Part shown: positions 1 to 64,000 of the stretch, one piece after another
How positions within the stretch are numbered: position 1 is the first letter of the stretch
Layout: each line of letters opens with the position of its first letter
Assembly: GCF_011604685.1 (NCBI RefSeq)
Contig: NZ_CP050063.1
Location: 445,001-509,000, forward strand
Origin: Spirosoma aureum
GTDB taxonomy: Bacteria; Bacteroidota; Bacteroidia; Cytophagales; Spirosomataceae
Direction of reading: 5' to 3'
Length of the DNA stretch: 64,000 nt
Notes under the pieces: model-generated
The model's input: the letters and a program-made list of their open reading frames with translations, nothing else
Told to the model about the DNA's origin: nothing
Database searches by the model: none
Made by a program: the position numbers and the translations under genes

Positions 1-2555
<2,555 letters not shown>

Positions 2556-2676
2556 AGTGCTACTGAGACTAGTAAATCAAGTGTGTAGATATCGCGGTTT
2601 CTCTCTGTGGGAAAAAAGACAAACGATCTTTGGGTGGTGCGTCGTTCAGGCGGGCACTAGTCATAACGAGTCAACA

Positions 2677-2789
2677 GGTTGGTGCTGGTAAGGCGGGTGG
2701 ACACCTCTTCCATTTCGAACAGAGCCGTTAAGCCCCGTACTGCCGATGGTACTGCTGTCACAAGTGGGAGAGTAGGAAGGTGCCACCTG
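2677..2789 (+). rRNA. rrf: 5S ribosomal RNA
   Basis: The gene lies about 120 bases after the 23S rRNA. It carries the conserved loop sequence CCATTTCGAACAGAG and GTTAAGCCCCGTACTGCCGATGG, followed by GGGAGAGTAGGAAGGTGCC. Length is about 113 bases, normal for Bacteroidetes. The ends are estimated from the weak terminal helix (AGGT near 2676 with ACCT near 2788). It is the last RNA before the operon terminator. No tRNA lies between 23S and 5S. Confidence 0.92.
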
Positions 2790-2800
2790 ATGAAATTGGA

Positions 2801-2832
2801 GTCTCTGATCGCAAGGTCAGAGACTTTTTTTT
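2801..2832 (+). terminator. Intrinsic terminator of the rRNA operon
   Basis: A 10-bp stem (GTCTCTGATC pairing with GGTCAGAGAC, one T-G pair) closes on a GCAA tetraloop and is followed by eight T residues. This is a classical rho-independent terminator 12 bases after the 5S gene. Confidence 0.93.
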
Positions 2833-2916
2833 GGTAGTTCCCCCTCAACCCAAGGGCTAGCCGATACAGTCACAGCCATCAGGAAGTGAAGTCAACAATA
2901 CGGATGAATGTCAACT

Positions 2917-2945
2917 AGAAAAAGCCAGTTAACTTAACCGGCTTT
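2917..2945 (-). terminator. Terminator of the LOG-family gene
   Basis: Read on the minus strand, AAAGCCGGTTA pairs with TAACTGGCTTT (11 bp, one G-T pair, AGT loop) and runs into a short T tract. It sits 38 bases after the stop of the gene that begins at 3534. Confidence 0.75.
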
Positions 2946-2982
2946 CTGTGAATGTACAGGCTGATTCTGAAATTGCAAATAG

Positions 2983-3534
2983 TTACAAAATAGCCCAGAA
3001 AGCCTCTATTTGATCCAATACCTGTTCTACCGATTCTGCAACCAGCAGCAAAGATCTATTCTCTGCTTTTAAGAAACCATCGGCAACCATTCGGTCTAAT
3101 TGTTGAAGCATGAGATCATAATAGCCATTCGTGTTAATGATAGCTACTGGACCATCATAAATCTTTAGTTGACGCCAAGCTAAGATCTCAAACAGTTCAT
3201 CAAGTGTTCCGTAGCCACCTGGCAAGGCAATAACGCCTTTCGCCAACTGTACCATCTTGTATTTCCGCTCATGCATTGTTTCAACAAAATGGAGCTCTGT
3301 AAGCGTTTTATGGGCCACTTCAAGATCCGCGAGAAAATTCGGAATTACACCAGTTACTTCTCCCCCGTTGTTCAGTACAGTATCGGCAACAGTTCCCATC
3401 AGGCCGAAGCCACCACCGCCATAGATTAACCGGATGTTACGAGTGGCTAATTTTTCCCCGAGTTCTATGGCAACTTCTTTATAGATTGGGTTTGTGCCAG
3501 GATTTGAGCCACAATAAACAACAATGCTCTGCAT
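2983..3534 (-). CDS. LOG family protein (TIGR00730 type)
   Basis: This 183-residue protein has both LOG signatures: the nucleotide-binding glycine stretch GGGGFGLMG at residues 39-47 and PGGYGTLDE near residue 105. LOG proteins hydrolyse nucleoside 5'-monophosphates such as cytokinin ribotides to free base and ribose 5-phosphate; the bacterial substrate in most species is unknown. The fold is Rossmann-like and the protein is expected in the cytosol. The ATG at 3534 gives a full-length family member. It lies 57 bases after the Mur ligase gene on the same strand and is probably co-transcribed with it. Family assignment is secure; the substrate is not shown by the sequence. Confidence 0.9.
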   Translation of the reverse strand: MQSIVVYCGSNPGTNPIYKEVAIELGEKLATRNIRLIYGGGGFGLMGTVADTVLNNGGEVTGVIPNFLADLEVAHKTLTELHFVETMHERKYKMVQLAKGVIALPGGYGTLDELFEILAWRQLKIYDGPVAIINTNGYYDLMLQQLDRMVADGFLKAENRSLLLVAESVEQVLDQIEAFWAIL

Positions 3535-3591
3535 AAGAATTTATTGAAGAGTCAGACTGATTAATTTGACATGACGATTATTCGCTCAAAA

Positions 3592-4974
3592 CTACAGTAA
3601 CTCTTTGCCAAGGAACGTTAAATCTAAACTGCCGAATGTGCCGGAACTCATCAAAAGAAAAATTTCGGCAGTGTCGCGCTGTTTTACCAGGTAGGATTGT
3701 AACGCAAGACTATCCGTAAAAACGTGCAAATTTGGGTACTCAAAAGCTTCGATAACGTCTTCGGAAGTAATTGGGTCAGCTGAGTCCAGATAAGGCCTTG
3801 TATGGTCGTTAAAATAGACGACAGCCTGGTCGGCGGCATTGAGTGTCCCTTTATATTCGCCAAGAAACGTTTTCGTTAAGCTGCTGAGTGTATGAAGTTC
3901 AACGACAGTTAAGAGTTTCTGGCCTGGATATTGCTTTTTTACAGCCTTGGTCGACGCTTCAACTTTTGCTGGTGAATGAGCAAAGTCGCGGAAAAGAATT
4001 TTGCTTGCCGAACCTGCGCCCGTTTTCTCCGCAATTGTCTCCAATCGTAACGCTACTGGCTTAAACGATTGAATGGCTGCGTAAAACTGATCTTCAGTGA
4101 TACCAATTCGATCACATACGGTCATCGCACCGGCAATATTTTTCATATTATACTCACCAAATAACTGCACCGGTATTTTGGCTCCCTGTCGGGTAAGCAA
4201 ATACGTTTGCCCGCTAACAATTTCGCTGGGATGCGCTTCGTAGGGAATTTTAGTGATGTCGGTTCGTTCTTTCTGACCAATTACGTCAAGCATATCATCC
4301 GACTCATCAAAAGCCAGAATTCCTGCTTTGGGCATTGCTTCTGCCAGTGATTCGAATTGATCTACATAGGCTTCCCAGGTAGGATAAATGTTGACATGGT
4401 CCCACGCAATGCCGCTAATAAGCGCGATATGCGGCTGATAATGCAGAAACTTTGGACGTGAATCAATGGGTGAAGATGCATACTCGTCTCCTTCAATAAC
4501 GATTACGGGAGCATCTGGTGTTAATTTGGCCATTGTCTCAAAACCGTCGATCTGTTCGCCAACCAGATAATCAAATGTGCGATTATGGTGCTTCAGAACG
4601 TGAAGAATAATTGCAGTAATGGTCGTTTTGCCATGACTTCCTGCAATAACCACTCGCTGTTTTTGTTGGCTCTGCTGGTATAGAAATTCAGGGTAGGAGT
4701 AAATAGTTAAGCCTAATTCCTGCGCTTTAACCAACTCCGGATTATTCCGGTGGGCATGCATGCCAACAATAATGGCATCAAGCTCAGCATGAATTTTATC
4801 CGGAAACCATCCCGTTTCGGTGGGTAAGAGGCCGTTTTGCTGCAATCGTGTACGAGAGGGATCGTAAATTTCGTCGTCGGATCCAGTAATAAGATAGCCT
4901 TGTTGTTGAAGGGCTAAAGCGAGGTTGTGCATCGCACTACCGCCGATAGAGATGAAGTGGATGGCCTGAGGCAT
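3592..4974 (-). CDS. mpl: Mpl-type Mur ligase (UDP-MurNAc:tripeptide ligase family)
   Basis: The 460-residue protein has the three-domain Mur ligase layout: an N-terminal UDP-binding domain starting with HFISIGGSAMHNLA, an ATP-binding loop GSHGKTT at residues 112-118, and a C-terminal domain with RDFAHSPAKVEAS. In Mpl enzymes this reattaches the salvaged L-Ala-gamma-D-Glu-mDAP peptide to UDP-MurNAc, recycling cell-wall material in the cytosol. The sequence GSDDEIYDPSRTRLQ is more Mpl-like than MurC-like. MurC cannot be fully excluded, but MurC normally sits in the dcw cluster, which is absent here. The ATG at 4974 fits the N-terminal glycine-rich motif. A TAnnTTTG promoter element lies 28 bases upstream. 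Confidence 0.85.
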   Translation of the reverse strand: MPQAIHFISIGGSAMHNLALALQQQGYLITGSDDEIYDPSRTRLQQNGLLPTETGWFPDKIHAELDAIIVGMHAHRNNPELVKAQELGLTIYSYPEFLYQQSQQKQRVVIAGSHGKTTITAIILHVLKHHNRTFDYLVGEQIDGFETMAKLTPDAPVIVIEGDEYASSPIDSRPKFLHYQPHIALISGIAWDHVNIYPTWEAYVDQFESLAEAMPKAGILAFDESDDMLDVIGQKERTDITKIPYEAHPSEIVSGQTYLLTRQGAKIPVQLFGEYNMKNIAGAMTVCDRIGITEDQFYAAIQSFKPVALRLETIAEKTGAGSASKILFRDFAHSPAKVEASTKAVKKQYPGQKLLTVVELHTLSSLTKTFLGEYKGTLNAADQAVVYFNDHTRPYLDSADPITSEDVIEAFEYPNLHVFTDSLALQSYLVKQRDTAEIFLLMSSGTFGSLDLTFLGKELL

Positions 4975-5001
4975 TCGATAAAATCAGTCAGTGTCGTAAG
5001 G

Positions 5002-5009
5002 CAAAAGTA
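5002..5009 (-). promoter_or_regulatory. Putative -7 promoter element for mpl-LOG
   Basis: Minus strand TACTTTTG matches the Bacteroidetes -7 consensus TAnnTTTG and is followed by C, as in the better promoters of this window. The expected -33 TTTG at 19 bases is poor (TTCT). The start codon of mpl is 28 bases downstream. Confidence 0.5.
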
Positions 5010-5221
5010 GGGCTTCTTTTTGGTTTGAAGAAAGAAGATGAGTTTCTGAACAAGTTGATGTATTGTGTCACTATTAAATTTCAACTATATCCGAATCAAA
5101 CCCCCCGCTTTTTCGTTGACTATCTTGCGAATAGGTAATACTTGGAAAGCCCGATTTTCGGACCCAAATTCGCGCCTGTTTTTTAGCAACACAGACCCCA
5201 TTTCATGCGCCGAACATAGGG

Positions 5222-6703
5222 ATGAAGACATACTATGACCTGATTGACCAGACATTTGAATTTCCGACGCGAGAATTCAATGTTGAGAACAACGAACTGA
5301 TGTTCAACAATGTACCGCTAATGGACATTGTAAAACAGTATGGGACTCCCCTAAAACTGACCTATTTGCCGAAAATCACGGAGCATATCGATCATGCAAA
5401 ACTGCTGTTCAGAAATGCCATGAAGCGGTATAATTACAAGGGGAATTACACCTACTGTTATTGTACGAAGTCATCCCATTTTCGGTTTGTGCTTGACGAG
5501 GTTCTTAAAAACAACGTGCACCTCGAAACATCATCGGCTTACGATATCCCTATTCTGAGAGAATTGTATAAAGCCGGTAAGTTTAACAAAAGCACCTATA
5601 TAATCTGCAATGGCTACAAACGGCCGTTGTACACCCAATACATCAGCGAGCTCATTAACGATGGGTTCACGAACTGTATTCCAGTACTCGATAACCTCAA
5701 GGAAATTGAGGCTTATGAAAACGCGGTAACAGCCGAAACCGTCAATTTTGGAATTCGGATCGCTACCGACGAAGAACCGAACTTCGCGTTTTATACATCT
5801 CGTCTGGGTATTCGCTATAGCGATGTCAATGAACTGTATCGAAACAAAATACAGCCCAATGAGCGATTTAAGCTCAAAATGCTGCATTTCTTCATCAATA
5901 CAGGCATTAAAGACAGTGCGTATTATTGGAGTGAGTTGAGTCGCTTCATGTATAAATACTGCGAGTTACGGAAAATTTGCCCTGATCTCGATTCAATTGA
6001 CATTGGGGGCGGAATGCCAATTCAAACGTCATTCCAGTTCACCTATGATTATCAGGCCATGATCGATCAGATTGTGGAGAGCATTCAGTGGATCTGTAAC
6101 AAGAACAACGTACCCGTGCCGCATATTTTCACCGAGTTCGGTTCGTATACGGTGGGTGAAAGTGGAGCGGTTATTTACAAAGTGATCGACCAGAAATTGC
6201 AGAATGATAAAGAGCTTTGGTATATGATCGATGGCTCGTTCATTACGCAACTACCTGATTCATGGGGGCTTGGCCAGAAATACATCATGCTATCGGTCAA
6301 TAACTGGGACAATCCTTACCAGAAAGTTAACTTGGGCGGTCTGACCTGCGATTCGCACGATTTTTATAATACTGAAGCGCATAGTGCAGACTTATACCTG
6401 CCTATTTTTGATCAGGATGCTGAAGATCAGTATATTGGCCTATTCCATACGGGTGCTTATCAGGAGTCACTGGGTGGTTATGGTGGTATCCAGCACTGTT
6501 TGATTCCGGCTCCGCAGCACGTAATTATCGATAAGGATGAAGAGGGTAACCTTCGTTCGCGGTTATTTGCACCAGAACAGAATAGCGAAGTAATGCTGAA
6601 AATTCTTGGCTACGGCGATGCTGAACCTGGTATGACTGAACTGGAAGCTACCGAAGCGGCCGAAGAGCGTGAGGAAGAAGAGTTGGTAAAAGAAGAAAAT
6701 TAG
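5222..6703 (+). CDS. Arginine decarboxylase, PLP fold type III
   Basis: The 493-residue protein belongs to the Orn/Lys/Arg/DAP decarboxylase family 2 (alanine-racemase fold). The PLP Schiff-base lysine is K83 in YCTKSSHF, and the phosphate-binding glycine loop is GGGMP at residues 262-266. The close match of the N-terminal block to Bacteroidetes 'arginine decarboxylase' proteins points to agmatine formation for polyamine synthesis; this substrate is inferred from family. The last 35 residues are strongly acidic (EEREEEELVKEEN), an unstructured tail rather than catalytic sequence. The gene is divergent from mpl and followed by a long hairpin. Confidence 0.82.
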   Translation: MKTYYDLIDQTFEFPTREFNVENNELMFNNVPLMDIVKQYGTPLKLTYLPKITEHIDHAKLLFRNAMKRYNYKGNYTYCYCTKSSHFRFVLDEVLKNNVHLETSSAYDIPILRELYKAGKFNKSTYIICNGYKRPLYTQYISELINDGFTNCIPVLDNLKEIEAYENAVTAETVNFGIRIATDEEPNFAFYTSRLGIRYSDVNELYRNKIQPNERFKLKMLHFFINTGIKDSAYYWSELSRFMYKYCELRKICPDLDSIDIGGGMPIQTSFQFTYDYQAMIDQIVESIQWICNKNNVPVPHIFTEFGSYTVGESGAVIYKVIDQKLQNDKELWYMIDGSFITQLPDSWGLGQKYIMLSVNNWDNPYQKVNLGGLTCDSHDFYNTEAHSADLYLPIFDQDAEDQYIGLFHTGAYQESLGGYGGIQHCLIPAPQHVIIDKDEEGNLRSRLFAPEQNSEVMLKILGYGDAEPGMTELEATEAAEEREEEELVKEEN

Positions 6704-6706
6704 TCG

Positions 6707-6757
6707 CTTTAAAGCAGCGTATTTTTATCGTAACCCTAAAAATACGCTGCTTTAAAG
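6707..6757 (+). terminator. 21-bp perfect inverted repeat after the decarboxylase gene
   Basis: Positions 6707-6727 and 6737-6757 are perfect reverse complements around a 9-base loop. The 5' arm ends in TATTTTTA, so a terminator-like U run lies inside the stem, not after it. It begins 3 bases after the stop codon. It may act as a transcription terminator or a 3'-end stabilising hairpin. Confidence 0.7.
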
Positions 6758-6853
6758 TTACCGAATGATAAAGTCACTAAACGGGTGTATAATTTTTAGC
6801 ACTATATTCGTTTAAGAATCTGAAGGTTAAAAGCAAAAACAGAGCGATATTTC

Positions 6854-6979
6854 ATGAAAAAACTACTGATTTTAGGCGCTGTGCTGGCAACGTTATCGCT
6901 TGGGTCCTGTGCCCGCAGAGCCAATTGCCCGGCGTATGGTAGCGTGCAAAAGCCTGCACCGACGCAGGTGCGGGTGTAA
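6854..6979 (+). CDS. Small lipoprotein, 41 residues, hypothetical
   Basis: An ATG at 6854 opens a 41-codon frame: a lysine-rich start (MKKLLILGAVLATLSLGSC), a hydrophobic stretch and a lipobox LGSC with the acylated cysteine at residue 19. The mature part is only 23 residues and ends in PAPTQVRV. A strong terminator follows 22 bases after the stop, which supports a real short gene. I recognise no named family; tiny lipoproteins of this type are common and unnamed in Cytophagales. It is probably an envelope peptide of unknown role. A larger frame on the opposite strand over the same bases lacks such features. Confidence 0.7.
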   Translation: MKKLLILGAVLATLSLGSCARRANCPAYGSVQKPAPTQVRV

Positions 6980-7000
6980 GAGAAAGAAATTTCCTTCAGG

Positions 7001-7039
7001 AAAAGCCTCTGAACCAATCGACGTTTAGAGGCTTTTTTT
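7001..7039 (+). terminator. Terminator of the small lipoprotein gene
   Basis: AAAGCCTCT (7002-7010) pairs with AGAGGCTTT (7027-7035) and is followed by a run of T. The gmhB-like gene converges from the other side and ends at 7043, so the hairpin may serve both. Confidence 0.85.
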
Positions 7040-7042
7040 CAT

Positions 7043-7561
7043 TCAGGCATATCCTAATACGATTCGTGATGCTTCGAGCAGATTCGGGGCACTACCATCG
7101 CATTCGGCAGAAAGTTCTGGTTCGTCAGCAATCCGAACAGTACGCACACCAACGCGTTTACCAGCCTGCATATCGCGGAGGGCATCGCCGATCATCCACG
7201 ATTCGTCGGGTGTGATGTTGTATTTGGCCATCGCCTTTTCAAGCAGCAATGAACCGGGTTTACGAGTTAGCGATTCGGTATCGTACTTCGGGTGGTGAGG
7301 GCAATAATAAATGTCATCGATGACCTGACCGCATTGTTCCTGCAAATAATTGTAACAGGCCATAACGTCGTCACGAGTGTAGAGCCCTTTGGCAATACCA
7401 GCCTGGTTCGTAATCACAATAAGCAGATAACCTGCATCTTTCAACAAACGCAGTGCTTCCGGTACACCATCGGGTATGATAAAATCTTCAACGCGATAGA
7501 CGTAATCTGTCCGGTCTTCATTTAAAACGCCGTCTCTGTCCAGAAAAACACACTTGCTCAT
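7043..7561 (-). CDS. gmhB: HAD phosphatase, GmhB-like (heptose bisphosphate phosphatase family)
   Basis: The protein has the HAD nucleophile motif FLDRDGVLN near its start, the second HAD motif ITNQAGIAKG and the DXXXD-like motif MIGDALRDMQAG. The family dephosphorylates D-glycero-manno-heptose 1,7-bisphosphate (LPS heptose synthesis) or the imidazole intermediate histidinol phosphate. The ATG at 7561 (MSKCVFLDRDG, 172 aa) is preferred over an upstream start at 7597 because family members begin just before the nucleophile. The zinc loop is incomplete: CPHHP is present but the following Cys pair of typical GmhB is replaced by DTESLTRKPG, so metal binding and substrate choice may differ. Confidence 0.75.
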   Translation of the reverse strand: MSKCVFLDRDGVLNEDRTDYVYRVEDFIIPDGVPEALRLLKDAGYLLIVITNQAGIAKGLYTRDDVMACYNYLQEQCGQVIDDIYYCPHHPKYDTESLTRKPGSLLLEKAMAKYNITPDESWMIGDALRDMQAGKRVGVRTVRIADEPELSAECDGSAPNLLEASRIVLGYA

Positions 7562-7785
7562 CAAGAATCTATTGCTTTGGATTAGGCAATAATACAAATA
7601 TTTGGTAAAATAATTGCATTATTACTTTAAAATGTTTGTGAAATTTTCGAGAAAGGAACAAAAGAGCTTTATAAACATAAAACGTGGATCATAATTCGTA
7701 TGATCGAAGCTTCCATAATAGCGCTTAAACAGCAGCTAAAACTTGTCTCCTGACCACTCGAACTATCACCCACGTCCTGGTTTAA

Positions 7786-10443
7786 TTAAGCGCCCAAATC
7801 CAGTAACCGTTGTTCTAGCGCCTGAATTTTTGCTTCAGCATCGGCAAGTTTTTGACGTTCCCGATCAACAACGTCGGGTTTTGCATTGGCAACGAATTTC
7901 TCATTGGAGAGCTTTTTGGCCGTTGAGTCACGGAACCCAACGTTGTAGAGCAATTCCTTTTGGGTGTTGACGATCTCCTGCTCGACATCGATCTCGCCAG
8001 CAATATCTACGAAAAACTCATCACCTTTAATCAGGAACGACAAGCCGTCTGATTTCTCGCTGACGTAGCTTATTGTGGACACATTTGCCATTTTTTGAAT
8101 CAAAACCTCAAGTACTTTAAATCGCTCGGGTGCTGAGGTCTTGATCGCTAATGGCAATTCGGTTTTTGGCGAAATCTGCTTGGCATTCCGAATATTCCGG
8201 ACGTTACTGATAACGTCGAATAATGTCTCGAAATCAATCAGAATCTGACTGTCAACAGCATCCGCTTTTGGAAATGGCGCGATACAAATACTATCACCGG
8301 ATTGGCGTTCCCGGATTTCCTGCCAGATTTCTTCCGTAATAAATGGCATGAACGGGTGAGCCAGACGCATTAACTGCTCAAAGAAATTGATCGTTGCCTC
8401 GTAGGTTGTGTGATCAATGGGTTGCTCGAAGCCGGGCTTGATCAGTTCGAGGTACTGCGAGCAGAAATCGTCCCAGATCAGCTTGTATATGGCCTGTAAA
8501 GCATCCGAAATCCGGAATTTGCTGAAATGATCTTCAATCTCGATCAGGGTTGTATACAGCTTCGATTCGAACCAACGGATCGCCAACTGCTGACTGTCAG
8601 TTGCCGGCTGCTCACTGATTGTCCAGCCTTTTACCAATCGGAACGCATTCCAGATTTTGTTGCTGAAATTACGACCCTGTTCTACCAGTTTCTCATCGAA
8701 CAATAAATCGTTTCCAGCGGCCGAACTGAACAGCATCCCTGTTCGAACGCCATCGGCTCCGTATTTTTCAATAAGATCGAGCGGGTCGGGCGAATTACCA
8801 AGTTGTTTCGACATTTTCCGACCCAGCTTATCGCGAACCATACCCGTAAAGTAAACGTCCTTGAAAGGTCGCTCGCCCTTGTACTCGTAACCGGCAATAA
8901 TCATCCGGGCTACCCAGAAGAAAATAATATCGAAGCCGGTAACGAGTGTATTGGTTGGGTAATAATAATCGAGATCCTTCGGGCCCGCTTTTGGATCATC
9001 GGGGTTGCCCGACGGTTTGAAAACAGACATCGGCCAGAGCCACGATGAGAACCATGTATCCAGAACGTCTTCATCCTGGGTCAGATCGGCCTCGGTCATG
9101 GCAAACAGCAGCATTTCGTGCTGTACTTTCTCCAACGCTTCGTGTTTGTTTTTCGCAACAATCACGGTGCCGTCCTGCATATAAAATGCCGGAATCCGTT
9201 GCCCCCACCATAACTGGCGACTAATGCACCAATCATGTGGATTCTCCATCCAGGAACGATACATGTTCTTGTATTTCGATGGATGAAGTTGAATAACGTC
9301 GTTCATTACGTTCTCGAACGCTGGTTTCGAGAGTTCGTCCATTTTCAGGAACCACTGCAAGGATAGCTTTGGCTCGATTACCGCATTGGTCCGCTCCGAG
9401 AAACCAACATTTGACTTATAGTCTTCGGCCTTGACCAGATTGCCCGACTCCTCAAGCAGCTTGATAATCGCTTTACGGGCCGCAAAACGATCCTGACCGA
9501 CCAGAATCTGCGCTTTTTCATTCAGCGTACCATCGTCGTTCAGAATGTCCAGAACGGGTAAATTGTGCTTGATGCCCAGCGTATAGTCATTCGGATCATG
9601 AGCGGGCGTAACTTTCAGGCCGCCCGTTCCAAAATCCATCGTGACGTATTCATCCAGAATAATCGGGATCTCGCGGTTAATGAGCGGAATAATGGCTTTT
9701 TTGCCGTGCAGGTGTTTGTAACGTTCGTCGTTCGGATTGACCGCAATGGCTGCATCAGCCATAATCGTTTCCGGCCGAACCGTAGCAATGGTAATATAAA
9801 CTTGCCCAGCGCTCCCTGCTATCTCGTACTGAATGTAAACCAGCTTTTGCTGAACTTCTTTGGTGATAACTTCTTCGTCAGAAACCGCCGTTAATCCTTG
9901 CGGGTCCCAGTTGACCATGCGGACACCACGATAAATCTTGCCTTTGTTGTAGAGGTCAACGAATGTATCGATAACCGATTCATAGAGAGCCGGTTCCATT
10001 GTAAATCGTGTACGGTCCCAGTCGCAGGAGGCACCTAGTTTGCGGAGCTGCTGGAGAATAATACCCCCGTATTTGTGGGTCCACTCCCAGACATACTCAA
10101 TAAACTGCTCGCGTGTGAGGTCATGCTTATTTATGCCACGCTCTTTAAGCATCGCCACAACTTTAGCTTCAGTAGCAATGCTGGCGTGGTCGGTGCCCGG
10201 AACCCAGCAGGCATTTTTACCTTCCATACGCGCCTTCCGAATCAGCACATCCTGAATCGTATTATTGAGCATATGGCCCATATGCAACACCCCGGTTACG
10301 TTTGGGGGCGGAATGACGATGGTGTAAGGTTCACGTTTGTCGTCAGCATCCGTTGGGGGTGTCGATTTAAAAAACTGGTTATCAATCCAATATTGATACC
10401 ATTTTTCCTCAATGTCCTGGGGGGTGTATGTTTTTGAAATCAT
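7786..10443 (-). CDS. valS: Valyl-tRNA synthetase
   Basis: This class I aminoacyl-tRNA synthetase of 885 residues charges tRNA-Val. The ATP-binding signatures are HMGH near residue 54 and KMSKQ in GRKMSKQLGNSPDPLD. Between them lies the editing (CP1) domain, including VTGFDIIFFWVARMI just before the KMSKS half. The C-terminal 70 residues (VDVEQEIVNTQKELL...IQALEQRLLDLGA) form the coiled-coil arm typical of ValS and absent from IleS. The length matches bacterial ValS. It stands alone, divergent from the DUF72 gene, with a TAATTTTG promoter element upstream. Confidence 0.97.
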   Translation of the reverse strand: MISKTYTPQDIEEKWYQYWIDNQFFKSTPPTDADDKREPYTIVIPPPNVTGVLHMGHMLNNTIQDVLIRKARMEGKNACWVPGTDHASIATEAKVVAMLKERGINKHDLTREQFIEYVWEWTHKYGGIILQQLRKLGASCDWDRTRFTMEPALYESVIDTFVDLYNKGKIYRGVRMVNWDPQGLTAVSDEEVITKEVQQKLVYIQYEIAGSAGQVYITIATVRPETIMADAAIAVNPNDERYKHLHGKKAIIPLINREIPIILDEYVTMDFGTGGLKVTPAHDPNDYTLGIKHNLPVLDILNDDGTLNEKAQILVGQDRFAARKAIIKLLEESGNLVKAEDYKSNVGFSERTNAVIEPKLSLQWFLKMDELSKPAFENVMNDVIQLHPSKYKNMYRSWMENPHDWCISRQLWWGQRIPAFYMQDGTVIVAKNKHEALEKVQHEMLLFAMTEADLTQDEDVLDTWFSSWLWPMSVFKPSGNPDDPKAGPKDLDYYYPTNTLVTGFDIIFFWVARMIIAGYEYKGERPFKDVYFTGMVRDKLGRKMSKQLGNSPDPLDLIEKYGADGVRTGMLFSSAAGNDLLFDEKLVEQGRNFSNKIWNAFRLVKGWTISEQPATDSQQLAIRWFESKLYTTLIEIEDHFSKFRISDALQAIYKLIWDDFCSQYLELIKPGFEQPIDHTTYEATINFFEQLMRLAHPFMPFITEEIWQEIRERQSGDSICIAPFPKADAVDSQILIDFETLFDVISNVRNIRNAKQISPKTELPLAIKTSAPERFKVLEVLIQKMANVSTISYVSEKSDGLSFLIKGDEFFVDIAGEIDVEQEIVNTQKELLYNVGFRDSTAKKLSNEKFVANAKPDVVDRERQKLADAEAKIQALEQRLLDLGA

Positions 10444-10526
10444 AAAGCAGTCGAAACCGAAAGACCTTTCTATCCAGTAAGAAACCCAATACTGGTAGAA
10501 AAGGAGCGTTATTACCTATAGAAAAG

Positions 10527-10557
10527 CAAAATTAGCTAAATTGGGTAGGGCGTAAAA
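10527..10557 (-). promoter_or_regulatory. Putative valS promoter
   Basis: On the minus strand the -7 element TAATTTTG (10534-10527) is followed by C. Nineteen bases upstream is TTTT in place of the consensus TTTG (10557-10554). The valS start codon is 84 bases downstream. Confidence 0.5.
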
Positions 10558-10606
10558 ACGAAAGGCCGTCTTTCGTAGTTTTAGATCTACACTTCATGGC
10601 ACACCT

Positions 10607-11518
10607 ATGGAATTCGGAAAAATACATAATCTCGATACGGTTAATCTCACATTGCCGCCCGGCTCAGCTTTCAATGCTCGTGTATGGGCAGGTGTAGAGC
10701 CTACCAAGCGGCCTACTGTATTCATAGGTGGCCCAATTTGGGCCAATAAAGATTACGTTGGCAAAGTTTATCCATCGAACGCAAAGGAGAAAGATTTTCT
10801 GCATTATTACACCCGGCAGTTCAACACCATTGAGTTAAATCTGACGCATTACCAGATTCCGACGGTGGGCATGATTGAAAAATGGAAAGCGGAAGCAACC
10901 GAGCGATTTACCTACTGTCCCAAATTTCCCCAGATTATTAGTCACGAACGGCAATTAGTGGCCACCGAAGGACTCACCGAAGAGTTTGTCAATGCCGTAT
11001 TCGGATTAGAGGAGTTTTTAGGTATGACTTTTTTACAGCTACCTCCCATGTTTGGACCCGATAAGTGGCCGGTATTGGAAACGTATCTGAAAAGCTTACC
11101 CGACGAACTCGACGTGGCCGTAGAATTTCGTCATCCCGACTGGTTTAGCAAAGCTGCATTATGGCAGCAAACCCTCGAACGACTCTACGCCCTGCGTCGA
11201 CACGTGGTCATTACCGACGTTGCCGGTCGGCGCGATGTATTGCATATGGGCCTGAGCAGTCCTGTTCTGACGCTCCGATTTATTGCCAATGAAGGCCACT
11301 CAACCGATTATACCCGCACCGATACCTGGATTCAACGCCTGAAAACCTGGTTCGATAAAGGACTGCAAACGGCTTACCTGTTTGTTCATGGCGGTGGAGA
11401 TAATGACACCGCGCCTGAGCTAATTCTGTACTGGATTCGCGAATTGAACAAACATTGTGGGTTAAATCTGCGTGAACCAGTGCTTCAACCCAAGGTCGTG
11501 CAGGGCAGTTTGTTTTGA
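10607..11518 (+). CDS. DUF72 (YecE-like) domain protein
   Basis: The 303-residue protein matches the DUF72/YecE family, a TIM-barrel of unknown biochemical role. Landmarks are FIGGPIWANKDYVGKVYPSN at the N terminus, the FNTIELNLTHY segment, FLQLPPMFGPDKW, VAVEFRHPDWF and a C-terminal LFVHGGGDNDTAP block. No signal peptide is visible, so it is expected in the cytosol. The stop codon overlaps the predicted -33 element of the his promoter. Its link to histidine synthesis, if any, is only positional. Confidence 0.85.
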   Translation: MEFGKIHNLDTVNLTLPPGSAFNARVWAGVEPTKRPTVFIGGPIWANKDYVGKVYPSNAKEKDFLHYYTRQFNTIELNLTHYQIPTVGMIEKWKAEATERFTYCPKFPQIISHERQLVATEGLTEEFVNAVFGLEEFLGMTFLQLPPMFGPDKWPVLETYLKSLPDELDVAVEFRHPDWFSKAALWQQTLERLYALRRHVVITDVAGRRDVLHMGLSSPVLTLRFIANEGHSTDYTRTDTWIQRLKTWFDKGLQTAYLFVHGGGDNDTAPELILYWIRELNKHCGLNLREPVLQPKVVQGSLF

Positions 11519-11544
11519 TTTGCCAACCCGACCAATTACATTTG
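11514..11544 (+). promoter_or_regulatory. Promoter of the his leader and hisH cluster
   Basis: TTTG (11514-11517), a 19-base spacer and TACATTTG (11537-11544) match the Bacteroidetes consensus exactly, with C after the -7 element. The -33 box overlaps the DUF72 stop codon. The leader-peptide ATG is only 5 bases past the -7 element, so the leader mRNA would be leaderless or nearly so. Confidence 0.75.
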
Positions 11545-11548
11545 CTCT

Positions 11549-11596
11549 ATGATTTTAGCAAGCACAAACCATCGGCATCATCATTCTGGGCGGTAA
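11549..11596 (+). CDS. hisL: his operon leader peptide, 15 residues
   Basis: The frame encodes MILASTNHRHHHSGR followed by TAA: four His in five residues (codons 8, 10, 11, 12, all CAT). It lies directly after a consensus promoter and 110 bases before hisH, and is followed by a terminator-type hairpin with a possible antiterminator partner. Translation would stall on the His codons when charged tRNA-His is scarce. This is the hallmark of his attenuation as described in enterobacteria; the peptide itself is unrelated in sequence to E. coli HisL beyond the His run. I infer the function from composition, place and the RNA structure. Confidence 0.75.
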   Translation: MILASTNHRHHHSGR

Positions 11597-11600
11597 CGCA

Positions 11601-11691
11601 GCAGAACGAGACGCGCGTGTTTGTGATTTCGGAGAGATAATCCTGATTAACACAATATACAAAGCCCGGTTCTGCCAAGGATCCGGGCTTT
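11601..11691 (+). promoter_or_regulatory. his attenuator: antiterminator and terminator hairpin
   Basis: The terminator stem is AAAGCCCGG (11661-11669) with CCGGGCTTT (11683-11691). The competing pairing is GCAGAAC (11601-11607) with GTTCTGC (11669-11675), 7 perfect base pairs that occupy the terminator loop and the inner base of its 5' arm. GCAGAAC starts 17 bases after the last His codon and 5 bases after the leader stop codon. A ribosome stalled on His would leave it free, and a ribosome finishing at the stop would cover it. The U tract after the stem is weak (TATGTTGTT). Confidence 0.65.
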
Positions 11692-11705
11692 ATGTTGTTA
11701 AAAAT

Positions 11706-12308
11706 ATGAAAACGGTCATTATCAAATACAATGCAGGAAACGTCCAGTCGGTCATGTATGCGCTGGAGCGATTGGGGGCCAGTTATCTGCTTACCGACGA
11801 TGAGGCCGAAATTCGGTCGGCCGATAAAGTCATCTTTCCGGGCGTTGGTGAAGCCAGCACGGCAATGGCTTATCTGAGGCAACGGGGTTTAGACAAGCTC
11901 ATTCCGGCATTGAAACAACCGGTATTGGGAACCTGTGTCGGCATGCAGCTGATGTGTCGCTATTCGGAAGAAAACGACACGACCTGCATGGGTATTTTTG
12001 ATATTGATGTTCGGCGGTTTCCATCTCTTCATAAAGATGGAGAGCCTCGTTTAAAAGTACCGCACACGGGCTGGAACAGCATTCACACGTTGCAGGGGCC
12101 ACTCACTGAGGGCCTGACCGAGAATGCTTATGTCTATTTTGTGCATAGCTACGCGGCCGATGTTTGTCCGCAGACAACGGCTATTTGTGATTATGTCCGG
12201 CCATTCAGCGCCATGCTGCATCGCGATAACTTTTATGCCGCTCAGTTTCATGCTGAAATCAGCGGAAACGTTGGACAACGAATACTGGAGAATTTTTTGA
12301 CATTGTAA
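11706..12308 (+). CDS. hisH: Imidazole glycerol phosphate synthase, glutaminase subunit
   Basis: HisH is the class I amidotransferase that supplies ammonia to HisF for making IGP and AICAR in histidine synthesis. The 200-residue protein shows the oxyanion/nucleophile elbow GTCVGMQLM with Cys77, and the catalytic His182 and Glu184 in QFHAEIS. The N-terminal IIKYNAGNVQSV block is typical. The start follows the attenuator hairpin by 14 bases. It is the first structural gene of the cluster; hisG, hisD, hisC, hisB and hisI are not in this window and must lie elsewhere. Confidence 0.95.
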   Translation: MKTVIIKYNAGNVQSVMYALERLGASYLLTDDEAEIRSADKVIFPGVGEASTAMAYLRQRGLDKLIPALKQPVLGTCVGMQLMCRYSEENDTTCMGIFDIDVRRFPSLHKDGEPRLKVPHTGWNSIHTLQGPLTEGLTENAYVYFVHSYAADVCPQTTAICDYVRPFSAMLHRDNFYAAQFHAEISGNVGQRILENFLTL

Positions 12309-12362
12309 TGCGGGTTGAAACCTGCTTTAGATAAAAGCTAAATGGCGGCTTAAAACCCGCAT
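12308..12362 (+). repeat. Hairpin between hisH and hisA
   Basis: ATGCGGGTT (12308-12316) and AACCCGCAT (12354-12362) are perfect 9-bp reverse complements enclosing 37 bases. The 5' arm begins on the last base of the hisH stop codon and the 3' arm ends 5 bases before the hisA start. There is no T tract. It may be an mRNA processing or stability element. Confidence 0.55.
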
Positions 12363-12367
12363 CATGT

Positions 12368-13090
12368 ATGTATATCATTCCCGCGATCGATATTATCGAA
12401 GGTAAAGCTGTCCGCCTTACGCAGGGCGATTATCACCAGAAAAAAGAATACAATGCCCGGCCGCTCGAGGTTGCCCAGCAATTCGAAGATGCAGGCTTAA
12501 CGCGCTTACATCTGGTGGACCTAGACGGAGCCAAAGAGAAGCACGTTATAAACTGGAAGGTATTGGAACAGATTGCTTCCAAAACCCGGCTTCACGTCGA
12601 TTTTGGCGGAGGAGTTCAGTCTGACGACGACCTGCGCGTTGTGTTTGAATGTGGTGCTAAACAGGTAACGGGCGGGAGTATTGCCGTAAAGAATCCTGAC
12701 CTGATGGAACGGTGGCTCTCGCGGCACGGTGCAGATGCTATTATTCTTGGGGCTGATGCCAAAAATGAGAAGATAGCAGTTAGCGGTTGGGAAGAATCGA
12801 CTGAAGTATGGGTCTACGATTTTGTCGAAAAATGGGTCGAGAAAGGCGTCAAATACGTCATTAGTACCGATGTAGCGAAAGATGGGTTGCTGCAGGGGCC
12901 ATCGTTCGATCTATACCGAAACTTACAGGATCAATTTCCTAACCTGAATATTATTGCCAGTGGCGGTGTCAGCAATATGGCCGACATCGAAACATTGGCC
13001 GATATGGGCGTCTTTGGCGTTATTGTCGGTAAAGCAATTTATGAAGGACGTGTAACCCTGAAAGAACTGAGTCAGCTTTCAATGCAATAG
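12368..13090 (+). CDS. hisA: Phosphoribosylformimino-AICAR ribotide isomerase
   Basis: HisA catalyses the Amadori rearrangement of ProFAR to PRFAR, the step before HisH/HisF. The 240-residue TIM barrel begins IIPAIDIIEGKAVRLTQGDY with the catalytic Asp in AID and has the second half-barrel motif STDVAKDGLLQGPS with the other catalytic Asp. Phosphate-binding segments DFGGGVQSDDDL and IIASGGVSNMADIE are intact. It lies 59 bases after hisH with the hairpin in between. Confidence 0.95.
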   Translation: MYIIPAIDIIEGKAVRLTQGDYHQKKEYNARPLEVAQQFEDAGLTRLHLVDLDGAKEKHVINWKVLEQIASKTRLHVDFGGGVQSDDDLRVVFECGAKQVTGGSIAVKNPDLMERWLSRHGADAIILGADAKNEKIAVSGWEESTEVWVYDFVEKWVEKGVKYVISTDVAKDGLLQGPSFDLYRNLQDQFPNLNIIASGGVSNMADIETLADMGVFGVIVGKAIYEGRVTLKELSQLSMQ

Positions 13091-13099
13091 CCTTTCGAC

Positions 13100-13756
13100 A
13101 TGCGTCTGGTCATTCACTTATTGTTCATTTTTTGCTTATCGGGCGAAGTATTGGCTGCTGGTCAAGCCGACTCTACGAGAAATTCTAAGCTGGCGATTTT
13201 GGCGAAGAAAATGCACCTGAAAGAGCCTAAATTAAAAGAAGCTGAATACGAGGTTCGTATCTGGAACAAGTGTGGATTATGTTTTGGAGACGCTCAAATG
13301 CTCTATCGCTTAATTAAAAAGCAAAAAAGCTTTACGGTTTCTAAATACATAATCCTTTCCGATCAACGCGGTTTTCTCCATGCAACATCGTTTAAACCGA
13401 CAGTTCCGGTTACGGCTTACCTTTGGAATCGGCTGGTTGAGCTGGGCATTTTAACATTACCCGACCAGACTGCTATACAGGCTCAATTGTATCCAAAACC
13501 TCAGCGAGATTCTACCTGGAACGTGATCGAATCAGATGGAAGTGTTAGCGTTAAAGCGAAGATTCGACAGAATCGATCGGTTCTAATAAGTGATGGCGAG
13601 AGCTACTATTTTGATGTTTTTAGCGCAACTGGTTATCACAACTATGGCTATAGCAACCCACACGGGTATCTCAAAGCTATGCCTACGATTGCAGAACTAC
13701 AGAAAGTCGTAGGCATATTAGATGAACTAGTGCCAGCTTTTAAGTCAACCAACTAA
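13100..13756 (+). CDS. Secreted protein of unknown function in the his cluster
   Basis: The 218-residue product starts with a signal peptide (MRLVIHLLFIFCLSGEVLAAGQ) with a likely signal peptidase I site after LAA, so it is periplasmic or outer-membrane associated. The mature part is charged at first (KLAILAKKMHLKEPKLKEAEYEVRIW) and contains a CGLC pair. I recognise no family. It starts 10 bases after hisA and ends 13 bases before the next gene, so it is almost certainly co-transcribed, but nothing in the sequence links it to histidine synthesis. The N-terminal VRIWNKCGLC region could be a redox or metal site; this is speculative. Confidence 0.75.
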   Translation: MRLVIHLLFIFCLSGEVLAAGQADSTRNSKLAILAKKMHLKEPKLKEAEYEVRIWNKCGLCFGDAQMLYRLIKKQKSFTVSKYIILSDQRGFLHATSFKPTVPVTAYLWNRLVELGILTLPDQTAIQAQLYPKPQRDSTWNVIESDGSVSVKAKIRQNRSVLISDGESYYFDVFSATGYHNYGYSNPHGYLKAMPTIAELQKVVGILDELVPAFKSTN

Positions 13757-13769
13757 GGTTCAAAAAGTC

Positions 13770-14192
13770 ATGAACAGCAAGTATACCGTCAGCGCTGATA
13801 AAACAAAGCTAAACCTTGACGTAATCCACCGTTATTTGAGCCAGGAGGCCTACTGGTGCCTGAACATTCCAATCCAAATAGTCCAGCGATCAATCGAAAA
13901 CTCACTCTGCTTTGGTGTGTACCTGGGCGATGAGCAGGTTGGTTTTGCCCGAGTCGTGACGGATTTGGCAACATTTGGCTATCTGGCCGATGTGTTCATT
14001 CTATCCGAACACCGGGGCATAGGCCTATCGAAACAACTGATTGGATTCATTATGGCCTATCCAGCTTTACAGGGATTACGCCGGATCATGCTGGTTACGC
14101 GTGATGCTCACGGGTTATATGAGCAATTTGGTTTTCAGCCCATCGAAAACCCCGAAAATACTATGTTTATCAAAGCTTTTACCTCGTACTGA
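13770..14192 (+). CDS. GNAT family N-acetyltransferase
   Basis: The 140-residue protein has the GNAT fold pattern: the beta4 strand [22 protein letters not shown] contains the acetyl-CoA pyrophosphate loop HRGIGLS (R/Q-x-x-G-x-G/A form), followed by [25 protein letters not shown], the C-terminal motif B typical of small GNATs. The substrate is unknown. The stop codon shares one base with the hisF ATG (TGATG at 14190-14194), indicating translational coupling inside the his cluster. GNAT genes are occasional guests in Bacteroidetes biosynthetic operons. Confidence 0.85.
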
Positions 14193-14947
14193 TGCTGACA
14201 AAGCGAATCATTCCCTGCCTCGATATTAAAGACGGACGAACCGTAAAAGGAACCAATTTCGTAAACCTGCGCGATGCTGGTGATCCGGTCGCATTGGCCG
14301 CTATCTATGCCGAACAGGGTGCTGATGAACTGGTTTTTCTGGATATCACGGCTACGGTCGATGGCCGTAAAACATTGATTGATCTCGTCCGCAATGTAGC
14401 GCATACGATCAATATTCCGTTTACCGTCGGAGGGGGCATTTCCTCGGTTGCCGATGTGTCGGCTTTACTCAACGCCGGAGCTGATAAAATTTCGATCAAT
14501 TCGTCGGCCGTTCGTAATCCGGATTTAGTCAATGAGCTGGCACTGGAATTTGGCAGCCAGTGCGTGGTGGTAGCCATTGATACACGGTATATAAACGGCG
14601 AACACATCGTACATACGCACGGTGGCCGTAAGCCTACAGAGCTGCGCACAATTGCCTGGGCGAAAGAAGTGGAGGACCGGGGAGCTGGTGAAATTCTGCT
14701 GACGTCGATGGATACTGATGGCACAAAAGCTGGTTTTGCTCTTGAGCTAACCGCGCAGATTTCAGGTTCGGCCAACATTCCGGTTATTGCATCGGGTGGG
14801 GCTGGCACAATGGAACATTTCGTGGATGTTTTCACCACCGGAAAGGCAGATGCTGGTTTGGCTGCCAGTATTTTTCACTTTAAAGAGATTGAGATCCCTG
14901 CCCTGAAAGGCTATCTGAAAGACACAGGAATTGAAATGCGGTTGTAG
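14192..14947 (+). CDS. hisF: Imidazole glycerol phosphate synthase, cyclase subunit
   Basis: HisF is the TIM-barrel synthase that uses ammonia from HisH to convert PRFAR to IGP and AICAR. The 251-residue protein begins with the diagnostic [15 protein letters not shown] (Asp11 general acid/base) and has the second catalytic Asp in [19 protein letters not shown] and [12 protein letters not shown] form the phosphate sites. The ATG overlaps the preceding stop by one base. It is the last gene of this cluster, closed by a hairpin at 14950-15005. Confidence 0.96.
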
Positions 14948-14949
14948 CG

Positions 14950-15005
14950 TTTTGTGTTTCTGGTCAAGGAAACATTCTGAATTTCCCTTGACCAGGAACA
15001 CAAAA
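14950..15005. terminator. Shared hairpin between convergent hisF and barrel genes
   Basis: Positions 14950-14969 pair with 14986-15005 over 20 bp with a single T-G pair, around a 16-base loop. The outer arm TTTTGTGTT / AACACAAAA gives a T run when read from either strand, so it can end both transcripts. The outer GCGTTTTGTGT motif recurs in the hairpin at 28470-28530. Confidence 0.8.
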
Positions 15006-15007
15006 AC

Positions 15008-15910
15008 TCAAAACTTAAAGCCTAGATCCAAAGCCACAACCCGGTTCTTGGAAATCAATTGACTACCACGCGCCACATTGATTAATCCACGCTGGTAGCT
15101 TAGCCCAATGTTGAACGCATTGTTCTGATTGATTTTATACTGAATACCCGTTCCGAGCAACATTTCGACATCGCCGAAACCATACTGACGCCGATCCCCA
15201 CCACTTTCGGCCAGATAGAGCCCGTTTCTTGGCTGATCCAACGCTCTTTCTGCCAACTTTATACTTACCAAACCACCCGTTTGAATATACAACCGCATGT
15301 TGGGTGCTATGTTGTTGGCAAACAGCTTTACGGTTAAGGGTACTTGCAGATATTGAAGATTATAAATCGATTCTTTCTCCGGCGCACCAGGATTCCAGAT
15401 GGTTTGGCCAAACGAACCGGGCATCTGAAACCCTGACCGTTTGATCGTATACCAGAGACCGGTGCTAAAGGCATACCGATTCTTGAAAAAGAAATAATCC
15501 AGCGATGGACCCACACTCATTCGAACGCCCGCGCCATTGCTCCGGAAACCCGTATAGCTGCCTGTACCTTCAGCTGTGTTCAGATCGAGCGAGGGAGAAA
15601 ATCGGATGCTCATTTCGATGAGATGCGTTGGCCAGGCATAATCGGGACCTGATCCGTAGCCATTGTTTTCATCCGCATCCTGGGTGCTTTGCTGTTGCTT
15701 TTTGCGCCGGCGTTTGCGATCATCGTCATAAGCACGTCGGTTCTGGTCCTGACCGTCGTAATTGTCGCCTAAAATTTTACGAAATCTCTTTTCAGTTACG
15801 CTCGATTCCTTCGTTCTCATTTGGTAGAGTGCGGGCGATGACGACTGGGCCCAACTGCTGATAGTTACCAGCATTACCAAAATCAAACTTAACCCTGCAA
15901 CTTTTTTCAT
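15008..15910 (-). CDS. Outer-membrane beta-barrel protein, PorT-like
   Basis: The product starts with a signal peptide (MKKVAGLSLILVMLVTISSWAQ); the ATG at 15910 is chosen over one 18 bases upstream because it begins the signal directly. A basic, Gln-rich linker (RKRRRKKQQQS) follows at about residues 66-76. The rest is amphipathic strands ending in an aromatic C terminus (VVALDLGFKF), as expected for an outer-membrane barrel. The strand pattern and length fit the PorT/OMP_b-brl_2 group of Bacteroidetes. Whether it is the type IX secretion component PorT itself or a generic relative cannot be decided by eye. It is divergent from the gldB-like gene. Confidence 0.7.
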   Translation of the reverse strand: MKKVAGLSLILVMLVTISSWAQSSSPALYQMRTKESSVTEKRFRKILGDNYDGQDQNRRAYDDDRKRRRKKQQQSTQDADENNGYGSGPDYAWPTHLIEMSIRFSPSLDLNTAEGTGSYTGFRSNGAGVRMSVGPSLDYFFFKNRYAFSTGLWYTIKRSGFQMPGSFGQTIWNPGAPEKESIYNLQYLQVPLTVKLFANNIAPNMRLYIQTGGLVSIKLAERALDQPRNGLYLAESGGDRRQYGFGDVEMLLGTGIQYKINQNNAFNIGLSYQRGLINVARGSQLISKNRVVALDLGFKF

Positions 15911-15917
15911 AATTTTG
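15910..15917 (+). promoter_or_regulatory. Putative -7 element for the gldB-like gene
   Basis: TAATTTTG followed by C matches TAnnTTTG, about 32 bases before the ATG at 15950. The region 19 bases upstream has no clear TTTG. It overlaps the start codon of the divergent barrel gene. Confidence 0.4.
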
Positions 15918-15949
15918 CACGTTTTCAATACAGAAAACCAGTGTGTTTC

Positions 15950-16927
15950 ATGCGACTATGGACGGCCCTTTTAGGGCTTTTTTGCCTGTTTTTGTTGACT
16001 TCGTGTACAAAAAACGAAGACATTACGCTTATCCGACTCGACCAACAACTGTTTTCGGCCAAGTCTTCTGACGGTGTTCGGGCCTTTCTCAACCAGAACC
16101 CCTCAGTGGCTCAATTGTACTTTAACGCGAACGGAGCCGGAAATGATACGGCACTCGTCCGAGAATTGACCAACCGGATCAATAATCCAGCGTTGAATGA
16201 ATTACACAAACAGGTCGAAGCCGAATTTGGTGACATGAACGACCTGAAAAAACAACTGGCCGAGGCCTTCACGACTATCAAAAAAGACTTTCCTGATTTT
16301 CGTTCACCAAAGATCGCTACGCTCGTAACGGGGTTTGCTGGGCCGGATTTGGTCATTACAGATAGTCTGATCGTTATAGGTATTGATTATTTCGCGGGCC
16401 CAACCTCTAAATACCGCCCACGAGGCCCTGAATATCCACAGTACATTTTGCGTCGATATCAGAAAGAGTACATTGTTCCAGCTATTGTTTTTGCTATATC
16501 GGATAAATACAATGCCACGACCCGCTCCGACCAAACAATGCTGGCCGATATGGTATATTATGGCAAAGGCTACGTATTTACCAAAGCCATGCTTCCTAAT
16601 ACACCCGATAGTCTGGTTATCGGATATTCAGACAAACAATTGACCGAAACGTTTAATGCCCAGGATGTTGTTTGGGGGCATTTTATTGATAATCAGTTAT
16701 TATATCAAACAAATCCTGCTGTAAAACAGCGATATTTGAACGAACGGCCATTTACGGCCGAGATTGGACAGGGCTGTCCCGGTGCCATTGGCCGCTGGTT
16801 AGGCTGGCGAATTGTTGGGCGATATCATGACAAACAGGCAAGCGTTGGTATTGCAGAGTTAATGCGTAATGCCGACGCCCGGCAGATTTTTGAACAATCA
16901 GGTTATAAAGGTCAAAAAGATGATTGA
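15950..16927 (+). CDS. gldB: Gliding motility lipoprotein GldB-like
   Basis: The protein starts MRLWTALLGLFCLFLLTSC with a lipobox LTSC, so it is a lipoprotein. The body matches the GldB family: LIRLDQQLFSAK near the N terminus, PDFRSPKIATLVTGFAGPDL, the YFAGPTSKYRPRGPEYPQYI segment, and FTAEIGQGCPGAIGRWLGWRIV near the C terminus. GldB is required for gliding in Flavobacterium; in other Bacteroidetes its partners are unclear. ATG at 15950 is preferred, with an alternative at 15941. Length (325 aa) is normal. It precedes the ABC exporter by 89 bases. Confidence 0.85.
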   Translation: MRLWTALLGLFCLFLLTSCTKNEDITLIRLDQQLFSAKSSDGVRAFLNQNPSVAQLYFNANGAGNDTALVRELTNRINNPALNELHKQVEAEFGDMNDLKKQLAEAFTTIKKDFPDFRSPKIATLVTGFAGPDLVITDSLIVIGIDYFAGPTSKYRPRGPEYPQYILRRYQKEYIVPAIVFAISDKYNATTRSDQTMLADMVYYGKGYVFTKAMLPNTPDSLVIGYSDKQLTETFNAQDVVWGHFIDNQLLYQTNPAVKQRYLNERPFTAEIGQGCPGAIGRWLGWRIVGRYHDKQASVGIAELMRNADARQIFEQSGYKGQKDD

Positions 16928-16959
16928 TTCATATCATTTTTCCACTATTGAACGGACAA

Positions 16960-16967
16960 TATTTTTG
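16960..16967 (+). promoter_or_regulatory. Putative -7 element for the ABC exporter gene
   Basis: TATTTTTG matches TAnnTTTG, 49 bases before the ATG at 17017. Nineteen bases upstream is TTTT (16937-16940) in place of TTTG. Confidence 0.45.
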
Positions 16968-17016
16968 ACCAAATAACGACAACTCATACAGAGGTCATCG
17001 AGAAGAATTACTACTA

Positions 17017-18816
17017 ATGGCAAAACGAAATTTTGGCGAGGAAGCCAGTAAAGAAGATAAGAAAAAGCTAAGCCGGGAAGGTATCAAAAAAGCATTGAGC
17101 ATTTTCCGGTTCATAAAGCCATACCGAGTTCAGTATATTATTGGCTTTCTGTTTCTGGTGCTGTCAACAGGCACGACAATGAGCTTTGGTTTGCTAATTG
17201 GACAGATTACGAGCGTTATTCAGGGGAAATCGCCGTTCACGCTTAATCAGGTAACGCTATTTTTTGTCGGAGTCCTGGTGGCACAGGCTATTTTCTCATT
17301 TTTCCGTATTTACTTTTTTTCGCAGGTAAGTGAGCGGGCAATGGCCGATGTACGTCGGGCTACCTACAGCAAAATCATCACCTTACCGATTCCGTTTTTT
17401 GAGCAACGGCGTGTGGGCGAATTAACCAGCCGTATCTCAGCCGACGTTTCGTCTTTACAGGACGTATTGACGCTGACACTGGCCGAGCTTTTTCGACAGG
17501 TAGCAACATTGACCATTGGCACGGCCATTATCTTCTACGTTTCCTGGAAACTGACGCTGTTTATGCTGGCCACGTTTCCCGTGATTATTGTAGCCGCCAT
17601 GTTCTTCGGGCGGTTTATTCGCCGATTGTCAAAGCAGGCACAGGATCTGCTGGCACAGGCAAACGTAATTGTTGAAGAGACACTGCAATCCGTAAATGTC
17701 GTTAAAGCCTTTACGAACGAAAAAATAGAGATCAATCGATACGGAACGGCTTTAAATAAAGTTGTGGATACAGCCCTTCGATCGGCCAAGTTCAGGGGAG
17801 TCTTCGTTTCGTTCATCATTTTCGCGCTCTTCGGCGGAATCATCGGTGTAGTGTGGTACGGTGGCTCGTTGGTAATGGCCAACGAAATGCCCTTTGCCGA
17901 CTTGCTGACGTTTATCGTTTATACAACCTTTATTGGCGGCTCTGTGGCAGGTATGGGTGATTTATACGCCCAGCTACAACGAACGATTGGTGCATCAGAA
18001 CGGATTCTGGAAATTCTGGAAGAGCCATCAGAAGTAAATGCCAACGAGGAACTGCCACTTTTTGTACCCGTACAGGGTCATGTTCAATTTCAGGATGTAC
18101 AATTCTCGTATCCGTCCAGACCCGATATCCCTGTATTGAAGGGTATTTCCCTCGATGTGGCTACCGGGCGTAAGATTGCGCTCGTTGGTAAAAGTGGAGC
18201 CGGTAAATCGACGATTGTACAGCTGTTGATGCGCTATTACACAACCTCCAACGGACAGATTACAGTAGATGGGCGGAATCTGGCGAGTTTTAACATAACT
18301 GAACTGCGCAGAAACATCGCCGTTGTACCTCAGGAAGTTATGCTCTTTGGCGGTACAATTCTGGAAAATATTCAGTACGGTAAGCCCGGTGCAACCGAAG
18401 CCGAAGTGCGCGAAGCAGCGCGTAAAGCCAATGCACTTCAATTTGTTGACTCTTTTCCAGAAGGTTTTCAGACAATTGTTGGCGAGCGTGGCGTTAAATT
18501 ATCGGGTGGGCAACGGCAGCGAATAGCCATTGCCCGGGCCATCCTGAAAGACCCTGCTATTCTGATTCTCGATGAAGCAACCAGTTCGCTCGATGCTGAG
18601 TCTGAGAAATTAGTGCAGGAAGCACTGGATGAACTGATGCAGAATCGCACGACGATCATTATTGCGCACCGTTTGGCCACAATTCGTAAGGTGGATCGAA
18701 TCTATGTGATTCGTGAAGGGCAGATTGCCGAATCGGGTACGCATGATGAATTGGCCATTCAGGAAGACGGGATCTACGCGAATCTGGTTAAATTGCAGTT
18801 TGAAACCATCGAATAA
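17017..18816 (+). CDS. ABC exporter, MsbA-like (fused membrane and ATPase domains)
   Basis: The 599-residue half-transporter has an N-terminal six-helix ABC transmembrane domain (about residues 30-330) and a C-terminal ATPase with Walker A GKSGAGKST, the signature LSGGQRQR, Walker B ILILDEATSSLD and the H-loop IIIAHRLAT. It would work as a homodimer in the inner membrane, exporting lipids such as lipid A or a drug; the sequence does not settle which. The family is commonly annotated MsbA in Bacteroidetes. It is followed by a Fur-family gene 60 bases downstream, possibly in the same transcript. Confidence 0.9.
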   Translation: MAKRNFGEEASKEDKKKLSREGIKKALSIFRFIKPYRVQYIIGFLFLVLSTGTTMSFGLLIGQITSVIQGKSPFTLNQVTLFFVGVLVAQAIFSFFRIYFFSQVSERAMADVRRATYSKIITLPIPFFEQRRVGELTSRISADVSSLQDVLTLTLAELFRQVATLTIGTAIIFYVSWKLTLFMLATFPVIIVAAMFFGRFIRRLSKQAQDLLAQANVIVEETLQSVNVVKAFTNEKIEINRYGTALNKVVDTALRSAKFRGVFVSFIIFALFGGIIGVVWYGGSLVMANEMPFADLLTFIVYTTFIGGSVAGMGDLYAQLQRTIGASERILEILEEPSEVNANEELPLFVPVQGHVQFQDVQFSYPSRPDIPVLKGISLDVATGRKIALVGKSGAGKSTIVQLLMRYYTTSNGQITVDGRNLASFNITELRRNIAVVPQEVMLFGGTILENIQYGKPGATEAEVREAARKANALQFVDSFPEGFQTIVGERGVKLSGGQRQRIAIARAILKDPAILILDEATSSLDAESEKLVQEALDELMQNRTTIIIAHRLATIRKVDRIYVIREGQIAESGTHDELAIQEDGIYANLVKLQFETIE

Positions 18817-18875
18817 CCATTTGTTGTTTACTAACTGTAATACGGTAATCAATAAACGACGAACCTTGAACGGAA

Positions 18876-19292
18876 ATGGCCCTAGCAGCTAAAACCCTGA
18901 AAGACTTTAACCTTCGGCATACAAATGGCCGGGAGGAAGTGCTGGATTTGTTTCTGAACGCTGGTCATGCACTGGCGCATAACGATGTCGAAAACGGTCT
19001 TGGTCCTGACCATGACCGCGTAACGATTTATCGGACGCTACGAACGTTTCTGGATAAAGGATTACTGCATAAAGTTCTTGATGATGAGGGTGGAACAAAA
19101 TATGCCCTATGCCGCGAGACCTGCGCCCACGGACATCATCACCATGACCATGTTCATTTCAAATGCGAAGCGTGCGGGCAGACAACCTGTTTAGATCAGG
19201 TTCGAATTCCAACCATAGCTTTACCAGAAGGCTATAATCGAAAGGAAATGAATTTGCTGATTCAGGGCGTTTGTCTGGATTGTAATAAGTAA
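18876..19292 (+). CDS. Fur/Zur family metal-responsive repressor
   Basis: The 138-residue protein has the winged-helix N half (LRHTNGREEVLDLFLNAGHALAHNDVE, then DRVTIYRTLRTFLDKGLLHKV, the recognition helix) and a metal-binding C half with the His-rich stretch CAHGHHHHDHVHFKCEACGQTTC and a final CLDCNK. The two CxxC pairs form the structural zinc site. The HHHHDHVH stretch and the paired Cys are most like Zur, but Fur or PerR function cannot be excluded. It probably controls metal homeostasis genes elsewhere. A perfect terminator follows 65 bases after the stop. Confidence 0.87.
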   Translation: MALAAKTLKDFNLRHTNGREEVLDLFLNAGHALAHNDVENGLGPDHDRVTIYRTLRTFLDKGLLHKVLDDEGGTKYALCRETCAHGHHHHDHVHFKCEACGQTTCLDQVRIPTIALPEGYNRKEMNLLIQGVCLDCNK

Positions 19293-19356
19293 GGAATAAG
19301 CGTCGTTCAAAGCAGTAGAAAACACGAACCAGGCTTTAAGAATATATACCCTCGCC

Positions 19357-19386
19357 ATCGGCAGTGGAGACACTGCCGATTTTTTT
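19357..19386 (+). terminator. Terminator after the Fur-family gene
   Basis: ATCGGCAGTG and CACTGCCGAT form a perfect 10-bp stem on a GAGA tetraloop, followed by seven T residues. It ends 12 bases before the next ATG. Confidence 0.93.
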
Positions 19387-19397
19387 GTAGTATCGAT

Positions 19398-21206
19398 ATG
19401 ACCACTGAAAATACCTTTCAGGAACGACAACAACAATTTATAAAGGCCGAAAAGGTTGCTCATCAGCAATACAATCAATTGGCATTTTGGCGCCTTGTCT
19501 GGTTTGTAGGCAGTGTAATCGCTTTCTGGTTGCTAATTCGGTTCGATCAGCAACTGGGCGCTGCACTTTGTTTCCTGATAGGTCTGGCAGGTTTTCTGTT
19601 TCTGCTAAAAAAGCACCAGGCAATTCGCAATGAACGTAACCTGAATCACCATCTGGCCTTTGTTAATCAGGACGAAATTGCTCGACTCAAAAGACAGTAT
19701 TTAAGGCCGGAATCCGGCGATCAGTTTACTAACCCAACCCATTTCTACTCGGGCGATCTGGATGTCTTCGGTAAGCATTCGTTGTTTCGGTTGCTTAATC
19801 GAACCCATACTTACGAGGGCCAGAATCGACTGGCGGCATGGCTTCAGGCCCCCGCTGGTCCCGATGCCGTCAGGCTTCGCCAACTCGCATCGGATGAGTT
19901 AAAGACAAAACTCGATTGGCGACAGCAGTTTGAGGCTTTGGCCTATTCAGAAGAAACGATTACACGATCTCCGGAAGCGCTTGTGAAATGGGCAACGGCC
20001 GACGTTTCGCCCTTGCCGACTTATCTTACTAGTGTACGGTTTTTATTCCCGGCAATTACACTAGGTTTATTCGTGGCCTGGCTGATGGGCTATTTACCCG
20101 GCCTGGCTGTGTTGCTGGCGTTGGCCGTTCATGGCGGAGTGCTAAGTCAAACGTCGGAGCGAGCCAAGGAAGTTAGTGAACAGACATTCGAGATTTCTGC
20201 AGCCTTACGATCATTCTGGTCGTTGTTTCTTCACGCTGAGCAACTGAAGGGTGAAGCCCTACGGCTACACGCCATTGGTGAAGCCTTAAAATCAACTGAT
20301 CAGTTGGCCTCGGAAGCAATTGGGCAACTAGCACAACTGACTGAAGGACTGAACTACCGACGTAATCCCTATTTCTACCTTCTTTTCGGCATTGCTACCT
20401 TGTGGGACATTCATTACCTGTTCCGACTGGAACGCTGGCGAAACGATCACGGTCCCCATCTCAGCCGCTGGTTCGATGCTCTGGGTGAACTTGAAGCACT
20501 TACGAGTCTAGCTGGGTTTTCGTATGCACACCCAACTTACGCTACACCTGATATTATTGATGGGCAATTTATTCTGGATATAAAATCGGCAGCTCACCCC
20601 CTGCTGCCACCCGACCGAAGTGTTGCTAACTCGCTCGCTCTAACCGGCAATGGACAAACGATCCTGATCACTGGTTCGAACATGTCGGGGAAAAGCACGT
20701 TCCTGCGTACGGTTGGAGCAAACGTTGTCCTGGCTCTGGCAGGGGCAGTTGTGAGCGCAGAAGGATTTATTTGCTCGCCGGTACGGGTGTTTACGAGTAT
20801 GCGTACGCAGGATTCGCTCGAAGAGAGTACCTCGTCGTTCTACGCTGAATTAAAACGATTACAGATGCTTATTAGCCTATCAAAACAGCCAACCCGCCTA
20901 CCAGTATTATATTTTCTGGACGAAATTCTGAAGGGAACGAACTCCGCTGACCGGCATCGGGGAGCAGAAGCCCTGATCAGACAACTACACCGTACAACAG
21001 CATCGGGTTTTGTATCGACGCATGATCTTGAACTTGGGCAGCTCACAGATTCGAGCGATTTTGTCCGAAACTACCATTTTCAGTCAGATCTTCACAATGG
21101 CGAACTATTGTTCGATTATAAACTTCGTAACGGCATCTGCGAGAGTTTCAACGCCAGCCAGCTAATGCAGGCCATTGGTATTGAAATCGATGCTCTTCAG
21201 AAGTAA
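19398..21206 (+). CDS. MutS-like ATPase with transmembrane segments
   Basis: The 602-residue protein combines membrane segments with a MutS family ATPase. Two hydrophobic helices lie at about residues 29-70 and two more around 208-240. The C-terminal third is the MutS domain V: Walker A GSNMSGKST near residues 429-437, the RTQDSLEESTSSFYAE loop, Walker B VLYFLDEILKGTNSADR and STHDLELG. It lacks the mismatch-binding N-terminal domain of true MutS. Such proteins are widespread in Bacteroidetes; their role is unknown and not shown to be mismatch repair. Its 3' end overlaps the convergent DUF2279 gene by 10 bases. Confidence 0.87.
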   Translation: MTTENTFQERQQQFIKAEKVAHQQYNQLAFWRLVWFVGSVIAFWLLIRFDQQLGAALCFLIGLAGFLFLLKKHQAIRNERNLNHHLAFVNQDEIARLKRQYLRPESGDQFTNPTHFYSGDLDVFGKHSLFRLLNRTHTYEGQNRLAAWLQAPAGPDAVRLRQLASDELKTKLDWRQQFEALAYSEETITRSPEALVKWATADVSPLPTYLTSVRFLFPAITLGLFVAWLMGYLPGLAVLLALAVHGGVLSQTSERAKEVSEQTFEISAALRSFWSLFLHAEQLKGEALRLHAIGEALKSTDQLASEAIGQLAQLTEGLNYRRNPYFYLLFGIATLWDIHYLFRLERWRNDHGPHLSRWFDALGELEALTSLAGFSYAHPTYATPDIIDGQFILDIKSAAHPLLPPDRSVANSLALTGNGQTILITGSNMSGKSTFLRTVGANVVLALAGAVVSAEGFICSPVRVFTSMRTQDSLEESTSSFYAELKRLQMLISLSKQPTRLPVLYFLDEILKGTNSADRHRGAEALIRQLHRTTASGFVSTHDLELGQLTDSSDFVRNYHFQSDLHNGELLFDYKLRNGICESFNASQLMQAIGIEIDALQK

Positions 21207-22159
21207 AGCCAGTGCCAGTGTACTTTCGGCCCAATTTGTAGCGTTGGCGCTGGAATCTTTATGTATTTGATTAATCCCAGTAATAATCTAGTAGCTCTAC
21301 TACGAGGTTTTAGAAGCTTAACCAGGTTTATATCGGGGGAAAAATACCATTCGTGTCGCCCGCCCAGACCGTCGTGGCGGATGCTCCAGCTTTCGGCTTC
21401 CAATCCCATGCCAACCGAAAGTTGCAGCCAGTCGGGCCAAATATGCCGCCAATGTTGACCACCGAAATGTTCAGGCGAAAACGAAAACCAGTACGTCTGG
21501 TTCAGGTAATCGTCAATGGAGAAGCGTTGTCGGGGAATGCCGCGCTCGTCGAAATATTTCGATGTCTGTTGCCAGTAGCTGACTTTCCACTGTGAATCGC
21601 GCAGAAATCCCGATCGGTGCTGTGCCATCGGCCAGAAGCCACCGAGAGTGCCAGCTGCAACATCGCGCAAACTGAAGCCATAGGTTGGCGAATAGGCGTC
21701 TTTCAGTTCAATTCCCAGCTCTACAAAAGCTGCCGATCCTAAGGCCAGCCATTCGGCTTTCTTCTGGGTAACTCCAGCCCAGCGAAAAGCATTGTAGTAA
21801 GTTTCTGAAATAAAAATACCACCTGCCAGATGAGCTACTTTATCGAGGCCACTGGCATACGTTAAATCCCGTCCTTTATCAAAATGGAAAGGAACACCTC
21901 TTCCATTCCACCATGTTCGTTCAAGATAGACATACGTAGACCCAAGCGTGAGGAATGACGTTCCTCCAACGGCCCATAAACGGCTTGCTTTTGGGTTAAG
22001 AATGTAAAACTGACTACTATCAGGTAAGACAGGTAAAGAGTCAGGGAATAAGGCATTTAGAACAGCTACTAAAAATAGAGCTTTCAAACGTTTAGTCAGA
22101 TAAAGTCTAAAAAGTGTAAATAAAGTTACATATCGTTGATTTACATTGACTATGGGCAA
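21197..22159 (-). CDS. DUF2279 domain protein, envelope associated
   Basis: The core matches DUF2279 (YfiM-like): DKVAHLAGGIFISETYYNAFRW, FVELGIELKDAYSPTYGFSLRD, DVAAGTLGGFWP and a C-terminal EHFGGQHWRHIWPDWLQLSVGMG. The function is unknown; family members are thought to be envelope proteins. The start is uncertain because no in-frame ATG exists before the conserved core. The coordinate given uses a TTG at 22159, but a TTG at 22087 would place a signal-like stretch (LKALFLVAVLNALFPDS) right at the N terminus and is at least as likely. It converges with the MutS-like gene and overlaps it by 10 bases. Confidence 0.75.
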   Translation of the reverse strand: MPIVNVNQRYVTLFTLFRLYLTKRLKALFLVAVLNALFPDSLPVLPDSSQFYILNPKASRLWAVGGTSFLTLGSTYVYLERTWWNGRGVPFHFDKGRDLTYASGLDKVAHLAGGIFISETYYNAFRWAGVTQKKAEWLALGSAAFVELGIELKDAYSPTYGFSLRDVAAGTLGGFWPMAQHRSGFLRDSQWKVSYWQQTSKYFDERGIPRQRFSIDDYLNQTYWFSFSPEHFGGQHWRHIWPDWLQLSVGMGLEAESWSIRHDGLGGRHEWYFSPDINLVKLLKPRSRATRLLLGLIKYIKIPAPTLQIGPKVHWHWLYF

Positions 22160-22242
22160 AAAATATTCTTATTTAAGGGCGAGATAGTGTGAGAATTATA
22201 CGGTTGTATCGGCGTAGAATCCAAAACAACCCATTGTACTAC

Positions 22243-22272
22243 TTGTTAGATTTACGGAAAGCAGTATCTTTG
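22243..22272 (+). promoter_or_regulatory. Consensus promoter firing into a 34-base palindrome
   Basis: TTG (22243-22245), a 19-base spacer and TATCTTTG (22265-22272) followed by C match the Bacteroidetes consensus as well as the tRNA-Phe promoter does. The expected start point is about 22277-22279, the first bases of the palindrome. The next plus-strand start codon is at 22609. Confidence 0.7.
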
Positions 22273-22276
22273 CAAG

Positions 22277-22310
22277 CCAACAAATAGTATGCAAGCATAC
22301 TATTTGTTGG
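22277..22310 (+). repeat. Perfect 16-bp inverted repeat with 2-base spacer
   Basis: CCAACAAATAGTATGC and its exact reverse complement are separated by AA. As RNA it would form an extended hairpin at the very 5' end of the predicted transcript. As DNA it could be a dyad operator. No T tract follows, so it is not an ordinary terminator. Confidence 0.85.
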
Positions 22311-22370
22311 CGGTCTGACTTTGTGAAGAGGAAGCTAATCTCCGAAGTAAACGGAAGCCATAAAGACAAT

Positions 22371-22399
22371 AAAAAAAGCCTTTCCGATTGGAAAGGCTT
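22371..22399 (-). terminator. Terminator of the tRNA-Phe gene
   Basis: On the minus strand AGCCTTTCC and GGAAAGGCT pair around a 4-base loop and are followed by seven T residues. It lies 10 bases past the encoded CCA of the tRNA. Confidence 0.9.
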
Positions 22400-22408
22400 A
22401 CGTTAAGG

Positions 22409-22484
22409 TGGTGGTGATGGACGGAATCGAACCGCCGACACAAGGATTTTCAGTCCTTTGCTCTACCAACTGAGCTACATCACC
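22409..22484 (-). tRNA. tRNA-Phe (anticodon GAA), CCA encoded
   Basis: The minus strand starts GGTGATGTAGCTCAGTTGG, has the anticodon loop CTGAAAATC with anticodon GAA, the T arm GGCGGTTCGATTCCGTC and the acceptor 3' half CATCACC followed by A and a templated CCA. Acceptor, D, anticodon and T stems all pair. Length is 76 bases with CCA. Confidence 0.98.
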
Positions 22485-22496
22485 TAAACGTGGGTG

Positions 22497-22526
22497 CAAA
22501 AGTACGTGGTTAGTGCGGTTTTGCAA
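22497..22526 (-). promoter_or_regulatory. Promoter of tRNA-Phe
   Basis: On the minus strand TTG (22526-22524), 19 bases and TACTTTTG (22504-22497) followed by C form a consensus Bacteroidetes promoter. The start point would fall about 5-8 bases before the mature tRNA end. Confidence 0.8.
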
Positions 22527-22608
22527 CACATTGACGAGTTTTTTTTTAGTAAAGTACCGTTTCCCGAATCACTTTGCTGATTATCAGGCGAAACAAGCCC
22601 TTAAACGA

Positions 22609-23982
22609 ATGGAAATTTTTCAACAGATTTTATTTGTCGCTGCTCTGGCTGCGACGGCGTGGTACATAACCAAACGAATTCGACTCATTTCAAGGGCTAT
22701 TAAACTGGGTCGACCAGAGAATCGTTTTGATCACCCCGACGAACGATTAAAAACAATGGTATTGGTGGCATTTGGCCAAAAAAAGATGTTTACAAATCTG
22801 CTGGTTGGTAGCATGCATTTTGTTATCTATACTGGATTTATCATCATCAATATTGAGATTCTGGAAATTATTTTAGATGGTATTCTGGGGACGCATCGGC
22901 TGTTTGCTCCCTACATTAAACCAATCTATCCGATTCTGATCGACGTATTTGAGGTTCTCGCCTTTGGAGTCCTGGCGGTCTGTGTTGTGTTTCTGTGTCG
23001 TCGGTTTATTGCACGGGTTAGCCGTCTACAGGCTGAACGACACCGGGAATTGCGCGGGTGGCCAATTTCTGATGCAACCCTCATTCTGACGGCCGAAATT
23101 TTATTGATGATTGCCTTCCTGACCTGGAACGCATCTGACAGCGTGTTGCGTGATCGGGGTGTAGGCCATTATGGTGAACTACAGCGTATTGTTCCTGATT
23201 TTTTAGTCAGCCAGTATCTGAAGCCCCTTTTTTCGGGTTTCAGTGATACGGTTCTGGTCGTTTATGAACGCACAGCCTGGTGGCTGCATATCCTGGGTAT
23301 TCTGGCCTTTGCGATCTACGTTACCTACTCGAAACACCTGCATATTGCACTTGGCTTTCCGAACGTCTATTTTTCAGATCTCCAGCCAAAAGGTGAAATG
23401 CAGAACATGCCCGAAATTACTAAAGAGGTCCAGCTTGCCCTGGGATTGCCCGTAACTACATCTGATGGCACCCAGGTCAACGACAACGGTGAACAACCCG
23501 TTGAGGTAGGCCGATTTGGTGCCAAGGACGTACAGGACCTGAAATGGATTAATCTCATGAACGCCTATAGCTGTACGGAGTGTGGTCGCTGTACGGCCGC
23601 TTGCCCGGCTAATATTACAGGTAAAAAACTCTCACCCCGTAAGATCATGATGGACACACGCGATCGCCTGGAGGAGATTCAGCACGGTTGGCAAACGCAT
23701 GGTAATGATTACAAAGACGATAAATCACTCCTGAACGACTACATTACAGCCGAAGAGCTCAATGCCTGCACCACTTGTCAGGCGTGTATAAATGCCTGTC
23801 CGATCAATATTAATCCGCTGGATATTATTCTGCAATTACGTCGCTATCGGGTTATGGAAGAATCACAGGCACCCGCTTCCTGGAACGCGATGTTCAGTAA
23901 TATTGAGAATAATATGGCCCCCTGGAAATTCTCGCCAAGCGATCGTTTTAATTGGGCCGATCAGGTTAATGACGCTAAATAA
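22609..23982 (+). CDS. Membrane iron-sulfur oxidoreductase subunit (HdrC/E-like)
   Basis: The 457-residue protein has an N-terminal membrane part of about five helices and a cytosolic part with two [4Fe-4S] ferredoxin motifs, CTECGRCTAACP and CTTCQACINACP. It resembles the cytochrome-b-like plus ferredoxin subunit that partners CCG-domain proteins in heterodisulfide-reductase-like complexes. The ATG at 22609 (MEIFQQILFVAAL) starts directly at the first helix and is preferred over one 96 bases upstream. It would carry electrons at the inner membrane; donor and acceptor are unknown. The next gene encodes the matching CCG subunit. Confidence 0.83.
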   Translation: MEIFQQILFVAALAATAWYITKRIRLISRAIKLGRPENRFDHPDERLKTMVLVAFGQKKMFTNLLVGSMHFVIYTGFIIINIEILEIILDGILGTHRLFAPYIKPIYPILIDVFEVLAFGVLAVCVVFLCRRFIARVSRLQAERHRELRGWPISDATLILTAEILLMIAFLTWNASDSVLRDRGVGHYGELQRIVPDFLVSQYLKPLFSGFSDTVLVVYERTAWWLHILGILAFAIYVTYSKHLHIALGFPNVYFSDLQPKGEMQNMPEITKEVQLALGLPVTTSDGTQVNDNGEQPVEVGRFGAKDVQDLKWINLMNAYSCTECGRCTAACPANITGKKLSPRKIMMDTRDRLEEIQHGWQTHGNDYKDDKSLLNDYITAEELNACTTCQACINACPININPLDIILQLRRYRVMEESQAPASWNAMFSNIENNMAPWKFSPSDRFNWADQVNDAK

Positions 23983-24024
23983 GTTTATAGCTGATTAACA
24001 GGCTATGAACCTTAAACCTACATC

Positions 24025-24828
24025 ATGACACAGGAAGTAAAAACATACACCGTTCCGACAATGGCCGATATGGCCGCGTCGGGTGAAGAACCGGAAATTC
24101 TGTTTTGGGTCGGCTGTGCTGGCTCATTCGATGATCGCTATAAACGAGTAACGATTGCCTTCGTTCGTATTCTAAACCATGTTGGCATTAAGTTCGCCGT
24201 ACTGGGGCCAGAGGAAGCCTGCACAGGTGATCCGGCCCGTCGTGCCGGGAATGAGTTTTTGTTCCAGATGCAGGCCATGTCGAATATTCAGGTACTGAAT
24301 GGCTATAATGTCAAAAAAATTGTGACAGCCTGCCCGCACTGCTTCAACACGCTTAAGAATGAGTATCCCGAATTGGGGGGAAATTATGAAGTAATTCACC
24401 ATTCGCAGTTTTTACAGGGACTTATCAACGAAGGCCGGGTTCGGGTTAAGGATGGACAGTCGTTTAAAGGACGGCGAATAACATTTCATGACTCATGCTA
24501 TCTGGGCCGGGCCAATAAAGTCTATGAAGCTCCCCGCGACGTTTTGGCAGCTCTGGATGCCGATCTGGTCGAGATGAAACGAGTACGAGCTAATGGTTTA
24601 TGCTGTGGAGCGGGTGGTGGACAGTATTTCAAAGAACCGGAACCCGGCAAAAAAGACGTGAACGTAGAGCGCGTTGAGGAGGCACTCGGTACCGGCGCTG
24701 ACACCATTGCCGTAGCTTGCCCATTCTGCATGACTATGATGTCTGATGGGGTAAAAAATAAAAATCGTGAAGATTCCGTTCGGGTTTATGACATTTCGGA
24801 ACTCATAGCACAGGGTCAGGGATTGTAA
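24025..24828 (+). CDS. CCG-domain iron-sulfur protein (HdrB/HdrD/GlcF-like)
   Basis: The 267-residue protein contains two Cys-rich CCG-type motifs: CPHCFNTLKNEYP in the first half, and HDSCYLGR with GLCCGAGGGQ plus a final CPFCMTMM in the second. Such domains bind a noncubane [4Fe-4S] cluster in heterodisulfide reductases and related oxidoreductases. The pair with the preceding membrane ferredoxin gene (43 bases upstream) is conserved across Bacteroidetes. No transmembrane segment is visible, so it probably docks on the membrane partner. The substrate is not known. Confidence 0.86.
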   Translation: MTQEVKTYTVPTMADMAASGEEPEILFWVGCAGSFDDRYKRVTIAFVRILNHVGIKFAVLGPEEACTGDPARRAGNEFLFQMQAMSNIQVLNGYNVKKIVTACPHCFNTLKNEYPELGGNYEVIHHSQFLQGLINEGRVRVKDGQSFKGRRITFHDSCYLGRANKVYEAPRDVLAALDADLVEMKRVRANGLCCGAGGGQYFKEPEPGKKDVNVERVEEALGTGADTIAVACPFCMTMMSDGVKNKNREDSVRVYDISELIAQGQGL

Positions 24829-24909
24829 AAGAGTGGTCGAATGGTGAATGGAAGTGATCCTAACCTTGTTAATCAGTCATGGTTCTTAATTCATTCTATA
24901 TCATTTAAA

Positions 24910-25422
24910 ATGTACGTTGACTTTGACAAGCTGCCCGATCATGCCCGCGTATGGGTTTATCAGGCAAACCGCCCCCTTTCGGACGGAGAGGTACGTGTGA
25001 TTGGAGAGACGTTGAAACCAGCTCTGAGCCAATGGGCTGCTCATGGTCAGCCATTGCTGGCATCGGCATTGGTTATTGAAAACCGGTTTGTCGTTGTTGG
25101 CGTAGACGAAGGCTACAATTTGCCGAGTGGGTGCTCAATTGATGCATCGGTTCGAACCTTACAGGACATTGGTCGTCAATTAAGTGATAATAGCGGCTCT
25201 GTCGATTTTTTTGATCGTTCGGCGGCAGTGCAGAATGCCGATGGTTCAGTGGCGGTATATCCTTTGCCTGCGATTAAATCGGCCGTTACGGATGGCCTCC
25301 TGAACCCCAATACAACTGTATTTAATACACTGGTTAAAACAAAAGCGGAGTTTTTGGCAGAATGGCATGTCAGAGCTGCCGATTCCTGGCTTAAGCGGTA
25401 TTTTAAATCTGCAGTAGCCTAA
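24910..25422 (+). CDS. Conserved Bacteroidetes protein, often labelled ABC transporter ATPase
   Basis: The 170-residue protein begins MYVDFDKLPDHARVWVYQANRPLSDGEV and carries the block GQPLLASALVIENRFVVVGVDE followed by PSGCSIDASVRTLQDIG. It matches a small conserved Bacteroidetes family usually labelled 'ABC transporter ATPase', but no Walker A or Walker B motif is visible, so that label looks wrong. ATG at 24910 is chosen because conservation begins there; an ATG at 24841 would add 23 unrelated residues. It follows the iron-sulfur pair closely and may be part of that operon. Confidence 0.72.
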   Translation: MYVDFDKLPDHARVWVYQANRPLSDGEVRVIGETLKPALSQWAAHGQPLLASALVIENRFVVVGVDEGYNLPSGCSIDASVRTLQDIGRQLSDNSGSVDFFDRSAAVQNADGSVAVYPLPAIKSAVTDGLLNPNTTVFNTLVKTKAEFLAEWHVRAADSWLKRYFKSAVA

Positions 25423-25442
25423 GAATTCGTAGATCTGTAAGA

Positions 25443-25481
25443 GAATCAGCCGCTAGCCAGATAATCGCTAGTGGCTGATTC
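25443..25481 (+). terminator. Hairpin closing the iron-sulfur operon
   Basis: GAATCAGCCGCTAGC pairs with GCTAGTGGCTGATTC over 15 bp with one G-T pair and a 9-base loop. The following T tract is weak (CGATTTAAC). Confidence 0.7.
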
Positions 25482-25669
25482 GATTTAACAGGAAATCATT
25501 CGTAAACGTTCCCTGCCAAATCGTCATATTTAATTGATTTTGAGCCGTTTTTTGAACAAAGGAGTGATTTTTGCAGTCAAGTCTTAATACGGCTCAACGA
25601 ATTGCTTGTGTATAATTATCGAATTCGTTGAGTATTGCCGACGGTAAAAGGCAATTAACTCTTACTTTT

Positions 25670-26350
25670 ATGGCGACCATACAAGAAGTTATGTCAGATA
25701 CGCCAACTCGCGACGACGACCAATTGCTACCCGACGGCGATCCTATTGACCAGCCCTCGGCCGACACACCTGCCCGTGGTTATACCGACGAGCAGAAGTA
25801 TCGGATTTTCAACAAGGAGTTCATGCCCCACATTGACTCCATGTACAACTTTGCTTTTCGCTTAACAACCGACGAAGACGATGCCAATGATCTCGTTCAG
25901 GATACTTATTTAAAGGCATTTCGATTCATTTCGTCCTTTGAGCAAGGAACTAACGCAAAGGCATGGCTGTTTCGGATTCTGAAGAACAGCTTCATCAACG
26001 ATTATAGAAAAAAGAGTAAGGAGCCAGCTAAGGTAGATTATCAGGACGTTGAAACGACCTATAATTCTGAAGATGCCGAAGCTGAGCATACCGTCGACCT
26101 GAGGGCCGAATCCGTTTCTGATCTGATCGGTGACGAAGTGGCAACTGCCCTGAATTCGTTGCCGGTAGATTTCCGGACTGTAATTATTCTTTGCGATATT
26201 GAAGGATTCACATACGAAGAGATGGCCAAGATTCTGGACATTCCTATCGGTACAGTTCGATCTCGCTTACACCGTGCCCGGAACCTATTGAAAGAAAAAT
26301 TGCGTGATTACGCATCATCAATGGGTTATAATGAAGAAAATGAAGAATAA
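25670..26350 (+). CDS. ECF-type RNA polymerase sigma factor
   Basis: The 226-residue protein has a 55-residue acidic, unstructured lead and then sigma region 2 (YNFAFRLTTDEDDANDLVQDTYLKAFRF, with the -10 binding helix) and region 4 (VIILCDIEGFTYEEMAKILDIPIGTVRSRLHRAR, helix-turn-helix). It lacks region 3, as ECF sigmas do. ATG at 25670 is chosen; a TTG 42 bases upstream is a poorer option and an ATG at 25691 is also possible. A Cys-rich anti-sigma-like gene follows 80 bases downstream, so the pair likely forms a regulated switch. Confidence 0.9.
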   Translation: MATIQEVMSDTPTRDDDQLLPDGDPIDQPSADTPARGYTDEQKYRIFNKEFMPHIDSMYNFAFRLTTDEDDANDLVQDTYLKAFRFISSFEQGTNAKAWLFRILKNSFINDYRKKSKEPAKVDYQDVETTYNSEDAEAEHTVDLRAESVSDLIGDEVATALNSLPVDFRTVIILCDIEGFTYEEMAKILDIPIGTVRSRLHRARNLLKEKLRDYASSMGYNEENEE

Positions 26351-26430
26351 ACCGAACTTTTTCTACGCATATTTTGGTTCTGCTAGTAACTTAACGTATT
26401 ATTATTCTTGGAATAAATAAGACTTTTCCA

Positions 26431-26721
26431 ATGCAAACGTCGTTACCATCGTCATCTTCATCCAACGCAAAGCCTGAGATGAAAGAACATTGCAGTCACA
26501 GGACAGACTGCCTGAAGATGATTCAATTAATTCTGGACGGGGAGGCAACCGAGCAGCAGCTCGCCAGATTAAAGGTCAATCTTGAATCCTGTAAACCTTG
26601 TATCGAGATGTACCATCTCGAAAAAGAAGTAAAAGAATTATTGACCAAGCGAATAGAAAAGAGATGCTGCCCCGACCAATTGGTGGCGACGATCAAATCT
26701 AAAATCCTGAGTTTCAGTTAA
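26431..26721 (+). CDS. Anti-sigma factor-like Cys-rich protein
   Basis: The 96-residue protein resembles zinc-binding anti-sigma (ZAS) domains: an N-terminal helix with CLKMIQLILDGEATEQQLARL, then NLESCKPCIEMYHLEKEV, and a last Cys pair in KRCCPDQL. In a canonical ZAS the motif is HxxxCxxC; here the His position is Asn (NLESCKPC), so zinc may be bound through other Cys or His residues such as HCSHRTDC. Position behind the ECF sigma gene supports the role. It has no membrane segment, so it would be a soluble, perhaps redox-sensing, regulator. Confidence 0.75.
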   Translation: MQTSLPSSSSSNAKPEMKEHCSHRTDCLKMIQLILDGEATEQQLARLKVNLESCKPCIEMYHLEKEVKELLTKRIEKRCCPDQLVATIKSKILSFS

Positions 26722-26736
26722 TAATTAGTATACAAG

Positions 26737-26788
26737 TTGGGGTAATTAAGGAAATGCTTTTATAAGCTGCCTTAATTACCCCAATTTA
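26737..26788 (+). terminator. Terminator of the sigma/anti-sigma operon
   Basis: TTGGGGTAATTAAGG (26737-26751) pairs perfectly with CCTTAATTACCCCAA (26770-26784), 15 bp, with a small inner GCTT/AAGC stem, then TTTATTTA. It ends about 25 bases before the gmk start. Confidence 0.8.
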
Positions 26789-26813
26789 TTTACCCAATTA
26801 ATCATCACCCACT

Positions 26814-27413
26814 TTGGACGGTAAACTTATCATTTTTTCAGCCCCTTCTGGTTCCGGGAAAACAACGATTGTCAAGCATTTGCTGGCCGAGAACGATAAT
26901 CTCGGCTTTTCCATTTCGGCCTGTACGCGTGATCGCCGGGGGCGGAGCGAAGTAAACGGTAAAGATTATTATTTCCTTACGCCAGAAGAATTTAAGCAAA
27001 AGATTGATAATGATGAATTTGTGGAGTGGGAGGAAGTTTATACGGGCGCTTTTTATGGGACGTTAAAATCAGAAATCGAACGCCTTTGGGCCAACGGTAA
27101 GCATGTGTTGTTCGATGTTGACGTTCAGGGCGGCTTAAAGCTAAAAGAGTATTACGGTGATAAAGCGCTGGCCGTTTTTGTACAGGTACCCAACGAGGAA
27201 ACACTACGCCAACGCCTGATTGGTCGTGGCTCGGAAACAGAAGAAAGCCTGTCAAAACGATTATTCAAAGTCCATTTTGAAATGAGCTTTAAGAATCGCT
27301 TCGATGTAATTCTGGTTAATGATGAGTTAGATACATCGCTGGAAAAGGCGCAGAAACTCGTCGATGATTTCGTCCTGGAAAGCAAAGCACCCGCTAAAGG
27401 AACCGTTATATAA
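26814..27413 (+). CDS. gmk: Guanylate kinase, TTG start
   Basis: Guanylate kinase phosphorylates GMP to GDP. The 199-residue protein shows the P-loop [10 protein letters not shown], the GMP-binding segment [20 protein letters not shown], and [13 protein letters not shown], all diagnostic. The start must be TTG at 26814 (TTG GAC GGT AAA): an in-frame TAA lies at 26799-26801 and there is no ATG before the P-loop. Low translation from TTG may be regulatory. nadD follows 66 bases downstream. Confidence 0.96.
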
Positions 27414-27432
27414 TCGTATTGGGAGTGGGAAG

Positions 27433-27470
27433 TAGGTGCGAGCGTAGCTGCTTACACCTATTTCACGCTC
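27433..27470 (+). promoter_or_regulatory. Possible pseudoknot in the gmk-nadD gap
   Basis: TAGGTG (27433-27438) pairs with CACCTA (27455-27460), and GAGCGT (27440-27445) pairs with ACGCTC (27465-27470). The arms are in a-b-a'-b' order, so the two 6-bp stems form an H-type pseudoknot that ends 9 bases before the nadD start codon. A GGAG/CTCC pair could enclose it. It could be a translation control element, or a chance feature of a repetitive GGGAGT/GGGAAGT stretch. Confidence 0.4.
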
Positions 27471-27479
27471 ATTGCTCCT

Positions 27480-28052
27480 ATGAAAATTGGCTTATTTTTC
27501 GGCTCGTTTAACCCTATTCATATTGGCCATTTGATTATTGCCAACACAATGGCCACCACAACAGATCTGGAGCAAGTGTGGTTTGTTGTTTCTCCCCAGA
27601 ATCCCTTCAAGAAGACAAAGAGCCTCTTGCATGAGTTTGATCGGTTCGATATGGTTGAGCGAGCCATTGCCGACAATAGCCGTTTGAAAGCGACCGATAT
27701 CGAGTTTTCAATGCCCAAGCCTAGCTATACGATTGATACGCTTACTCGGCTCAGTGAAAAATATCAGCAGCATACGTTTACGCTGATTATGGGTGAGGAT
27801 AACCTGGAGCAGTTCGCGAATTGGAAAAACTATAACAAAATTCTTGAGTACTACGGTCTGTATGTTTATCCACGGCCTCGTGCGCAGGAAAGCCCGTTTA
27901 AAGCCAATCCGAATGTTCGGCTTGTCGAATCGCCATTATTGGACATATCAGCAACGTTCATTCGTGACAGTATCCGCTCCAATCGCTCGATTCGATACAT
28001 GGTGCCGGATGTAGTGGAGGAAATGATACTTCGGAAAAAGTTTTACGTATAA
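27480..28052 (+). CDS. nadD: Nicotinate-nucleotide adenylyltransferase
   Basis: NadD adenylates nicotinate mononucleotide in NAD synthesis. The 190-residue nucleotidyltransferase starts MKIGLFFGSFNPIHIGHLIIA, holding the GSFNPIHxGH motif, and ends with the ISATFIRDSIRSN block (the SxTxxR ribose/phosphate motif). Length is right for the family. A stretch before the start holds a possible pseudoknot. Expression with gmk is likely. Confidence 0.95.
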   Translation: MKIGLFFGSFNPIHIGHLIIANTMATTTDLEQVWFVVSPQNPFKKTKSLLHEFDRFDMVERAIADNSRLKATDIEFSMPKPSYTIDTLTRLSEKYQQHTFTLIMGEDNLEQFANWKNYNKILEYYGLYVYPRPRAQESPFKANPNVRLVESPLLDISATFIRDSIRSNRSIRYMVPDVVEEMILRKKFYV

Positions 28053-28074
28053 TCTAGCTGGAAAGTCAACTTAT

Positions 28075-28455
28075 TCACGGCAAACCATTTTGAAAGGTAA
28101 TTTCAGTTGCGAGCCCAATCGCGCTCATGCGGATGGCCACAGAGCGACTGGTTGATTTGCCGCCGGGAGTATCGCAATGGGGCCCTTTCTCCAGAAAATA
28201 GATGTAAAATTTTTGGTTACGATCCTCAATCTGATTGATATCAGGTCGGCCCAGCAAATCACCAATTGTGTTGGCTGTTTTTCCTTTCAGGTTCTGAATC
28301 TCTGCCTTAAAAGCTGGAACGAGCGTCGCTCGAACGCCATTGCAGCCACCCCTGTCACTACGCCATTTTTTTAGATCCAACTTGCCAAACTGATCAGGAA
28401 CGGTACTACAGCCGGATAGTAGAATGATCGTGAATAGTATATACAGAACTTTCAT
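28075..28455 (-). CDS. Hypothetical lipoprotein
   Basis: The 126-residue product has a short signal with lipobox LSGC (MKVLYILFTIILLSGCS), so it is lipidated in the envelope. The mature part contains NTIGDLLGRPDINQIEDRNQKFYIYFLEKGPHCD, reminiscent of small BamE/SmpA-like 'DLLGRPD' folds, but the similarity is limited to a few residues and I do not assign it. It lies downstream of the M28 peptidase gene on the same strand, separated by a 24-bp hairpin. Confidence 0.75.
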   Translation of the reverse strand: MKVLYILFTIILLSGCSTVPDQFGKLDLKKWRSDRGGCNGVRATLVPAFKAEIQNLKGKTANTIGDLLGRPDINQIEDRNQKFYIYFLEKGPHCDTPGGKSTSRSVAIRMSAIGLATEITFQNGLP

Positions 28456-28469
28456 GTTTTTTCTCTTTC

Positions 28470-28530
28470 AACACAAAGGCACACAAAACGCTGGGGAAAA
28501 TAGCTTCAGCGTTTTGTGTGCCTTTGTGTT
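28470..28530. terminator. 24-bp perfect inverted repeat after the M28 peptidase gene
   Basis: Positions 28470-28493 and 28507-28530 are perfect reverse complements around a 13-base loop. The arms are built of AACACAAAGG and CACACAAAACG units, so a T-rich run (TTTTGTGTG, TTTGTGTT) occurs on either strand. It likely ends the M28 transcript. Its GCGTTTTGTGT core is shared with the hairpin at 14950-15005. Confidence 0.8.
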
Positions 28531-28536
28531 CATTCA

Positions 28537-29562
28537 TTATTGCTCATTATAGAGCACTTGCAACAGGGTTTGACCGACCGCTTTAAGGGTGCCACGGTCA
28601 ATGTTACTCATGTTATCTTCGGCGGTGTGCCAGGCTGGAAAGAATCCACCCGTGCCAATATTTGTATGAATAATATCAATCATAGGAATCTTGGCGATCG
28701 TATTTGGCGCAATGTGGTCGTCGGTGATTTGACCGCCCTGCGTATCTACAAAATACTGGCTGTAACCTGCCCGACTAGCCGTTTGCCAGACGTTGTTGAC
28801 TACAGTTGGAGCAAATTGCATGGAAAAGCCCTCTTTTGCAAAGGTGGCTCCTTTGGCGCCAACCATATCTAACAAAATGCCGTAATAGGCCGAATAGCCA
28901 GGCTTGTGCAGGTTTTTGGCCCAATAGCGTGAGCCCAGACAGAAACCTATGTAATCATACTGATTGCCGCTTTCTTTCTCGAAGTCGTTCGCTGCTTTTT
29001 CGCCATTGCCCCAATCTTCGGCATCGAAGAAAACCAGATCGATGCCGACAGTTGGTTTTTGCTGGTTCTGCTGAATCGTACGGGCCAGTTCCAGCAAGAT
29101 ACCTACACCACTGGCCCCATCATTAGCGGCTGTAACAGGTTTATTTTTGTCGGCTGCATCGGGGTCCTGATCGGCATGCGGGCGAGAATCCCAGTGCGAA
29201 GCCAGCACAATGCGTTTGGTGGCTTTGGGATTAATGCTACCAATGATGTTCCGCGCATTGAGTTTTTTACCGTCCCAGGTGGTTGCCACAAAATTTTGTT
29301 CTGTGACTTCACAACCAAATTGCTTCAGCTTAGACGCCAGATAATTACCCGCCTGAACATGGGCGGGTGTGTTCGGTACACGCGGCCCGAACTTCACCTG
29401 CTGGTCAATATAAACATAGGCCGAATCAGCGTTAAAGGCCGGAGCAGAAACCATGACCGGTTGGTCATTGGTCTGAGTCGTTTCAGACTGACTCTGTTTG
29501 GTTCTGCAGGAACTAAAAGCCAGCAGGAAGGCTAGGGCAGAAAGTGTAATAGGCTTAATCAT
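28537..29562 (-). CDS. M28-family zinc peptidase / glutaminyl-peptide cyclotransferase-like lipoprotein
   Basis: The 341-residue product begins MIKPITLSALAFLLAFSSC, a lipoprotein signal. The zinc-hydrolase motifs of family M28 are clear: ASHWDSRPHAD, AANDGASGVGILLELAR, FFDAEDWG and the C-terminal MIDIIHTNIG plus PAWHTAEDN. This set fits both aminopeptidases and bacterial type II glutaminyl cyclases; the Bacteroidetes lipoproteins of this size are often QC enzymes that form N-terminal pyroglutamate on exported proteins. The choice between the two needs structure or assay. It is expected on the periplasmic face of a membrane. Confidence 0.83.
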   Translation of the reverse strand: MIKPITLSALAFLLAFSSCRTKQSQSETTQTNDQPVMVSAPAFNADSAYVYIDQQVKFGPRVPNTPAHVQAGNYLASKLKQFGCEVTEQNFVATTWDGKKLNARNIIGSINPKATKRIVLASHWDSRPHADQDPDAADKNKPVTAANDGASGVGILLELARTIQQNQQKPTVGIDLVFFDAEDWGNGEKAANDFEKESGNQYDYIGFCLGSRYWAKNLHKPGYSAYYGILLDMVGAKGATFAKEGFSMQFAPTVVNNVWQTASRAGYSQYFVDTQGGQITDDHIAPNTIAKIPMIDIIHTNIGTGGFFPAWHTAEDNMSNIDRGTLKAVGQTLLQVLYNEQ

Positions 29563-29648
29563 TCAGCTAGAGCAGGGCCAATTTTCGGATCGGCCCATAT
29601 TATGGATCACATCTAATGCCTGGGCCAGCCTGGAGCCTGGCCTGGTCG

Positions 29649-31136
29649 TTATTCTTCGTAGGCCCAGTCGATCTGGTGCTTCATGTCTTTGATTGCCAGG
29701 CCCTGCGCTTTAAAATACGAACGAATCTGATCTACTTTATCGTACTGCTTTTGTTCTTTATACTCACGATAAAGCGTCAACAGGCCCTCCAGCACAGGCT
29801 GATTATCAGTTCCTTCTTCGAGTAGGCCCAGTACATCCTGCATGAACGATACAAACGACTCTTTAAGCAGATTAAAAACCTCTTCGCCTAAGGTTGCCGA
29901 TTGAAGTTGGTTCAGATAAATCATGTTGATGTACTTCAGCAGGGTGAACAATTGCGCAATACCAACGGCCGTATTGAGGTCGTCATTCATTGCGTCAAAA
30001 AACTGCTGTGCAGCCTGCCGAATATCCTGCTGCTTGTCTTCGCTCGGTACAATGGTTTCGTCGGGTTGGTAGGTTAAGGTTTTAACAACCCGTAAGCCAT
30101 TGGCCAATCGACGGTAGCCTTTCTGTGCCGCTTTCAGCGCTTCGTTCGAAAAATCGAGCGTGCTGCGATAATGCGACTGAAGCATGAAGAAACGTACCGT
30201 CATGGGACTATACGCCTGTTCAAGCAGGTAATGACTGCCAGCAAATAATTCGGCAGGCAGGAAAGAGTTGCCCAGCGACTTCGACATTTTCTGACCATTA
30301 ACGGTCAGCATATTTGAGTGCATCCAGTAGCGTACAGGCTCAAGACCAGTTAGGCCATCGCCCTGTGCAATTTCGCATTCATGGTGCGGGAATTTCAGGT
30401 CCATACCCCCCCCGTGAATATCAAACTGCTTGCCCAGATACTTCGTGCTCATGCAAGTACATTCCAGATGCCATCCGGGAAAACCTGCACCCCAGGGCGA
30501 ATTCCAGCGCATCAGGTGCTCGGGGGCAGCCCGTTTCCAGATGGCAAAATCAAGCGGGCTCCGTTTTTCGGATTGACCATCCAACTCACGGGTTTCATTC
30601 AATAGGTCATCTAAAATTCGGCCGGAGAGTTTACCATAATTACCTCCCCGCTGATTATACGTTTCGATATCGAAATAAACCGAACCGTTTGATTCATAGG
30701 CTAGCCCTTTGTCCAGCAAGGTTTGCACGGCTTCAATCTGCTCAACCATATGGCCCGTAGCGGTTGGTTCGATACTGGGAGGAATGGTGTTAAACTGTCC
30801 CATCACCGTATGGAAATCGTTGGTGAATCGCTGAACAATTTCCATTGGCTCAACTTTTTCCAACTTAGCCATACGACCGATTTTGTCCTCACCATCGTCG
30901 CCATCGCCAACCAGGTGGCCTACATCGGTCAGATTGCGGACATAACGGACTTTATAACCAATGAATGTCAGGTAACGATATAGCGTATCGAAGGTCAGAA
31001 ACGTACGGACGTTACCAAGATGAACGTAATTATAAACCGTCGGACCACACACATACATGCCAACATACGGAGCATTGAGCGGTTCAAACAGTTCTTTTTT
31101 ACGAGAAAGTGTATTGTAAAGTTGTAATGGTTGCAT
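29649..31136 (-). CDS. cysS: Cysteinyl-tRNA synthetase
   Basis: CysRS charges tRNA-Cys. The enzyme has the zinc ligand in [20 protein letters not shown] with the HIGH-type HLGN, the [11 protein letters not shown] and HHECEIAQ zinc residues, and KMSKSLGNS. The C-terminal DALR-like helical tRNA domain follows. ATG at 31136 ([17 protein letters not shown], 495 aa) is preferred; a TTG 33 bases upstream is the other option. Length and order of motifs are normal. Confidence 0.96.
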
Positions 31137-31395
31137 CGGTTGATTTACTATTTCTAAGTATACTGACAAAGGACTTGGTTTGCCGGGTTGGCATGGCTAG
31201 GAGGGTAAGCCGGTTAGCTACAACAGTAGGTAGTTATGTTACGTTTTTCCTTTATCAGCATGGCAGAAATATTCCTGTTCCTGACGGCGAAGTTACGGAT
31301 TGTTCATCGGAAAACGTTAGCCTACCTAAGGCAGCCCGAACGCTTTTGTCTATATTCGCGCTTTGTTTCGAGAATTTCTCCGCTTAGGCTCAGTA

Positions 31396-32592
31396 ATGCA
31401 GGTAGTTGAGGTTGGCGCGAATGCCAAATATCAGAAAGAATTTATTGAATTTCCCGTGCGGCTTTATCGCAACGATCCATGCTGGATTCGGCCATTGGAT
31501 ACAGACGTGGAAGAAGTGTTCGACGCAGACCGCAACAAGCGGTTTGAGCATGGCGAGTGCGTGCGTTTTTTGTTGCTGAATGATGTAAACGAAACCATTG
31601 GGCGAGTGGCAGCTTTCATTGACTATGAACTAGCCAATCTCGACAACGACCAGCCGACGGGGGGCTTAGGTTTTTTCGAATGCATCGAGGATCAGCAAGC
31701 CGCACTGGCACTATTTAAGGCTGGGCAAATGTGGCTTCAGAGCCGGGGAATGGAGGCTATGGATGGCCCCATCAATTTTGGTGATCGCGACCGCTGGTGG
31801 GGTTTGCTGGTCGATGGCTTCGAGCGGGAGCCAAACTATTGCATGCCCTACACCAAGCCCTATTATATTTCGTTCTTCGAAAATTATGGCTTCAAAGACT
31901 ATTTTAAGCAGTTCACGTTCGGTATTCCTACAACCTGGGCGAAACTGGTCGATATGTCGCAGGCCGTAAAAGATCGTGCCCAGCGTGTTTACGACAACCC
32001 TGATTATACATTCCGGACCATCGACAAAAAACATTTGCCGGCTGCTGCTGAGCAATTCCGGCATATTTATAATGCTGCGTGGGGTGGACATAGTGGTGTA
32101 AAGGAAATGTCGGCTGAGCAGGCCCAACTGCTCATGCAGAAACTGAAGCCCGTTATTGACGATAAAATCATCTATTTTGCCTATTATCGGGATGAGCCCG
32201 TTGCCTTTTTCGTCTGTCTGCCTGAGTTGAATCAGATATTCAAGCATGTAAATGGAAAGCTTGATCTGGTTGGTAAACTGAAGTTTTTATGGCATATGCT
32301 TTTAAAAACCAACCGTAAAGCCTTTGGCGTCGTATTTGGGGTGGCTCCAGAACATCAGGGTAAAGGCGTTGAAGCAGCTATTGCATTACGGATGCCTTAT
32401 GAAGCCGATCATAACCCGAACTTTCAGTATACGGAGTTAGAAATGAACTGGGTTGGCGATTTTAATCCAATTATGGTGCGATTTGTAAGCCAGTTGGGTT
32501 CCAAAATCGTCAAAACGCATATTACCTATCGAAAACTCTTTGACGAATCCCAACCATTTAAACGGTGTCCGGTAATTGGACGAAGAAAATAG
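31396..32592 (+). CDS. GNAT-fold protein of unknown function
   Basis: The roughly 398-residue protein has a GNAT-like second half: FGVVFGVAPEHQGKGVEAAIALRMPYEA contains the acetyl-CoA loop (HQGKGVE), followed by YTELEMNWVGDFNPIMVRFV. The first half carries ADRNKRFEHGECVRFLLLNDVNETIGRVAAF, a typical amino-terminal GNAT strand pair with unusual residues. Conserved relatives exist in Bacteroidetes without a known substrate. ATG at 31396 (MQVVEVGANAKYQKEF) is preferred to one 33 bases upstream because it begins the conserved part. The 259-base gap to cysS holds no further gene I can support. Confidence 0.8.
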   Translation: MQVVEVGANAKYQKEFIEFPVRLYRNDPCWIRPLDTDVEEVFDADRNKRFEHGECVRFLLLNDVNETIGRVAAFIDYELANLDNDQPTGGLGFFECIEDQQAALALFKAGQMWLQSRGMEAMDGPINFGDRDRWWGLLVDGFEREPNYCMPYTKPYYISFFENYGFKDYFKQFTFGIPTTWAKLVDMSQAVKDRAQRVYDNPDYTFRTIDKKHLPAAAEQFRHIYNAAWGGHSGVKEMSAEQAQLLMQKLKPVIDDKIIYFAYYRDEPVAFFVCLPELNQIFKHVNGKLDLVGKLKFLWHMLLKTNRKAFGVVFGVAPEHQGKGVEAAIALRMPYEADHNPNFQYTELEMNWVGDFNPIMVRFVSQLGSKIVKTHITYRKLFDESQPFKRCPVIGRRK

Positions 32593-32678
32593 GTTTTCAG
32601 TTTATAATAGTTTGCTGGCTGGATATCAGTATGTCAGCCTGCATATACTATAAACCGTGAACCGTAAACCAGAAGAAA

Positions 32679-33596
32679 ATGAGCTTACTTACAGTTGGTT
32701 CCGTGGCATTTGATGCGCTGGAAACCCCGTTCGGCAAGACCGACAAAATTATCGGCGGTGCCGCCACCTACATTACGCTGTCAGCGTCGTATTTTACGAA
32801 AGAAAATAACCTGGTCGCTGTTGTTGGCGACGATTTCCCGCAGTCCATGATTGACGATCTCAATCAACATGGCGTCAATACGGAGGGATTAGAAGTCAGA
32901 GTAGGGGGGAAGACCTTCTTCTGGTCGGGCAAATACCATAACGACATGAACAGCCGCGATACCGTGGAGGTGCAGTTGAACGTAATGGAAAATTTTGACC
33001 CTATCATTCCTGAATCGTATCAGGATTGCCAATACCTGATGTTGGGTAACACAGCACCGTCCATTCAGCAGATGGTCATTGAGCGGTTAGGAAAGCGGCC
33101 TAAACTGATCGTACTCGATACCATGAACCTCTGGATTGAGATCGCCAATCCTGACCTGATGAGTCTGTTGAAGCTTGTTGACGTACTGGTCGTCAATGAT
33201 GAGGAGGCCCGGCAACTAACCCATGAATATTCGTTGGTGAAAGCAGCGGCTAAAATTCATACGCTAGGGCCAAAGACGGTTATAATTAAGAAGGGGGAAC
33301 ATGGTGCCTTACTTTTCAAGGAAGACCGAATATTTTTTGCTCCCGCGCTCCCGCTCGAAGAAGTGTTTGACCCAACGGGTGCTGGCGATACATTTGCAGG
33401 TGGTTTTATTGGTTATCTGGCCAAAACGGACGACATCTCCTTTGATAATATGAAACGGGCTATTATTTATGGCTCTGCTATGGCATCGTTCTGTGTTGAG
33501 AAGTTTGGTGCCGAGCGAATCATGAACCTGACTCAGTCCGAAATTCAGGAACGTGTCAGTGAGTTTGTAAAGCTATCAGCCTTTGGGCTGGCGTAA
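32679..33596 (+). CDS. PfkB-family carbohydrate kinase
   Basis: The 305-residue protein belongs to the ribokinase/PfkB family: an N-terminal GGAATYITLSASYF sugar-binding segment, and the C-terminal PfkB signature DPTGAGDTFAGGFIGYL with the catalytic Asp237. It phosphorylates a sugar or nucleoside with ATP in the cytosol; the natural substrate is not evident. A terminator hairpin follows. Confidence 0.9.
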   Translation: MSLLTVGSVAFDALETPFGKTDKIIGGAATYITLSASYFTKENNLVAVVGDDFPQSMIDDLNQHGVNTEGLEVRVGGKTFFWSGKYHNDMNSRDTVEVQLNVMENFDPIIPESYQDCQYLMLGNTAPSIQQMVIERLGKRPKLIVLDTMNLWIEIANPDLMSLLKLVDVLVVNDEEARQLTHEYSLVKAAAKIHTLGPKTVIIKKGEHGALLFKEDRIFFAPALPLEEVFDPTGAGDTFAGGFIGYLAKTDDISFDNMKRAIIYGSAMASFCVEKFGAERIMNLTQSEIQERVSEFVKLSAFGLA

Positions 33597-33608
33597 ATTA
33601 GTGCCTGA

Positions 33609-33647
33609 CTATAGTTGTATCAATTTGATAATCTGGTACAACTATAG
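33609..33647 (+). terminator. Hairpin after the PfkB kinase gene
   Basis: CTATAGTTGTA (33609-33619) and TACAACTATAG (33637-33647) are perfect 11-bp reverse complements; a T-rich but not uniform stretch follows. Confidence 0.7.
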
Positions 33648-33808
33648 ATGATTTAGATTTAATTAATTGCTTAAAAAGCATTATTCTTGTTACTAATATT
33701 GTTCGTTGGGGACTATTGATGGGTAAAATTTGATTGTCTATTGATTATAATTACGCTGAAAGCTTTAATGGTCTTAAAAAAGCTTGTAATTGATGAAATT
33801 TATTAATC

Positions 33809-35017
33809 ATGGCTATAGTCTACTTTATATACCTCTTTTTTTTAGGTTATCTGGCACTTAGCGTGGTCTATCTGGCGGTATTTGCGATTGCTGGTCGCCT
33901 TGGCCGGGCCGATGATAAGTACCAAACTGGTCAGCAACAGGACCGTAAAAAGATAGGTGTATTAATCCCGGCTTATAAGGAAGATGCTGTTATTGTTGAT
34001 TCTGTACGGGCCAATTTGAAACAGGACTATCCTGCCGACCGTTTTGAATTGATTGTTATCGCCGATTCCTTCCAGCCGCATACGTTAGAACTGCTATCAA
34101 CTTTACCTATCCGGGTAATTGTGGTTTCCTTTGAGGTTTCCACAGTAGCTAAGGCTATTAACGCGGCACTTGCGCAAATTCCAGATCATCAGTATGATAT
34201 TTTAGTCGTGTCGGATGCTGACAACCACATGGCACCCGATTTTTTAAGTCGTATAAATGCCGCTTTTGGGCAGGGCTGGAAAGCAGTACAGGGCCATCGG
34301 GTCGCTAAAAATACAGATACAAGCGTGGCCGTTCTGGATGCGATTAGCGAAGAGATTAATAACCATATATTTCGGAAGGGAAGCCGTGCGCTGGGACTGG
34401 CTTCGTCAATTATTGGCTCGGGAATGGCTTTTGATCCGGTTTTGATGAAAACCGGTATGGCTAACCTGCATACGATGGGAGGCTATGATAAAGAGCTGGA
34501 AATGAACATCGTATTGAGTGGCAATAAGATCGGTTATCTGGAAGATGCCTTTGTTTATGATGAAAAGGTAGCCCAGCAGGCGGTATTCGAAAATCAACGT
34601 ACCCGCTGGATTGCTGCCCAGTGGCAATTTTTGAAGTTTTATTTCAGACGGGGTGTAACTGAATTTGTAAATGGTCGAATGTCAAGTGCATTCAAGGTTA
34701 TTCAGGCACTTGTGTTGCCCCGTGTAATCCTGCTGGGTGTGCTTGGGCTATGTACACTTCTGGGTTTGTTGGGTTCTAACCCTATTTTATGGCGTATGCC
34801 ACTCTTATCGTTACTGCTTCTGATTGCAAGCCTGATTATTGCTGTTCCCGGCTATTTATGGAAACGGGTTACTATGCGGGAAATAATGCTTGTTCCAGTA
34901 TTGATGTTACGTTTTGCCCGTGCTATTTTTAATATCCGGAAAGCCTTTAAAAGCTTTATGCACACCCCCCATACCAGTTCGCCGGAAAAGCCTACAGATC
35001 CTGCAAGAGTCCCCTGA
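33809..35017 (+). CDS. Membrane glycosyltransferase family 2
   Basis: The 402-residue protein starts with a membrane helix (VYFIYLFFLGYLALSVVYLAVFA), then a GT-A catalytic domain with the nucleotide-binding GVLIPAYKEDAVI strand, the metal-binding VVSDADNHM, and the acceptor motif ENQRTRWIAAQW, the (Q/R)xxRW signature of processive-type GT2 enzymes. Two or more C-terminal helices follow. It resembles enzymes that start or extend an exopolysaccharide at the inner membrane. It is the first gene of the glycan region and is separated from the next gene by a 400-base gap with a strong terminator, so it is its own transcription unit. Confidence 0.87.
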   Translation: MAIVYFIYLFFLGYLALSVVYLAVFAIAGRLGRADDKYQTGQQQDRKKIGVLIPAYKEDAVIVDSVRANLKQDYPADRFELIVIADSFQPHTLELLSTLPIRVIVVSFEVSTVAKAINAALAQIPDHQYDILVVSDADNHMAPDFLSRINAAFGQGWKAVQGHRVAKNTDTSVAVLDAISEEINNHIFRKGSRALGLASSIIGSGMAFDPVLMKTGMANLHTMGGYDKELEMNIVLSGNKIGYLEDAFVYDEKVAQQAVFENQRTRWIAAQWQFLKFYFRRGVTEFVNGRMSSAFKVIQALVLPRVILLGVLGLCTLLGLLGSNPILWRMPLLSLLLLIASLIIAVPGYLWKRVTMREIMLVPVLMLRFARAIFNIRKAFKSFMHTPHTSSPEKPTDPARVP

Positions 35018-35120
35018 TTATTTACTATAAGGTAGTTAACACCGTGAATACCTAAGCTCTATATTTATTAAACGTACAAAGTAGGCAGTATTAGTAGCTA
35101 TATAAGGGTTATTTATTTTC

Positions 35121-35187
35121 TGAGGATGAGAGCCATAGATAATAAAACTGTATTTTTCTATGGCCCTCATCCTCATGCTTTTTTTAT
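35121..35187 (+). terminator. Strong terminator after the GT2 gene
   Basis: TGAGGATGAGAGCCATAGA (35121-35139) pairs with 35157-35175 over 19 bp with one A-C mismatch, then TGC and TTTTTTTATTTA. It closes the first transcription unit of the glycan region. Confidence 0.9.
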
Positions 35188-35417
35188 TTAGTTAGCTCAT
35201 CCCTGGAAAATTAACACAATGACAACTTCACGGTATAATACTAAAATAGTATAAGCTAAGTATGTGACACAGCGCGCAAAAACTCGTCAAAAGTTTAAGA
35301 GAGTCTACTAGATGGACAGATAACGTAGCAAATCTGAACCTTAACGATAGATGATCGGCTAGTTAGTAAACAGTTGCTTTTCGTTTTCGGAGGCTGAGGG
35401 GTTCAGACAATTGCTAG
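35188..35417 (+). other. Gap before the export/NRPS genes
   Basis: This is the second half of a 400-base gap between 35017 and 35418; the first half holds the terminator. No coding frame is supported. The only structure seen is a short dyad, ATACTA-AAA-TAGTAT at 35238-35252, which could be an operator. No TAnnTTTG promoter was found, so the promoter of the export/NRPS genes is not identified. Confidence 0.4.
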
Positions 35418-36257
35418 ATGCAAACTTATTTTAGAATGAAGGTTTATTTTTCCAGACTGTCAATAATTAGATATTATCAGACAAGCCTGATTTTATTATT
35501 TAGCCTATTTGTATCGTCAATTTGCTATGGTCAAAAAGCTACTGGTAGAAGGTTAATGATGTTTGGCCAGTCATCTGGTTTGGCTAATGATACAGTATAT
35601 CTCGACATCGATCAGGATATAGCCGTTCAACTAATTCCATTCGAAGAGCTGGTAAAAATAGCGATCACCAATTCACCGCTGATTAAATATCAAAATGAGG
35701 TTGCCAATTCGCTGGATGCGTCCTACCAGGGTACTAAATCGCAGATTCTCCAGAATCTTGGTGGTTCGGCCAATTACTCAGGTGGAAACCAGTCGATTCT
35801 TTCATCGGGAGGAACAGTGACCAACCGTGATCCAATAGGTCAAATTGCTAATGGATATCGGGTGGGTGTCGATTTGCGCGTATCGCTTTATGATCTGTTT
35901 GGGCGTAAACACCAGATTCGGCAGGCTTATTCGAATTACCGGGCTGCTGTTATACAAAAAGAAACAATTGAACAGCAAATAAAGCGGGAGCTGATCGTCC
36001 TGTATCAGGATATGATTACGTCGCAACAAATATTAAAATTTCGACTTATTGAAGAGCAGGCTTCACTGGCCGCTTTTCGAGTTGCTGAACTTGAGGTGCA
36101 GAAAGGGAAAATAACCGCTGAGTATTTGGCCAGTGCCACCAGTCGCTATATTGAAACGAAAGCAACAACTGAGCAGGTTAAAGGAGAGTTTCTGAAAAAT
36201 GTTCACATCTTCGAAACGATGATGGGCCTGCCCATTCAACGGTTGAAGCGTAACTGA
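35418..36257 (+). CDS. Half-length TolC-like outer-membrane protein
   Basis: A signal peptide (SLILLFSLFVSSICYG) precedes one TolC/OEP repeat: the conserved entry LIPFEELVKIAITNSPLIKYQNEVANSLD, a beta segment with YRVGVDLRVSLYDLFGRKHQIRQAYSNYRAA, and the long helical hairpin to MMGLPIQRL at the end. A TolC chain normally has two such repeats in about 420-480 residues; this one has a single repeat in 279. It could assemble as a hexamer or supply one half of a heteromeric channel. It ends 9 bases before the chain-length gene. Confidence 0.75.
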   Translation: MQTYFRMKVYFSRLSIIRYYQTSLILLFSLFVSSICYGQKATGRRLMMFGQSSGLANDTVYLDIDQDIAVQLIPFEELVKIAITNSPLIKYQNEVANSLDASYQGTKSQILQNLGGSANYSGGNQSILSSGGTVTNRDPIGQIANGYRVGVDLRVSLYDLFGRKHQIRQAYSNYRAAVIQKETIEQQIKRELIVLYQDMITSQQILKFRLIEEQASLAAFRVAELEVQKGKITAEYLASATSRYIETKATTEQVKGEFLKNVHIFETMMGLPIQRLKRN

Positions 36258-36266
36258 TAGAATACT

Positions 36267-38456
36267 ATGACAGTCGAAGTATTTCTGCGGCTTCTTAAAC
36301 AGCATATACTCTGGTTCATTCTTATTCCCTGTGTAACGGCTGGAACAGCTTTTTATGTTACACGGAATGAGCCTAAAGTTTATAAATCCCAGGCAACTTT
36401 ATATACGGGCCTGGTTTCTCGCTATTCCTTACTGTCTGATAAACAGGGCGGTGTCGTTGATCGGTCAGCTAGTGCGATTGATAATATTCTAACGACACTG
36501 AGCTCGAAGGAAACCTTGCTCCAGATCGGAATAGATTTGCTGACCGATCATTTACGGCTTCAACAACCTGATAGTTTAGTCTTGTCGGCGGCTGGTTTTC
36601 AGCAACTACGGCAATCGATTCCACCTACCTGGCAGAACGCTCTATTTGTCAACAGTGATTCCACTGACTTACACAAGCTCATCGACAGTCTGGCCAAAAG
36701 CCCTTATGATAACCCCATAAAAGCGTTACTGATCCAGCCGGGGTCTCATTATTCAATTCAGCTGTTAGGCGAAAAGCTGAAAGCGTCGGCCCGTAAAAAT
36801 ACAAATGATGTGCTGACAATGGAGTTTGAATCCAGCGATCCGGCGGTAGCGCAAAAAACCCTCGTTTACGCCATCAAGGCGTTGAATTACCGGTATTCTA
36901 ATCTGAAAACGTCTGAAACGAACTCGGTAGTTAATTATTACGAAGATAAACTGAAGAAAGCGAAGCAGGCACTTGATCAGGCTGAAGCAAATTTACGGGC
37001 TTTCAATACCAATAATAAGGTGTTAAATTATGATGAAGAAGCCCGCAACGTAGCAACTTCCCGCGAAGAACTTATTAAGGCTTATAATGAGGAATTGATG
37101 CGGAAAGATGCCGCGAAAGCGTCTCTCGATGCACTCAATCGCCGAACAACTCAACAGGGAACATTAAATGCTGCTCAGGCTGATCTGAACGAAAAGCAGA
37201 AAAAACTGACTGATGCTGAAAATAAGCTGGCTAATGCGCGAGCCTATGGTCAACCCAAACATGTCATTACCAAGCTACAGGAAGGCATTGCAAAAGCATC
37301 GGAGGATTTGAAAATCAGTGCTCAAAAATACGACGCTGCCACCAATACATCCGATGGCGTTCCGGCACAGGCAATGGCTACTGATCGATTAGCCAAATCG
37401 TTGGAATATGACGAATCGGTTGCCCGTCTGGAATTGTATAAAAAACGGATCAATGAGTATCAGGTTAAAACGAATGAATACACACCATTAGGGTCTCAAC
37501 TCCGGCAGCTGGAACGCGGCCTGAGCGTTGCCGAAAAAGAATACCTCGACTTATTGCAACAGGTAGAACAATCCGAGACCCGTCGTCAGGATATTGCCAT
37601 TGGAGGTACGCTGGAGATCATGGACGCGCCCGATTACCCATTGACTCCTCAGGTATCGAAACGAATGCAGCTCATTGCTATTGGCGCTGGGGCCGGCATC
37701 TTTATCGCCTTGCTGCTGATGGCCCTACGCTTCTGGCTCGATAACCGGATTCACTCGCCTGAGCAGGCTGAACAACAGGTTGGCATGCCGGTTTCGGCCT
37801 TGTTTCCAACCGTTTCTAAACCAAACGTTTTTTCGAAAGCGACGCTGGCTAGCCGGAATATGTTCGAGCAGCTATTCAATGCGGTTAATATTGAAATTTC
37901 GCAGGCTACCTCTAAACCGTTCCCACCACTTGTTACCCTTTTTAGCATCGGGTCGAAACAGGGTAAAACCTGGGTGGCAAATGGATTGAATCAACTATAT
38001 GCCGAAGCTGATCAGAAGGTGGCATACTGTTATCCACGCGTAACCGGAAAAGAACAAAAAGAATTGATTGGTGGGATTACTCTCTTTCCGTATACGGTTC
38101 GCCCAGATTTTATGAACGTTACAGGCGTAGATTACCTGATTGACTACAATCATGGATTTGATGCGTCTCAGTTTGATCGGATTGTACTTGAATTACCTCC
38201 TCTCCTGACAAATCAGATTCCGGTCTATCTACTTAAAAACAGCGTTCTTTCGTTATTGGTAGTTGATGCCAACAGTGCCTGGGCACGCGCCGAAAAGCAA
38301 TTGTTAAGTTTATATGTACGGGTAACCAATCAACCTATTCTACTCATTTTGAATCGTGTTGAAGGGAATTACATTGATGTTCCCGGCCGGGCAGATGTTA
38401 GAAAAGTGCCTGTTGGAACGGAGCGTTCGGTGCTGTCTCAGCGCAACATGCCCTAG
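36267..38456 (+). CDS. Wzc/GumC-like polysaccharide co-polymerase, kinase domain degenerate
   Basis: The 729-residue protein has an N-terminal Wzz domain with TM1 near residues 13-31, a long periplasmic coiled coil (about 205-430, repeated K/A/E heptads), TM2 near 468-490 and a cytosolic C-terminal domain laid out as a bacterial tyrosine kinase. The P-loop position reads FSIGSKQGKTW (about 559-568), one residue short of a canonical GxxxxGKT, and the Walker A' position reads IVLELPPLL where a kinase has D. There is no Tyr cluster at the C-terminus. It is therefore likely a chain-length or export scaffold without kinase activity. It is linked to the TolC-like gene. Confidence 0.8.
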   Translation: MTVEVFLRLLKQHILWFILIPCVTAGTAFYVTRNEPKVYKSQATLYTGLVSRYSLLSDKQGGVVDRSASAIDNILTTLSSKETLLQIGIDLLTDHLRLQQPDSLVLSAAGFQQLRQSIPPTWQNALFVNSDSTDLHKLIDSLAKSPYDNPIKALLIQPGSHYSIQLLGEKLKASARKNTNDVLTMEFESSDPAVAQKTLVYAIKALNYRYSNLKTSETNSVVNYYEDKLKKAKQALDQAEANLRAFNTNNKVLNYDEEARNVATSREELIKAYNEELMRKDAAKASLDALNRRTTQQGTLNAAQADLNEKQKKLTDAENKLANARAYGQPKHVITKLQEGIAKASEDLKISAQKYDAATNTSDGVPAQAMATDRLAKSLEYDESVARLELYKKRINEYQVKTNEYTPLGSQLRQLERGLSVAEKEYLDLLQQVEQSETRRQDIAIGGTLEIMDAPDYPLTPQVSKRMQLIAIGAGAGIFIALLLMALRFWLDNRIHSPEQAEQQVGMPVSALFPTVSKPNVFSKATLASRNMFEQLFNAVNIEISQATSKPFPPLVTLFSIGSKQGKTWVANGLNQLYAEADQKVAYCYPRVTGKEQKELIGGITLFPYTVRPDFMNVTGVDYLIDYNHGFDASQFDRIVLELPPLLTNQIPVYLLKNSVLSLLVVDANSAWARAEKQLLSLYVRVTNQPILLILNRVEGNYIDVPGRADVRKVPVGTERSVLSQRNMP

Positions 38457-38529
38457 AATGCTTATAAGTCAAATTAATACCAATCTGTGAAGGTAGAAAT
38501 AGGAACACTACCGACAGGTAGGTTTTACC

Positions 38530-38552
38530 GGAATTAGGTAGTCGCTAATTCC
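38530..38552 (+). promoter_or_regulatory. Hairpin in front of the first assembly-line gene
   Basis: GGAATTAG (38530-38537) and CTAATTCC (38545-38552) are perfect reverse complements around a 7-base loop, 22 bases before the ATG at 38575. It could affect translation initiation. No T tract follows. Confidence 0.45.
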
Positions 38553-38574
38553 TTAATCCATTCGTAGTATTCAT

Positions 38575-41500
38575 ATGGAAAACAAGGGTCTTGTCCTCTC
38601 GCGGCTTGTTCATCAACTGGTCGAACAAACTGCCAGTAAGCATCCTGATACCATCGCTTTAATTTTGGGCGGAGATACACTGACTTACCGCCAGTTAAAC
38701 GAACAGGCAGAAACCATATGCCACACTATTCTGAATGTTGATCCTGACGCAGCGTTAATCGGTGTAAGCAGCGCCCGAAGCCTGGACATGGTAATTGGCG
38801 TACTAGCAGTGTTGAAGGCTGGGAAAGCCTACCTTCCGCTTGACCCAACGTATCCTGCCCAACGTTTGGAACAAATCAGTATTGATTCAGGTATTAAAAC
38901 CTGCCTGGCCACAGCTCAGGATGCTCCCGTATTTGAGCAAATAGGTCTGCATGTAATTTCGTCTGGTAAAGCCTCTGGTTTTGTCCCTCAATCGGCAAAT
39001 CGGCAAAAGAGTACCGCTTATGTGCTCTATACGTCAGGCTCAACCGGTAAGCCCAAAGGCGTCAGCATGGGGCACGGCCCCCTAATGAACCTGTTGCATT
39101 GGCAGGCAGCTAATTCGGAGGCAGCAGTTGGTACGAGAACGTTGCAGTTGGCGCCCCTTAGCTTTGACGTTTCATTTCAGGAGATTTTTGCCACGCTCAG
39201 TACAGGTGGAACACTCATCCTGATTGATGAAGAGCTTCGTCTGGATTTGACGGCTCTGTTGGCATTTATCGACGAGCAATCCGTGAACCGGCTTTTTCTG
39301 CCCTTCGTAGCTCTTCAATATCTGGCCGAGGCTGCGGTTAGTACACAGCGCTTCCCGAGCGCACTGCGTGAAATCATGACGGCGGGCGAACAGCTGAAGA
39401 TTACACCTCAGCTAACCTCGTTCTTTACTGCCCTGCCCAACTGCGTACTGTTTAACCAGTATGGCCCAACCGAGTGTCATGTCGTAAGCCAGCTAAAACT
39501 GGAAGGCAATCCCACAGAGTGGCCTTTGTTGCCATCTATTGGCAAAGCCATCGACAACGTTAGTCTGTTCATTGCCGATGATAACCTGACTCTGTTACCT
39601 GAGGGTGAGTCGGGTGAGCTACTAATTGCCGGTGATTGTCTGGCAGAAGGATACCTACATCAGGAAGCATTAACGAACGAGAAGTTTATCGAACTGGCAA
39701 TTCCTGGGCGGGGCATAACCCGAATTTATCGAACCGGTGATCTGGCACGTTATCAGCCTGATGGCACAATTGAATTTCTGGGACGCCGTGATGACCAGGT
39801 AAAGATTCGGGGCCATCGGGTTGAACTGGGTGAACTGGAAGTTATTATCAATCAACTACAAGGAGTAAAGCAGGCCGTTGTCGTTGCCCGAGAAGGGATA
39901 GGCGGTCAGAAGCAATTAATCGCTTATCTCGTTTCTTCTGGCGAGACGAAGGAAAACGTTGGAATTCGGAAAGAACTTGAACAGCGTTTGCCCGACTATA
40001 TGATGCCATCGGCTTTTGTCTGGATGGACGATTTCCCAAAAACCAGTAGTGGAAAGGTCGATAAGAAAAAGCTACCGGCTCCCGAGCAGAAGCGCCCGGA
40101 ACTGGCGGTAACCTATCGGAAGCCTAAAACCTCACTTGAGCAAACCATTGCGAATGTATGGGCCACGCTATTACAGCTAGACAAAGTTGGCCTGGATGAT
40201 AATTTCTTTGAATTAGGCGGCAATTCGCTTTTAGCCCAGAAAATAGTTGCCGCTTTAAAACAGGAGCAACAGAGCTTACCTGTAACGAAGCTATATCAAT
40301 ATCCGACGATTGCCGGGATCGCTCGTTATTTACAACCTCAGGCACTAATACAGGCCGGGAACGAAGTTACGGAACCTCAGCCCCGGAAAGGAATCCCGTC
40401 TCCGCATCAGGCAGATGTCGCCATAATCGGTATGACTGGCCGATTCCCGGGTGCAACAACCATTGATGAGTTCTGGGACTTATTGAAGCAGGGGCGCGAA
40501 ACTACCCGCTTCTTTACGGATGAAGAATTAGACGTAAACATACCGTCCAGGCTCAAAAATGATCCACTTTATGTCAAAGCGAGAGGGGTCATTGACAATG
40601 CCGATCAGTTTGACGCTCAGTTTTTTGGATTAGCCCCCACGGTTGCGCAACTGATGGACCCGCAACAGCGCGTATTTCTGGAAATAGCCTGGGAAGCACT
40701 GGAACAAACGGGGTATCTACCCCAGCAGTATAACGGCCGCGTTGGCGTATTTGCAGGCTGCGGCAATAACACCTATTACCTGAACAATGTGCTGACCAAT
40801 ACTGAATTGGTTGATCAGGTTGGTAGTTTTCAGGTAATGACGCTGAATGAAAAAGATTATATAGCTTCCCGTACTGCTTACCAGCTAAATCTGAAAGGGC
40901 CTGCGGTAAGTGTTTATTCGGCCTGCTCTACCTCCCTACTGGCCATAACGCAGGCTGTTCAAAGCATTCGTAGCGGGCAGTGCGATGTCGCTCTGGCAGG
41001 AGGTGCAACCATAACAGCACCAATCAATAGTGGCCACCTTTATCAGGAGGGAGCCATGTTCAGTAAAGATGGCCATTGCCGATCATTCGATGCACAGGGC
41101 GAAGGAACGGTCTTCAGTGATGGTGCAGGTGTCGTTTTATTAAAAAATCTGGATGCTGCCCGGCGCGACGGCGACACGATCTATGGTGTCATAAAAGGGG
41201 TTGGTGTTAATAACGATGGAGCTGGAAAAGGCAGCTTTACTGCCCCGAATGCTGAAGGACAGGCTGCTGCTATTGCCATGGCTATTCAGGATGCCCAGAT
41301 AGAGCCAACGACCATAAGTTATGTAGAAGCGCATGGAACAGCCACCCCACTTGGGGATCCAATTGAAATTGAGGGCCTGACGATAGGATTTGGCGAGCAA
41401 ATCGAAAAACAGTACTGCGCAATTGGCTCGGTCAAGAGTAATATGGGGCATTTGACGGCAGCTGCTGGTGTTGCGGGGCTTATCAAAACAACCCTGGCTT

Positions 41501-44500
41501 TATACCACCGGCAAATTCCGGCTTCGCTCCATTACTCGACGGTTAACCCCGCCATTAATTTTGCAGAAACACCCTTTTTTGTCAATACAAAGCTCACCGA
41601 ATGGACACCAACCGGTGTTCGGGAGTCGAATCCGCGACGGGCTGGTGTAAGCTCATTCGGTGTCGGTGGGACTAATGTACATGTCGTTTTAGAAGAATTT
41701 ATACAGGAAGAGCCAGAAACAACAGCCGGACGACCCGTTCAGCTGATTACGTGGTCTGCCAAGTCGCTGGTAAGTCGTGAGACATATGCCGATCGGCTGG
41801 CCGAAAAACTTCGGCAGAAAGCACCGTTGAGTCTGGCTGATACAGCATTTACGCTACAGACAACCCGGCCTGATTTTAAGCACCGTCGCTTTGCCGTTGC
41901 TGCAACGAGTAATGAGCTACTCGAAAAGCTTACGGCTACTACCGTTACGCCATCGACAATAAAAACGGTTAAAGAAGCTCCGGGCGAAGTTGTCTTTATG
42001 TTTCCTGGCCAGGGAGCACAGTTTCTGAACATGGGCCGTATGCTTTACGACCATGAGACTGTGTATCGGCAGGCAGTTGATGAATGTGCCGACCTCTTGA
42101 AAGCCTACATGGAAGTCGACATTCGCCAGGTCATTTATCAACAGGCTCTGGATGTAGATGCTGAACAACGTCTGAAAAACACACGCTATACACAGCCCGC
42201 TCTGTTTGTTACCGAATATGCACTGGCAAAATTGTGGATGAGCTGGGGCATTGAACCTTCCATATTCTGCGGGCACAGCATCGGCGAATTTGTGGCTGCT
42301 CATCTGGCGGGAGTATTTACGCTTGCCGATGCCCTGATGCTGATTGCAACACGTGGCCAACTCGTAAGCGAACAGCCCAGAGGCAGCATGCTTTCGGTAC
42401 GTATGCCTGCCGAAACGTTACAGGCTATGCTGCCATCAAGCCTTTCGGTGGCAGCCATAAACAGCCATAAATTGTGCGTAGTAGCTGGCCCGGATGAACA
42501 CATTGCCGATTTCGCCCGCTTGCTCGACGAGCAGGAAATTCTTAACCAGCCCCTCGAAACCAGCCATGCATTCCATTCAACAATGATGGACCCTGTGGTT
42601 GACCGGTTTGAAGAAATAGTAAGAAAAGTTGCGTTAAATCGACCTCAAAAACCACTAGTATCAACAGTAACAGGCTCATGGCTAAGTGACGCGCAAGCCA
42701 CTGATACGTCTTATTGGGCAAATCATTTGCGGGCGACAGTACGCTTTGCTGATGCAATTACCACAATCGTAGAGCTGGAAAATCCCCTTTTGATGGAAGT
42801 TGGTCCCGGTCATGTTACAGCAACGCTCGCCCGACAACAGACGAATAATAAGCCCATAACCGTATTGGCGGGTCTCGTTAATAATCCTGATGAGATAGTT
42901 GCTTACCAGTCTGTTCTGACGACACTTGGCCAACTCTATCTAAATGGTTTAGAGCCAGATTGGGCTGAATTCTATGCTCATCAAAGCAGAAAAAGATTAA
43001 ATTTACCAACGTATGCTTTCGACAGAAAGCGTTGCTGGGTTGATCCTGTCCGTTCATCTATATCAAGCATACAAACGAATACAACACCTGACATAGCTAC
43101 ATCATCCACACCAATAGCACAACCTGCAATGAGAAAACACATATTGATCAATAAGATCAACACATTATTAGAAGATGCATCCGGCATCGACATGGAAGGA
43201 GTAACGCCCGACATGAGTTTTCTGGAAATAGGCCTTGACTCGTTGCTGCTGACACAGGTGGCGCTAACTTTGAAGAAAGAGTTTAACGTACCTGTAACGT
43301 TTCGGCAACTAACGAGTGAATATGCCACTCCGGAACTACTGGCGAATTATCTGGATCGTACGTTACCGATTTCTGATGCTCCAGCTCCGATCTCTCTCCC
43401 AATTGCCAGTTCGGTTCAGCCAGAACAAACGTATGTAGCACCCGTAGCAAGTTATGGCGGAGTGCCGGTTGCTGCTAATGACTCAGCGCTGGGCCTGATA
43501 GCCCAACAGTTACAACTGCTTGCCAAACAGGTTGCCCTTATGCAGGGAACAAATCCTGAAGTAGTAATTTCACCAGCTCCGGTAGTTCAGGCCGTCGTAA
43601 CAACCAATACGAACAGAACTGCGGAGGCACTTTCTATGCCTAAAACAGAAACGGCGTCGTTAAAAGTAGCTACTATCGATACTGCTGATCTGACTCCCGA
43701 AGAGAAAATAGAGCTTAAAAAACCGTTCGGAGCAACGGCTCGAATTGAACGTCAGTCTTCGGAATTAACGAATGAGCAACAATTCTTTTTAGAAAGACTG
43801 ACTCGTCGTTATAATCAGAAAACAAAGAATAGTAAGGCCTATGCCCAGCAACACCGCTCGCATATGGCTGACCCACGAGTTGTATCCGGTTTTCGGCCAC
43901 TGACGAAGGAAATTGTCTATCCATTGGTTGTTAACCGTTCGAAGGGGAGTCATTTGTGGGACATTGATGGGAATGAATACATTGATGCCCTGAATGGATT
44001 TGGCTCGAACATGTTTGGCTATCAGCCCGATCTGATCAAGCAGGCTTTGCATGACCAGATCGAAAACGGCTATGAAGTAGGTCCGCAACACGAACTCGCG
44101 GGTGAAGTAAGCCAGTTGATCTGTGAGCTGACGGGCACAGATCGGGCAGCTTTATGCAATACGGGTTCGGAGGCTGTTTTGGGTACAATGCGAATTGCCC
44201 GTACGGTAACTGGCCGATCCTTGATTGTTGCTTTTTCGGGTTCCTATCACGGCATTGCCGATGAGGTATTGGTTCGGGGCACTAAAAAATTAAAATCATT
44301 TCCGGCTGCTCCCGGTATCATGCCTGAGTCGGTTCAGAATATGCTCATTCTGGACTATGGCACCGAAGAGAGCCTGAAAATCATTCAGGAACGAGCTCAC
44401 GAATTGGCGGCTGTTTTGGTCGAACCTGTGCAAAGCCGTCGTCCGGAGTTTGTACCAATCGATTTCCTGAAGCAGGTTCGGGCGATTACGGCTGCATCGG

Positions 44501-45279
44501 GCACCGCGTTGATCTTCGATGAAGTGATTACCGGTTTTAGAACACACCCCGGTGGAGCACAGGCTTTGTTTGGTATTAAAGCGGATCTGGCTTCTTATGG
44601 TAAAGTAGTCGGGGCTGGCTTACCTATTGGTGTTATCGCGGGTAAACGCGCCTTTATGGACGCGCTTGATGGCGGTTTTTGGCAATACGGCGATAGCTCG
44701 GTTCCCGAAGTTGGGGTCACTTATTTTGCCGGTACATTCGTTCGGCATCCCATGGCATTGGCAGCGGCTAAAGCGTCTCTGCAATACATGAAAGAGAAAG
44801 GGCCATCATTACAACAGGAACTTACCCAGAAAACCAAACGACTTGCCGATGCGTTGAATGTGATCATCGATCGTCAGCAGATTCCACTCGTCGTGGCACA
44901 GTTTGGCTCGCTCTGGAAGATAAAATTTAAGGAAGAGATCCCTTATGGTGAACTGCTATTCACGCTAATGCGCGAAAAAGGTATTCATATCTGGGATGGC
45001 TTCCCCTGCTTTCTGTCCGAAGCGCATACCAATGAAGAAATAGATAGCATAATTGATCGATTCTCCAGAAGCATAAATGAATTAATTGACGCTGGTTTTT
45101 TAGACGCTACCCCGACATTAGCGACTAGAGTGCAGATGGCCGGGGTGGCACTTGCTGGCGATTTACCACCCGTTCAAGGAGCCCGGCTAGGTCGCGATCA
45201 GCTCGGAAATCCGGCCTGGTTTATACCGAATCCGGAGCGTCCAGGCAAATATCTACAAGTCAAGTTAAATGAGATTTGA
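38575..45279 (+). CDS. Hybrid NRPS/PKS: A-PCP-KS-AT-ACP-aminotransferase
   Basis: The 2234-residue megasynthase has, in order, adenylation (about 1-500, YTSGSTGKPKG near 152), carrier with Ser in GGNSLLA near 551, ketosynthase (about 615-1060, active Cys784 in YSACSTS, His near 921 in EAHGTATP and 958), acyltransferase (about 1135-1430, Ser near 1232 in GHSIGEF; HAFH near 1330 marks malonyl-CoA), carrier with Ser in GLDSLLL near 1555, and a class III PLP aminotransferase (about 1750-2190, DEVITGFR, Lys2010 in SYGKVVGAG). There is no KR, so the beta-ketone would be aminated. No C domain precedes A, so it loads the first amino acid. The hand-read A-domain code is D-V-Q-F-M-A-Q-V-V, close to the proline code. 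The next gene follows immediately. Confidence 0.93.
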   Translation: MENKGLVLSRLVHQLVEQTASKHPDTIALILGGDTLTYRQLNEQAETICHTILNVDPDAALIGVSSARSLDMVIGVLAVLKAGKAYLPLDPTYPAQRLEQISIDSGIKTCLATAQDAPVFEQIGLHVISSGKASGFVPQSANRQKSTAYVLYTSGSTGKPKGVSMGHGPLMNLLHWQAANSEAAVGTRTLQLAPLSFDVSFQEIFATLSTGGTLILIDEELRLDLTALLAFIDEQSVNRLFLPFVALQYLAEAAVSTQRFPSALREIMTAGEQLKITPQLTSFFTALPNCVLFNQYGPTECHVVSQLKLEGNPTEWPLLPSIGKAIDNVSLFIADDNLTLLPEGESGELLIAGDCLAEGYLHQEALTNEKFIELAIPGRGITRIYRTGDLARYQPDGTIEFLGRRDDQVKIRGHRVELGELEVIINQLQGVKQAVVVAREGIGGQKQLIAYLVSSGETKENVGIRKELEQRLPDYMMPSAFVWMDDFPKTSSGKVDKKKLPAPEQKRPELAVTYRKPKTSLEQTIANVWATLLQLDKVGLDDNFFELGGNSLLAQKIVAALKQEQQSLPVTKLYQYPTIAGIARYLQPQALIQAGNEVTEPQPRKGIPSPHQADVAIIGMTGRFPGATTIDEFWDLLKQGRETTRFFTDEELDVNIPSRLKNDPLYVKARGVIDNADQFDAQFFGLAPTVAQLMDPQQRVFLEIAWEALEQTGYLPQQYNGRVGVFAGCGNNTYYLNNVLTNTELVDQVGSFQVMTLNEKDYIASRTAYQLNLKGPAVSVYSACSTSLLAITQAVQSIRSGQCDVALAGGATITAPINSGHLYQEGAMFSKDGHCRSFDAQGEGTVFSDGAGVVLLKNLDAARRDGDTIYGVIKGVGVNNDGAGKGSFTAPNAEGQAAAIAMAIQDAQIEPTTISYVEAHGTATPLGDPIEIEGLTIGFGEQIEKQYCAIGSVKSNMGHLTAAAGVAGLIKTTLALYHRQIPASLHYSTVNPAINFAETPFFVNTKLTEWTPTGVRESNPRRAGVSSFGVGGTNVHVVLEEFIQEEPETTAGRPVQLITWSAKSLVSRETYADRLAEKLRQKAPLSLADTAFTLQTTRPDFKHRRFAVAATSNELLEKLTATTVTPSTIKTVKEAPGEVVFMFPGQGAQFLNMGRMLYDHETVYRQAVDECADLLKAYMEVDIRQVIYQQALDVDAEQRLKNTRYTQPALFVTEYALAKLWMSWGIEPSIFCGHSIGEFVAAHLAGVFTLADALMLIATRGQLVSEQPRGSMLSVRMPAETLQAMLPSSLSVAAINSHKLCVVAGPDEHIADFARLLDEQEILNQPLETSHAFHSTMMDPVVDRFEEIVRKVALNRPQKPLVSTVTGSWLSDAQATDTSYWANHLRATVRFADAITTIVELENPLLMEVGPGHVTATLARQQTNNKPITVLAGLVNNPDEIVAYQSVLTTLGQLYLNGLEPDWAEFYAHQSRKRLNLPTYAFDRKRCWVDPVRSSISSIQTNTTPDIATSSTPIAQPAMRKHILINKINTLLEDASGIDMEGVTPDMSFLEIGLDSLLLTQVALTLKKEFNVPVTFRQLTSEYATPELLANYLDRTLPISDAPAPISLPIASSVQPEQTYVAPVASYGGVPVAANDSALGLIAQQLQLLAKQVALMQGTNPEVVISPAPVVQAVVTTNTNRTAEALSMPKTETASLKVATIDTADLTPEEKIELKKPFGATARIERQSSELTNEQQFFLERLTRRYNQKTKNSKAYAQQHRSHMADPRVVSGFRPLTKEIVYPLVVNRSKGSHLWDIDGNEYIDALNGFGSNMFGYQPDLIKQALHDQIENGYEVGPQHELAGEVSQLICELTGTDRAALCNTGSEAVLGTMRIARTVTGRSLIVAFSGSYHGIADEVLVRGTKKLKSFPAAPGIMPESVQNMLILDYGTEESLKIIQERAHELAAVLVEPVQSRRPEFVPIDFLKQVRAITAASGTALIFDEVITGFRTHPGGAQALFGIKADLASYGKVVGAGLPIGVIAGKRAFMDALDGGFWQYGDSSVPEVGVTYFAGTFVRHPMALAAAKASLQYMKEKGPSLQQELTQKTKRLADALNVIIDRQQIPLVVAQFGSLWKIKFKEEIPYGELLFTLMREKGIHIWDGFPCFLSEAHTNEEIDSIIDRFSRSINELIDAGFLDATPTLATRVQMAGVALAGDLPPVQGARLGRDQLGNPAWFIPNPERPGKYLQVKLNEI

Positions 45280-48200
45280 ATGGTAAAAAGTGCTACTCAC
45301 ACCGATATAACGTTCGTTGAAGTTGACTTTGATCCATTTGTCGGTCCTGAACTTTTGCGATTAGCACCTGTAACGGAATCACAGGAGGAAGTATGGACAT
45401 CTTGCCAATTAGGTGGTAACGATGCCAGTAGGGCATATAATGAGTCAGTTTCGCTTAAACTCAACGGAACATTAAACCGATCAGCACTAGAGCGGGCTTT
45501 ACTGGCCCTAGTGCATCGGCATGAAGCCTTACGCTCTGCATTTAGTGCTGATGGCAGGCAGATTTGTGTCTTTCAGGTGTCGCTAATCAAACCCGATTAT
45601 GTTGACTGTTCGACGCTAGCTGAATCTGAAAAGAGCCAGATTATAGCAAATTATGTAGAACAGGATGCCCTGCATGTATTTGATCTGTTAAACGGTCCGC
45701 TAGTTAAGGCTGGCCTGATTAAAGTATCGGATACGGAGCATCAGTTGGTTTTAACGGCTCATCATATTGTTTGTGATGGTTGGTCGATGGGCATCATGCT
45801 ACAGGACCTGAGCGCACTCTATTCGGCCTATGCCAATAATTTGGCGCCTAATTTACCAGAGCCTACTCCGTATAGTCAATATGCGGTTGAGCAGGTTTTG
45901 TTCAGTAAGAGTGAGCAATATAAGCAGATCGAAAAATTCTGGGTTGATCAATATCGTGAGACAGTTCCCGTCTTAGAGTTACCCACCGACTTTCCAAGGC
46001 CAGCCTTACGGACCTATAAAAGCACTCGTCGCGACTATCCGTTGGATGATGCATTGGTATTGGCCGTAAAACAAATGGGTATAAAGGCTGGAAGCAGCTT
46101 TGTATCAACCCTGATGGCTACGTTCGAAGTATTGTTGCATCGCCTGACAGGTCAGACCGAAATTGTGCTGGGTTTACCTGCTGCCGGTCAATCGGCTACC
46201 GGTAACCTTCGGCTGGTTGGGCATTGTGTAAATCTTCTGCCCTTACGGAGTTCGGTGCGGCCCGACCAACCCTTTCAGAAGTTTTTACAGCAGCGGAAAG
46301 ACGCCGTTCTCGACGCCTATGAGCATCAGCAATTAACATTTGGCAGTCTGCTAAAAAAACTACCGATTGCCCGTGATCCATCACGAGTGCCGTTGGTGCC
46401 TGTAATCTTTAATGTCGATATTGGATTGGATAATGGTGTCGACTTTTATGGTCTTGAACACCAGCTTATCAACAACGTCAGGCAATTTGAGACGGTTGAT
46501 CTATCGGTCAATATTAGCGGCTCATCAGCGACCTCGTTAACCATAGAATGTTCATATAATACACAGTTATTCCAGGAAAATACCATTGACCGGATAATTG
46601 ACGAGTATGTTAGCCTTCTGGAAACGGTAGTCGCTAATCCGTTGGTGCCTATTGATGAAATTCCGTTAGCCGATCGGGGAGAGCTACTTCGGAAGTTGGC
46701 CCGCTGGAACAATACCGTTGCCGATTACCCACGGAATACGCCTTTACACGAACTATTGGCAAAGACGGTAGCTCAATATCCCACAAAAATTGCGCTTGTT
46801 TCGAATGGGCGCTCAGTGAGTTATCGACAATTGAACGAAACAGCCAATCAAGTTGCTCGTTCGATTCAGAGTTACGATATAAAAGTAGGCGATGTTGTGG
46901 GCGTGTTACTGGATCGTTCGCCAGACCTGCTGATTACGTTGCTGGCCATTCTTAAAGCCGGAGCTGCCTACGTACCCATTGACCCAACCTATCCGCAGGA
47001 TCGCATTGCGTTTATGTTGAGTGATTCTTCGGCTCAATTACTCATTACGTCTAAAAAATATGCAGGACGGCTTGAGCACCAGGCTCGGGAAATCCTTATT
47101 GAGTCATTAGTAGCAGAGTCGATTGCGCACTCTAAAAGTGAGCCTGATACAATTGTTTTGGGCCCTGATCTGGCTTATATATTGTATACATCCGGTTCGA
47201 CGGGCCGGCCTAAAGGCGTTTTGATCGAGCATCGTAATCTGGTCAATCTGCTGTATAGCATGGTCGCCTGGCCGGGAATAACGAACAGAGACGTTCTCTT
47301 GGGCGTTACGACTGTGTCATTCGACATTGCAGGGCTGGAACTATACCTGCCTTTACTTGCCGGAGCTACCCTTGTGCTGGCTGATGCAGAAACTGCCAAA
47401 GATGGTCGAGCCTTATTAGACGTACTTAAATCCCCAATCCAAACGGATACCGCTCAGCCCGCTTTGCCAATAACCATTATGCAGGCGACACCTGTAACCT
47501 GGAAAATGATGCTGGCAGCAGGTTGGGACGAGCCATTGTCGCTTAAAATCCTGTGTTGCGGTGAACCCATGTCGAAAGACCTGGCTCAAAAACTTACTGC
47601 TCGTTGCGATACGCTCTGGAACATGTATGGCCCAACCGAGACGACAATTTATTCGACTGGTAAACAGATCCTGGCCACCGATGAAATTATTACAATTGGC
47701 CGGCCAATCCAGAACACGCAGGTTTACATACTTGATGAACAACTAAGCCCATTACCCGAAGGAATTGTTGGGGAAATTTACATTGCAGGCGACGGTGTAG
47801 CACGTGGTTATCTTAATCGGCCTGAGCTAACAAAGGAGAAATTTGTTAGAAACCCATTTGCCGGATCAAAATCCGGGATGATGTATCGTACGGGGGATCT
47901 TGGCAAATTTATGGCTGATGGAGAAATCCATTGTCTTGGCCGCAGTGACCAACAGATAAAAATCCGTGGCTACCGGGTTGAACCAGGCGAAGTTGAACAG
48001 GCATTACTAGCAATTGACGGTATTAAAGAGGCTCTGGTAATTGCCCGTGAAGATCGACCGGGCGACCAGCGTCTGGCGGCTTACATTGTTACAGGCTCGC
48101 CCATGAGCGATGTCACCTTTACGGAGGTTGTTTTAAAATGGCGGGCAAAGCTACAGGAGGGTTTACCCGACTATATGGTTCCGTCAGATTTTATCAATCT

Positions 48201-49386
48201 GCCCGTATTGCCGGTTACGCCGAACGGTAAAATTGATCGGAATGCGCTACCTAAACCAATTAATGCGTTACGATCGGCAGATAAAGGGAGGGCCGAACCA
48301 GTAACGGAAACAGAAAAGTTAATTACAGAAATCTGGGCCGACGCACTGGGACTTAATACCATAGGGATTCATGATGACTTTTTTGAGTTGGGAGGCCATT
48401 CAATGATTGCCGTGCAGGTTATGACGCGTATTGAAAAGGAAATGGGCCGACGTTTACCCTTATCGACGCTCATGACCTATCCGACTATTCACAAGCTTGC
48501 GCAACTACTTCAGGAAAAAAAGCCAGCCATGAAATGGAAGTCATTAGTGCCAATTAAGCCACAAGGCAATAAAATCCCGATTTATATTATTCATGGAATT
48601 GGGTTGAATGTGCTGAATTTCAGCAGTTTTCTGACCAATATGGACCCCGAACAGCCGATCTATGGATTGCAGGCGCGGGGCCTGGACGGTATCGATGAGC
48701 CACTGGATAGTATGGAAGGAATTGCTTCGTTTTATAATTCGGAGATACTCGAGCAAAATCCAGACGGACCTTATGCTATTGCTGGCTACTCGTTTGGTGG
48801 CTATGTAGCCCTTGAGATGGCTCGCCAGCTGAAAGAAATGGGCAAAGAAGTACGGATGCTTGCCATGCTTGATACGAACGCACAGGAATGGGAGGCAAAT
48901 TATTCGTTGATGAATTGGCTAAGCCGGAAAATACTGCGTCAGTTCCCGAAAATGGTTTGGTTTACGAAGTCGCTCTTTAGTCAGCCTATTGCGACCATTC
49001 ACTACCAACAACAATACGTTGAGCGTCATGCCAATTCATTGTTAAAAGCGATAGGCCTACGAAATGAGCCTGAACCAGAAAAAGAACTTGACCTACTGAG
49101 TCGGATCATCGATAAGCATGAAATTGCCTATCAGAATTATACAATGAAGCCTTATGATGGAGTTGTTGATCTCTTCAAAGCAAAAACCCGACTATACTTT
49201 GTTGACGATAGTAAATTCCTGGGCTGGAAAAAATACGCGTTAAAAGGGGTTCGCGTCCATGATGTTCCGGGTGATCATGAAATGATGTTATTGCCGCCAA
49301 ATGACAAGGAATTCGCCCGTTTGCTACAGATGGCATTAGACAGCTTAAGCCCTATCCACCGTAAACAGGAACTAACCACTGCTTAA
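45280..49386 (+). CDS. NRPS: C-A-PCP-TE, terminating module
   Basis: The ATG follows the previous TGA with no gap. Domains of the 1368-residue protein: condensation (about 18-450, HHIVCDG near 161), adenylation (about 480-1000, YTSGSTGRPKG near 636, YRTGDLG), carrier (about 1015-1090, Ser near 1041 in GGHSMIA), thioesterase (about 1110-1365, Ser1171 in GYSFGGY, Asp in AMLDTN, His1333 in GDHEMM). It would join the beta,gamma-diamino acyl chain to one more amino acid and release the product by hydrolysis or cyclisation. The hand-read A code is D-I-L-Q-L-C-M-I-Y, close to the glycine code D-I-L-Q-L-G-L-I-W but with Cys and Tyr at two pocket positions. A perfect terminator follows. Confidence 0.93.
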   Translation: MVKSATHTDITFVEVDFDPFVGPELLRLAPVTESQEEVWTSCQLGGNDASRAYNESVSLKLNGTLNRSALERALLALVHRHEALRSAFSADGRQICVFQVSLIKPDYVDCSTLAESEKSQIIANYVEQDALHVFDLLNGPLVKAGLIKVSDTEHQLVLTAHHIVCDGWSMGIMLQDLSALYSAYANNLAPNLPEPTPYSQYAVEQVLFSKSEQYKQIEKFWVDQYRETVPVLELPTDFPRPALRTYKSTRRDYPLDDALVLAVKQMGIKAGSSFVSTLMATFEVLLHRLTGQTEIVLGLPAAGQSATGNLRLVGHCVNLLPLRSSVRPDQPFQKFLQQRKDAVLDAYEHQQLTFGSLLKKLPIARDPSRVPLVPVIFNVDIGLDNGVDFYGLEHQLINNVRQFETVDLSVNISGSSATSLTIECSYNTQLFQENTIDRIIDEYVSLLETVVANPLVPIDEIPLADRGELLRKLARWNNTVADYPRNTPLHELLAKTVAQYPTKIALVSNGRSVSYRQLNETANQVARSIQSYDIKVGDVVGVLLDRSPDLLITLLAILKAGAAYVPIDPTYPQDRIAFMLSDSSAQLLITSKKYAGRLEHQAREILIESLVAESIAHSKSEPDTIVLGPDLAYILYTSGSTGRPKGVLIEHRNLVNLLYSMVAWPGITNRDVLLGVTTVSFDIAGLELYLPLLAGATLVLADAETAKDGRALLDVLKSPIQTDTAQPALPITIMQATPVTWKMMLAAGWDEPLSLKILCCGEPMSKDLAQKLTARCDTLWNMYGPTETTIYSTGKQILATDEIITIGRPIQNTQVYILDEQLSPLPEGIVGEIYIAGDGVARGYLNRPELTKEKFVRNPFAGSKSGMMYRTGDLGKFMADGEIHCLGRSDQQIKIRGYRVEPGEVEQALLAIDGIKEALVIAREDRPGDQRLAAYIVTGSPMSDVTFTEVVLKWRAKLQEGLPDYMVPSDFINLPVLPVTPNGKIDRNALPKPINALRSADKGRAEPVTETEKLITEIWADALGLNTIGIHDDFFELGGHSMIAVQVMTRIEKEMGRRLPLSTLMTYPTIHKLAQLLQEKKPAMKWKSLVPIKPQGNKIPIYIIHGIGLNVLNFSSFLTNMDPEQPIYGLQARGLDGIDEPLDSMEGIASFYNSEILEQNPDGPYAIAGYSFGGYVALEMARQLKEMGKEVRMLAMLDTNAQEWEANYSLMNWLSRKILRQFPKMVWFTKSLFSQPIATIHYQQQYVERHANSLLKAIGLRNEPEPEKELDLLSRIIDKHEIAYQNYTMKPYDGVVDLFKAKTRLYFVDDSKFLGWKKYALKGVRVHDVPGDHEMMLLPPNDKEFARLLQMALDSLSPIHRKQELTTA

Positions 49387-49428
49387 CCAAGCCATATTTC
49401 CATTAACAATTTGACTCCGTTAATTAAC

Positions 49429-49468
49429 GTTGATGTGTAACAAAAAAAGTTTTTTGTTACACATCAAC
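49429..49468. terminator. Bidirectional terminator between NRPS and GT8 genes
   Basis: A 19-bp perfect stem (49429-49447 with 49450-49468) includes a run of six A paired with six T, around a 2-base loop. Either strand gives a T run, so it can end both convergent transcripts. Confidence 0.85.
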
Positions 49469-49490
49469 CTAAGGCAATATGATTTATGTG

Positions 49491-50390
49491 CTATTTCTCG
49501 GCCTTCAAACTGCGTAAGACTATCTTTTTTACTTTATTATATATCTTTCTTACTAATCTATAATTACCACTAATAGGCTTGTAGTTTTTCCAGGGAGTTA
49601 GCTTTAAATAGTTAAAAAATACCGTCTGGAAATAGGGGTCGGATTTATACGATTTAAATATTGGTTTTATATCAAGATAGTGAATAATAAATGGATTTTT
49701 ATTTTCAAATGTAGCAAACCAATTCCACCGCGGATCCAGCTCAAACCATTGATTAACCAACGCTACATTAAGACCGTATTGATCGGCGAAATTTATGTAT
49801 TGTAAATTATCGTGTAAGCACTTAAATACTTTATTCGTAATGTCGGCCTCTCGCCATGCTTTAGCGTTAATAAGCAGTAGACCAGAATTGAAATATTTAG
49901 TATCGGCCGACATTCCTAATTCTTTATAATTAGGAATTCCACCCCAGGAACAGCTTACAACTTTCTGAAAATCCTGGACGGCTCCGAATATATTGGCACC
50001 CATATCAATATTCCATAATTTCGAAATATCTTCAAGTACAATCATGTCTACATCCAAGTAGATTATGCGTTCTAAATTCGCTGGAACAACGTAAGGAGAA
50101 AATACTCTAAAATATGCAGTAAGGGGAAAGGCAGTATTGTCAATTGGGAATTTTATCGTTGAGGGAACGACTTGCTCTGCATTTAACCAATGAATAGCTA
50201 TATCCTTTGACTGTACAGAAGCCTCTATTTTTTCCTTATTACGAGTTGAAATGCGATCGTCAATAATGTAAAAGTCAATTGCTTCATCTGTTTTGTGATT
50301 CAATTCAATTGATTTTACTAAAGCAGCTATCAAGATAGCATAGTGATTATCACTGGCCAATACAATACTTATACGCTCCTTTGTATTCAT
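49491..50390 (-). CDS. Glycosyltransferase family 8 (LgtC-like)
   Basis: The 299-residue protein has the GT8 N-terminal SIVLASDNHYAILIAALVKSIELN segment, the metal-binding DxD in RIIYLDVDMIVLEDI, GVNAK-like sites (FNSGLLLINAKAWRE) and HYLDIKPI. GT8 enzymes transfer galactose, glucose or similar from UDP-sugars with retention. No signal or membrane helix is seen; a basic C-terminal tail (KIYNKVKKIVLRSLKAEK) could attach it to the membrane. The surrounding DNA is visibly AT-rich (16 G/C in 49501-49560). It converges on the NRPS operon and may act on glycan or on the NRPS product; this is undecided. Confidence 0.88.
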   Translation of the reverse strand: MNTKERISIVLASDNHYAILIAALVKSIELNHKTDEAIDFYIIDDRISTRNKEKIEASVQSKDIAIHWLNAEQVVPSTIKFPIDNTAFPLTAYFRVFSPYVVPANLERIIYLDVDMIVLEDISKLWNIDMGANIFGAVQDFQKVVSCSWGGIPNYKELGMSADTKYFNSGLLLINAKAWREADITNKVFKCLHDNLQYINFADQYGLNVALVNQWFELDPRWNWFATFENKNPFIIHYLDIKPIFKSYKSDPYFQTVFFNYLKLTPWKNYKPISGNYRLVRKIYNKVKKIVLRSLKAEK

Positions 50391-50638
50391 AAAAGATAAA
50401 ATTTCGGCACTAGATAAATAAGCTAATTACCTTTATTTACAAATTATTTAATAGCTATTTAGGTATTGTGAGTATCCATGGAGCACAAGAGATGCCAAGA
50501 GGATAACTATCCTTGCAACGGTTCTATTTGTGCTTAGCTACTTTCTTTTGACTCATTAATTAGAAATAGGTAACCACTATTTTTCAGAAATAAAATATAG
50601 TGCTTCTAATTGTACCAAAAAGGAGACAATTTTTAAAT

Positions 50639-51532
50639 TCAGCCATTAATTTTCTCTTGCAAGTTAATCAACTGCCCAAGCATTTTAGTGTATACTAATG
50701 CTGGAATGGCCATGCCAGGCCGATATTTTTTTAAGGACAGAAAATTGTCGTTTGCGAAGTCATTCCAGTTTGATTCATTTAAATGGACGCGACCTAAAGA
50801 AATACACGGTTCGTGGATTTGCGTCGTATGCCACCATTTTGTTGGGAACAGGATGGTTTCGCCCTCTTCAATGGTAACTCTTATTGGTTGTGCCTGCCGA
50901 AAAAGAGGGTATTTTTCATAGTTTGGGCTAAATACATTTACTTGAGAAATCTTGGGATTCTCCTCTCTTGGGTACATGAAAGGAGTTTGCTCTGGAGGAA
51001 ACAAGAAGAATTCTTTGGAGCCATGCAATTGCGTGATTTGTGTATGCAGGAACAAAGCATCTACATGCAGGAAAGGAAAATGGCCGCCATTGCCACCCAA
51101 AAAAATCTCATAGACTTCTGTACCCTTAAGCATAAACTTGGGTAACAGCGGATGTTTAACACGATCAGATTTTGAATAAAGTATACCAGGTTTTAAATCG
51201 TCTAAGAGTTCAGGGGCGCGTTGCTCCAGATTGAAGTTAAATGGATAGGGAGCAGGCTTCTCAGGAGTAGACGTTAACATTAGATCAATATACTCGGGTA
51301 AAGTATAAGTCTTTCCTCTAATTTCCTTCGTGATGTGGCTATAATTAGCCTTAAAGAATTGAGGAGTAAATTTTCCCATTGCTTTCCAGTCCTTAGTGGC
51401 ATCAGTCAAAATAACCGGAATAGCAGGTTCAATATATTCTTTAATTAGCTCTTTTTGTGAAATGTTACTGCGCCTGTCAATTTCTTTAATTTGACTTTCT
51501 TTATATTTATTTATTATTAAATTTGTGCTCAT
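50639..51532 (-). CDS. JmjC/cupin-8 Fe(II)/2-oxoglutarate oxygenase-like protein
   Basis: The 297-residue protein has the JmjC-type double-stranded beta-helix. The facial triad is His156-x-Asp158 (FLHVDALF) with distal His235 (KWWHTTQ), and a Lys in GSKEFFLFPP fits the 2-oxoglutarate site. The N-terminal half contains EPAIPVILTDATKDWKA, the usual entry of these oxygenases. Such enzymes hydroxylate amino acid side chains on free, peptide-bound or carrier-bound substrates. Lying 1.3 kb from the end of the NRPS operon beside a GT8 gene, it is a plausible tailoring hydroxylase, but it may instead belong to surface modification. The bacterial substrate is unknown. Confidence 0.82.
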   Translation of the reverse strand: MSTNLIINKYKESQIKEIDRRSNISQKELIKEYIEPAIPVILTDATKDWKAMGKFTPQFFKANYSHITKEIRGKTYTLPEYIDLMLTSTPEKPAPYPFNFNLEQRAPELLDDLKPGILYSKSDRVKHPLLPKFMLKGTEVYEIFLGGNGGHFPFLHVDALFLHTQITQLHGSKEFFLFPPEQTPFMYPREENPKISQVNVFSPNYEKYPLFRQAQPIRVTIEEGETILFPTKWWHTTQIHEPCISLGRVHLNESNWNDFANDNFLSLKKYRPGMAIPALVYTKMLGQLINLQEKING

Positions 51533-51798
51533 AATATTGATAATTTTGGGATTCAGAGGATAGAGACTATTGTATATCGATTACGAAAAAATAATTCTCT
51601 AATTATACTGTAAAAATAAGATAATTAGTGCATTATACTTAATCTATAACGCGAGAATTAATTCTATTTTAATGGCAATTACAACAAAAAAAATCGTCAG
51701 GCTTAGTTTGTTTCTTAGAGATGAATCCCAATGAATTTGTCGCTTAAAGTTTATAAAATATCTATAAAATTTATTTATTATTTTTAGACTGACTTTGG

Positions 51799-53238
51799 TT
51801 ACTGTAAAGCCTGTCGATAAGATTTTATTTCTGTAAAAGATAACTTGTAAGCTAAGGTTAAAGCCGCATAGGTTAAACCGCCTATCAATATTTCAACTAT
51901 TGTGTTTGTAAGTCCATAATTTCCTATAAATAATTTATAGATATAAATTATTGCGATCATAATAAAACAAAATATAGCTGGCTTTGCTATGTTCTTCAAA
52001 AAGTCATTCAAAAATTCACCAATCAGGTAATGCACAAGCGCAAAATTGCCAATTAAATTAAATAGTGTAGCTAACAAAAAAGCCATGGCGATTCCCATAA
52101 CCCCCCAGTTTGTGCCAAGCCAATACACCAGAGGTATTTTTACCAATAAAGTAGCAAGGTTTAGGTAAAATAATAAGTTGGGTTTTCCCTTGGTAAACGC
52201 CAAGGTGAATAGTGGGTGACTCAAACAGGATAAGATCGCTACAAAGACAAACACCTGGATCAATTCTATCGTTTTATCCCAGCCCGGACCATAAATTAAA
52301 GGTACGACACTATCGGCTGTAATGAAAAGCCCGGCTAGTAGCGGCATATTGCAATAGCTAATAAAATCCAGAATTTTTAGATATGATTTTTTTAGATCCG
52401 ACCCTCTATCCTTCATTTTTGCCAATATTGGATAGGCTACCTGCAAGATGATTGGATTTAACTTCGAAGTTGGGAAAACTGCCAACTGATAGGCAATTGT
52501 ATAGTAGCCAAGCATTTTTACACCCAGCATTCCACCAATAAAAATATTGTCGGAATTGGATTGAATGAAACCCAGCAGTCCATCGGCCAGATTGAAAAAA
52601 CCGAAGCGTAAATGGTCTTTTATATTGCTAAGGTTGAAGGCAAAGGTGGGAACAAAAAATTTTACGCCGAATGTGATTTGCAATACTACTTTAACCGTTT
52701 GCATTACCAAAGAGCCAATAATAAGCGATAGCTCTTTGTAGCCATTATAGGCCAATGCAATCGTTACGGCTGAACCGATAATCGTACCAGTTATGTCAAT
52801 AATAGCAACCGATTTGAATCGTAGTTCTTTTTCCAGAAGAAACAAATAAAGCTGGCCGAAATAGACAATTAGAAAATAGCATGAAGAGAACTGCAATACC
52901 CCCGACAGCTTTGGTTCATGATAGAAAGAAATAATATACGGTGAGGTAAGCTGAATAATAACGAAGATTACTGCACCAACAATCAGGTTCAGAAAATACA
53001 AGGTCGATAGAACCTTCTGATCGCTTTCCTGTTTGTATATAATTGAATTGGAGAACCCAAGGTTAGAAAATATCTGAAAAAAGCTGATAATGAGGGTACT
53101 TATGCTGACAATGCCAAAAGCGGATGGGTCTAGTAAACGGGCCAATATAGCGACCTGCAAGAACTGAAACAGGGTCGAAATGGTAGTGGAAATTGTTATC
53201 CATTTTCCACCGTTCATTGCCTTACTTGTATTACTCAT
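51799..53238 (-). CDS. Wzx-type polysaccharide flippase (MOP superfamily)
   Basis: The 479-residue protein is almost entirely hydrophobic with about 12-14 predicted helices and has the typical start GGKWITISTTISTLFQFLQVAILARLLDPSAFGIV, shared by WzxC/polysaccharide transporters. It would flip undecaprenyl-linked oligosaccharide repeat units to the periplasm for Wzy-dependent polymerisation. With the O-antigen ligase/polymerase at 61046 and the Wzc-like protein at 36267, it completes a Wzx/Wzy-type set in this region. The 266-base AT-rich gap to the JmjC gene shows no supported gene. Confidence 0.9.
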   Translation of the reverse strand: MSNTSKAMNGGKWITISTTISTLFQFLQVAILARLLDPSAFGIVSISTLIISFFQIFSNLGFSNSIIYKQESDQKVLSTLYFLNLIVGAVIFVIIQLTSPYIISFYHEPKLSGVLQFSSCYFLIVYFGQLYLFLLEKELRFKSVAIIDITGTIIGSAVTIALAYNGYKELSLIIGSLVMQTVKVVLQITFGVKFFVPTFAFNLSNIKDHLRFGFFNLADGLLGFIQSNSDNIFIGGMLGVKMLGYYTIAYQLAVFPTSKLNPIILQVAYPILAKMKDRGSDLKKSYLKILDFISYCNMPLLAGLFITADSVVPLIYGPGWDKTIELIQVFVFVAILSCLSHPLFTLAFTKGKPNLLFYLNLATLLVKIPLVYWLGTNWGVMGIAMAFLLATLFNLIGNFALVHYLIGEFLNDFLKNIAKPAIFCFIMIAIIYIYKLFIGNYGLTNTIVEILIGGLTYAALTLAYKLSFTEIKSYRQALQ

Positions 53239-53286
53239 GCGGGTACTCTAACGGCTATGTTGGCCAGGCAAGGTAGTTACTTTTGC

Positions 53287-55602
53287 TTACCGGTTTCTGA
53301 TAATCTTTTTTACTGCCCGTGCTTTACCTTGTCGTATGTCAAGTAGGTAGGCACCATATGGCAATGAGGTCAAGTCTACCTTTTCTTTAAAGGTCCGCCC
53401 TGATTTGGTGTAGCTGAACTGCTTGCATTGCCTGCCTGACATATCATAAACGTTTACATCTACAGCCGTATTCACCCCGTTCTCCAGTACCAATTCAACA
53501 TAATTTGTTGTTGGATTCGGATAAATCAGCACATTACCCAGGTCTGATGCCTCCTTTGTCGGGCTGGTAGAGGGCATTACAAATACAGGTGTTTCGCTTA
53601 CATTGACTGTTATTGTACCCGTCGTACTGACCCGCGCAGTTTTAGCCATCTCGTCGCTCCCTATTTTGGGCGTGCATAGCTGAACAGTATCTCCTTTGCT
53701 CACGGTTAGGTTGTAGGTACCCGTTCGGCCGCGTTCATCGGGGATCACCAGCACATAGGCAGATCGACCATCTAATTCATAGCGATCTACGATAGGATCT
53801 TTGCTAATCGTTTCTTTATAGCGATAGTCGCCCAGCAATTGGCGAGCCTGATACAGATAATCAGACGCTGGTTTACGGCTTTTGTCACTGTTTACTAGGC
53901 CCATCGAACTGAATTGGGTTGTATTGTCTATGTTATCGTCGTAAAGCTGGTAGAAGAATAAACGATCAATTCCGACCCGTGTATAAAGTAGCGCGGTTCG
54001 CAGCGTCCAGTCTGCCTGCGTTTCTAACACGCTCTTATTCCCAATGGCAATTGCCTTGAAAGGACTACCCTGATTAACGTCATAACCCGCTTCCGTTATC
54101 CAGACAGGCATATCGTAGGACGCCTGATGTGACAAGGCGACAAAAGCTGCTGCCTGCTCGCCTACGCCCGCCAGCTCGGGAGCCGCTCCCCGTTCCCCTC
54201 CGCCTGCCTGTGAACTTTTTGCATTATTGGCATATAAATGCTGATTGATCACATCCCAGCAAAGATTGACTCGGCCATCGGGTAAATAGCCTCTGAACTC
54301 CTTGCACCAGTCGATCATACCTCGTACATAGTCTGTAGATGAAGCTGCAAGGCCACCGATCACTACTGTCATGGATGGATCGGCGTTTTTTACCCCTATA
54401 CCCGGCCCGAGTGTATTTTTATGCCCATCGTAAAAAGCGGATAGGTTAGCGGCATATTCCCGTGATGTTTGATAAGCTTTTCGGCCTTTCCAGGTTTTGT
54501 CGCGCTCGTTTTCGCATTCAATGTATCGAATCAAACCGAGTCCAATCTTAACCGTGTTAAGTCCTGCCCAAGTCTTAACGTCACTTACCTTCACCAGAGA
54601 AGGGTCTAGGGTCTTATTGCTGCCATAACGGGCCGCAAACTGGAAACCTACCCGAGCCTGATCGACATACGATTTAGGGGCAGAGAGATCACTTCCATAG
54701 GGTGCCGGAACATTTTCGCCATCACGTTCATCCTGGGGATACGTGTCCTGCATCCATTGGGGCAGTGTTTTTATACAGGCCAGGACCTCTATACCTTCCG
54801 TTTGACAGCGTTCATAAATGGCATCGTAGTTCCAGCTACCACTTGCCGTGGGGCTGTAGGTATAGCTACCTTTTTGGGGTTCCAGCTTCTCCCAGTCAAT
54901 GTAGTGACGAACGGCTGCAAAGGCTTTCATCGCCTGAACACGGCTATCATCGACCTGCCAGGGCGAACTTGCTTCTTCAAAATTCCATTCAAAGGCATTG
55001 ACACCCAGGGCCTGGCGGAACGGTGTAGACCGAACGGCAGGAGCTGTAACCTGAACCTGGCTTGGCTGATAGCTACCGTAAAGTTCTATTTCTGTAGGCA
55101 GAGGCCCGTATGTATTGATCACCAGATACCGTGCACCAGATACGGCCGTCTTCAGATTGAAGCTATTTGGCTCATCGGGGTTTGGTCCTACCCAGGCCTG
55201 GTAACTTTCGCCAGTAAAACGAGCAATCGGAATCCGTTCCCATTTGTCGGTTATGATCGATAGGGTCATGGGTTTATCTGAATTCGTACCTTCGTAATCG
55301 TAGAAGCGAATGCTTTCGATAGTGATTTGTTCGCCTTCCAGCAGTGGATAATACGAATCGTAATTTTCCAGCATCTTGCCATAGCCCGTATTGATATTTA
55401 CATTCGTAATACCGTCAAAAAGCCCATCGAGACCGCTGTTAGAATTGTTTACCTGGTACCAGCGTTTTGGATCGATTGGTATTTTATTGGCCGAGTTCAT
55501 GGCTATTGATGGTGCAGTATGAGGAATGGTAGGTTCCCCGGTTCGGGCAAAAATCAAAAGCGCAATACAAGCCGCCGGTATGGTTAGAATGGTTTTTCTC
55601 AT
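53287..55602 (-). CDS. Secreted clan GH-A glycosidase with type IX (type A) C-terminal domain
   Basis: The signal peptide (MRKTILTIPAACIALLIFA) fixes the ATG at 55602; 45 upstream bases are in frame but not needed. The 771-residue product has an N-terminal beta-sandwich (about 45-180), a TIM-barrel glycosidase with a likely acid/base Glu366 in ECENERD and nucleophile Glu504 in WITEAGYD, a beta domain and a C-terminal sorting domain (about 695-771, VLIYPNPTTNYVEL ... ARAVKKIIRNR). The layout fits clan GH-A enzymes such as GH39-like, active on glycan chains; the precise family is not certain. It is exported by type IX secretion. In a glycan locus it may trim or release its own polysaccharide. 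Confidence 0.82.
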   Translation of the reverse strand: MRKTILTIPAACIALLIFARTGEPTIPHTAPSIAMNSANKIPIDPKRWYQVNNSNSGLDGLFDGITNVNINTGYGKMLENYDSYYPLLEGEQITIESIRFYDYEGTNSDKPMTLSIITDKWERIPIARFTGESYQAWVGPNPDEPNSFNLKTAVSGARYLVINTYGPLPTEIELYGSYQPSQVQVTAPAVRSTPFRQALGVNAFEWNFEEASSPWQVDDSRVQAMKAFAAVRHYIDWEKLEPQKGSYTYSPTASGSWNYDAIYERCQTEGIEVLACIKTLPQWMQDTYPQDERDGENVPAPYGSDLSAPKSYVDQARVGFQFAARYGSNKTLDPSLVKVSDVKTWAGLNTVKIGLGLIRYIECENERDKTWKGRKAYQTSREYAANLSAFYDGHKNTLGPGIGVKNADPSMTVVIGGLAASSTDYVRGMIDWCKEFRGYLPDGRVNLCWDVINQHLYANNAKSSQAGGGERGAAPELAGVGEQAAAFVALSHQASYDMPVWITEAGYDVNQGSPFKAIAIGNKSVLETQADWTLRTALLYTRVGIDRLFFYQLYDDNIDNTTQFSSMGLVNSDKSRKPASDYLYQARQLLGDYRYKETISKDPIVDRYELDGRSAYVLVIPDERGRTGTYNLTVSKGDTVQLCTPKIGSDEMAKTARVSTTGTITVNVSETPVFVMPSTSPTKEASDLGNVLIYPNPTTNYVELVLENGVNTAVDVNVYDMSGRQCKQFSYTKSGRTFKEKVDLTSLPYGAYLLDIRQGKARAVKKIIRNR

Positions 55603-55710
55603 TGGTGAAGAGAGCTTAATTCGACAGGTCAGCCAGTTGGTCGTCATCAGAGTCTGGATAGAATGGTAGGCTCATAAATTGGCCTGTTTGAAAATTTTGT
55701 GATAAAGGGA

Positions 55711-56715
55711 TCATCGTGTCAATAGAACATGCCCCCTTCGTATGTAATCGTGGGTTGTAGATGCAGAATCGGCAAACTTGTATGTAATCACCCACGTATA
55801 TTCTCCTGCTGCGCATGGATTACCCGCATAGTTTCCGTCCCATTTATTCGTGAGGGCATCGCTGGTAAAAATCACATTGCCCCAGCGATTGTAAATCTTG
55901 ATATTGAACGAAACCGCTTCCCGCAAAAAGACCGCCAGCTCATCGTTTACACCGTCGTTGTTGGGTGTAAAGGCGTCTGGTACATAAACGGGATTCGGTG
56001 CACAGGCATCACACTGCTTTAGCTGGATGTCGTCCAGGGCCAAATCATTTCCACATCCGCCCGCTCCCTGGTTATTAATTAGTTTCACAACAACGGGCTC
56101 TGTCACATTGGGAGCCGTAAATAGAGTTGAATAGCGACGCCAGACTGGGGTTTGGGTTATCTCAATCGAACCAAAGTCGATTGTTCGCAGCACTCGGCCA
56201 TCAATTGTCTCTATACGAATCGTTAGGTTCGGAAGTACGGGATCACTACAAATATTAGGCTTGAGTAGATTTAACCCCCAAAGCGAAAATTCATAGTTGG
56301 TACCTCCACATAAGCCCGGCAGCGGTTGCTGATAAAACGCCCCCATTTCATCAGAAGCGTTGATAATTAGTATATTACCTCCTGCATCATTGGGTGTATG
56401 ATCTTCTGTCACTGTATGCCAGGCGTTGAAGAAACAAGTACCATCAACAGTTGAGGCAAGACTATACTCGCCGTTTTCCGGGCAAACAGACGTGACATAG
56501 TTGTATGAAGTTAAGCCAGCCAGCGATGGATTCTCTTTAGCCGTACCGAATGATTGATTAATCAGTAAGTCGTTTGAAATTCCAGGGCAACTTTGTGCAA
56601 GACAAGCTTTTCCGCACGGATACATAAAGCACAGTATCAGAACTATATTTCTGCGCAATGCTTTATATAGCCGTGGTCTTATTCTCCCGAAAAAGCTTTG
56701 TGACGCGGTTACCAT
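55711..56715 (-). CDS. Secreted protein with gliding-motility C-terminal (type B) sorting domain
   Basis: An N-terminal signal (RRNIVLILCFMYPCGKACLAQS) is followed by a Cys-containing beta-sandwich (about 45-235) with SFGTAKENPSLAGLTSYNYVTSVCPENGEYSL and a discoidin-like FSLWGLNLL segment. The C-terminal 90 residues (VYVPDAFTPNNDGVND ... RRGHVLLTR) are the CHU_C domain, the type B signal of type IX secretion. The protein is likely surface-attached or secreted and might bind glycan. It lies 108 bases upstream of the glycosidase on the same strand. Confidence 0.83.
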   Translation of the reverse strand: MVTASQSFFGRIRPRLYKALRRNIVLILCFMYPCGKACLAQSCPGISNDLLINQSFGTAKENPSLAGLTSYNYVTSVCPENGEYSLASTVDGTCFFNAWHTVTEDHTPNDAGGNILIINASDEMGAFYQQPLPGLCGGTNYEFSLWGLNLLKPNICSDPVLPNLTIRIETIDGRVLRTIDFGSIEITQTPVWRRYSTLFTAPNVTEPVVVKLINNQGAGGCGNDLALDDIQLKQCDACAPNPVYVPDAFTPNNDGVNDELAVFLREAVSFNIKIYNRWGNVIFTSDALTNKWDGNYAGNPCAAGEYTWVITYKFADSASTTHDYIRRGHVLLTR

Positions 56716-56863
56716 ATGCTATAACTTAAGACTCTGGTTTTTTTCTTTCGTCACCCATTTGAGCAATGAATTGCATGCAATAGAATGGCTTAATAATCAA
56801 AGTCTTATCCTAGTAACGGCGGGTTAAGAGTAAGCTACTTTTCACTATACCCTATGGTTCACC

Positions 56864-57610
56864 ATGCAATCTGCCACTGTTTCTTGTAGTACTATTACGG
56901 ACCCTGACTGGCTAAATTGGTCTGACTGTTTATTCACGGAGAAGGTGGCTGTATTTCGGTTGAAGCTTGCCGATGATGCAATAATTCCGCCCTATTTATA
57001 TGCTTGGCTACAACCTGATGAACGCGAGCGGGCTGCGCGGTATCGTCGGAGAGAAGACCAAAATCGATTTGTGTTTGGGCGGGTTATGACGAAGGTTGTC
57101 GTTAGTAAATTTACTCACCTAGACTCCGCTGATATCCGCCTGGTTCCCGGCGTTAATAGTAAACCGGAGTTAGTAGGTATACCTGATTTTCAGATTAATT
57201 TATCGCACTCCGGGAGCTGGATTGTTCTGGCAATCAGTAGCGAAAGTGTCGGAATTGATATTGAAAAAATAGCCTCCGATTTTCCGTTTGAGGATATTGT
57301 ATCGAACAGCTTTAGTGAGAGAGAACAACACTATATTGAAACCAGCCGCAATCCAAGAGCAGCATTTTATCGTTTATGGACTCGAAAGGAAGCGCTTAGT
57401 AAAGCAACGGCAAAGGGAATGGACGATGATTTTTCCCTTATCCCTTCCCTCGATGGTAATCATTGTATTGAGACCAGTATCATTGGTGGAGACGGTTTCT
57501 GGGCCGTGACTAGTTTTATTATTGCCGATGATTATCCGGCTACCGTTGCGCACAGGCCAATCGTAGAAATCCCTAAATTTTATACGATTGAAAGTTACCA
57601 ATTTGAGTAA
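56864..57610 (+). CDS. Sfp-type 4'-phosphopantetheinyl transferase
   Basis: The 248-residue protein has the PPTase motifs: RYRREEDQNRF-like entry (RYRRREDQNRFVFGR), the Mg-binding GIDIEKI at residues 130-136, and FYRLWTRKEALSKATAKG with W172, K175 and E176. Such enzymes transfer the phosphopantetheine arm of CoA onto carrier-protein serines. Three carriers (about residues 551 and 1555 of the first megasynthase, 1041 of the second) need this modification. It is on the same strand but 7.5 kb beyond the NRPS, separated by the minus-strand genes. It is the only PPTase in the window. Confidence 0.92.
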   Translation: MQSATVSCSTITDPDWLNWSDCLFTEKVAVFRLKLADDAIIPPYLYAWLQPDERERAARYRRREDQNRFVFGRVMTKVVVSKFTHLDSADIRLVPGVNSKPELVGIPDFQINLSHSGSWIVLAISSESVGIDIEKIASDFPFEDIVSNSFSEREQHYIETSRNPRAAFYRLWTRKEALSKATAKGMDDDFSLIPSLDGNHCIETSIIGGDGFWAVTSFIIADDYPATVAHRPIVEIPKFYTIESYQFE

Positions 57611-57790
57611 AATAAGTCAAAAAAGCGCGGTTGTTTTGCCCGTATCGGCGAGCGATTTTGTTGAAACGAATCATAAGCTTTCGGAGGTGATATAGCTTGT
57701 ACTCTTTATGATATGTACTTATTTTCCGTGATTTGACAAAGGCAATAAAACGCATGGCTAAACGCGTTACGACGGAATCTGCTATCTGGA

Positions 57791-57798
57791 TAGATTTG
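57791..57798 (+). promoter_or_regulatory. Possible -7 element for the fucosyltransferase gene
   Basis: TAGATTTG matches TAnnTTTG about 97 bases before the ATG at 57896; no clear TTTG lies 19 bases upstream. The 285-base gap from 57611 holds no supported gene. Confidence 0.3.
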
Positions 57799-57895
57799 GT
57801 TTAAACAGAATAGTAAGTTTCTAACGATCAATTTTTAATGGGCAGTGCATTGACTGTCTATTTTGCATTAACGTTAATCTAATTTTTTTACAGGC

Positions 57896-58768
57896 ATGGT
57901 CATTGCCAGAATTTCAGGAGGATTGGGTAATCAGTTGTTTCAGTATGCCCTAGGCAGAAGCCTTGCGCTTCGAAATAATACATCACTTTATTTTGACCTT
58001 AGTTATTACAAATTCGAATACGAAACGGATACACCCAGAAAATTCAAATTGTACCCATTTAGTATCGATTACACGCTTCTCGATACGTCACCTTATCTGT
58101 ATCTGTCGAAGGCAACAAAGTTGCTGCCGAACCGGACGTTTAGGCCCATCTTCGAGTTTCTTCTGGAAGAACAGTTTCATGTTGAACCCAGAGTATTCGA
58201 TGCCAAAGCCAGATTTATTATATTGGATGGGTGCTGGCAATCTGAAAGCTATTTTGGTGATTGCACGGAGATGATTCGAAAAGAATTGACATTCAACCGG
58301 CAAACAGGCGAGACGTTTGCTGCTTATAAAACTGAAATTGAACAGACAGACGTTCCGATATCAGTCCACATTCGACGCGGTGATTATGTCACTCACCCTG
58401 AGTTTAGCCAGTCGTTTGGCTTTCTTGGTCTTGACTATTACCAGAAAGCTATTCCTCAATTGACGAACCGCTTTCCTAACGCTAAGCTATTCATTTTCAG
58501 TGATGATCCAGATTGGGTAAAGCAGAATCTGGCTTTAGCTATGCCGCATGAGTTTGTGGCGAATGCCGGACCCGATGCCGATCTGGACGATCTACAGCTA
58601 ATGGGTCTATGCCATCACCACATTATTGCCAATAGCTCGTTTAGCTGGTGGGGAGCGTGGCTTAATCCCAGAAAGGATAAAGTTGTTATAGCGCCTGGTC
58701 AGTGGTTTAAAAATAAGCCAACCTGGAACACGAAAGATTTAATACCAGCCAATTGGCTCCGGATTTAA
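57896..58768 (+). CDS. Alpha-1,2-fucosyltransferase family (GT11)
   Basis: The 290-residue protein begins MVIARISGGLGNQLFQYALGR, the GT11 N-terminal motif GGLGNQLFQYA, and holds the peptide HIRRGDYV at about 158-165 and the C-terminal ANSSFSWWGAWLNP block, all typical of GT11. It would add L-fucose from GDP-fucose to a galactose of a surface glycan in the cytosol. Its linkage specificity is not readable by eye. It converges with the GT4 gene, with 33 bases between stop codons. Confidence 0.92.
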   Translation: MVIARISGGLGNQLFQYALGRSLALRNNTSLYFDLSYYKFEYETDTPRKFKLYPFSIDYTLLDTSPYLYLSKATKLLPNRTFRPIFEFLLEEQFHVEPRVFDAKARFIILDGCWQSESYFGDCTEMIRKELTFNRQTGETFAAYKTEIEQTDVPISVHIRRGDYVTHPEFSQSFGFLGLDYYQKAIPQLTNRFPNAKLFIFSDDPDWVKQNLALAMPHEFVANAGPDADLDDLQLMGLCHHHIIANSSFSWWGAWLNPRKDKVVIAPGQWFKNKPTWNTKDLIPANWLRI

Positions 58769-58801
58769 TAACACACGGACTAATGCAACTACAGGTTTTG
58801 G

Positions 58802-60019
58802 TTAGTGAGTAACCGGAATAGGAGTCGGCGTTTGATCTTGAACGAGCTGCCCAATAACGACTTCAAATTCTTCGGCCCGCTTCTTCCAGGAGTTATTTTT
58901 GGCCATCGAGATTCGTTCCTCAACCCGAGTTACGCTTGTATCGGCCAGTGCACGGCGGAGCGCCTGCGCAAAATCGGCGGGACTCGCAGCCAGTTCAACG
59001 ACACCATCAAAATCGTTCAGGATCGAGAAAGGCGTTGATACAACGGGTAGACCTGCCGCCAGATATTCATTAATTTTCAGCGGATAGATCGTGTATGTAT
59101 GCTCATTGCAGACGAACGGAATCATCGCTGCGCTCATTCCGGCTAATAGGGGGGGGAGGTCGGCTGGTTGGCGAGGTGGAGTAAAGACAACATTTGGGTA
59201 ACGAGACAATCGGAGAGTGATGGCTTCCTCATGTACTTCGCCTACGAACTGAAAGGTTACATCTGGCATTGTTTGAACACAAAACTCAACCAGTTCAAGG
59301 TTGATGCGGTCGTCGGCTGAGCCGAGATAACCCACAATGGGATTAGAATCGGGCCGTACGTCAATCAGTTGGCGTGCCTGATTGAATAGATCGAAATTTA
59401 CCCCGTTTTTTACACAGTATGCTTTTGATTGCAGGAGGGCCTTCGATCGGCGTAACGTCTCAGAAGTTGTTACTACGGCATTGACTCGCTGAAGATACTC
59501 AGGTTCATAGCGACTACCGTGGCGGCTCATCCATTTGGCAATCGTGATCTCATCAAAGCAGTAATAGATCGTTGCGTATTCGTTCAACTGGTTTAGCATT
59601 GGCAAACCAAAGACCGGATTCAAGCCATTTACGACAAGTGGATGCGTCATATTTAGCTGACGCATTACCCGGCGAAGGCCCTTAACTACCCGCCGAACGT
59701 TCCATCGAACGAGCCAGTCATGTGGTTTGGCTGGCAGCCAGTTAACGGGCAGTATCAGGGGCGGAGTCCATACATAAACTTCACCACCTGTGTCAACAAC
59801 TTTCTTTGTGAGTGGATTCGATAGGCGCATCAGCTTCCGAACAGGAACGGGCCGTCGGTTCATAATACCCATTAGCCAATCTTTCAGCGTAAACTGATAA
59901 TCGACGTACAAGACCCGGTGCCGTGCAGAGAGTTCGGTCATTAACTGCACAACCGCTTTCTGAAAATCGCCTTCCCAGGTTGTCTGGCCGACACAGATTA
60001 TACTATCAAAATTGTTCAT
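58802..60019 (-). CDS. Glycosyltransferase (GT4/GT1-like)
   Basis: The 405-residue protein has a two-Rossmann GT-B pattern: an N half with IICVGQTTWEGDFQKAVVQLMTEL and a C half with PIVGYLGSADDRINLELVEF, FVGEVHEEA and the sugar-nucleotide motif KINEYLAAGLPVVSTPFSIL (E in the EX7E position). It resembles TuaH-like teichuronic acid glycosyltransferases of mixed substrate range. No transmembrane segment is seen. It precedes two GT2 and one ligase gene on the same strand, the start of the minus-strand glycan operon's end. Confidence 0.86.
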   Translation of the reverse strand: MNNFDSIICVGQTTWEGDFQKAVVQLMTELSARHRVLYVDYQFTLKDWLMGIMNRRPVPVRKLMRLSNPLTKKVVDTGGEVYVWTPPLILPVNWLPAKPHDWLVRWNVRRVVKGLRRVMRQLNMTHPLVVNGLNPVFGLPMLNQLNEYATIYYCFDEITIAKWMSRHGSRYEPEYLQRVNAVVTTSETLRRSKALLQSKAYCVKNGVNFDLFNQARQLIDVRPDSNPIVGYLGSADDRINLELVEFCVQTMPDVTFQFVGEVHEEAITLRLSRYPNVVFTPPRQPADLPPLLAGMSAAMIPFVCNEHTYTIYPLKINEYLAAGLPVVSTPFSILNDFDGVVELAASPADFAQALRRALADTSVTRVEERISMAKNNSWKKRAEEFEVVIGQLVQDQTPTPIPVTH

Positions 60020-60061
60020 GTTCAGAAGTGTAGTGAGCAGGGCGATTTTTATTCAGCCTGC

Positions 60062-60922
60062 TTAATCTTCGGAGGTTTTGGTATCGTGTGGAGGATGAGG
60101 GGTGAGGTAAGAAAAAGCCCTGTTCATTTCTTTTTTTACACGTTTTCCGAGGGCCTGCCAAATGGTGCCATCCTTCATTAGTGTCCGGGGGCCAGTCCAA
60201 ACGCGCGCCGACCGGGTCTTCATCTGAACGACCCGACCGTATTGCATCATATCAAAACAAAGGCGACCATCTTCTCCCCAGGTTCTGTTGTGCATCATAT
60301 AGCCTGCTTTTAGACCGGCTTCGCGCAAATAACCCATGCTAATACCATAAGCATTAAGATACGGTCTTTTGACATGGCGAAACTCTGCAACAATATCTTT
60401 GAGGGTTTCGTGTAGGGTAAGCTGCCATCTCGGAAGTTGCGGATTGGCAATGAATGAATAGCGCCCATAAACACATACGACGCCAGGTTGCTGGAGCTTT
60501 TCCATCATTTCATTCATCCAGTTTGTCGGGTAAAGACAATCGGCATCGGCCAGTAGCATGTATTTACCAATAGCCATTTCCTGGCCTAGTTGCCGGGCAG
60601 GTCCGCAACCCTGAATCGGCTGAAAAAACTTCCTGACATGCAGTTTGTCGATCGTATCCTGCGTTCTGTCTTTTGAATTGTTGTTAACAGCAACAATTTC
60701 AAACGGAATGGTTGTTTCAAGACACGAAAGCGTACTGATGCTACGGAGAATATTTACTTCTTCATTGTAAGCAATGACCATAATAGAAACCAATGGTTTC
60801 GTACTGATCCGTTTGTCCAGACGGGCATTGATTTCATCGAAGACCGATTGGGGTACTTCATCGATACTGGTATATGGATATTCGTGGCGCTTTAACCAAT
60901 TGGGGTTAGATAATAAATTCAT
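60062..60922 (-). CDS. Glycosyltransferase family 2
   Basis: The 286-residue protein has the GT-A fold: VSIMVIAYNEEVNILRSISTL at the N terminus, the EIVAVNNNSKDRTQDTI segment, MLLADADCLYP as the DxD, and a WGEDGRLCFDM acceptor/base region. It is a soluble transferase that would add a sugar to the lipid-linked repeat unit. It lies 42 bases before the downstream GT4 gene; the gap to the upstream ligase gene is 123 bases. Confidence 0.9.
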   Translation of the reverse strand: MNLLSNPNWLKRHEYPYTSIDEVPQSVFDEINARLDKRISTKPLVSIMVIAYNEEVNILRSISTLSCLETTIPFEIVAVNNNSKDRTQDTIDKLHVRKFFQPIQGCGPARQLGQEMAIGKYMLLADADCLYPTNWMNEMMEKLQQPGVVCVYGRYSFIANPQLPRWQLTLHETLKDIVAEFRHVKRPYLNAYGISMGYLREAGLKAGYMMHNRTWGEDGRLCFDMMQYGRVVQMKTRSARVWTGPRTLMKDGTIWQALGKRVKKEMNRAFSYLTPHPPHDTKTSED

Positions 60923-61045
60923 AATCAGTACTAATGGTGTAAATAAGTTAAAAATTTGCTAATCGATTGGTAGGTGTCGCGTAGTTTTATCAACTAGGCA
61001 GACCTGCCGACTAGTTGGTCGGGCAAGTCCAAAATGAGCTCGGAT

Positions 61046-62527
61046 TCAATTGCGTACGGATGTCATCAGTCCATTATACTTATTGACTATTTTTTCAGGA
61101 ACGGTATCCCACCGTTCGCAGGTGGTAAACAGGATAGACGCGATATAGAGCATTGTACAGGTTGGGAACTGGCTCAGTGTTGGGTTTGAGTAACACATCA
61201 GCGCAATACCAATGAAGTTGGCCAGTAAGGCAATCATGAGTCTGAACAACCAGGGGTCTTTAATCTGCCAGACCTTATAAACACCATACCCGATAATGGT
61301 GGCCAGCATTAACAGGTAAAGAGTTAAGCCCACAATACCTGTCTCAATCCAGATTTCAACATACCAGCTGTCGGGTGGAATCTGGGCCGCAAAGTGGTTT
61401 GGCGAAAAGCGAGCTCCCGTATCGGCCGATGTTCCAATACCAGCGCCAAACGGCAAATCCTTGAGATAGGCTCTTAGTTTCTGCTGGTTTTCCAGACGTA
61501 CCAGAAACGAAGCATCTTCACTGGGACGTAAGGCAGTGCGAATTCGGTAAATCTGGTAAACTGAGTCGCCAAGGTGGGTGAACAGCAGGATGACCAGAAG
61601 TGGGAGGGCAACCATCACTCCTTTAAAAATAAGGGCTGGATCGCGCCGAAGGAATAAGTAAGATGGATAACCGGCGACCAGTACAAAAAAAGCGCTGCGA
61701 GTACCGGAAACGGCATAAGCCCAGAAGAAAATAAGGGTCAGGAACACATAGCCGATCCGACGCATGACCCCTTTTTCCTCAAAAAAACGAATGGAGCAGA
61801 TGAGCGTTGCGCTGGCCATTTCGGCCCCAAACTGCGATGCATCAGAATAGAACGAGAAGCTTCTTAGCTGGCCCCACAAAACGTGAGTTCTGTCATTTCC
61901 TTCGGCCAGCCACCGAATTTCGGAAGCTTCAAGGCCAATATACTGCTGTTTAAAAGCCCATAACGCGGCCAGAAAAGACCATATCAGCCATATTTTTATT
62001 AATAGCCGAATGTCTTCTTTGGTTATGGGCACGACCAGCATAATGGTGGCCATGTAAAACCAGTTTAGGGAGAAAGCCCGAGCGTGGAAAAACCAGGCTG
62101 GTTTATAAGGAGCCTCTGGATTTAACAGCTCCAGTATGGTGTAGAGCAACCAGAAGACCACGGCAAAATAAACGGGATGACGAAGCCGTTTCCAGTTCAT
62201 TCGCTTTGCATTCAAAAAGACGCTCAGCAAGGTCAGCACAAGTACACTGTCCATTGCCAGACCCAGCGGGAAGTCGCTCTGGATAAACCGCGCCCAACCG
62301 AGTAGAAAGCTTAAATTTAGATAAGCCAATAAGCCAATCTTAGGCTCCAGCAGGATATTGGCCACGATGAGCAGACCTACCGGTAAGCCTACAGTCATAA
62401 GCGCACCGGTCATGCCAAAATTACCGACCAGCCAACCACCCAGTACGGCAACCAGAATCCCTAGTAGCGTAAATAGCCACCGGTTGTTAAGTAATTGACG
62501 GTTAAGTAAAAGAGTTCGTTCAAACAT
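61046..62527 (-). CDS. O-antigen ligase / Wzy-like polymerase
   Basis: The 493-residue protein has about ten to twelve membrane helices and a periplasmic loop with FSPNHFAAQIPPDSWYVEIWIETGIVGLTLYLLML, the pattern of Wzy_C/WaaL (O-antigen ligase family). The loop holds the catalytic-type His in NHFA and Arg upstream. It would polymerise or ligate the glycan on the periplasmic face. The exact role (polymerase or ligase) is not decided by sequence. It is on the same strand as the adjoining GT2 genes. Confidence 0.85.
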   Translation of the reverse strand: MFERTLLLNRQLLNNRWLFTLLGILVAVLGGWLVGNFGMTGALMTVGLPVGLLIVANILLEPKIGLLAYLNLSFLLGWARFIQSDFPLGLAMDSVLVLTLLSVFLNAKRMNWKRLRHPVYFAVVFWLLYTILELLNPEAPYKPAWFFHARAFSLNWFYMATIMLVVPITKEDIRLLIKIWLIWSFLAALWAFKQQYIGLEASEIRWLAEGNDRTHVLWGQLRSFSFYSDASQFGAEMASATLICSIRFFEEKGVMRRIGYVFLTLIFFWAYAVSGTRSAFFVLVAGYPSYLFLRRDPALIFKGVMVALPLLVILLFTHLGDSVYQIYRIRTALRPSEDASFLVRLENQQKLRAYLKDLPFGAGIGTSADTGARFSPNHFAAQIPPDSWYVEIWIETGIVGLTLYLLMLATIIGYGVYKVWQIKDPWLFRLMIALLANFIGIALMCYSNPTLSQFPTCTMLYIASILFTTCERWDTVPEKIVNKYNGLMTSVRN

Positions 62528-62595
62528 GGTGTCTTCGCGTTACTGCAATGACAATGACTTATGAATACGCTGGGAGTTTTCGTTGGATGGAAGCA

Positions 62596-63831
62596 TTAAA
62601 TGGCCCGTTTCGACTTTTCCCAAATACCTGAAATATTACCTTTACAAAAGCGTGCAAATCCTGCTAAAACGCACCAATTCATAAAAACAAAATAGAAGGG
62701 CACAAACGTTAATTTCCAGCGAGTCTGCCGGTTTTCCAGCGCATAGCCAATGTAGGCAGCCAGGTAAAATGCCGTTTGTAGTAGCAGGATTCCCCACCAG
62801 AACGTGATCGTAGGCGAACCTGAAATTGATTGCTGATACAACTGAACAAGCATAATTATATTCAGCAGAAACAGAAGCGGCAGGCAAAACGGTGTAACTG
62901 CCCAGCGCAACACCCGGTGCGAAACATATTGAAAGCTTAACCAACCATACTTGAAAAAATTAAGCAGATGAGCCAATCGCCGAATCGCCTGAAAGCCTCC
63001 CGCAGCAATCCGTACTTTTCGTTTCATCTCCTCGCCGACCGAATGCGACGGGCGTTCGAGTGCGTAGGCATCGGGTGCATACCCGACCCGGTAGCCACGC
63101 TCGGCAATACGCAGTGAAATCACAAAGTCGTCGAGTAGCGTGTCTGTCTCTACAGGTTCGTAGAGTTTGGTTCGTATGGCAAATAATTCACCAGCTGCTC
63201 CCACAATGGTATGAAGCTGGGCATCCAGTTTTTTCAGAAAAGATTCATAGCGCCAATAAAGTCCTTCGCCACTTCCGGCAGCGGCCTCCTGACCTTGTAC
63301 ACTGATCCGTTTTTCGCCCGTAACGGCACCCACATTGGCTACCTCAAACCGTTTTACCAGTCGGCTAACCGCTTCTGGGTTGAGATGGGTGTTCGCATCC
63401 GTGAAAATGGTCAGTGGTGTTTTGATCTGCCGCATGGCCTGGTTCATTGCCGCAACTTTGCCCAGGCGTTGCGTTCCCGAAATAATGGATAGATTAGGAA
63501 GGGTTGCTTTCTGTTTTTCCAGATATTCGGCGGACCCATCTGTAGATCCTTCGATTACAAACAACAGATGCAGGTGCTCACTGGGGTAATCCTGATCCAG
63601 ACAGTTTTGCAGTTTATCGGGCAGATAGGCCAGTTCATTGTAAGCAGGCACAATCATGGTTATGTCGGGTGTACTGGCTAACCGATCTTCTGGTTTGATA
63701 GCTCCGCTATTGACCGACCACACTTTTACCAGTACCCAGGTTACTATACCATAGCCCAGGTAGGTATAGAAAACCAGAAATGACAGGAAAAAGAACAGGA
63801 AGCTGGTTAAATAGTATAGCGGTGTCATCAT
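62596..63831 (-). CDS. Membrane glycosyltransferase family 2
   Basis: The 411-residue protein has one N-terminal membrane helix (YLTSFLFFFLSFLVFYTYLGYG), a GT-A catalytic domain with TMIVPAYNELAYLPDKL, TIFTDANTHLNPEAV as the DxD region, LLDDFVISLRIAERGYRVGYAPDA and a (Q/R)xxRW-type region, then four C-terminal helices. It is similar to processive hyaluronan/cellulose-like GT2 enzymes and may start or elongate the chain at the inner membrane. It lies 68 bases before the polymerase gene. Confidence 0.88.
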   Translation of the reverse strand: MMTPLYYLTSFLFFFLSFLVFYTYLGYGIVTWVLVKVWSVNSGAIKPEDRLASTPDITMIVPAYNELAYLPDKLQNCLDQDYPSEHLHLLFVIEGSTDGSAEYLEKQKATLPNLSIISGTQRLGKVAAMNQAMRQIKTPLTIFTDANTHLNPEAVSRLVKRFEVANVGAVTGEKRISVQGQEAAAGSGEGLYWRYESFLKKLDAQLHTIVGAAGELFAIRTKLYEPVETDTLLDDFVISLRIAERGYRVGYAPDAYALERPSHSVGEEMKRKVRIAAGGFQAIRRLAHLLNFFKYGWLSFQYVSHRVLRWAVTPFCLPLLFLLNIIMLVQLYQQSISGSPTITFWWGILLLQTAFYLAAYIGYALENRQTRWKLTFVPFYFVFMNWCVLAGFARFCKGNISGIWEKSKRAI

Positions 63832-63843
63832 AGAAGTTCGAAG

Positions 63844-63999
63844 GCTAAACGGGTGAGATGCTCGTTGAGGTCAGGTTCCAGATTACACCCTTTGCAAAGG
63901 CACTGGCGTGCTTTAGCTTACCACGAAATACGTATGCAAGCATGTGCTTGGGCAATACACAACCCGCAAAGAACAGATAGAACACAACCCGCTGAAATG
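63844..63999 (-). CDS. C-terminal fragment of a probable glycosyltransferase, cut by the window edge
   Basis: The minus strand reads from the window end (63999) to a TAG at 63844-63846: 51 residues starting PFQRVVFYLFFAGCVLPKHM and ending TSTSISPV. The KHMLAYVFRGKLKHASAFAKG stretch resembles the C-terminal tail that follows the last membrane region in GT2 enzymes. The start and main domains lie beyond the window, so the family is not certain. It ends 12 bases before the start codon of the GT2 gene at 63831. Confidence 0.5.
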
Positions 64000-64000
64000 G

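Follow-up and report, generated by a model that had tools for sequence, protein, structure and literature searches.

In the mycosubtilin synthase MycA, which belongs to the iturin family, a class III aminotransferase comes after the KS-AT-ACP stretch and precedes a condensation domain, and the starter is provided by a fatty acyl ligase. The synthetases of linear gramicidin, tyrocidine and gramicidin S are purely peptide lines, without PKS or aminotransferase. We know of no described case in which modular NRPS/PKS enzymes make the substituents of a sugar polymer. In the census of Milano et al. 2013 (PMC3870968), the Table 2 entry for Pedobacter heparinus C6XWU5 lists the layout A-CP-KS-AT-CP-PLP1 and the prediction 'Nrp-Mal-Gly-Pk', and this catalogue entry gives neither a product nor a polysaccharide link. 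In Flavobacterium psychrophilum, also a member of the Bacteroidota, the O-antigen R-groups are reported to be assembled on a carrier protein by genes of the Wzx/Wzy locus (wfpC-G). The enzymes are of type II and resemble those of fatty acid synthesis, the N-acyltransferase is a protein of its own, and variation of the R-group genes alters the acyl group and antigenicity (PMC6519341). Many uncharacterised Bacteroidetes clusters have been reported (Brinkmann et al. 2022, PMC9248904), and a word search in that article returned no mention of Spirosoma or Mucilaginibacter. Our literature search, mostly at the level of listings, gave no NRPS/PKS inside a polysaccharide locus and no characterised product of the gene family described here.

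We analysed a 64,000-nucleotide stretch of the Spirosoma aureum genome (the window), in which two adjoining genes, ORF1 and ORF2, encode an NRPS/PKS line (Table 1). The line has the KS-AT-ACP, aminotransferase and condensation order of the MycA line, but ORF1 starts with an amino-acid adenylation domain, one amino acid is added, and the genes are sited in a polysaccharide locus. ORF1 and C6XWU5 come from the same phylum and share the domain layout and a glycine-like second unit. The sequence-only reading knew of no described product with this module order; the order of the domains itself had been listed before. Compared with F. psychrophilum, the window holds modular enzymes with their own TE, and no acyltransferase was recognised.

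Table 1. Features of the NRPS/PKS line and the surrounding polysaccharide locus (window positions unless a contig is given)
Feature	Position	Strand	Remarks
Glycosyltransferase family 2	33809..35017	+	
Outer-membrane efflux (TolC-like OEP) protein	35418..36257	+	279 aa
Polysaccharide chain-length (Wzz-like) protein	36267..38456	+	directly upstream of ORF1; weak family matches
ORF1	38575..45279	+	2234 aa; A-PCP-KS-AT-ACP-aminotransferase
A1 adenylation domain	38575..40089	+	proline-like pocket D V Q F M A Q V V
PCP1	40141..40332	+	Ser551
Ketosynthase	40414..41709	+	Cys784/His920/His959; C-terminal limit approximate
Acyltransferase	41992..42867	+	GHSIG and HAFHS; malonyl-type motif
ACP	43162..43374	+	Ser1556; limits approximate
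MycA-type class III aminotransferase	43765..45114	+	Asp1982 and Lys2010
ORF2	45280..49386	+	1368 aa; C-A-PCP-TE
Condensation domain	45364..46674	+	HHIVCDG
A2 adenylation domain	46759..48249	+	glycine-like pocket D I L Q L C M I Y
PCP2	48319..48510	+	Ser1041
Type I thioesterase	48577..49290	+	Ser1171/Asp1198/His1333
Glycosyltransferase family 8	49491..50390	-	within low-GC insert
Cupin_8 (JmjC-like) protein	50639..51532	-	
Wzx-type flippase	51799..53238	-	
Type IX-secreted protein	53287..55647	-	probable glycoside hydrolase of clan A (weak)
Protein with type IX sorting domain (CHU_C)	55711..56715	-	
4'-Phosphopantetheinyl transferase	56864..57610	+	best of 3 ACPS-family matches in genome
Glycosyltransferase family 11 (fucosyltransferase family)	57896..58768	+	
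Glycosyltransferase (Glyco_trans_1_4)	58802..60019	-	
Glycosyltransferase family 2	60062..60922	-	
Wzy-type polymerase/ligase (Wzy_C)	61046..62527	-	
Glycosyltransferase family 2	62596..63831	-	
Initiating sugar transferase Bac_transf	G000:C1:509786-510520		just beyond window

The sequence-only reading had proposed that A-PCP-KS-AT-ACP-aminotransferase is followed directly by C-A-PCP-TE, with its catalytic residues in place and no KR, DH, ER or methyltransferase. The Pfam matches of ORF1 (A, KS, AT, Aminotran_3 and two PP-binding stretches) and ORF2 (C, A, PP-binding and TE), their coordinates and the TGA-ATG junction at which the two genes abut agreed with this order, and the active sites of both proteins, located by motif (Ser1235/His1334 for the AT), were intact. 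None of the KR, DH, ER and methyltransferase families was among the Pfam matches of the two proteins. A hidden KR between the AT and the aminotransferase was rejected: besides the missing Pfam match, the stretch from the end of the Pfam AT match (residue 1431) to the ACP serine (1556) has no space for one. Nine checked ORF1 residues were identical in 117/117 homologs of more than 2000 aa (120 listed, 3 shorter ones omitted); Lys2010 was among them, which refutes a dead aminotransferase. Each position of the ORF2 TE triad was kept in 97-99 of 99 relatives, and no C domain other than that of ORF2 was found in the genome. ORF2 variants of 1730-1780 aa were considered as carrying an extra condensation module; this was rejected, as their extra length comes from about 380 aa inserted into A2, with a methyltransferase-like motif, and the ORF2 of the window lacks this insert. 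The phosphopantetheinyl transferase, present in 21/31 neighbourhoods, probably activates the carrier domains.

The aminotransferase adjoins the ACP as an Aminotran_3 domain of the MycA type, with the catalytic Asp and Lys in place. Against the PDB, the MycA AMT (6kfm) was the top match by far (422 bits), compared with 182 bits for the best glutamate-1-semialdehyde aminomutase, and assignment to HemL/GSAM was rejected. This similarity is consistent with the earlier prediction of a mycosubtilin-like beta-amination on an amino-acid starter. The fatty acyl starter of the iturin/mycosubtilin lines is lacking in ORF1 and was rejected here: TIGR01733 (amino acid adenylation domain) exceeded its cut-off, and the A1 pocket stretch was nearest to TycB1 (98 bits) and GrsB1 (84 bits) of the tyrocidine and gramicidin S synthetases, which we take to be proline domains; the match after these reached 56 bits. 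The A2 pocket stretch was nearest to 5u89 and 4zxh, presumably glycine domains, and the HAFHS motif of the AT is of the malonyl type. Among published codes, DVQFVAQVVK, one place different from A1, appears in a list as a Pro code (PMC9113097), and DILQLGMIWK appears in another as a Gly code (PMC12283262). A proline-type A1 pocket occurred in 72/120 homologs. Pocket similarity thus suggests that A1 selects proline and A2 glycine.

On these assignments, ORF1 would load proline onto PCP1, the KS would extend the prolyl starter with the malonyl unit carried by the ACP, and amination of the beta-ketone by the MycA-type aminotransferase would follow, giving 3-amino-3-(pyrrolidin-2-yl)propanoyl-ACP. 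ORF2 would then couple this unit to glycine, and the TE would release or transfer the product. This would yield 3-amino-3-(pyrrolidin-2-yl)propanoyl-glycine as the predicted product, whose linear free acid is C9H17N3O3 with a computed [M+H]+ of 216.134. A 3,4-diamino acid joined to a second amino acid and released had been proposed; the domain order and TE support this, and the pockets refine it, since a proline-like A1 would place the gamma nitrogen in a ring and A2 is glycine-like. We consider the predicted chemistry of the line probable.

The chain-length gene lies on one side of ORF1-ORF2 and the flippase gene on the other, inside a Wzx/Wzy locus whose complement comprises a flippase, a Wzy-type polymerase, a chain-length protein (weak match), glycosyltransferases and an initiating transferase; where a Wza-type outer-membrane export protein would be looked for, the locus has the TolC-like OEP protein instead. 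Beyond the window, the locus continues with another GT2 and Bac_transf. A promoter and terminator scan stayed at chance level. The sequence-only reading had missed both this locus and the spread of the pair through Bacteroidota.

The pair is a member of a large gene family that extends through the Bacteroidota. In 55/200 genomes of the same taxonomic family, an aminotransferase of this type with at least 65% identity was present, which puts the ORF1-ORF2 layout far beyond chance. ORF2 followed ORF1 in 70/80 named loci, and fused proteins occurred (3962 aa in G131, 3955 aa in L139). The line recurs with polysaccharide genes: a Wzz-like gene was directly upstream of ORF1 in 15/31 neighbourhoods, and a flippase of >200 bits was present in 14/31. 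An initiating sugar transferase lay within 30 kb in 7/22 loci outside the syntenic block (1.05 expected, P 4e-5; the 30 kb limit was picked after the distances were seen, and independence of the loci is incomplete). Of 30 named genomes, 7 had a confirmed case at ≤30 kb and 2 had one at ~37 kb. GT2 was found in 17/143 flanking ORFs (the first 150 of 157, minus 7 of >1000 aa) compared with ≤1/141 control ORFs (from 176, with 4 of >1000 aa already excluded and about every fifth then omitted), the latter figure reflecting the absence of GT2 from the top-25 family list.

The position of the pair inside a surface-polymer gene set means that its unit may be a decoration of the polymer and not a free, drug-like compound. 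Our preferred reading, to which we give slightly less than an even chance, is that the product of the line is a cationic acyl unit destined for a surface polysaccharide. The surrounding locus would make the polysaccharide, and the unit would most likely be an acyl substituent of its repeat, made before flipping. The Wzz-like and flippase neighbours, the excess of initiating transferases and the GT2 excess over control support this role, as do the F. psychrophilum carrier-protein precedent and another polysaccharide locus in this genome, which has adjacent outer-membrane, chain-length and flippase genes without NRPS/PKS. Against it stand the intact TE that ends the line, usual for a free product, and the finding that no acyltransferase or amino-sugar N-acyltransferase for moving the unit to a sugar was recognised among the scanned window proteins. 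Further points against it are the 15/22 loci outside the syntenic block with no initiating transferase within 30 kb and the copies that adjoin an ABC transporter, peptidases or housekeeping genes, on which grounds a polysaccharide setting for every family copy was rejected. In the closest relative (G182), moreover, the locus is broken, with ORF2 on one side of the split and the half that holds the flippase on the other, and 5/34 genomes of the genus list no aminotransferase of this type.

The main rival, possible if on balance doubtful, is a free secreted small molecule (e.g. a signal, metal binder or inhibitor), either the linear beta,gamma-diamino dipeptide or a TE-closed ring such as 1,4-diazepane-2,5-dione, with polysaccharide neighbours that are incidental or share regulation and export. 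The conserved TE triad, the many copies without polysaccharide neighbours and the travel of ORF1-ORF2 as a unit would fit such a molecule, as would the ABC transporter that adjoins the PPTase in some copies (Larkinella). However, sugar-transferase and glycosyltransferase neighbours recur above control in separate lineages, and no resistance gene or dedicated exporter adjoining the pair was recognised within the window. With no condensation domain before A1, the starter amine would be free, and the pyrrolidine nitrogen, which is unprotected and stands gamma to the thioester, could cyclise on the carrier protein, making 1-aminopyrrolizidin-3-one (C7H12N2O, computed [M+H]+ 141.102) or a tetramate-like bicycle the main product and partly bypassing ORF2; the retention of ORF2 with intact sites and the fused proteins make this improbable. 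An aminostatine-like protease inhibitor, raised earlier on the vicinal diamine predicted from the domain order, is highly improbable, as nothing in the analysis points to one, the gamma nitrogen would sit within a ring, the chain stops after glycine, and both a statine-type side chain and a self-resistance protease are lacking.

A broader form of the polysaccharide reading, more tentative and doubtful as a whole, is that Bacteroidota carry a portable NRPS/PKS line whose vicinal-diamine dipeptides serve as covalent cationic decorations of surface polysaccharides, with the TE (conjecturally acting as sugar transferase) or an unrecognised partner acylating the sugar. The adenylation domains vary within a constant chassis much as the R-group genes do in F. 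psychrophilum O-antigen loci, and on this reading their exchange would diversify the surface. If so, modular NRPS/PKS enzymes would make sugar-polymer substituents, and a widespread Bacteroidota family filed only as 'NRPS/T1PKS' would gain a testable product and role. Even on a plain reading, the analysis yields a definite mass of m/z 216.134, names the substrates, and provides an ordered chassis for studying natural A-domain exchange. Cupin_8 was found in 12/143 of the flanking ORFs, and the Cupin_8 protein of the window is possibly a tailoring hydroxylase.

ORF1 and ORF2 lie directly adjoining at the positions that the sequence-only reading had assigned to them, and Pfam bore out the proposed module order, A-PCP-KS-AT-ACP-Aminotran_3 in ORF1 and C-A-PCP-TE in ORF2. 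Neither ORF gave a Pfam match for KR, DH, ER or MT, the same outcome as in that reading, and all of the catalytic residues it had named were found, together with further ones. The aminotransferase (AMT) of ORF1 scored 422 bits against that of the mycosubtilin synthase MycA (6kfm) and at most 182 bits against glutamate-1-semialdehyde aminomutases, and by sequence is much nearer to MycA. The order ORF1 then ORF2 is supported by natural fusions of the two (3962 aa in genome G131; 3955 aa at locus L139). ORF1 is in two frames at L038/L039 (G131) and L080/L081 (genome G114), through decay or sequencing error. The genome, a single 8.9 Mb contig, contains one condensation domain. Of its seven ketosynthase-family matches, a single one falls in a modular open frame, of 2240 aa, and the others are below 470 aa; the phosphopantetheinyl transferase (PPTase) of the locus is the top of three ACPS-family matches.

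The pocket stretch of the ORF1 adenylation domain (A1), used alone as PDB query, matched TycB1 (98 bits) and GrsB1 (84 bits), both of which we take to be proline-activating, ahead of a third-best match at 56 bits. The closest matches of the ORF2 domain (A2) stretch were 5u89 and 4zxh, presumably glycine domains. At the assumed pocket positions, the residues are D V Q F M A Q V V in A1 and D I L Q L C M I Y in A2. Proline codes in the literature include DVQFVAQVVK and DVQYIAHVVK (PMC9113097), a 2025 survey gives Val236 and Gln239 in 59 of 71 proline domains, and its glycine code is DILQLGMIWK (PMC12283262). Because Cys replaces Gly and Tyr replaces Trp relative to the glycine code, A2 may take another small residue. 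The free acid predicted for the line is C9H17N3O3, with a computed [M+H]+ of 216.1343.

The pair is situated within a polysaccharide locus. Its order is GT2, TolC-like outer-membrane protein (OEP), Wzz-like protein, ORF1, ORF2, GT8, Cupin_8, flippase, two type IX-secreted proteins, PPTase, GT11, GT4-like, GT2, Wzy and GT2; beyond the window end lie one more GT2 and an initiating sugar transferase. A second polysaccharide locus of this genome at ~3.33-3.35 Mb, on one strand (Bac_transf, GT2, GT2c, Wzy, GT4, OEP, Wzz, flippase and more), is without NRPS/PKS genes, so the assembly line occupies the place where chain-length and flippase genes adjoin elsewhere. In the window locus the flippase side is, in addition, inverted. 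In the second locus the Wzz-like gene is spread over two frames (303 and 441 aa), and a 656-aa acyltransferase-3/GT2 fusion is encoded there.

Coordinates of the features (window positions unless a genome or locus is named)
Feature	Position	Strand	Length
Protein upstream of ORF1	31363-32592	+	409 aa
ORF1	38575-45279	+	2234 aa
ORF2	45280-49386	+	1368 aa
GT8 and Cupin_8	49491-51532		
GC dip	50001-52000		
Type IX-secreted protein	53287-55647	-	786 aa
PPTase	56864-57610		
Second polysaccharide locus (L205)	G000:C1:3330000-3349999		
HD-domain protein, Fibrisoma-like genome G018	L052:10081-11289		

The closest named homologs of ORF1 were from Spirosoma. Across 31 neighbourhoods (40 kb each; one only 27 kb, at a contig end), ORF2 directly followed ORF1 in 25, a Wzz-like gene was immediately 5' of ORF1 in 15, OEP and Wzz occurred together in 16, a flippase above 200 bits in 14 and a PPTase in 21. 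The syntenic polysaccharide block occurs in Spirosoma and in g3 and g8, both related genera. It is broken in G182, the closest relative, where the GT8-to-GT2 half is at 4.19-4.21 Mb, distant from ORF1; the break falls between ORF2 and GT8, and the halves are >3 Mb apart (L022/L023 versus L203/L204). Other ORF1-ORF2-PPTase copies neighbour ABC transporter, peptidase, isopropylmalate-dehydrogenase-like and DNA polymerase IV-like genes. A scan of named genome contigs gave at least 591 relatives, and the 80 retained came from Hymenobacter, Spirosoma, Larkinella, Fibrella, Fibrisoma, Mucilaginibacter, Pedobacter, Parapedobacter, Puia, Flavobacterium, Maribacter, Winogradskyella and others, with an ORF2-type gene next or next but one to ORF1 in 70. 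A sample of 395 Bacteroidota-level genomes yielded 18 matches at 1e-90, 13 of them with at least 62% identity.

Outside the block, an initiating sugar transferase lay within 30 kb, a limit fixed after the distances were seen, in at least 7 of 22 partly interdependent loci (G114, G131 (second copy), G058, G018, G017, G003 and G298; 1.05 expected, P = 4e-5). The other 15 were negative among the matches listed, including G048, G108, G082, G063, G458, G575, G412 and G279, the last with its transferase at 42 kb and hence outside the limit. In named genomes it was confirmed within 30 kb in at least 7 of 30 (L116, L120, L122, L125, L146, L159 and L176) and at ~37 kb in two more (L127, L155); nine of the 30 were resolved, six of these by sequence overlap. 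In Mucilaginibacter loci L120 and L119/G298 the order is ORF1-ORF2-PPTase-initiating transferase-?-Wzz, which in G298 continues with Wzy, and complete transferase-Wzz-Wzy-GT runs adjoin the pair in Mucilaginibacter L125 and Pedobacter antarcticus L146; these arrangements are telling for the polysaccharide link. Among 143 ORFs flanking 44 named loci, we counted GT2 17, Cupin_8 12, Methyltransf_25 11 and Bac_transf 3 times, compared with at most once each in 141 control ORFs from 20 far stretches (Fisher P, ignoring shared descent: GT2, 5e-5; Cupin_8, 0.0015). Cupin_8 (JmjC-like) genes, sometimes two, adjoin the pair in several lineages (e.g. L113, L122, L144, L163), and hydroxylation of the unit is possible.

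Of 120 homologs (10 unread), 72 had an A1 pocket of the DVQ..QV[VI] type, as did 40 of the 63 named loci in which it was readable; the A2 pocket was DIL-type in 45 of 60 readable cases. Remaining A1 types include DAQ, DAT (which we take to be Asn-like) and DPE. At similar KS and AMT identity, A1 alone differed sharply between G089 and G155, and A2 alone between G158 and G106. On a KS-AT and AMT tree of 93 copies with 14 A1 classes, the class changes at least 20 times, compared with a minimum of 13 and at least 35 with shuffled labels. A1 class is thus inherited for the most part, with repeated exchange or change. In some ORF2s, A2 contains a ~380-aa insert with a methyltransferase-like motif.

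In F. psychrophilum, R-groups made on a carrier protein are reported to acylate an O-antigen sugar, and R-group genes to differ among strains, altering antigenicity (PMC6519341). Those loci resemble the present ones in that acyl assembly is encoded inside a Wzx/Wzy locus and the acyl unit varies. From this likeness in logic, we favour a putative polysaccharide substituent as the product of ORF1-ORF2. A free dipeptide is a close rival, and the TE is as expected for a free product. The ORF1 layout was already present in a 2013 catalogue (PMC3870968); no report of NRPS/PKS embedding in a polysaccharide locus was found in the open-licence papers searched.

Several neighbouring genes were also observed. 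Neither Pfam nor NCBIfam gave a match for the 409-aa protein, which is retained upstream in six of the closest copies. At L052, the gene two places upstream of ORF1 encodes an HD-domain protein that carries a Pycsar effector membrane domain. GC content dips to 33.5% over GT8 and Cupin_8, versus ~45-48% on either side, and GT8 was labelled in the window alone among the 31 neighbourhoods, being present too in the split half of G182; the low GC and GT8 rarity suggest a recent insert. The 786-aa protein is retained in the locus (11 aligned copies, 50-79% identity), with NE381 and ITE519 invariant; these look like clan-A glycosidase acids. Its profile weakly matched PslG (4zn2, E 0.006), which we take to be the Psl-locus glycosidase of Pseudomonas.
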